Source: a virus
Virus record (IMG/VR): IMGVR_UViG_3300044625_000093
Coordinates: 1-26,231 of that record
Length of the DNA: 26,231 nt
Strand: one strand, 5' to 3'
The first letter of the stretch is position 1; every line of letters begins with the position of its first letter. The notes below the pieces were generated by a model. The model did not search any database. It was not told the origin of the DNA and was given only the letters and a program-made list of their open reading frames with translations. The position numbers and the translations under genes are program-made. Shown here in pieces: positions 1-26,231 of this stretch.

Positions 1-2
1 CG

Positions 3-3000
3 CTAGTACTTCCTGGAAGAGATGAAGGAACTCCAGGATTAAGCAAGGCTGCACAGGGACGTATAACTAAAGCAGTTCAAGATCAACAAAGATTATTAAG
101 ACAGCAAAATAGATTTACAGAGCAGCAAATACAAGATGCTCTAAAAAGATATAGACAAAATAAGGTTGATCAAGAAGTTGCAGCAGCAAACTTAAGAAGA
201 AAGGCTCAACTCGATAGAGAAGAAATAAAAAATAGACAAACAAGAGAAATTACAGAAAAAGAACGAAATACGCAACTTAAAAAAGAAGCAAAGGCAATGA
301 GGCAGGAAAGAGTCAGCAGGTTCTCTGGTGGTGCTTCAATGGCTTTAGGAACCGCTGGAATGGCAGCAATGATGTCTGGAAACGCTGGCATGGGCATGGG
401 CTTAATGGGCGCTTCAGCAGTTGCTGGAATGGCTCCTATGTTTGCTGGTATGGGTCCTCTAGGTTGGGCAGTAACTGGAATAACAGCATTTGCTGGAACA
501 TTGGCTTTAGCAGAAAGAGCAAATAAAAAATATATAGAAGGACAATCTAGGCTAGTAGATGCCACATCTGCAACAACAGATAAAATGGCAAAAATTGGAG
601 AGATGACCAATAGAGTTGGGGCAAGTGAAATCTATTCAAGAAGAAGAGGTTCTGCAGCAGCAGACAGATATACAACTGGTTTTGAACGAGGAAAACAGAT
701 GTTTGGAACAACCTTCTTATCATCTGAACAGGGCAAATCAATATTTGCGTCATTCCAAAAAGATTTAGTTGATAATGGAACAGTTGCGGTACAAAAAATA
801 GCAGTACAACTCGCTGGCTATATTTCAGATGGAATTTTGACTGCTGAACAGGCACATAGTATTGCAACTCAAATAGGAATTGATTTAAACAATACAACAT
901 TGATTTCTCAAATTAGCGGTAAATTGTTAGATCTTGTAGGACCTGAAGGACAAAATTTATTAAAAGATCCACTAAATGTACGTTTAAGATTAGTACAAGA
1001 ACAGGTAAAGTCTACATCACCAACAGGAGACATTGCAGATATCGGAAGAACAGATTATAAGCCTGATGATTTAAGTTATGAATTAAATATGATATCTGAT
1101 TACTTTGATACATATCTTGCTTTGTTTACAACAACTGCTGGAGAAAGAATTGGTGCAACTATTGGAGCAACTGCTGCACAAAACTTAGAGTTTAACCAAG
1201 CCCAGGCAGATTCTTTTGCAAAATATTATGACGATCAAATTGCAGTTTTAGAAAAACAAAAACTGCAAACAACAGAGTTATCAAAACAAGAAAAGATAAT
1301 TAGAGAAATCAGAGATTTAGAAGATTTAAGAGATAAGGGTCTTCAAAAGTTTAAAGATAATAATAAGGCAATATTAGATAATGCAGAAAAACTAAGAATA
1401 GCAATGCAGGGCAATACACCTGGAACAAAGGCATTATTAGGAGCATCTGAAACTCAGATGTTGGACAAATATAAGGGTGGGCCACAAGAACTAGCATCTG
1501 TTGTATTAGCAGAAAAAACAAAGGTAATGGATGCTGACTTAAGACTTAAGATAAATGCAATTGCTGGCAGTGGAATAGTTGGCCCAGATGCATTGACATC
1601 TATGATTAATATATTTGGAGAAGATACTGAAGCGCTATCGTCAAATCTAGACGTAGCAATTTCAAAACAAGATCCAGGTAAGGTATCTGCAATTCTGCAA
1701 ATGTTTGCAGGCTTTGAAAATAAAGATATAGCAAAAACACTTCTTGTAGATTTATTGAAAAAAGATCCTAAGAATTTTGATAAGACAGCATCAACCATAG
1801 CGCTTATGGAAAAGATGGCTGGGAAAGAAATTAATCTAGAAGCATTTTTTGAAGCCGAAGATGCACAGGCTAAACTTGATGATCTAACAAAATCTCTAGA
1901 AGCAGTGGAAAAACTCCCTACCCCAATAACTAAAAAAGCATTGATGGAAATGAAAGAAGTTGGAGGAGTTTCCTTAGACGAAATAATTCCACTATGGGAT
2001 CAATGGGAAAACCTTCCAGATGAAACAAAAAAGACAGTCTTACAGGAATATATAACTGTATATAAAACAATCACAGAGGGAGACGTTGATGCTGAAATTG
2101 CACGAAGAACAGCATCTGGTGGAACAACTGCTGCTTCGTTCTTGGCAGAAAGAACTGATCGTGATCAAGTAAGAAGAGAATTGGCTGCACAAAGAACAAT
2201 GCAGCAAATTAATCAAGACATAGCATCTGCTACAGCAAATAAAAATGGGGACCCAAGCAGTGGTGGGAAAAAAGAAGACCCATACGAGTGGCTATTGTCA
2301 AGATTAAAGAATGTAAGAAACGCAGCCATCAATGCTGCTGGAGGACTAAGTGAATTAAATAAAGCCCTTGCAAAGTCTGGAACAAAATCTGTTAAAGATA
2401 AATTTGTTGGATTAGAACAACAACTTATGGGCATGAAAACAAATCGTCAGTTTATTGACTGGATTACGGGCATGGATCCAAAGGAGCAGGCAAAATGGGT
2501 AAAGACTGCTACGAAGAAAAATGTTAATCCATTTACTGGTAAAAAAGAAAAGGGTATAAAGGTTGGACAGGCAGTACTAAGTAAAGATGCACAAAAGTAT
2601 GAGAGAGGTCTTGATGCTGCCATAGTTGGAGACTTTAATGTTTCTCAACAAAAATCATTAGATAATATTAAATATCAAGAACAGGCTTATAGAAAATTAA
2701 TAGCAGCAGGATATGATAACGTAACTATACAAAGAATTCTTGAAGATGAATATATGACTCAGCAGGTTGCCTTAAATCAAATAACTAAAGAAGAGTTAGC
2801 AATTAATGCTAATTTAGCAAAACAAACTTCAATAAGAGAAAGAATGAATTCTTTAATTCAGACAGGCAGAGATGCCCTACAGCAACAAGCAAACATAAAA
2901 CAAGTACCAGAAGTTATAAAGTTTTTCCAAGAATTAGCGCAAGGAGGACTATCACTATCTTCTGGCGCCCTAATGGATATTATAGGTGATCCAACACAAC

Positions 3001-5144
3001 TTTCTGCAGCCATCGCAGCAATGGAAGATTACAAGTCTGGCGCAGAGGGTGCAGCCGATAGACTAAAAGAAATAGTTAATGGATTAAATGCAATTAAAGA
3101 AAATTCAAATATTCAAATAGTTATTGACTTTGTACAAAAGAATTTAGCACAAAAGGCCCAGGCTGGTTTAGAGGCAGCACAGAAAGTTCTTGCTGCAAAG
3201 AGAACAGTATACGGAAATCTAACTGTAGGCGAATTGGCTGGACAGACTTCTAAAAATCCATTAACTGGAAATACAACACAAGTTGGACGTTTGGCAAAAG
3301 AAAGAGTTGATGCAAGATTTTCAGCACCAGGCGGACCAGGTATCCCTAATGTTGCTGGAAAAACTCTTGTTGGCGTTCAAAAGCAAAGAGAAGATGTTGC
3401 AAAAAGAATGCAGGCTGTTCAACTTAAAACAAGAGAAATTCAAGGAAGGTATTCAACAGCACAAGATGAATTAACAAAGGCACAAGATAATCTTGAAAAG
3501 GCTTTGGATGCTGTTGATAAAAAATATGACGATTTAATAAAAACTCAAAAAGATAAAATAGATTCTATTGAAGAGCAAATTAAGGTAGAGTTTGAAGATA
3601 AGATAACAGCATTAAATAAAGAAAGTGGAAAATTAAGTAATGACCTTGCCATAATGGATAATTTGGCAGAAAAGATTAATACAAAGTATGATAAACAGGT
3701 TGAGGCTTTACAAAAAGTAAGTGATATTAATCAAGATATTGCAAATAGTCAAAAGCAACAGTTAGGGTTAGCAGATGCCTTAACTCAGGGAGACATTGCA
3801 GCAGCAGCAAGAGCAGCACAAGAAATGAGAGCATCAGAACAAGAAAGAATGATGAATGCTCAAATGTCAAGCATTGAACAAGCAAGAAACAATGAACTCA
3901 ATGCCCTACGTGGTGCAGAAACTGGAATGACACGGGAACAGATTAGCGAAAGACAATTCCAGATATCACAAGAAATTTATAAACTTGAAAATGATCCTAG
4001 AAGACTTGAACTTGAAAAACAAATTGAGGCTGCACAGAGAGAAATAACAAGACTTGAAAAAGAAAGAGTTGTAGAATTAGATAAAGCAAGAGTTCTTAAT
4101 GAAAAGGCTATTGCAGATGCTCAGGCAAAATTAGATCTTGTAAAGGCAGAACTAGATAATCAAAATAAAATATTGGCTACCCTTGAAGCAGAAGATCTAG
4201 AACTAGAATCACAAGAGGCATACTTACAATCTATTGTAGATGAAGCAATTGCATTAGATGATAGCACTGGAATGACTCTTGAAAAATGGATAGAGACTTC
4301 AGAAAAATTAGTTGACATTGAAGAGTTGGCCCAAAACTACGCTATTGCTTTGGCAGCAGCAGAGGCTTCAGCAGCAGCAACAGATGCCTCATGGCAAAGC
4401 ATATTAGATACTATTAATGCAATTCCAGAAAGTATTACAACACAGCATATCATTAATGAAATAAGAAATATTACTGAAAATATTACTAGATATATAACTA
4501 CAATAGATCTTGGTGGTGGTGGCAACGGAAACGGCAACGGAAACGGCAACGGCAACGGCAACGGAAACGGCAACGGCAACGGAAACGGCAACGGAAACGG
4601 CAACGGCAACGGCAACGGCAATGGCCCAGGGAATAGCGGGAAAGATGCTTCTGGAGGGAATAACGATTTAGGTGGAGATGGACATCTAACAGCGTTAGCA
4701 TTAGCACAAAAAGCAGCAGCAGACAAAGCAGCAGCAGATGCAGCAGCGACAATCGCTGCACAAAAAGCAGCAGATGCAGCAGCAGATGCAGCATTTAATT
4801 TATTAAATGGTGGCTACGTATTTGATTTTGGTATAGGGTATAGAGCCAAGGGTGGACTCATAAATCCAATGAATTTTGCTATGGGTGGTTTAGCAAAGGG
4901 TACTGACACAGTGCCAGCAATGCTTACACCAGGAGAATTTATAATGAGCAAGTATGCTGTAGATACACATGGCATAGATAAAATGAGGTCTATTAATAGT
5001 GGGGACTCAGTTGGGGACTCAGTGTATAATTATAGTATTAGTGTTAATGTTAAATCTGATGCAAACCCTGATGAAATTGCAAGGGCAGTAATGACTCAGA
5101 TTAAACAAGTAGATGCCAAAAAACTCAGGGGAGCAAGATTATAA
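3..5144 (+). CDS. Tail tape measure protein, 5' end cut by window
   Basis: The reading frame is open from the first bases and gives 1713 residues before the stop, so the true start lies upstream. Tape measure proteins fill the tail tube, set its length and leave during DNA ejection. Visible support: a charged helical N-terminal part; a Gly/Ala/Met-rich hydrophobic stretch (about 333-520) of the kind that can insert in membranes; long helical regions with a strong coiled coil at about 3400-4260; and a C-terminal segment with the GTDTVPAMLTPGEFIM motif (4899-4946), which recurs at the C-terminus of many phage tape measures. Size and position before tail-tip genes agree. By the usual rule of about 0.15 nm per residue, the tail would be at least about 250 nm. 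Between the coiled coil and the C-terminal motif lie a Gly-Asn tract and an Ala-rich tract, listed separately. The stop overlaps the next start by one base. Confidence 0.93.
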   Translation, partial: LVLPGRDEGTPGLSKAAQGRITKAVQDQQRLLRQQNRFTEQQIQDALKRYRQNKVDQEVAAANLRRKAQLDREEIKNRQTREITEKERNTQLKKEAKAMRQERVSRFSGGASMALGTAGMAAMMSGNAGMGMGLMGASAVAGMAPMFAGMGPLGWAVTGITAFAGTLALAERANKKYIEGQSRLVDATSATTDKMAKIGEMTNRVGASEIYSRRRGSAAADRYTTGFERGKQMFGTTFLSSEQGKSIFASFQKDLVDNGTVAVQKIAVQLAGYISDGILTAEQAHSIATQIGIDLNNTTLISQISGKLLDLVGPEGQNLLKDPLNVRLRLVQEQVKSTSPTGDIADIGRTDYKPDDLSYELNMISDYFDTYLALFTTTAGERIGATIGATAAQNLEFNQAQADSFAKYYDDQIAVLEKQKLQTTELSKQEKIIREIRDLEDLRDKGLQKFKDNNKAILDNAEKLRIAMQGNTPGTKALLGASETQMLDKYKGGPQELASVVLAEKTKVMDADLRLKINAIAGSGIVGPDALTSMINIFGEDTEALSSNLDVAISKQDPGKVSAILQMFAGFENKDIAKTLLVDLLKKDPKNFDKTASTIALMEKMAGKEINLEAFFEAEDAQAKLDDLTKSLEAVEKLPTPITKKALMEMKEVGGVSLDEIIPLWDQWENLPDETKKTVLQEYITVYKTITEGDVDAEIARRTASGGTTAASFLAERTDRDQVRRELAAQRTMQQINQDIASATANKNGDPSSGGKKEDPYEWLLSRLKNVRNAAINAAGGLSELNKALAKSGTKSVKDKFVGLEQQLMGMKTNRQFIDWITGMDPKEQAKWVKTATKKNVNPFTGKKEKGIKVGQAVLSKDAQKYERGLDAAIVGDFNVSQQKSLDNIKYQEQAYRKLIAAGYDNVTIQRILEDEYMTQQVALNQITKEELAINANLAKQTSIRERMNSLIQTGRDALQQQANIKQVPEVIKFFQELAQGGLSLSSGALMDIIGDPTQLSAAIAAMEDYKSGAEGAADRLKEIVNGLNAIKENSNIQIVIDFVQKNLAQKAQAGLEAAQKVLAAKRTVYGNLTVGELAGQTSKNPLTGNTTQVGRLAKERVDARFSAPGGPGIPNVAGKTLVGVQKQREDVAKRMQAVQLKTREIQGRYSTAQDELTKAQDNLEKALDAVDKKYDDLIKTQKDKIDSIEEQIKVEFEDKITALNKESGKLSNDLAIMDNLAEKINTKYDKQVEALQKVSDINQDIANSQKQQLGLADALTQGDIAAAARAAQEMRASEQERMMNAQMSSIEQARNNELNALRGAETGMTREQISERQFQISQEIYKLENDPRRLELEKQIEAAQREITRLEKERVVELDKARVLNEKAIADAQAKLDLVKAELDNQNKILATLEAEDLELESQEAYLQSIVDEAIALDDSTGMTLEKWIETSEKLVDIEELAQNYAIALAAAEASAAATDASWQSILDTINAIPESITTQHIINEIRNITENITRYITTIDLGGGGNGNGNGNGNGNGNGNGNGNGNGNGNGNGNGNGNGPGNSGKDASGGNNDLGGDGHLTALALAQKAAADKAAADAAATIAAQKAADAAADAAFNLLNGGYVFDFGIGYRAKGGLINPMNFAMGGLAKGTDTVPAMLTPGEFIMSKYAVDTHGIDKMRSINSGDSVGDSVYNYSISVNVKSDANPDEIARAVMTQIKQVDAKKLRGARL
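4521..4625 (+). repeat. Hexanucleotide (GGN AAC) tract encoding 17 Gly-Asn units
   Basis: An in-frame run of Gly-Asn codon pairs inside the tape measure gene. Glycine codons alternate irregularly between GGC and GGA, while asparagine is AAC throughout except the last unit (AAT). It is preceded by three GGT glycine codons and followed by Pro-Gly-Asn-Ser-Gly. It is far more GC-rich than its surroundings. The tract is probably a flexible linker; its length could vary by slippage. Confidence 0.97.
4713..4793 (+). repeat. GCA-rich alanine tract
   Basis: Runs of two to three GCA codons separated by AAA or GAT codons encode a low-complexity helix made mostly of Ala with Lys and Asp. It lies about 90 bases after the Gly-Asn tract, in the same tape measure gene. 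The blocks look like imperfect duplications of an Ala-Ala-Ala-Asp unit. Confidence 0.85.
5001..5023 (+). repeat. Short direct repeat in tape measure gene
   Basis: Two copies of the 11-mer GGGGACTCAGT, offset by 12 bases, encode Gly-Asp-Ser-Val twice in a row. This is a small in-frame tandem duplication close to the 3' end of the tape measure gene. Confidence 0.9.
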
Positions 5145-5785
5145 TGTCAACATCACCATATATGTTAGGTAGAAAGAAATATCAAAGACCACAAGCAATG
5201 CTTTGGTCTGAGAATTCTGGAACCTTAGTATCTGGTTTGTATGTGCCAAATGGATTAGAGGTAGGTCAAGATCCAGGATCTGAGGTAGATGAATCTGTTT
5301 ATAATCAATTTTTAATATTATCAGATGACAATAGATCATCTATAGATTTTAATAATAATAGAATTGAAACTCGTGAAAGAATGATAAATGGTAGAATGAG
5401 ATCCTATCATGTTGCAGATAAGTTAACGATATCAACATCTTGGCAAATGCTACCCTCAAGGTCATATTTTACTGTTCCTGATTTTAATCCAACTACTGGA
5501 ATTTCTCCTCATGCTGGGTCTAATAATTTAGAATATACAACAGACGGCGGTGCTGGAGGGGTAGAGATATTAGACTGGTACGAAAATCATCAAGGCCCAT
5601 TTTGGGTTTATTTAGCCTATGACAAATATTCAAATTTTGGTAAAGACTCAAGTGCGTATGCTCATCTTGCACAATATAATCAACTATTACAAATGTATTT
5701 TTCTGATTTTAGTTATAGCGTTGTTAAGCGTGGAGGAAGTAATTTTGACTTCTGGAACATATCAATAACACTGGAAGAAGTATAA
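5144..5785 (+). CDS. Tail protein, distal-tail-like (putative)
   Basis: Encodes 213 residues. Its ATG overlaps the tape measure stop by one base and its stop overlaps the next ATG by one base, so all three genes are translationally coupled. In siphoviruses this position, between tape measure and tail-tip hub, is usually held by the distal tail (Dit) protein, which forms the ring joining tube and tip. The sequence looks like an all-beta virion protein, rich in aromatic, Asn, Ser and Gly residues, with no signal peptide or membrane segment. I see no diagnostic motif, so the assignment rests on position and size. Confidence 0.6.
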   Translation: MSTSPYMLGRKKYQRPQAMLWSENSGTLVSGLYVPNGLEVGQDPGSEVDESVYNQFLILSDDNRSSIDFNNNRIETRERMINGRMRSYHVADKLTISTSWQMLPSRSYFTVPDFNPTTGISPHAGSNNLEYTTDGGAGGVEILDWYENHQGPFWVYLAYDKYSNFGKDSSAYAHLAQYNQLLQMYFSDFSYSVVKRGGSNFDFWNISITLEEV

Positions 5786-8700
5786 TGTTTCAAAACGAAG
5801 ATCTTAAATTACATTTAGAAACATCTCCAACAGTCAAAACACAGTCTGCAGTTATTGCAGAATGGAATATGAATATTGCTAATAATATATTTAGAATAGG
5901 AAATTATAGATATAGGCCTTCTGCAGAAAACTCTGAAAAATATAAGTTAATACCAAATACTTTTGATGTAAACGACATAGGAAACTTTTACACTGGAGCA
6001 ACTAATTCAGATATAGTTATAGACGGAGGAATCAGTCCAGAAGATAATGAAGAGCCGTGGTTTTTATTAGCAGAAAATAAAAAATCTTCTATGCTTTACT
6101 CTTTAGAAGATTGCTTTAAAAGATTTAGACCAAGATCTGGAATAAATAAGGCTGCATATTTTCCAGGTAGAAAACTACATCATTCAAATATAAATATGTC
6201 TAATAGGCCAAGATATTATATGGCAGATAAAAACGACAAGTTTAAATATTGGACTTCTTTTAGATCAGATGGAGATGCGTTAAGAGGAATTGCAAATAAC
6301 TTCTCTGCTGGTCAATATTTTATAGATGATGCTGCTCCTTTTGTAGTTTATGATAATCCAGTTCCAGCAAATAGAATAGTAATAAAAATGCAAACAAATG
6401 TTGGCTCTATCGACCTGGGTCCATTTTCAGGCTCTTCTGGATCCTTTCCAGACCCACTATATGGAGACGTAAATAAAACAACACCAGTAAGATGGAAAAT
6501 TCAATCATTACAGGGAAATAACTGGGTAGATATAATTAATTTCAATTCTGGGAAAACAAGAAGAAACGGTTTTCCAATTATAAGTAATGACGGTTATGTA
6601 GAGTTATCTTACGGACTAAAGGTTCCAGATAAGTATAGAGATGTTTTTGTTCGTGCAGAAGAATATTCCGATGTTTCTTTTAAACCAGAAAAATCAATAA
6701 ATGGATATGCATATTTAATTAAGCCCAATCAAACAGATTTAGGCGAGTATCATATTTGGTTTGATAATCAATGGGAAACTTTTATCCCAGAATACGGCTG
6801 GTCCCTAGAGGAAGAAACTGTTGACAGGCTTACAAATTTTGTTACTGATTTTGTTGATCCAGTAAAATTTACTTCTACATCCGACGGAAGAGATATATAT
6901 AGAGAGTTTGAATTTATAAAAGGATTAAGAATTGTTGTAGATACTATGAATACAGTTAACTCAACATTTGATTTAATCGAACTATCCCCAAGACTTACTG
7001 CAGATATTAGTGACAAAGTAGTATCTTTTAATGTATCAAAAACTGCATCAGATCTAGGCACAAGCGGATTGCCAGTAGGACAGTTATTAGCATCTAATGG
7101 AAATCTTAGTATTTTTGATTATGATAATTCTTTTAATGAAAACAATACCTTAAGCATTATAAAAGACTATACCTCAAATAATATACAAATAAAGTTTTAT
7201 GACATAACTGTTAATGTAGATGGATACGATTATTTTGTTCCAATTAAAACTATGTACTCTGAAGGGTTTCCATCCATATCACATTCAGATAGAAAAGTTG
7301 ACATTATTTTAAGAGACTTATATTTTTATTTTGAATCTTTAAAAGCGCCCGAGATGTTGGTAACAAATGTTTCTTTAAGTTATGCTATATCATTATTGTT
7401 AGACTCTATAGGATTTTCTAATTATGTTTTTAAAAGATTAACAAGCGAAAAAGAATTAATAATTCCTTTCTTTTATATTGCTCCAGATAAAACAGTTGCT
7501 GAAGTTTTAAATGATCTTGCTAGGTCTACACAAACAGCAATGTTTTTTGATGAATATAATAATTTCGTAATGATGAGTAAAAACTATATTCTACCGTCAA
7601 ACAACGAAAGAGAAACAGACACAACTCTTTACGGATCAAATGATTTTGTTAAATCAGGAATTAGAGAAAATGCAAACTCTCAATCAAAATTAGCAAATAT
7701 TTTTGAAATATCTTCAGAAGAAAGAAACGTATACAACGATGGAGTAATTAATTACGATACCAGATATATACAAAGATCTTATGGAAGTATCAAGCAGGCA
7801 TCTATGATTGATAATGAAGTTGCTGCAAAAAACTGGATATATAAACCAGTATTGCTTTGGGAAATAACTGGAGATCAAAATGTTAGATCTTTAAATGGCG
7901 AAGTCTCTAATCAATCATCTTATAATTTATCTGCAATACCGCTTACTTCTAATCTTACAGCAGACGTTCCTATTGTAATAGGAAATAACTTAACCAATAA
8001 TATTATTGATTTAGGAGAGGCAGTATATTGGTTAGGAAGATATAACGGATATTTTTATGCTAATGGAGAAATTATAAAATTTGATGCAGTTCAATACAGT
8101 ATTCCTGGAGCACAAAAAAATATTTTAACAGAAGAAGTAGATGGGAAAATAGTTTATACTACAGAAACTGTTGGGGCAGTAGGAAATGTATGGATAAGCA
8201 GTAACCAAGAATATCAAGATTATATGTCTAAATTAACTTTTAATGGAAAAATGTATCCTACAGGATTTGTAAGAATATACGCAGAGCCTAAATATGAAGA
8301 AATAAATGGAATAACAGTTATGAAAAACGGAGATGTTGCAAGGCATGGACGTGGACAGTTTGGCACAAAGATAGTCTCACATGACGCTGGATTAAATTTA
8401 TACTGGTCAAATGATACATATCTTAGAGGATTTAATATGCTAAGTCACAAGTTATTTGGTTTAAAGCCAGGAGATGTTTATACTCAAGTTGAAATTTTAG
8501 AAGAAGATTTGTCTACAACAATTCCAGCATCTCCAGATCCAGTCAGGGCAAAACAAAATACAAGAACTGGAGTAATTAAAAACTTCTTGTCATATTCTTA
8601 TATAAATGAATCAGAAAAAAATACAAACAAATCTACGCAGGCTGGATCTGTTCAATCTTCAGCATTAGTGATGAGTGGTCCATCTTTTAGCACAACTGAA

Positions 8701-10182
8701 TCAGCAATTAATTTTGTTTCTTATCAATATAAAGCACTAGATAACAAGTATAAACACTTCGGGACTAGAATGCGTATTATAGGTAAATATGAGATTGGGG
8801 ACACAAAAGAACAAAGCCCAGTCAATTCCGTTCCATACTATGTTCTTCCTGGAACTCAGCCAGATCAAACCCTAAACATATCTGGAGGATCTGGAGGATT
8901 GGCAGTAATGGTTAATCCAGATACAAATATTGGATATTATTTTGAAATTGTAGCATTGACTGAAAAAAATATAAGTAAATACTCTTCAGACGTTACTAAC
9001 TTACACAATATTATTTTTTATAAAATTAAATCTGATTTAACAGGTGCAGCCGTTCCAATTAAATTGTGGGGCGGGTTAAGTAATATAATGGTTGATACTG
9101 GAAACTTTACTGGGCAAGCAAGAATGATGGGAGAAGAAAACCCAACAGTTTATGACTTAGCAGTTGAGTATCAAGATATTGGATCTGTTAGAAGATTTTA
9201 TTTATATATAAATAATAATTTAATTAAAGTAGTTGATGACCCAAGACCTTTACCAATATATAACAATATGGCATTATTTGTTCGAGGCGGATCAAAATGT
9301 ATGTTTGAAAATGTATATGCGCTTGCAAATAACTATAGCCAAAATACATCATTCTCTTTAGAAACTCCAGTTGCAGCAGCATTCGGAGATGAACATATAG
9401 ATGCTAACGAGTCATTTAGAAAATACGCTATGTCTGGAATGATCCAATCAACATATCTATCTGGAATAAATACAGGTCAGCCACCATCATTTAATATTTA
9501 TTTTGATGAGTTTGGAACTATTATGAGAGAGGCTGCATATCTAAAAATAAAATATGATAAGGCATACCCTGCTATTTATGCACAATTATCTCCAACATTT
9601 AATAGAATAAAAGGTTACACAACTTCTGGATTTAAGGCTGGATCTTACGGTGCTGAATTTTTAATTTTTAATGCCACTGACACATCTATCAATTTAGACG
9701 AGACAAGTGGAAATTATTTAAGAATACAAGGAATAACTTTTACTCAAGAGTCAAACAATCAATTATCTGTTGATTCATACTTTGCAAAAAATGCAAACTT
9801 CTCTGATCCAGTAATTGGAAAAGATGGATTGATAGTATCTCCTTTAAGATCTGCTCTAGACTATGATAAGATAAAGACAAGCAGATTAAGTTATGGGAAA
9901 AAAGAATTTTCATTAGACACTCCATATGTACAGTCAAATGATGATGCGAATGAATTAATGGGATGGATGATCAATAAAATTCTTAGACCAAGGAAGAATG
10001 TTGGAGTAAAGATATTTGCTAACCCTATCATCCAGTTAGGAGATATAGTTAATATACTATATAAGGATAGCGAAGGAACTGATATAATAGCATCTGAGGA
10101 TACTAGGTTTGTTGTATATCATATAGAATACAGCAAAGACTATAATGGCCCAGAAATGACTATATATCTAAGTGAGGTTTAA
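5785..10182 (+). CDS. Large tail-tip / hub protein with lectin-like region
   Basis: Encodes 1465 residues, translationally coupled to the gene before it. Size and place fit the tail-associated hub (Tal / minor tail) protein that closes the tail tube and carries receptor-binding parts. Residues about 530-610 hold a short helical region followed by beta strands, reminiscent of a hub domain. The C-terminus (about 1390-1465) contains LGDIVNILY and ends in a beta-rich segment that resembles the end of baseplate hub proteins. Residues about 1050-1190 look like a concanavalin/LamG-type jelly roll: alternating strands with FYLYINNNLIKVVDDP and a closing Phe-Glu-Asn-Val strand. This suggests carbohydrate binding at the tail tip. 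Arginine is almost always AGA, unlike in the replication genes. Domain calls are by eye and need structure prediction. Confidence 0.75.
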   Translation: MFQNEDLKLHLETSPTVKTQSAVIAEWNMNIANNIFRIGNYRYRPSAENSEKYKLIPNTFDVNDIGNFYTGATNSDIVIDGGISPEDNEEPWFLLAENKKSSMLYSLEDCFKRFRPRSGINKAAYFPGRKLHHSNINMSNRPRYYMADKNDKFKYWTSFRSDGDALRGIANNFSAGQYFIDDAAPFVVYDNPVPANRIVIKMQTNVGSIDLGPFSGSSGSFPDPLYGDVNKTTPVRWKIQSLQGNNWVDIINFNSGKTRRNGFPIISNDGYVELSYGLKVPDKYRDVFVRAEEYSDVSFKPEKSINGYAYLIKPNQTDLGEYHIWFDNQWETFIPEYGWSLEEETVDRLTNFVTDFVDPVKFTSTSDGRDIYREFEFIKGLRIVVDTMNTVNSTFDLIELSPRLTADISDKVVSFNVSKTASDLGTSGLPVGQLLASNGNLSIFDYDNSFNENNTLSIIKDYTSNNIQIKFYDITVNVDGYDYFVPIKTMYSEGFPSISHSDRKVDIILRDLYFYFESLKAPEMLVTNVSLSYAISLLLDSIGFSNYVFKRLTSEKELIIPFFYIAPDKTVAEVLNDLARSTQTAMFFDEYNNFVMMSKNYILPSNNERETDTTLYGSNDFVKSGIRENANSQSKLANIFEISSEERNVYNDGVINYDTRYIQRSYGSIKQASMIDNEVAAKNWIYKPVLLWEITGDQNVRSLNGEVSNQSSYNLSAIPLTSNLTADVPIVIGNNLTNNIIDLGEAVYWLGRYNGYFYANGEIIKFDAVQYSIPGAQKNILTEEVDGKIVYTTETVGAVGNVWISSNQEYQDYMSKLTFNGKMYPTGFVRIYAEPKYEEINGITVMKNGDVARHGRGQFGTKIVSHDAGLNLYWSNDTYLRGFNMLSHKLFGLKPGDVYTQVEILEEDLSTTIPASPDPVRAKQNTRTGVIKNFLSYSYINESEKNTNKSTQAGSVQSSALVMSGPSFSTTESAINFVSYQYKALDNKYKHFGTRMRIIGKYEIGDTKEQSPVNSVPYYVLPGTQPDQTLNISGGSGGLAVMVNPDTNIGYYFEIVALTEKNISKYSSDVTNLHNIIFYKIKSDLTGAAVPIKLWGGLSNIMVDTGNFTGQARMMGEENPTVYDLAVEYQDIGSVRRFYLYINNNLIKVVDDPRPLPIYNNMALFVRGGSKCMFENVYALANNYSQNTSFSLETPVAAAFGDEHIDANESFRKYAMSGMIQSTYLSGINTGQPPSFNIYFDEFGTIMREAAYLKIKYDKAYPAIYAQLSPTFNRIKGYTTSGFKAGSYGAEFLIFNATDTSINLDETSGNYLRIQGITFTQESNNQLSVDSYFAKNANFSDPVIGKDGLIVSPLRSALDYDKIKTSRLSYGKKEFSLDTPYVQSNDDANELMGWMINKILRPRKNVGVKIFANPIIQLGDIVNILYKDSEGTDIIASEDTRFVVYHIEYSKDYNGPEMTIYLSEV

Positions 10183-10183
10183 T

Positions 10184-10678
10184 ATGGCAATAAATAGTAC
10201 ACCGAACCTTCCCTCTTCTAGTCCATCAACTGAAACAAAAACTCCAGACGTAAAGGCTGCTACGCCAGACATTATTTTATTTGATGATGAGACCACACCT
10301 ATAGAAATAATGACAGACCTTATATTTGAAAATATTGGTGGTCAAGAACTTATAAATATAGTTAGATCGGATATTATTAATGGACAAAATGTTATATACC
10401 AGCCTATTAAAAATTTAACAAATTTATATTTTCAATATAATCCACAAAATATTTTAGCCTTACAGGATACAGATTTTAACTATTTTAAAAAGTTTCCAAT
10501 TAACTTTGCAAGCAAGGTACCAGTTTGTGGCACTGGGCCAGACTGCTCTATAGTATATTTAGATCCAGAAACTGGCAATTTAATAATTAATGTTGTAAAT
10601 ATTGCTAGAGATGAGCAGGTAGAGGTTTCAATAATATCAGAGGGCACAGTTTTAGATGATACAATATACGGGGTGTAA
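10184..10678 (+). CDS. Putative tail-tip-associated protein, function unknown
   Basis: Encodes 164 residues. I chose the ATG at 10184 because a GAGG ribosome site (10174-10177) lies six bases upstream; an in-frame GTG at 10172 would overlap the previous gene. The N-terminus is a Ser/Pro/Thr-rich flexible segment of about 30 residues. The rest is beta-rich with the pattern YLDPETGNLIINVVNIARDEQVEVSI in two parts. There are two cysteines near residues 123-129 and no membrane segment. It sits between the hub protein and probable fibre proteins, so it is most likely a virion component. I do not recognise the family. Confidence 0.6.
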   Translation: MAINSTPNLPSSSPSTETKTPDVKAATPDIILFDDETTPIEIMTDLIFENIGGQELINIVRSDIINGQNVIYQPIKNLTNLYFQYNPQNILALQDTDFNYFKKFPINFASKVPVCGTGPDCSIVYLDPETGNLIINVVNIARDEQVEVSIISEGTVLDDTIYGV

Positions 10679-10680
10679 TT

Positions 10681-11799
10681 ATGATTACTAATATAGGAAA
10701 AGGCATTTTAGCCAAATATTTAATTGGGCAGGCTCCGTCGTATGCCTCTTATATAGCCATAGGCTGTGGGGCAAAACCACTGGCAACTAATCAAGAATTT
10801 GCCAACTATTCGTTAAAACAATCTTTAGATTTTGAAATGTTTAGAGTTCCAATTACATCAAGAGGATATGTAAGTGAAGACGGAATTAATAAAATTGTTT
10901 TAACAGCAGAACTTCCAACAGATGAAAGATATGAAATATCTGAGGTAGGGGTATATTCCGCTGGAGCAAATCCATCTGCTGGCGCATATGATAGCAGATC
11001 CTTATTTGCCTTTACTGTAAATGAAAACTGGGAATATCATACTCCAGAACCAGGAGGAGAAATTCCAATTATTTATGAGCCATTAGACGGCGACTTAGAA
11101 GATGGAAATATCAATCAAACAGATATTGTTTTTCAAACAAACTCAGATAATAGATTATTCAGTAATCCAGATAGAGTCGCAAGATATGAACGAGCAAGAT
11201 TTTTTAATAATATTATAATGATGCGAGGAGATACGTCAGATTTAAATGTTGTTGACAACCATCTATCATTAGGGACTAACACAAATCATATTCACTTATT
11301 GGGAACTGCCTTAGATTTTAATAAAAACTCTCCAACAGATCAAGTTAAGTTAGCATTTAATATTATTAACAAAGATCCAGATCCAACTATTATTCCTGAC
11401 GAAGTAAGAATTTTGTTAGAGTTTGCAGAAAGCGACTCACCAGGAACTGGAGAATGGGCTAGATTTGAAGTAGTAATGTCTTCAGACGATTATGATTTTG
11501 CCAACAATAGGTACTACGTAATAACAAAAGAACTTCAAGAACTTTATAAAAGTACAGGATTTACATGGAATAACGTAAGCATTGTTAAAATATATTCTTC
11601 TATTATAAAAAATGATTCGTTATCTGAAGATTTTTATATTGGATTAGACGCTATTAGATTTGAGAACATATCAACTACAAATCCAATCTACGGATTAACT
11701 GGGTATACTGTTTTAAAAAATACAAATGCAGAGACAGTAGTAAAGGCAGCAAACACAAGTAATTATATTGAGTTTAGATTTGCGATGGATGTGCAATAG
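10681..11799 (+). CDS. Minor tail / baseplate-like protein (putative)
   Basis: Encodes 372 residues; ATG two bases after the preceding stop, with a GGGGTG ribosome site just upstream. The N-terminal third has a compact fold with YIAIGCGAKP followed by strands ending in EISEVGVYSAG. This layout is seen in several phage tail-fibre or baseplate-wedge proteins whose N-terminal domain attaches to the tail. The C-terminal part (about 180-345) looks like a jelly roll ending in FYIGLDAIRFENI, as in carbohydrate-binding modules. A role in host recognition is therefore plausible but inferred. Its stop overlaps the GTG start of the next gene by one base. Confidence 0.6.
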   Translation: MITNIGKGILAKYLIGQAPSYASYIAIGCGAKPLATNQEFANYSLKQSLDFEMFRVPITSRGYVSEDGINKIVLTAELPTDERYEISEVGVYSAGANPSAGAYDSRSLFAFTVNENWEYHTPEPGGEIPIIYEPLDGDLEDGNINQTDIVFQTNSDNRLFSNPDRVARYERARFFNNIIMMRGDTSDLNVVDNHLSLGTNTNHIHLLGTALDFNKNSPTDQVKLAFNIINKDPDPTIIPDEVRILLEFAESDSPGTGEWARFEVVMSSDDYDFANNRYYVITKELQELYKSTGFTWNNVSIVKIYSSIIKNDSLSEDFYIGLDAIRFENISTTNPIYGLTGYTVLKNTNAETVVKAANTSNYIEFRFAMDVQ

Positions 11800-12239
11800 T
11801 GGCAACGCCAGATCAAGGTATTAAAAAAATAATTATTCCAAAATCTAAACTTCCAGGGTTTTTTGGAGAAAACAAAACTTACATATTAAGATATAGGTTT
11901 ATATCTGAAGATAAAAATAGAACATCTCACTGGTCTCCAGCATATAAGATTATTGCAGAAGATACCCCATCAGAAATTTTAAATAGTATGGTTGTAGATA
12001 CTACAAACAGAATAGTTAATTTAGCATGGGAGCCACAATCAAACATTGAAGAATACTTTATATATGTTAAATGGAATAACGGAAATTGGCAATATTATAC
12101 AAAAACAACACAAACTAATTATTCAATAGTTTATGATGTTACAAAAACATACATAAAAGTTGCGGTACAGGCTAAAACTATACCTTTAGAAAGATTTATA
12201 GGCTCTGAATTATTTGAAAACGAGGGTAGTCTGATATAA
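11799..12239 (+). CDS. Fibronectin-type-III-like virion protein (putative)
   Basis: Encodes 146 residues from a GTG that overlaps the previous TAG by one base; this coupled start is the best in-frame option. From about residue 65 the sequence has an Ig/FN3-like strand pattern: VNLAWEP, then EEYFIYVKWNNGNW, then a Tyr/Thr-rich strand and YIKVAVQAKT. The Trp and Tyr positions match the core of fibronectin type III domains, which are common add-ons to tail and fibre proteins. The N-terminal part has a further likely strand pair containing SHWSPAYKI. It is probably an accessory part of the tail tip or fibre. Confidence 0.55.
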   Translation: MATPDQGIKKIIIPKSKLPGFFGENKTYILRYRFISEDKNRTSHWSPAYKIIAEDTPSEILNSMVVDTTNRIVNLAWEPQSNIEEYFIYVKWNNGNWQYYTKTTQTNYSIVYDVTKTYIKVAVQAKTIPLERFIGSELFENEGSLI

Positions 12240-12240
12240 T
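12214..12240 (+). promoter_or_regulatory. Possible sigma70-like promoter with extended -10
   Basis: TTGAAA at 12214-12219 and TGATATAAT at 12232-12240 (extended -10) are separated by 15 bases, which is short. The predicted start of transcription (about 12247) would fall at the AGGAGG ribosome site at 12246-12251, leaving almost no leader. It overlaps the end of the preceding gene. It is either a weak or leaderless promoter, or chance in AT-rich DNA. Confidence 0.35.
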
Positions 12241-12255
12241 TAGACAGGAGGAAAT

Positions 12256-12696
12256 ATGGCAAAAATACCATCACCAGAACCAGGACAACCAATAGATGTG
12301 TCCTATATAGATCAAATAGTTAGAACTATAAATGATTTATCAGTACAAGTATCACCAGCCATCTATAAATATGTAACTGTTGATGTTCCAAAATTTCAAC
12401 AGCAAAGTTTAAAAATATCAGAGACTAGATTGATAGGTGGATACGTTGATGTTTTTAAAGGAATACAAAGCGTTGGTGCACAAAAAGATTTTTTCTATCA
12501 ATTTAAACCTGAGTTTAAATACCCACCAATAGTTGTGGCAACCCCAGTTAATATTAACGGAACAGAGGCTGGAAAAACAGTTACAGTTGTTTTAAAAGAA
12601 CCTCAAACTTCAAGAGTTGATGGTACAGTTATTTTTAATTCAGCAGGAGATGTTTCAATCGGTGTTAACTTGCTTATCATCGGTGTCCCTAATTAA
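12256..12696 (+). CDS. Putative virion adhesin / fibre-associated protein
   Basis: Encodes 146 residues. It has the strongest ribosome site in the tail region, a complete AGGAGG at 12246-12251, four bases before the ATG, which suggests high expression. The N-terminus (PSPEPGQPIDVSYIDQIV followed by a short helix) resembles an attachment segment. The rest is beta-rich: a probable strand FKYPPIVVATPVN, then two further strand pairs ending with VSIGVNLLIIGVPN. The arrangement recalls small beta-sandwich receptor-binding or H-type-lectin-like domains, but I see no defining residue. It is the last probable structural gene before regulatory and replication genes. Confidence 0.55.
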   Translation: MAKIPSPEPGQPIDVSYIDQIVRTINDLSVQVSPAIYKYVTVDVPKFQQQSLKISETRLIGGYVDVFKGIQSVGAQKDFFYQFKPEFKYPPIVVATPVNINGTEAGKTVTVVLKEPQTSRVDGTVIFNSAGDVSIGVNLLIIGVPN

Positions 12697-12887
12697 TGAT
12701 AAAATGTCAAAAATGTTTTCACAAAATGTTTATAGACAGAGTTTACAACTCAGTTTCGCATTTAGAAATATATTGTTTAGTGTGTGGATCAAGAAAGTTT
12801 TTTCATCCGCCGTCTGATTCGGAGGAAGGTAGATGGCTGTTAAAAAAGGAAATAGAACGAGCGAAGATTACAATGTCGCCCCTGTAA
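12696..12887 (+). CDS. Small zinc-ribbon protein
   Basis: Encodes 63 residues. Its ATG overlaps the preceding TAA by one base, and its last 55 bases overlap the next gene in another frame. Cys4, Cys7, Cys27 and Cys30 form a CxxC-x19-CxxC zinc ribbon, followed by a basic and acidic helix (EEGRWLLKKEIERAK). The conserved cysteine pairs and the tight coupling argue that it is real. Such small phage ribbons can bind nucleic acid or a host protein such as RNA polymerase; which of these applies here is not visible. It sits at the switch from structural to replication genes. Confidence 0.72.
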   Translation: MIKCQKCFHKMFIDRVYNSVSHLEIYCLVCGSRKFFHPPSDSEEGRWLLKKEIERAKITMSPL

Positions 12888-13375
12888 TCCCTGGTAATAA
12901 AAAGGTTTGGTTTTTAAATAAAGACTTAGTTAGGGTTGTGCATTATAACAGATCTAATGGTATTATGTCAATATATAACATAACAAAAGATAGACTTGAA
13001 AGTTGTTTAATTAATGATTTTAAAACTAAAAGAGAAAGGGCATATACAGTAGGAGAAACTGCTGAATTAGTTAATAGACATAAAAAATATATGCCATCAT
13101 TAATGAAACGAGGAGTAATACCATTTCCTACTGGATCGCAGAAGGGTGGAGAAAGAGGTTGGCAGGTTCGATCTTATTACTCTGAATCGCAAGTAAGAGA
13201 GATTCGTGATATACTGGCTACATACCATATTGGTAGACCAAGAAAAGATAATTTAATAACAAATGATATTACTCCCACAAAGGCTGAGTTGACTAGAAGA
13301 ATGGGAGATGGTATACTGACATATACGAAGACCGAAGATGGAAGATTCATTCCAATTTGGACAGAGTCAATTTAA
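12833..13375 (+). CDS. MerR-like helix-turn-helix DNA-binding protein
   Basis: Encodes 180 residues from an ATG with a GGAGGAAGG ribosome site at 12821-12829. Residues about 70-130 resemble a winged MerR-family helix-turn-helix: YTVGETAELVNRH, then a Leu-Met-Lys-Arg turn and wing, then YYSESQVREIRDIL. Just after it, GRPRK at 134-138 matches the core of an AT-hook, a minor-groove DNA contact. The first 65 residues form a small beta-rich domain of unknown role, and the C-terminal 40 residues have no clear fold. There is no ligand-binding domain like that of classical MerR activators. The likely role is transcription control or a DNA-structural function in an AT-rich genome. Confidence 0.7.
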   Translation: MAVKKGNRTSEDYNVAPVIPGNKKVWFLNKDLVRVVHYNRSNGIMSIYNITKDRLESCLINDFKTKRERAYTVGETAELVNRHKKYMPSLMKRGVIPFPTGSQKGGERGWQVRSYYSESQVREIRDILATYHIGRPRKDNLITNDITPTKAELTRRMGDGILTYTKTEDGRFIPIWTESI

Positions 13376-13389
13376 CAGAAGGGTATGTA

Positions 13390-13596
13390 ATGGAAGAAAC
13401 AAAGGTATCAGTAACTCTAGGCTATACACTTAACCTAGGTAATTTTCAATCACTTAGATTGGATCTAGGTATTGTAGATTCAAAGCGTGATGGAGAAAAT
13501 ACAGATCAAGCATTTGAGCGTGTGTATAAGTTTGTTGAAGATAAACTAACAGCAAAAATAGCAGAAGCAAAAGTTGAACTAGCAGAAAGCGAATAG
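13390..13596 (+). CDS. Small conserved-looking phage protein, unknown
   Basis: Encodes 68 residues. The ATG at 13390 is preceded by AGAAGGG at 13377-13383, which makes it preferable to the in-frame TTG at 13357 inside the previous gene. The first half is two beta strands (KVSVTLGYTLNLGNFQSLRL); the second half is one long charged helix (FERVYKFVEDKLTAKIAEAK). No cysteine, membrane or enzyme motif is visible. It lies four genes after the probable adhesin and two before the helicase, so a role in DNA metabolism or regulation is possible. I do not recognise a family. Confidence 0.65.
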   Translation: MEETKVSVTLGYTLNLGNFQSLRLDLGIVDSKRDGENTDQAFERVYKFVEDKLTAKIAEAKVELAESE

Positions 13597-13597
13597 T

Positions 13598-13906
13598 GTG
13601 GCAGAAAAACAGCAGCGATTTGCTCTGTTGAGTAGGTTTGATAAACACTATAACTTTAAACTAGGGCAAAAGCCAAATTATAATAAATGGGTAGAGCAAA
13701 GCAAGGCAGATGCTCTTATAGAGTCTTATGGGCTTGATAAGTGCTATGAACTATTAGAGTATTACTTTGAAACAGTCGATTCTCCAGACTGGAAACATTT
13801 TTGTTATTTTGCACAGTATATACTAGAAGCAAAAGATAGATACGATAGAGATTTAACAGAACGACAACAGCGTAGACAAAAGGCAAAGGAGTGGCTGGGT
13901 GAATAA
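13598..13906 (+). CDS. Unknown; candidate helicase accessory protein
   Basis: Encodes 102 residues from a GTG one base after the preceding stop; the end overlaps the helicase start by eight bases. The protein is mostly helical and charged, with an aromatic central part (YYFETVDSPDWKHFCYFAQY) and a very basic tail (ERQQRRQKAKEWL). Position directly before the DnaB-like helicase, with translational coupling, is where phages often keep a helicase loader or replication-initiation protein. There is no ATPase motif, so it would be a loader of the small non-ATPase kind, if a loader at all. That role is inference from context. Confidence 0.6.
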   Translation: MAEKQQRFALLSRFDKHYNFKLGQKPNYNKWVEQSKADALIESYGLDKCYELLEYYFETVDSPDWKHFCYFAQYILEAKDRYDRDLTERQQRRQKAKEWLGE

Positions 13907-15125
13907 TACAGAATCAAAATTAATCTCAGCCGTATTACAAGATAAGCAGGCTCATGTTCTTTTACAGGCCAACATAGAGAACATATTAGTTACACATGTA
14001 GATGTATGGCAGTTTATTAGAAAATATTATGAGAATAATGGTACAGTCCCACCAAAAGATTTAGTTATAGAAAAATTTAGGGATTTTGAATTAGTATCTG
14101 GAACAGGATCTACCAAGCATCATCTTGAAGAACTTCAGGCTGAGTATCTTACAAATAGTCTAAAAGATATTATTAGGTCTGCTGCCACGGATGTACAGGG
14201 TGGACAAGGTGTAGAGGCGCTTGAAACTCTTATCACAAAAACAGCAGAACTTAGAAAAAATACTGCAGCCATTCGTGACATTGATGTGACTGATTTAGAT
14301 TCGGCAGTTGCATATTTTGAAAATTTAAAAAAGCAACAAGAGGCTGGGGCTATAGGCATTAAAACAGGTCTTCCAGGATTTGATAACTACTTACCCTCTG
14401 GAATCATGCCTGGGCAGTTAGGAGTATTCCTTGCATATCCAGGTATAGGAAAGTCATGGTTGTCTCTCTATTTCGCTGTGCAGGCCTGGAAACAGGGTCG
14501 TAGCCCAATGATCATAAGTCTTGAAATGTCTGAGGTTGAGGTTCGAAATCGTGTATTTGCCATTATGGGCGAAGGCCTTTGGTCACATCGTAAATTAAGT
14601 GCAGGGCAGATTGAAATGGATATGCTTAAGTCTTGGCACACTAAAAGCGTTCAAGGAAAGCCAGAGTTCCATATTATTTCAAACGATACTGGAGGAGATA
14701 TTACTCCATTAGTCTTGCGTGGAAAGATTGACCAATACAAACCAGACTTTGTTATTGTTGACTATTTACAACTTATGTCTCCAAACCAAAAGTCTGATAA
14801 TGAAACTGTTCGCATGAAGAACTTATCTCGTGAATTAAAGTTAATGGCAATTTCTGAAGAGGTGCCGATTATTGCAATTTCTTCTGCAACCCCAGACGAT
14901 GTTACCAAACTTGAAACCGTGCCAACACTTGGTCAAACAGCATGGTCAAGACAGATTGCATATGATGCTGATTGGGTTTTGGCTTTAGGTCGAGGTACTA
15001 ATAGCGATATTATTGAGTGCGTATTTAGAAAGAATCGTAACGGTTTTATGGGAGAATTCTTAGTTCAGGCTGATTTTGACAAGGGATATTACAGATATAA
15101 GGATTATGAAGATAAGACAGTATAA
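13899..15125 (+). CDS. dnaB: DnaB-like replicative DNA helicase
   Basis: Encodes 408 residues from a GTG with AAGGAG at 13885-13890. The N-terminal 140 residues are helical, as in DnaB N-terminal domains. The RecA-like ATPase core follows: Walker A A179-YPGIG-K185-S186 (Ala in first place is normal for DnaB), the switch segment MIISLEMSE, Walker B with Asp288 in FVIVDYLQLMS, and near the C-terminus KNRNG with Arg380, matching the family arginine finger. It is slightly shorter than the bacterial enzyme (about 470). It would form the hexamer that unwinds the fork, working with the primase, single-strand-binding protein and polymerase encoded downstream. In the expected GAISQLSR region it has SSATPDDVTKLE, a variation worth noting. 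Confidence 0.92.
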   Translation: MNNTESKLISAVLQDKQAHVLLQANIENILVTHVDVWQFIRKYYENNGTVPPKDLVIEKFRDFELVSGTGSTKHHLEELQAEYLTNSLKDIIRSAATDVQGGQGVEALETLITKTAELRKNTAAIRDIDVTDLDSAVAYFENLKKQQEAGAIGIKTGLPGFDNYLPSGIMPGQLGVFLAYPGIGKSWLSLYFAVQAWKQGRSPMIISLEMSEVEVRNRVFAIMGEGLWSHRKLSAGQIEMDMLKSWHTKSVQGKPEFHIISNDTGGDITPLVLRGKIDQYKPDFVIVDYLQLMSPNQKSDNETVRMKNLSRELKLMAISEEVPIIAISSATPDDVTKLETVPTLGQTAWSRQIAYDADWVLALGRGTNSDIIECVFRKNRNGFMGEFLVQADFDKGYYRYKDYEDKTV

Positions 15126-15133
15126 TATGGGGT

Positions 15134-15460
15134 ATGGAGACATATCAGCACAAACCTATCAAAAGGTTTGGTTTAGACGGAGTCATCAATGATGATTCTG
15201 CTATCTACAGATTACAGCAAGAATATATCAGGCTACTGGTATCAGAAATGCGACTATCTGGCTATGCTCCAAGACTTGACATTGATCCACAATTTACATT
15301 ATCATATAACCAAACAAAAAATTACTTTGAATTTAAACTAAGCGTATACGGAATATATATAGGGAGAAAAAAGACAGAATGGATACTAGGGATAGACGGC
15401 AACAAACCAATTTATACACAGCCAATCAGATTAAAAGAGTACTCGCAGGATCTGGCATAA
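15134..15460 (+). CDS. Unknown protein between helicase and primase
   Basis: Encodes 108 residues. The ATG follows the helicase stop by eight bases with only a poor, too-close GGGG as ribosome site, so coupling to the helicase may drive translation. The last 82 bases overlap the primase start in another frame. The sequence begins with KPIKRFGLDGVINDDSAIY, then a helix (RLQQEYIRLLVSEMRLSG), then two to three strands rich in Tyr. There is no cysteine or catalytic motif. Conserved position inside a replication operon suggests an accessory role; I do not recognise it. Confidence 0.6.
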   Translation: METYQHKPIKRFGLDGVINDDSAIYRLQQEYIRLLVSEMRLSGYAPRLDIDPQFTLSYNQTKNYFEFKLSVYGIYIGRKKTEWILGIDGNKPIYTQPIRLKEYSQDLA

Positions 15461-16323
15461 CTGTAGAAAAAGAAGCAGAGTCCGAATACATAGTTTTTTG
15501 TCCATTCCATTCTAACAACCGTACCCCCGCTGGAGAAATAAATAAATTCAGTGGATTATTTTTTTGTTTTTCTTGTAGCAAAACAGCAGACTTAATAGAA
15601 CTTGTAATGCATTTTTCTAATAGAACATATTTTGAGGCTGTTAGATTTATTAAAAGTAAAGAAATAGAGATAGATATATTATCAGATATTAATAGTAAAC
15701 TTGTAGAAAAAGAAGAGTGGACAGAGTTTGATATGTCTATTGTCAATAGACTGCATGAACAGGCCATGTCTTCTGAAAGAGCAAAAGAATATTTTATTAA
15801 AAGAAAAATAACTAAAGGTTCTGTTGTTAAATTTAAACTTGGATATTCTGAAAGCCAAGACATGATATCTATACCAGTTTATAACCATGAGGGTATATGT
15901 GTAGGGTTTGTTGCACGATCTATTGAGGGCAAAGACTTTAAGAATACAGTGAAGTTACCTAAGTCTAAATTATTATTTAATCTCAATAAAGTTAAAACTG
16001 CCTCTAAGGTTTATGTAGTAGAGTCATCATTTGATGCTATAAGGTTAGACCAGGTAGGGTTTCCAGCAGTTGCTACATTAGGTGCCAACGTATCATCAAA
16101 ACAAATAGATTTGCTTCAAAAATACTTTAGCGATATAATAGTTATTGCTGATAATGATGAAGCAGGCGGTAACATGAAAGAAAAATTAATCGAAAGATTA
16201 GAAGGAAATGTTACTGTAATTAACCTAAATAAACAATATAAAGATATAGGCGATATGGATGACGAGTCAATAAAAGAACTACAGTATCAGTTTGACAAAT
16301 CAATACTGTCTATGCTAAAATAG
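15379..16323 (+). CDS. dnaG: DnaG-type DNA primase
   Basis: Encodes 314 residues, starting inside the previous gene. It has the two hallmarks of bacterial-type primases: an N-terminal zinc finger with Cys41, His44, Cys63 and Cys66 (CPFH and CFSC), and a TOPRIM domain with Glu215 in VVESSFDAI and Asp258-Asn-Asp260 in IADNDEAGG, which bind the catalytic metals. It lacks the C-terminal helicase-binding domain of cellular DnaG (about 580 residues), as phage primases often do. It would make RNA primers for the DnaE polymerase encoded two genes downstream. The ribosome site is weak (GGAG at 15362-15365, 13 bases upstream), so the exact start is uncertain by some residues. Its 3' end holds the promoter for the next gene. 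Confidence 0.9.
   Translation: MDTRDRRQQTNLYTANQIKRVLAGSGITVEKEAESEYIVFCPFHSNNRTPAGEINKFSGLFFCFSCSKTADLIELVMHFSNRTYFEAVRFIKSKEIEIDILSDINSKLVEKEEWTEFDMSIVNRLHEQAMSSERAKEYFIKRKITKGSVVKFKLGYSESQDMISIPVYNHEGICVGFVARSIEGKDFKNTVKLPKSKLLFNLNKVKTASKVYVVESSFDAIRLDQVGFPAVATLGANVSSKQIDLLQKYFSDIIVIADNDEAGGNMKEKLIERLEGNVTVINLNKQYKDIGDMDDESIKELQYQFDKSILSMLK
16292..16321 (+). promoter_or_regulatory. Strong sigma70-like promoter before single-strand-binding gene
   Basis: A perfect -35 TTGACA (16292-16297) and TAAAAT -10 (16316-16321) are 18 bases apart. TGC just upstream of the -10 (16313-16315) makes it an extended -10. The expected transcript would begin near 16328 and carry AAGGAG at 16332-16337, seven bases before the ATG. 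It overlaps the primase 3' end and stop. It is the best promoter in the window. Confidence 0.7.
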
Positions 16324-16344
16324 AAAAAACAAAGGAGAAAAACT

Positions 16345-17007
16345 ATGAGCGTTATTAAGGGACTAAAAAATATAAATGCCCTGCTCGATAAGAAAAATGA
16401 TGAAGGCGCACCAAAGGTACGCTGGCTTAAGTTGGCTGATGGACAGTCAGTCAAGATTCGTTTTATTGAAGAACTTGATGAAGATTCAGCACATTATCTT
16501 GAGGAGCGTGGACTTGCACTTGTTGTCAAGGAGCACACAAATCCAAAGGATTATAAGCGTAAGGCTGTAGATACTCTTGACACAGAAGGCCGTGACTGGG
16601 CTGAAGAAATGTATCGCAAGGATCCGAAGGGCAATAGTGGTTGGCGAGGTCGTCTTCGCTTTTACTGTAACGTACTTGTCGACGATGGCATGGAAGAAAA
16701 GCCTTATGTTGCCATTTGGTCAATGGGCGTAAGCAAGCAGTCTGCATTTAATACAATTCGTGAGTATGCTCTTGAAACAGGAAGCATCTCAAACGTTGTG
16801 TGGAAGTTAAAGCGTAATGGTCAGGGAACTGAAACATCATACACTTTGATTCCGTCTGCTCCAGATAAGGAGCCATTTAATTGGGAAGGCATTGAGCCAT
16901 ATCCACTAGAGAAAGCATTGCGACGTGTTCCATATGCAGAACAAGAAGCATTCTATCTTGGATTTGATTCGCCTTCATCTACATCAGCGACGAATATCGA
17001 CTGGTAG
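16345..17007 (+). CDS. ssb: Single-stranded DNA-binding protein (putative)
   Basis: Encodes 220 residues, with a strong ribosome site and promoter just upstream. The core contains strands of OB-fold type: SGWRGRLRFYCNVLVDDG, KPYVAIWSMGVSKQSAF, then NVVWKLKRNGQGTETSYTLIP, which resemble phage single-strand-binding proteins of the gp32-like group. The N-terminus is a short helix followed by a strand pair. The C-terminal tail is Ser/Thr-rich and ends with Asp-Trp rather than being strongly acidic. It lies between primase and polymerase, as expected. All 13 arginines use CGN codons and lysine is often AAG, whereas neighbours and the tail genes use mainly AGA. This suggests selection for high expression. 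The protein would coat fork and recombination intermediates. Confidence 0.7.
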   Translation: MSVIKGLKNINALLDKKNDEGAPKVRWLKLADGQSVKIRFIEELDEDSAHYLEERGLALVVKEHTNPKDYKRKAVDTLDTEGRDWAEEMYRKDPKGNSGWRGRLRFYCNVLVDDGMEEKPYVAIWSMGVSKQSAFNTIREYALETGSISNVVWKLKRNGQGTETSYTLIPSAPDKEPFNWEGIEPYPLEKALRRVPYAEQEAFYLGFDSPSSTSATNIDW

Positions 17008-17010
17008 TAG

Positions 17011-20000
17011 ATGAACTACGTCCCATTACATTTACATACTCACTTTTCACTATTCGATGGTATTGGGTTGCCATCTGAATACGTTGACCGTGCTATAAAA
17101 TTGGGTATGCCAGCAATAGGAATTACAGACCATGGCTCCCTTTCTGGCCACAGAGAAATGTATCGTGTTGCTAAATCTAATGGGATAAAGCCTATTCTTG
17201 GCATAGAAGGGTATATGTGTGAAGATAGATTCGATCAGCGAGACAAAGCAGATAGAACAACTCCACTCGATATGGTTTATAATCATATTATCCTTCTTGC
17301 CAAGAATCAGGTAGGCTTAGAAAACCTTAATAAGTTAAATGAAATTGCTTGGACAGAAGGTTATTATAAAAAGCCAAGAATAGATTTTGAAGTACTTGCA
17401 AAATATAAAGAAGGAATAATTGTATCCTCTGCATGCCCAAGCGGAATTATTGCCAAGTCAATAGAACTTGGTGAACTTGGAATGGCAAAGAAATATATTA
17501 AATGGTTTAAAGAGCAATTTGGCGATGACTATTATTTAGAGGTTATGCCACATAATGATGAGTCAATAAACAGAAATATATTGTTGCTGGCAGACGAGTT
17601 TGGTGTTAAGCCAATTGTAACTCCAGATTGCCACCATGTTGATCCGTCACAAAAAGAAGTGCAAGAGTTAAAATTAATTCTTAACACATACTCTAATAAG
17701 ATTCAAAAAGATGCTACATATGAAAAGTCTAAAAAGCAAGGCGACCTAATGAAACGCCTTGATTATTTATACGGCGCAGACAGGCAGATGTCATTTAATA
17801 AGTTTGACATACACCTTCTTTCGTATGAAGAGATCCAGGCTGCTATGGAAAAGCAAGCAATTTGGAGAACTGATATTTATGAAAATACTATTGAACTTGC
17901 AAACAAGATAGAAGATTACGACATTAAAGATGGGCTAAATCTTTTGCCAGTTCAATATAAGAATCCAGACAAACAGTTGTCTGATCTTGCTTATGAGGGC
18001 TTAAAGTCTAAGGGATTGTCTGATAACCAAGTTTATGTTGATAGACTTGAAGAAGAACTCAAAGTTATTAAAGATAAAAAGTTTGGACCTTATTTTCTTG
18101 TTGTTCAAAGCATGATATCTTGGGCAAAAAAAGAAGGCATTATGGTTGGTCCAGGACGTGGATCATCTGCAGGCTCACTGCTTTGCTACACACTTGGAAT
18201 TACAGATATTGATCCTATAGAACACGGCTTGTTGTTTTTCCGATTTATTAATCCAGAGCGTAACGATTTTCCAGACATTGATACAGATATTCAAGATACT
18301 CGTCGTGATGAGGTAAAAGATTATCTTGTTAAACAATATAAGCATGTTGCTTCTATTGCTACATTTTTAGAATTTAAAGATAAAGGTGTTGTGCGAGATG
18401 TTGCTCGTGCATTAAATATTCCATTGACAGATGTAAATAAAGTGTTGAAGTTAGTAGATACATGGGATGAATACTGCACTTCAAAAACCACTGCATGGTT
18501 TAGAGAGAAATATCCAGAGGTAGAACAATATGGAGAACAACTTCGTGGTCGCATTAGAGGTACTGGCATACACGCTGCTGGCGTTGTCACTAGCAAAAAT
18601 CCTATTTTTAGGTACGCACCGATGGAGACACGCAACTCTCCTGGTAGCGATGATCGCATACCTGTCGTGGCGGTGGACATGGAAGAGGCTGAGAAAATCG
18701 GACTCATCAAAATCGACGCACTTGGTCTTAAAACTTTAAGTGTTATTAATGATACCTTAAAGATTATTAAGGAGCGTGAAGGCACAGATATAGATCTTTT
18801 AAAGTTAGATATGGCTGATCAAAAAGTTTATCAAATGCTTTCTGAAGGCTATACAAAGGGTGTATTTCAGTGTGAAGCAACCCCATACACAAACCTACTG
18901 GTTAAAATGGGAGTCAAGAGTCTTGCTGAATTATCTGCTTCCAATGCCCTAGTTCGTCCAGGCGCTATGAATACTATTGGTAAAGACTATATCGAACGTA
19001 AGCATGGCAGACAGGCAGTAAATTATTTACATCAAACTATGAAGCCGTTCACACAAGAAACATATGGGTGTATCCTATACCAAGAGCAGGTTATGCAGGC
19101 CTGCGTTGAACTCGGAGGGATGTCTTGGTCTGAAGCGGACAAGGTTCGTAAGATCATTGGTAAAAAGAAAGATGCTAGAGAATTTGATGTTTTTCGTGAT
19201 AAGTTTGTTAGCGGTGCTTCTAAGTTTGTTAGTCCTAATCAGGCTCGTGATTTATGGCATGACTTTGAGGCGCATGCGGGCTATTCGTTCAACAAGTCTC
19301 ATGCGGTTGCTTACTCTACGCTCTCGTATTGGACGGCATGGTTAAAGTATTATTATCCAATTGAGTTTATGTATTCATTATTAAAAAATGAAAGGGACAA
19401 AGATGCACGAACTGAATATCTTATTGAAGCGAAAAGAATGGGCATTAGCATTAAGTTGCCTCACATTAATGATTCGGATATTGATTTTAAGATTGAGGGT
19501 AAAGGCATTCGGTTTGGACTCTCAGGGATCAAGTTCATCTCTGATAAAATTGCAGAACGCTATATATCAGCACGACCTTTTAAGTCTTTTGAGGCACTTA
19601 GAGATTTCACGTTTACAAAAGGAAATGGAGTAAATAGTAGAGCACTAGAGGCACTAAGAATTATTGGTGCAGCAACATTCCCAGATAATCCTAGAAATGA
19701 TAATGAGATTCGTGATAACTTGTATGAGTATTTGGGCTTACCAGAATTTACACAGACTGTTCCATCACATTATCATGCATTCATTAATCCTGTTGAGGAT
19801 TTTGAAGAAAAAGGATCTTTTATTTTGATGGGAATGGTAAAGGGAATTAAACGAGGCAAGGGTTGGTCTCGTGTAGAAATATTAGATAAAACTGGAAGTG
19901 TGGGTATATTTGATGAAGAACAAACGACTATTGAGGCTGGACGAAGTTATATTGCACTTTGTTCTGATAACAGAATTGTTAGTGCTATTCCTGTGGACGA

Positions 20001-20289
20001 GATAAAAGGATCAGATTCTGCATTAATTAAATTTTTAAATTATAGAATGTTACCTTATAAAGATGATGAGTTATTTGTGGTATCATTTAAACCAAGAGTA
20101 ACGAAAGCAGGCAAAAAGATGGCTTCTCTGACTCTAGCAGACACCTCTAGAGAACTTCATCCAGTTACAGTATTTCCTACTGCTTTTGCTAAAGCATATA
20201 TGAAAATTGAAGAAGGTCATGCATACAAGTTTGAGTTAGGTAAAACTAAAGACGGTACAGTAATATTGGAGGATATCAATGTCGGTTAG
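17011..20289 (+). CDS. dnaE: DNA polymerase III alpha subunit, DnaE type
   Basis: Encodes 1092 residues, close to the bacterial length of about 1160. The N-terminal PHP domain keeps its metal ligands: HLHTH at 7-11, TDHG with Asp40-His41, then CPSG, EVMPH and PDCHHVD. The catalytic core has GPGRGSSAG, the PDIDTD motif with Asp422, Asp424 and Asp426, and Asp569 in KIDALGLKTL, covering the expected polymerase aspartates. LVRPGAMNT, YQEQVMQ and GYSFNKSHA follow. The C-terminus holds OB-like segments at about 935-970 and 1020-1060. There is no inserted exonuclease domain, so it is not PolC. The intact PHP suggests possible self-proofreading, and no separate epsilon subunit or sliding clamp is encoded in the window. 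It starts three bases after the preceding stop and overlaps the RecA start by 11 bases. Confidence 0.96.
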   Translation: MNYVPLHLHTHFSLFDGIGLPSEYVDRAIKLGMPAIGITDHGSLSGHREMYRVAKSNGIKPILGIEGYMCEDRFDQRDKADRTTPLDMVYNHIILLAKNQVGLENLNKLNEIAWTEGYYKKPRIDFEVLAKYKEGIIVSSACPSGIIAKSIELGELGMAKKYIKWFKEQFGDDYYLEVMPHNDESINRNILLLADEFGVKPIVTPDCHHVDPSQKEVQELKLILNTYSNKIQKDATYEKSKKQGDLMKRLDYLYGADRQMSFNKFDIHLLSYEEIQAAMEKQAIWRTDIYENTIELANKIEDYDIKDGLNLLPVQYKNPDKQLSDLAYEGLKSKGLSDNQVYVDRLEEELKVIKDKKFGPYFLVVQSMISWAKKEGIMVGPGRGSSAGSLLCYTLGITDIDPIEHGLLFFRFINPERNDFPDIDTDIQDTRRDEVKDYLVKQYKHVASIATFLEFKDKGVVRDVARALNIPLTDVNKVLKLVDTWDEYCTSKTTAWFREKYPEVEQYGEQLRGRIRGTGIHAAGVVTSKNPIFRYAPMETRNSPGSDDRIPVVAVDMEEAEKIGLIKIDALGLKTLSVINDTLKIIKEREGTDIDLLKLDMADQKVYQMLSEGYTKGVFQCEATPYTNLLVKMGVKSLAELSASNALVRPGAMNTIGKDYIERKHGRQAVNYLHQTMKPFTQETYGCILYQEQVMQACVELGGMSWSEADKVRKIIGKKKDAREFDVFRDKFVSGASKFVSPNQARDLWHDFEAHAGYSFNKSHAVAYSTLSYWTAWLKYYYPIEFMYSLLKNERDKDARTEYLIEAKRMGISIKLPHINDSDIDFKIEGKGIRFGLSGIKFISDKIAERYISARPFKSFEALRDFTFTKGNGVNSRALEALRIIGAATFPDNPRNDNEIRDNLYEYLGLPEFTQTVPSHYHAFINPVEDFEEKGSFILMGMVKGIKRGKGWSRVEILDKTGSVGIFDEEQTTIEAGRSYIALCSDNRIVSAIPVDEIKGSDSALIKFLNYRMLPYKDDELFVVSFKPRVTKAGKKMASLTLADTSRELHPVTVFPTAFAKAYMKIEEGHAYKFELGKTKDGTVILEDINVG

Positions 20290-21292
20290 CCTTGAAGAAG
20301 TATTAGCACAGTTAAATCCAAAACTAAGAAAGAGTATCCTTGTAGGAGATGAGGTGCCAAAGACAGAGTATGCAGTAACACCAAGTTTTGGCCTTAATCG
20401 TGCACTAAATGGTGGATTGCCATACGGAAGACAGGTACTTATCTGGGGTTCAAAGTCATCTGCAAAATCTTCTATGTGCCTTCAGACAATTGCATTAGCA
20501 CAAAAAGAAGGAAAGATTTGTGCATGGATAGACGCAGAAATGTCATACGACAAAGAGTGGGCAGAAAAGTTGGGAGTAGATACATCAAAATTAATTGTTT
20601 CACAAGCAAGAACTATTAACGAGATGGTAGATGTTGGTGTAAATTTAATAGAGGCTGGAGTTGACATAATTGTTGTTGACTCAATTACTTCCTTGCTTCC
20701 AGCAATTTATTTTGAAAAAGATTCATCAGAATTAAAGCAGTTAGAAAATACAAAACAGATTGGTGCAGAGTCTCGTGATTTTAGTAACGCTTGGAAGATG
20801 CTTAACTATGCAAACAATAAGGTTAAGCCAACGTTACTAATTCTTATTTCTCAATCTAGAAATAATATTAATGCAATGTATACAAGCCAACAGCCAACTG
20901 GAGGACAGGCTACAAAGTTTTACTCTTCTACTGTTGTTAAATTATTTTCATCTGAATCAGATAATCAGGCATTGAAAGGAAAAATATATGTTGGTGACAA
21001 GGCTATTGAAGAAAAGATTGGTAGAAAGATTAGATGGGAACTCCAGTTTTCCAAAACTTCTCCTTCTTTTCAGTCTGGGGAGTATGATTTCTATTTTAGA
21101 GGCGATAACTTGGGCATTGATGGGGTCGCTGATCTTGTTGACACTGCTGAATTGGTTGGCATAGTGGAGCGTACAGGAGCATGGTATTTATTACCAGATG
21201 GTTCAAAAGTTCAAGGCAGAGAAGCATTTGTTAATCGTGTAAGAGAGGATCTTGATCTACAAGAAATGATTAAGGCTAAGATTAGTGGATAA
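20279..21292 (+). CDS. recA: RecA-like recombinase with altered Walker A
   Basis: Encodes 337 residues from an ATG with GGAGG at 20268-20272. The order of motifs follows RecA: SFGLNRALNGGLPYGR, Walker A G57-SKSS-A62-K63-S64, the activating glutamate Glu87 in IDAEMSYD, Walker B Asp134 in IVVDSITSLLPA, and a loop-2-like PTGGQATKFYSS. The usual glycine before the Walker lysine (GPESSGKT in RecA) is alanine here, in clear sequence (GCA codon). The short N-terminal helix and C-terminal part resemble phage UvsX/RecA proteins. It would drive strand exchange for replication restart and concatemer formation, acting with the nucleases and resolvase that follow. Whether the Ala lowers ATPase activity is not known from sequence. 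Confidence 0.9.
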   Translation: MSVSLEEVLAQLNPKLRKSILVGDEVPKTEYAVTPSFGLNRALNGGLPYGRQVLIWGSKSSAKSSMCLQTIALAQKEGKICAWIDAEMSYDKEWAEKLGVDTSKLIVSQARTINEMVDVGVNLIEAGVDIIVVDSITSLLPAIYFEKDSSELKQLENTKQIGAESRDFSNAWKMLNYANNKVKPTLLILISQSRNNINAMYTSQQPTGGQATKFYSSTVVKLFSSESDNQALKGKIYVGDKAIEEKIGRKIRWELQFSKTSPSFQSGEYDFYFRGDNLGIDGVADLVDTAELVGIVERTGAWYLLPDGSKVQGREAFVNRVREDLDLQEMIKAKISG

Positions 21293-21461
21293 GTATACAA
21301 TCTTTGAAGGTAAATTTCCTTGCAAGACTTGTAAGAAAGAAGTAAAGACTATTAGAGTCTATGCGTCAACTGGAATGGCATCTTGGATGTGCTCAGATAA
21401 ACACTTATCAGAAGTTCAATTGTTTAAGGTTGGATACAAGAAAGTTAAAAAATATGACTGA
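21285..21461 (+). CDS. Small zinc-ribbon protein after RecA
   Basis: Encodes 58 residues from a GTG that overlaps the RecA stop by eight bases; the end overlaps the next start by eight bases. It fills what would otherwise be a gap of 161 bases, which supports it. Cys13, Cys16, Cys36 and His40 (CKTC then CSDKH) form a probable zinc site on a small beta-hairpin, followed by a basic C-terminus (KVGYKKVKKY). There is no clear ribosome site, so translation likely depends on coupling to RecA. It may bind DNA or assist the recombination enzymes, but no function can be assigned. Confidence 0.72.
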   Translation: MDKYTIFEGKFPCKTCKKEVKTIRVYASTGMASWMCSDKHLSEVQLFKVGYKKVKKYD

Positions 21462-21744
21462 AAAAAATGAAAGCAAAAGACTTGGTGCTAAACAACATAA
21501 GAATTCTGGTAGAAATACCAAGAAGGGTGACGCTACTTGGAATAATTTCACGGTAGATTTTAAAGAAGTCGGAAAGTCTTTTACCCTTAATCAGGATGTT
21601 TGGGCTAAGGCTACAACGGATGCAATTAAAAATAACAGCGACCCAGCAATCATTGTTGTAATTGGCGAGGGAAGCAAGAAGGTTAGACTTGCTATAATAG
21701 AGTTAGAACTACTAGAACAGATGGTTAATAATGGAACAGAATAA
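21454..21744 (+). CDS. Small PD-(D/E)XK endonuclease (putative)
   Basis: Encodes 96 residues. I chose the ATG at 21454, which overlaps the preceding stop; a longer reading in frame from 21361 would overlap the zinc-ribbon gene completely. The N-terminal KRLGAKQHKNSGR, then KKGDA with Asp26, and a strand with Asp35-Phe-Lys37 followed by Glu38 match the core of small phage PD-(D/E)XK proteins related to Holliday-junction resolvases. KSFTLNQDVWAK and PAIIVVIG also fit that group. It would cut branched or specific DNA, in keeping with RecA upstream and Cas4-like and RuvC-like nucleases downstream. The match is by motif pattern only. Confidence 0.62.
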   Translation: MTEKNESKRLGAKQHKNSGRNTKKGDATWNNFTVDFKEVGKSFTLNQDVWAKATTDAIKNNSDPAIIVVIGEGSKKVRLAIIELELLEQMVNNGTE

Positions 21745-22036
21745 TACAACACTTGAAATGATTAATGGTTTGACAGAAATAGCAGATTATATGGAAGATG
21801 AGGAACTGACTACAGCCTTAACATTTATTGCAAAGTTAATAGTAAAGCCAGATATTCCTATTAATGTGGCCACAATAGAGATAGTTAGGCTACAAGCAAT
21901 TGCAGCCAAAATGGCTTTTAGAGCAACCTGGATGGCTAACGTTGACAAATCAGACAGAGGAAAGAAGAATCTTTATTACACCGCAGCAGAGTCTATCAAT
22001 AATTTGGTTTCCGCACTAAAATATATAACTCGCTGA
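21731..22036 (+). CDS. Small helical protein, unknown
   Basis: Encodes 101 residues; its ATG lies inside the end of the nuclease gene (14-base overlap), so it is coupled. It appears all-helical: an acidic first half (ADYMEDEELTTALTFIAKL), and a second half KMAFRATWMANVDKSDRGKK followed by a helix. No enzyme motif, cysteine or membrane span is visible. It is the last gene of the unit before the promoter at 22041. I do not recognise a family. A partner role for the neighbouring nuclease is possible from position only. Confidence 0.65.
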   Translation: MEQNNTTLEMINGLTEIADYMEDEELTTALTFIAKLIVKPDIPINVATIEIVRLQAIAAKMAFRATWMANVDKSDRGKKNLYYTAAESINNLVSALKYITR

Positions 22037-22040
22037 TATC

Positions 22041-22049
22041 TGCTATAAT
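22041..22049 (+). promoter_or_regulatory. Extended -10 promoter before Cas4-like gene
   Basis: TGCTATAAT is a perfect extended -10 in the 30-base gap between genes. No good -35 is present at 16 to 18 bases upstream (ATATAT at the 17-base position), but extended -10 elements can work without one. Transcription would start near 22056 and carry AAGGA at 22060-22064 ahead of the start codon. Confidence 0.55.
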
Positions 22050-22069
22050 TATACAAACAAAGGATAATG

Positions 22070-22930
22070 ATGAAAAATTTATTAAAAGAAGTAATGATAA
22101 AAGATTTAAAGAAAACCAAAAATAAAGAAAATATGGAAGATACTTCTTTTATAGATGGTCTTATTGAAAAAATAGAATCTGGGTATTTGGCACAAACAAA
22201 ACCCAAGTTTACCAAGAAAAGTAATTTCTCCGCATCTGGACTAACCTATGGCGCTGGAGAGTGTCCAAGATATTGGTATATGATGTTTGATGGTGCTCCA
22301 GCATTTGATAACTCAACTGCCTTTGGCGTAGCAAATAGAAATAACGGAACTCTTGGCCATCAAAGAATACAGGAGGCAATTGAACTTTCTGGACTTCTTG
22401 ATAAAGATATGGTCATGGATCCATTGCCAAGAAAATATAACAAGCAAGAGCACCCATCGATGGAGTTTAGGGTTAAAACTGAAGAGCCACCATTTGACGG
22501 TTACGGCGATGTTATGCTTAATATAAACGATGAAAGAGTTATTGGAGAAATCAAAACTATCAGTAATGAAGGATTCGAATATAAAAAGAAAAGTGAAAAG
22601 CCTAAGATGGGCCATCTTATGCAATTACTAATTTATATGCGAGTATGGAAAATTGATAAGGGAGTAATGATTTATGAAAATAAAAACAATCATGAGTTAT
22701 TGACCTTACCAGTTGTAATGAACGATCATTTCCGTCGGTGGGTAGACCAGGCATTTGATTGGATGAGGGAAGTATATGAGAGTTGGAAGAAACAGGAGTT
22801 GCCACAAAATCCTTATAGATCCAATTCTAAAATATGCAAAGTTTGTCCAATTCAAAAAGCATGTGCTGAAGCAGAGACAGGGGTAATTAAACTTAAACCT
22901 CTGGAGTTGCTAGAAGATGAAAAACTGTAA
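22070..22930 (+). CDS. Cas4-like RecB-family exonuclease with Fe-S cysteines
   Basis: Encodes 286 residues. Two ATGs stand in a row; I chose the second because AAGGA at 22060-22064 is five bases from it and only two from the first. The nuclease core is of PD-(D/E)XK type: Asp147 in GYGDVML, Glu160-Ile-Lys162 in GEIKT, and a following QLLIY helix motif. One cysteine before the core (Cys65 in ECPRYW) and three after it (Cys256, Cys259, Cys265 in CxxCx5C) are placed as in Cas4 and AddB iron-sulphur nucleases. No cas gene or CRISPR array accompanies it, so a phage replication or recombination role, trimming ends for RecA, is more likely. The end overlaps the next start by 14 bases. Confidence 0.82.
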   Translation: MKNLLKEVMIKDLKKTKNKENMEDTSFIDGLIEKIESGYLAQTKPKFTKKSNFSASGLTYGAGECPRYWYMMFDGAPAFDNSTAFGVANRNNGTLGHQRIQEAIELSGLLDKDMVMDPLPRKYNKQEHPSMEFRVKTEEPPFDGYGDVMLNINDERVIGEIKTISNEGFEYKKKSEKPKMGHLMQLLIYMRVWKIDKGVMIYENKNNHELLTLPVVMNDHFRRWVDQAFDWMREVYESWKKQELPQNPYRSNSKICKVCPIQKACAEAETGVIKLKPLELLEDEKL

Positions 22931-23204
22931 ATGGTGTGATAAAAATTTTGAATCAGATATTTCATATCAAATATATTGTTCTGAACAATGTAGAGAGCAG
23001 GCAACAAAAGAAAAGATAGCACAAAGATATATACAGTCTAGAAGACAAAAAAGAAAAGGTAAAAACAGACTGTGTAAGCAATGTGGTGAGAAACTATCTA
23101 TTTATAATGATGAACCATTATGCAATAAATGTGTCATCAATCCAAACGATGTCAAGAAAGCACTAAAACAAATTAAAGGAATGACAAATGGTAAATCAAA
23201 ATAA
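22917..23204 (+). CDS. Double zinc-finger protein
   Basis: Encodes 95 residues, starting inside the end of the Cas4-like gene and ending inside the RuvC-like gene. Two four-cysteine sites are visible: Cys4, Cys7, Cys21, Cys25 and Cys53, Cys56, Cys69, Cys72. Between them lies a strongly basic linker (EKIAQRYIQSRRQKRKGK). This looks like a nucleic-acid-binding protein. Location between an exonuclease and a resolvase suggests it helps at recombination or repair intermediates, but that is inference. GGAG at 22902 is 11 bases upstream, so translation may rely on coupling. Confidence 0.75.
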   Translation: MKNCKWCDKNFESDISYQIYCSEQCREQATKEKIAQRYIQSRRQKRKGKNRLCKQCGEKLSIYNDEPLCNKCVINPNDVKKALKQIKGMTNGKSK

Positions 23205-23772
23205 TAAGCCAGAAATAATTTGTGCTATTGATGCCAGCACAACAAGTCTTGCTTTTGCTTTATTTACTACTGATTCAGGTAAGTTTGGAAATTCTTTAGG
23301 AACAGTTGGAAAAATAAAATTTGAAGGTAGAGACATTTATGAAAAGGTTATTGATGCTTCTAAAAAAACAAAAGCCTTTTTTGACTACTACGGTGGCTTT
23401 GAATGTATTGTTATCGAACATACTGTTTTTATGAATAGCCCAAAGACTGCTGCAGACCTCGCATTGGTTCAGGGGGCCATACTTGGAGCAGCAGGACAAG
23501 CAGGTACAAAAATTATAGGAAAGGTATCTCCAATAACATGGCAGTCGTACCTTGGAAATAAAAAACTAACCAAGGAAGAGCAGTTACAGATTAGATCAAT
23601 AAATCCAGGAAAGTCCCTGTCTTGGTATAAAACATATGAGAGAGATTTTAGAAAGAAAAGAACGATTAAATTACTAAATGTTATTTATGATAAAAAAGTA
23701 GAAGATTACGATGTTGCCGATGCTTGTGGTATTGGGCACTGGGCTATTAATAATTGGGATAAAGCGGTTTGA
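23188..23772 (+). CDS. ruvC: RuvC-like Holliday junction resolvase
   Basis: Encodes 194 residues, overlapping the preceding gene by 17 bases. The RNase H-like fold is indicated by Asp15 in CAIDASTTS on the first strand, Glu77 in IVIEH, and Asp175 with Asp178 in DYDVADACGIG near the C-terminus, the four acidic residues expected for RuvC. Length (RuvC about 170) fits. It would cut Holliday junctions made by the RecA-like protein, releasing DNA suitable for packaging by the terminase encoded 0.5 kb downstream. A related fold in phage is the poxvirus-like A22 resolvase, so the precise subfamily is not certain. Confidence 0.82.
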   Translation: MVNQNNKPEIICAIDASTTSLAFALFTTDSGKFGNSLGTVGKIKFEGRDIYEKVIDASKKTKAFFDYYGGFECIVIEHTVFMNSPKTAADLALVQGAILGAAGQAGTKIIGKVSPITWQSYLGNKKLTKEEQLQIRSINPGKSLSWYKTYERDFRKKRTIKLLNVIYDKKVEDYDVADACGIGHWAINNWDKAV

Positions 23773-23783
23773 CAGGACAGGCT

Positions 23784-23939
23784 ATGGCTGCTAAACTATA
23801 TACAAATGAACTATGGCTTAAAAAAAGATTTCATATTGATAAGAAATCTCCAGAGGATATAGCGAAGGAGTGTGGCGTTAGCGTGGAAACTATTTATGTA
23901 TACCTTGCTAAATTTGGATTAAGGAAGTCAAAAAGATGA
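23784..23939 (+). CDS. Small helix-turn-helix protein
   Basis: Encodes 51 residues, filling the 163 bases between resolvase and the DUF1599-like gene. AGGA at 23774-23777 is six bases before the ATG, and the stop overlaps the next ATG (ATGA arrangement). The sequence ELWLKKRFHIDKKSPEDIAKECG followed by VSVETIYVYLAKFGLRK, here in two pieces, has the spacing of a homeodomain-like helix-turn-helix with the recognition helix at about residues 33-44. The tail is basic. It is likely a DNA-binding regulator, or a DNA-recognition part of the packaging complex since terminase genes follow. Confidence 0.75.
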   Translation: MAAKLYTNELWLKKRFHIDKKSPEDIAKECGVSVETIYVYLAKFGLRKSKR

Positions 23940-24292
23940 ATCCAGTATTTCCAGATGTTAATAATTTTAGATGCGACGACTTATACTTGCTTACAGTAGG
24001 CACATCTGCTGGAAAAGAGATATATGAATCTTGTCATGAAATTGCACATATGCTAATAAAGAAAAATATTGCATACGGAAACTCTGCACTAGAACCTGTT
24101 AGAATTTTTAGTAAGGCAGATGCAAGAGAGCAACTTCATGTGCGTATTGATGATAAGTTAAGCAGAATAATGCGTGGCACAGAGTATATCGGTGATAACG
24201 ATATAGACGATTTAATTGGCTACCTAGTATTATTAAAGATAGCAAAGGCCAAAGATTTAGAACGAAAAGAGGCATATGGTCATGTCGACTGA
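23936..24292 (+). CDS. DUF1599 / nucleotide-modification-associated family protein
   Basis: Encodes 118 residues, coupled to the genes on both sides. The motifs KKNIAYGNSALEP, RIFSKAD, VRIDDKLSRIMRG and DDLIGYLVLLKIAK occur in the order seen in the DUF1599 family, now named nucleotide modification associated domain 1, which is frequent in phages. The family is of unknown biochemistry; its link to modified nucleotides comes from genome context elsewhere. In this window no thymidylate synthase, hydroxymethylase or other base-modifying enzyme is seen, so modification here would need a partner outside the window. Confidence 0.78.
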   Translation: MNPVFPDVNNFRCDDLYLLTVGTSAGKEIYESCHEIAHMLIKKNIAYGNSALEPVRIFSKADAREQLHVRIDDKLSRIMRGTEYIGDNDIDDLIGYLVLLKIAKAKDLERKEAYGHVD

Positions 24293-24815
24293 AGAAGATT
24301 TAATTAAACATCTTGATGAGATTAATACAGTTGTAGGCGAATATCTAAAGGGTAATGACGCAACTAAAATTTCTAAAGATCTTGCCATTCCAAGGACTCG
24401 TGTAGTTCAGCATATTAATGAGTGGAAGGTCATGGCTTCTGCTAATGATGCTATACGTGCTCGTGCTAAAGAGGCACTTGCTGTTGCAGATACCCACTAT
24501 AATAAACTTATTGCTAAATCTTATGAAGTAATCGATGAAGCATCAATGACTAATAATCTTAGTGCAAAAACTCAAGCGATTAAATTAGTAATGGATATTG
24601 AATCAAAAAGAATTGATATGTTACAAAAGGCAGGACTTCTAGAAAATAAAGAACTTGCAGAAGAAATGCTACAAATAGAAAAGAAGCAAGAAATCCTTAT
24701 GGCGATTCTTAAAGACATTGCTTCTGAATACCCACAAGTTCGTGATGAGATTATGCGTAGGCTTTCTGATGTTGCTAAAAAGGATGAAGTGATTACAATT
24801 GTCCATGATGTTTGA
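24282..24815 (+). CDS. terS: Terminase small subunit (putative)
   Basis: Encodes 177 residues from the ATG at 24282; an earlier in-frame ATG at 24276 is possible, but AGAGG at 24268-24272 is nine bases from the later one and only three from the earlier. The N-terminus holds a helix-turn-helix (GNDATKISKDLAIPRTRVVQHIN) in the usual place for DNA recognition by small terminases. A long helical middle (about 65-140) would form the oligomer core, and the C-terminus is charged. Direct position before, and overlap with, the large terminase gene supports the call. It would recognise the phage DNA and regulate cutting and packaging by the large subunit. Confidence 0.78.
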   Translation: MSTEEDLIKHLDEINTVVGEYLKGNDATKISKDLAIPRTRVVQHINEWKVMASANDAIRARAKEALAVADTHYNKLIAKSYEVIDEASMTNNLSAKTQAIKLVMDIESKRIDMLQKAGLLENKELAEEMLQIEKKQEILMAILKDIASEYPQVRDEIMRRLSDVAKKDEVITIVHDV

Positions 24816-26231
24816 TGATTTTCTTGAGGCTCTTGCCGATAATCATTTTGAGGAAACTCCAGTTGATGCTAAAACATTTGTAGAATCTCCTGATTATTTG
24901 GGGCAGCCAGGACTGTCTGATATTCAGTATGACATAGTTGAAGCAATGAGTCAGATTTATCGTAAAGAAGATCTTCAGCAAATAATGGGAGAAGAAGATG
25001 GTGCAAGATATTTTGAAAAATTTACTAAGAATGAAATTATCCTTCAACTGGGTAAGGGTAGTGGAAAAGATTTTACTTCTACTGTTGCTTGTGCTTACAT
25101 TGTGTATAAGTTATTATGCCTTAAAGACCCAGCAAGATATTTTGGAAAACCCAGTGGCGATGCCATCGACCTAATTAACGTTGCTATTAACGCTCAACAG
25201 GCTAAGAATGTTTTCTTTAAAGGCTTTAAATCTAAGATTGAAAGGTCACCATGGTTTGCAGGAAAGTATGAGGCAAAGGTAGATTCAATCACATTTGAAA
25301 AGTCCGTAACAGTCTATTCTGGTCACTCAGAAAGAGAATCACATGAGGGTCTAAACCTTTTGCTTGCTGTTCTTGATGAGATTTCAGGTTTTGCATCTGA
25401 GGTGGCAACAGGTAATGAACAGGGAAAAACTGCTGACAATATTTATAAAGCATTCCGTGGATCAGTTGACTCTCGCTTTCCAGATCTTGGTAAGGTAGTT
25501 CTTCTCTCATTTCCAAGATATAACGGAGACTTTATTTCTGAGCGGTATGAATCAGTAATTGCAGACAAAGAAGTGGTAAGTAAAACGCATAGATTTATTA
25601 TTAATCCATTACTGCCTGAAGACGATAAAGATAACTGGTTTGATATTAGTTGGGATGAAGATCATATTAAGTCTTATAAGTACCCTGGAGTTTTTGCTCT
25701 GAAAAGACCTACTTGGGAAGTTAACCCAACAAGGCAGGTTGATGATTTTAAAATTGCGTTTATGACAGACTTAGGTGATGCAATGATGCGCTTTGCCTGT
25801 GTCCCCACATATGCTTCTGATGCATTTTTTAAGCAGGCAGACAAGGTAAGATCGTGTATGACATTAAGAAATCCAATAGATACATTTAAAAGGTTTGACG
25901 AATCATTTAAACCAGATCCAGACAAGGTTTACTATGTTCACGCTGACCTTGCACAAAAGCACGATAAGTGTGCGGTAGCAATTGCTCACGTAGATAAGTG
26001 GGTAAATATTCAGGTAATTAATAATTACGAACAAGTAGCACCAATTGTAGTAGTAGATGCAGTTGCTTGGTGGGAGCCAAAGATTGAAGGCCCAGTTAAT
26101 CTTTCAGAAGTTAAACAGTGGATTCAGAATTTAAGAAGACTTGGTTTTAATATTGGAATGGTTTCATTTGACCGTTGGCAATCCTTTGACATTCAAAATG
26201 AATTAAAGCAGGTAGTAATGAGAACTGATAC
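24805..26231 (+). CDS. terL: Terminase large subunit, 3' end cut by window
   Basis: At least 475 residues are present before the window ends; the ATG at 24805 (or the adjacent 24808) overlaps the small-subunit stop. The ATPase domain has Walker A GKGSGKD at 83-89 after the strand IILQL, and Walker B LLLAVLDEIS with Asp191-Glu192. The RNase H-like nuclease domain begins with Asp381 in YYVHADLAQKHD and continues with Asp456 in VSFDRWQSFD; the last acidic residue lies beyond the window. The motor pumps DNA into the prohead, and the nuclease cuts the concatemer. The Walker A has Asp where most have Ser or Thr. No head genes are visible here. Confidence 0.92.
   Translation, partial: MMFDDFLEALADNHFEETPVDAKTFVESPDYLGQPGLSDIQYDIVEAMSQIYRKEDLQQIMGEEDGARYFEKFTKNEIILQLGKGSGKDFTSTVACAYIVYKLLCLKDPARYFGKPSGDAIDLINVAINAQQAKNVFFKGFKSKIERSPWFAGKYEAKVDSITFEKSVTVYSGHSERESHEGLNLLLAVLDEISGFASEVATGNEQGKTADNIYKAFRGSVDSRFPDLGKVVLLSFPRYNGDFISERYESVIADKEVVSKTHRFIINPLLPEDDKDNWFDISWDEDHIKSYKYPGVFALKRPTWEVNPTRQVDDFKIAFMTDLGDAMMRFACVPTYASDAFFKQADKVRSCMTLRNPIDTFKRFDESFKPDPDKVYYVHADLAQKHDKCAVAIAHVDKWVNIQVINNYEQVAPIVVVDAVAWWEPKIEGPVNLSEVKQWIQNLRRLGFNIGMVSFDRWQSFDIQNELKQVVMRTD

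Follow-up and report, generated by a model that had tools for sequence, protein, structure and literature searches.

The stretch of viral DNA analysed here, called the window throughout (26,231 nucleotides, positions 1 to 26,231 of the IMG/VR record IMGVR_UViG_3300044625_000093), begins inside a very long tail gene. Its first open reading frame (3..5144, plus strand) has no start in the window and is already open at the window's edge: the gene is cut at its 5' end, and only the last 1,713 residues of the protein, encoded by the 3' part of a tape measure protein (TMP) gene, are visible. It is followed on the same strand by a tail-module neighbour of 213 aa (5144..5785), which matches phrog_1194 (unknown function, E 7e-9), and by a minor tail protein gene of 1,465 aa (5785..10182; phrog_10359, minor tail protein, E 1.8e-56); the window is without tRNA. 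Relatives were collected as IMG/VR loci, seven in one search and 36 in another with six in common, and are labelled L002 onward. The nearest of those found have 68-80% protein identity to the window in their best segments, and L010 has 47% in its best segment. The nearest isolates are Streptomyces phages such as Yaboi (Stanwilliamsviridae), to which the window's fragment of the large terminase is 56.6% identical over 477 aa.

The original prediction placed a repeat inside a tape measure gene, and this holds by way of relatives that contain the N-terminal part, with the correction that the window has the 3' part only. On its own, the 1,713-aa part matches no TMP model in Pfam or PHROGs, and it is therefore through L002 and L003, 69% identical to it where the sequences overlap, that the protein is placed among the TMPs. 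Relatives with an intact upstream frame measure 2,993-3,297 aa from stop to stop, and their N-terminal parts match PF10145 (PhageMin_Tail; E 1.9e-29 for L002, 7.6e-27 for L028 and 3.1e-23 for L030) as well as phrog_10030, tail length tape measure protein (E 3.1e-101 for L002 and 7.8e-96 for L028). The order typical of a TMP, a very long gene and then tail-tip genes, is also found, with about 3,000-3,300 aa in the relatives and minor tail and tail proteins (PHROGs) downstream. By sequence comparison, the gene is that of a tape measure protein.

Towards the 3' end of the gene lies a series of features, all on the plus strand. The motif IRNITENITRYI (4461..4496), conserved in an alignment of 14 sequences, forms the left edge of a region that we call the slot. 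A glycine triplet, GGT GGT GGT (4512..4520), stands immediately 5' of a Gly-Asn tract (4521..4622), and GGTGGTGGT also precedes the tract in L010 and L012. Beyond the tract come an Ala-rich stretch (4692..4808), with imperfect AGC/12-bp repeats according to Tandem Repeats Finder, and a conserved C-terminal end of 77 aa, VPAMLTPGEFIMSKYAV ... RGARL (4911..5141), delimited by the motif-to-stop length and the alignment. A coiled coil before the tract and a C-terminal motif after it had been predicted, and both are borne out by the alignment and by a weak AlphaFold2 model of a 398-aa fragment (mean pLDDT 53.7, pTM 0.26). In this model, long helices run up to residue 1500 of the protein, no secondary structure appears over the tract (block pLDDT 35-36, a low value that is not proof of disorder), and the Ala-rich stretch is a predicted helix (fragment residues 249-287, protein residues 1564-1602, with pLDDT 65-75 for 251-280); the 77-aa C-terminal end is also of low confidence. 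The tract as a linker between the helical rod and the C-terminal end is supported.

Composition of the Gly-Asn tract

The tract reads (GGN AAY)17, or (Gly-Asn)17, in frame with the reading frame at 3-5144, and an extra GGC half unit follows it at 4623-4625; Tandem Repeats Finder reports 4521-4625 with a period of 6, 17.5 copies and a score of 168. Direct reading, this program and the in-frame translation all agree with the seventeen-unit hexanucleotide tract that had been predicted. Given only the residue frequencies outside the tract, about 1e-38 runs of (GN)17 would be expected in the protein, which puts the tract far beyond chance. GC content reaches 61% in the tract, against 37% for the gene and 35% for the window. 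Glycine is encoded in the tract by 12 GGC and 5 GGA codons, against GGC for 21 of the 123 glycines in the rest of the gene (Fisher P 1.3e-5), and asparagine by 16 AAC and one AAT, against AAC for 13 of 85 elsewhere in the gene (Fisher P 5.2e-10). Since these codons are unlike the gene's own usage, we infer that the tract was probably copied from a founder unit; one assembled codon by codon should share that usage.

It had further been suggested that the tract grew from a few larger units. In the window this was not upheld: units 1-7 are identical to units 10-16, yet the longest repeated run is unremarkable among shuffles (P 0.34), and the best lag, nine units, is likewise not significant (shuffle P 0.12), so that higher-order units were rejected here. 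The suggestion fares better in the relative L010, whose tract has a six-unit (36-bp) period over most of its length (shuffle P 0.0008); this period implies that larger blocks were probably copied in that tract. Two profile matches over the window's tract were set aside as matches of composition: Pfam TrAA12 (E 8.8e-6, below its cut-off), which is also obtained with a fragment of L010 containing that protein's own GN run, and phrog_815 (unknown function, E 1.7e-4).

The slot in relatives of the window

The slot is bounded on the left by IRNITENITRYI (in more distant members, by the equivalent stretch) and on the right by the C-terminal end, which extends from VPAMLTPGEF to the stop. A search with the DNA back-translation of the left edge gave 19 stretches in viral contigs, 15 of which are the family's tape measure. 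For slot and end, 38 sequences (the window and L002-L038) yielded 23 rows, with 15 sequences distinct in their last 400 aa; left out of the rows were L011, L018, L023 and L027, which have no end motif in any reading frame of their available DNA, and, as more distant, L026 and L029-L038, and the family members L169, L384 and L392 stand outside the counts. In all 23 rows the C-terminal end is 77 or 78 aa long, counted from the motif to the stop. The slot is not of one length in all relatives: among the 15 distinct sequences it varies from 67 to 211 aa, and the GN runs differ as well.

The text of the slot also varies. GN runs comprise 17 units in the window, 24 in L010 and L012 and five in L004 and L006, and L024 combines (GGS)4 with (GN)6. 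Elsewhere the slot holds (GGNN)3 (L002, L007, L008) or (GGNN)4 (L003), poly-Asn (L005, L009), poly-Ser (L013, L016), poly-Gly (L020) or TGA repeats (L022). The repeat units of the family's slots are 1-7 aa long and rich in Gly, Asn, Ser, Thr or Pro. The text after the run is common to the window, L004 and L024 (GNSG...DLGGDG, with GLGGDG in L024), which implies that their runs of 17, five and six units are likely homologous.

These repeats are confined to the slot. Perfect tandem amino-acid repeats of at least 8 aa occur in 12 of the 15 sequences, every one of them inside the slot, and the remaining three (L014, L017, L028) have only imperfect repeats there. No perfect repeat of this length lies outside the slot in any of the 15 sequences, the window (1,713 aa) and L005 (1,184 aa) being covered in part; the frame of L005 is broken upstream, and the rod figures of L005 (966) and L007 are not comparable with the others.

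Close relatives allow one to follow length change directly. L002 and L003 differ over 9,387 nt by 13 substitutions and a single indel; it lies in the slot and amounts to exactly one GGNN unit of 12 bp. Five indels separate L013 from L016 (97.5% identical), and two of these (15 and 6 bp) fall in the slot. When both pairs are pooled, three of six indels fall in the slot, whose share of the gene is 2-6% (binomial P 0.004 for the 6% value). Between L004 and L024 (92.9% identity), seven of ten indels lie in the slot, some of them possibly split by the aligner. Six of eight near-identical groups have no slot difference: no indel is found in L004/L006 (11 substitutions), in L021/L022/L025 (24-44 substitutions) or in L386/L391 (one substitution), nor in L010/L011/L012, L014/L015 and L381/L390, which have no substitutions at all. 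In none of the eight groups does any phage vary at strain level in the GN tract proper. The predicted expansion and contraction in frame thus stands for whole-codon steps among relatives and for the 12-bp difference of one near-identical pair, in a GGNN and not a GN repeat. As the units are multiples of three and the frame stays open, the slot does not behave like a contingency locus with on/off switching of the frame. As read from these alignments, in-frame gain and loss of repeats is real in the family, in the GGNN repeat and the slot indels of relatives, and conceivable for the window's own lineage.

The slot position also harbours text of other kinds. The motif CPxGFVKNASGQCVP is present in the slots of L004, L005, L006 and L024, and a scan of viral contigs returned these four contigs only. 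WISDGKGGW was found in 18 stretches of viral contigs, four of them family tape measures already counted; the 14 others, two of which come from the contigs of L014 and L015, lie in long reading frames, usually after a simple stretch (PT, QTG, DPNAGKT, GN), with AMLTPGEF downstream in nine. A LysM domain (PF01476) immediately precedes the C-terminal end in L030 (E 6.5e-14) and L031 (E 1.1e-14); both are without the left edge, so it is by position that LysM is assigned to the same slot.

Neither GN runs nor the end motif serves as a general marker. GN runs were rejected as a TMP hallmark: among the matches listed (at least 119 stretches of at least seven GN units, many in short reading frames that may not be genes), one of 119 lies in a reading frame with the TMP end motif, namely L154, whose units match the end of the L010 tract, and two of 119 (L060, L106) have at least 17 units. 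The end motif as an indicator of slot repeats was not relied on either, the difference being modest: among the matches listed (at least 120 stretches, less 14 with under 300 aa upstream), a tandem repeat of at least 9 aa made of G/N/S/T/P/D/K/Q lies in the 250 aa before the motif in 7 of 45 proteins with an end of 70-90 aa and in 3 of 61 others. No such linker precedes the end motif in Clavibacter phage CN1A or in virus AG-345-O18, and no GN run does in the 12 loci examined out of 76 genome-contig loci; distant proteins with the end motif would seem to need no such linker. A protein annotated as an endolysin, in Synechococcus phage S-SCSM1, contains the end motif too.

A probable tether and its alternatives

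The C-terminal part of the TMP has been placed in several studied phages. For JBD30, the stretch ahead of the tip-anchored C-terminal domain is described as predicted to lack structure and as having sufficient length to reach across the baseplate channel; the C-terminal helix of lambda gpH is reported in the tail tip; and in TP901-1 the C-terminal end of the TMP is reported to lie in the tail tip, tied to the initiator complex, with the last 30 aa essential and deletions within residues 810-875 still compatible with infection to a limited extent (PMC5099701). The order of parts in the window's protein is the same as in these phages (rod, flexible stretch, C-terminal end), which suggests a tether. 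We think it probable that the GN tract is a flexible, presumably unstructured tether between the helical rod and the conserved 77-aa C-terminal end, and that its text is drifting. By analogy only with the studied siphophages, the C-terminal end would sit in the tail tip. Nearly any flexible, soluble sequence could then serve as the tether, its exact text hardly mattering, and in-frame gain and loss of repeats, by unequal exchange or slippage, could lengthen and shorten the slot while leaving tail length almost or wholly unchanged. Such a tether would allow the C-terminal end to be packed into the tip and released from it during infection, and some phages may carry cell-wall modules at the slot position.

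The original prediction had raised the possibility that slippage tunes linker or tail length; for tail length, the tract would be part of the measured ruler. TMP length does set tail length and the slot does change by repeat units; related prophage TMPs differ in repeat number (four against three 44-aa blocks; PMC3271669), and the authors of the TP901-1 study suggest that repeats ease gain and loss (PMC5099701). Scale and position speak against tuning of tail length. One unit is two residues, about 0.3 nm as a helix, and the rings of the tail tube are spaced far more widely, at about 4 nm. The whole tract amounts to about 5 nm, against a predicted tail length of about 450-495 nm, taking 2,993-3,297 aa at the 0.15 nm/aa implied by figures given for phiCbK. 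The slot adjoins an end that is found in the tail tip of TP901-1, JBD30 and lambda, and about 127 aa at the two ends of the TP901-1 protein are reported to add nothing to tail length (PMC5099701). Gly-Asn is moreover no helix-forming ruler sequence, a two-residue unit without aromatic residues has none of the Trp or Phe at 11- or 18-aa spacing seen in ruler repeats, and simple repeats are absent from the rod altogether (perfect repeats of at least 8 aa, 15 sequences). Tuning of tail length was thus not borne out, and a ruler role of the tract seems quite improbable. It is unlikely, too, that the GN stretch performs a separate function, such as binding wall, chaperone or tip proteins, with its text under selection: poly-Asn, poly-Ser, poly-Gly, GGNN and TGA versions occupy the same place in close family members, even though GN runs occur in relatives whose other TMP parts differ much (L010, 47% best-segment identity) and recur in other viral reading frames, and likely wall-function modules (LysM) are found at the same position in L030 and L031.

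The variety of slot texts bears on two further explanations. Wrong unit counts in metagenomic contigs could turn length variation into noise, and assemblers do stumble here, as the contig of L011 ends inside its tract and the stretch of L154 does too. Set against this, slot texts differ in kind as well as in number, the window's tract is 102 bp long with mixed GGC and GGA units, the 12-bp unit by which L002 and L003 differ is spanned by short reads and has further substitutions beside it, and L010 and L012 agree in 24 units of the same order, although their assemblies may not be independent; an artefact is very unlikely. Nor do the slots with poly-Asn, poly-Ser or GGNN preserve the DNA pattern, which speaks against a role of the nucleic acid itself, whether as a G-rich element, as structured mRNA or as an antisense gene. 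GG does recur every six bases, and allowing G-quadruplexes moves the tract with its flank from -29.3 to -42.5 kcal/mol, the quadruplex lying at the GGT run that starts it, but the tract alone stays at -16.0 with or without quadruplexes; the minus-strand reading frames over the tract (4337-4726 and 4498-4794) are PLPLPF and RCRCRF runs, a mechanical product of the repeat. On these energies and translations we rejected this explanation, which has scarcely any claim to belief.

A bolder extension of the tether reading, possible if doubtful, would make the slot an evolvable adaptor. Rapid gain and loss of repeats would maintain various tether lengths within the population, the same position would accept modules that bind or cut the wall (LysM, the Cys motif, WISDGKGGW, perhaps Peptidase M23), and phages could thereby adjust the exit of the tape from the tip and its crossing of the envelopes of new hosts.

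Comparison with known systems

Each element is already known separately, as the consulted portions of the literature describe: TMPs can contain repeats, flexible stretches can precede their C-termini, and there are low-complexity regions prone to slippage (PMC5099701, PMC3271669, PMC6821194 and the JBD30 report). Among the open-access papers listed, no title or abstract start names a TMP slot of Gly-Asn or low complexity, and searches of that literature turned up no restriction of changeable simple repeats to a single slot beside the TMP C-terminal end. Repeats in TMPs are usually discussed as rulers, whereas in this family, whose TMPs are very long, the rod is free of simple repeats. If the confinement holds, the family offers a natural series of linkers, from 67 to 211 aa, for separating the measuring from the tethering part of a TMP, and the slot is a place at which phages take up foreign modules.

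The Streptomyces phages Yaboi, LilMartin and Tomas (Stanwilliamsviridae) resemble the family in the N-terminal part of the TMP (about 31% identity) and differ from it in having no GN linker and in having a Peptidase M23 near the C-terminus, in all three examined of 127 records. This peptidase hints that the position before the C-terminal end is a cargo site. Homology of the 77-aa end with the ends of the Streptomyces phage TMPs, suggested by eye, was dropped at hhalign probabilities of 0.2% and 0.9%.

JBD30 has the same order of parts as the window's family, a helical body, a flexible stretch and a C-terminal part, the last being anchored in the tip in JBD30; its stretch is a predicted one that the consulted portion of the report does not call repetitive, and a cleavage site and a hook are proposed for JBD30. 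The low-complexity regions surveyed in prokaryotes and phages (PMC6821194) are, like the tract, Gly-rich, with a mean length of 33 aa in phages and slippage as one proposed origin, but asparagine is described as under-represented in them and makes up half of the tract here. In TP901-1 (PMC5099701) and in Clostridium and Bacillus prophages (PMC3271669), repeats likewise lie inside the TMP gene, and units are reported to have been gained or lost between relatives; there, however, the units are of 11, 18 or 44 aa, bear aromatic marks and lie in the ruler part, whereas here they are of 1-7 aa and lie in the slot only.

Repeats and modules at the linker slot

Many contigs (L013, L014, L016, L169 and L379-L392) have a module, WISDGKGGW..KP, at the tape measure slot, the variable linker site between the helical rod and the conserved C-terminal end of the protein, and a simple repeat usually precedes this module there. 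Pfam matches to L016 were considered with E up to 0.1, and none met the curated cut-off of its own family. A short cysteine motif, CPxGFVKNASGQCVP, occupies the slot in one or two copies in four other relatives (L004, L005, L006 and L024), and in a scan of viral contigs its core was present only in these four.

Gly-Asn runs in other viral ORFs

Tandem Gly-Asn (GN) runs of 7-10 units also recur in other viral ORFs, among the matches listed in many of L039-L118, so linkers of this kind are frequent in ORFs that do not encode tape measures. Among the same matches, a frequent setting of these runs resembles LRKENGHSVD...KN(GN)n...LRDWFGKS.

Changes within the gene and the replication region

In the tape measure ORFs of L013 and L004, the remaining indels between closely related pairs cluster mid-protein, at nt 5336-5735, a possible second variable site. 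The tape measure frame of L005 is broken upstream of 7610, yet the match goes on upstream; the break is a frameshift, either real or from assembly. Elsewhere, the window encodes its own replication genes at 13899-21292: a DnaB-like helicase, a DnaG-like primase, a DNA polymerase III alpha subunit and RecA.

Domains near the C-terminus

The tape measures at L030:1288-9810 and L031:2641-9948 (two further viral loci) carry a LysM domain about 18 aa upstream of the conserved C-terminal end. In the nearest isolates, the Streptomyces phages Yaboi, LilMartin and Tomas (L373, L374 and L375), the tape measures have a Peptidase M23 domain near the C-terminus.
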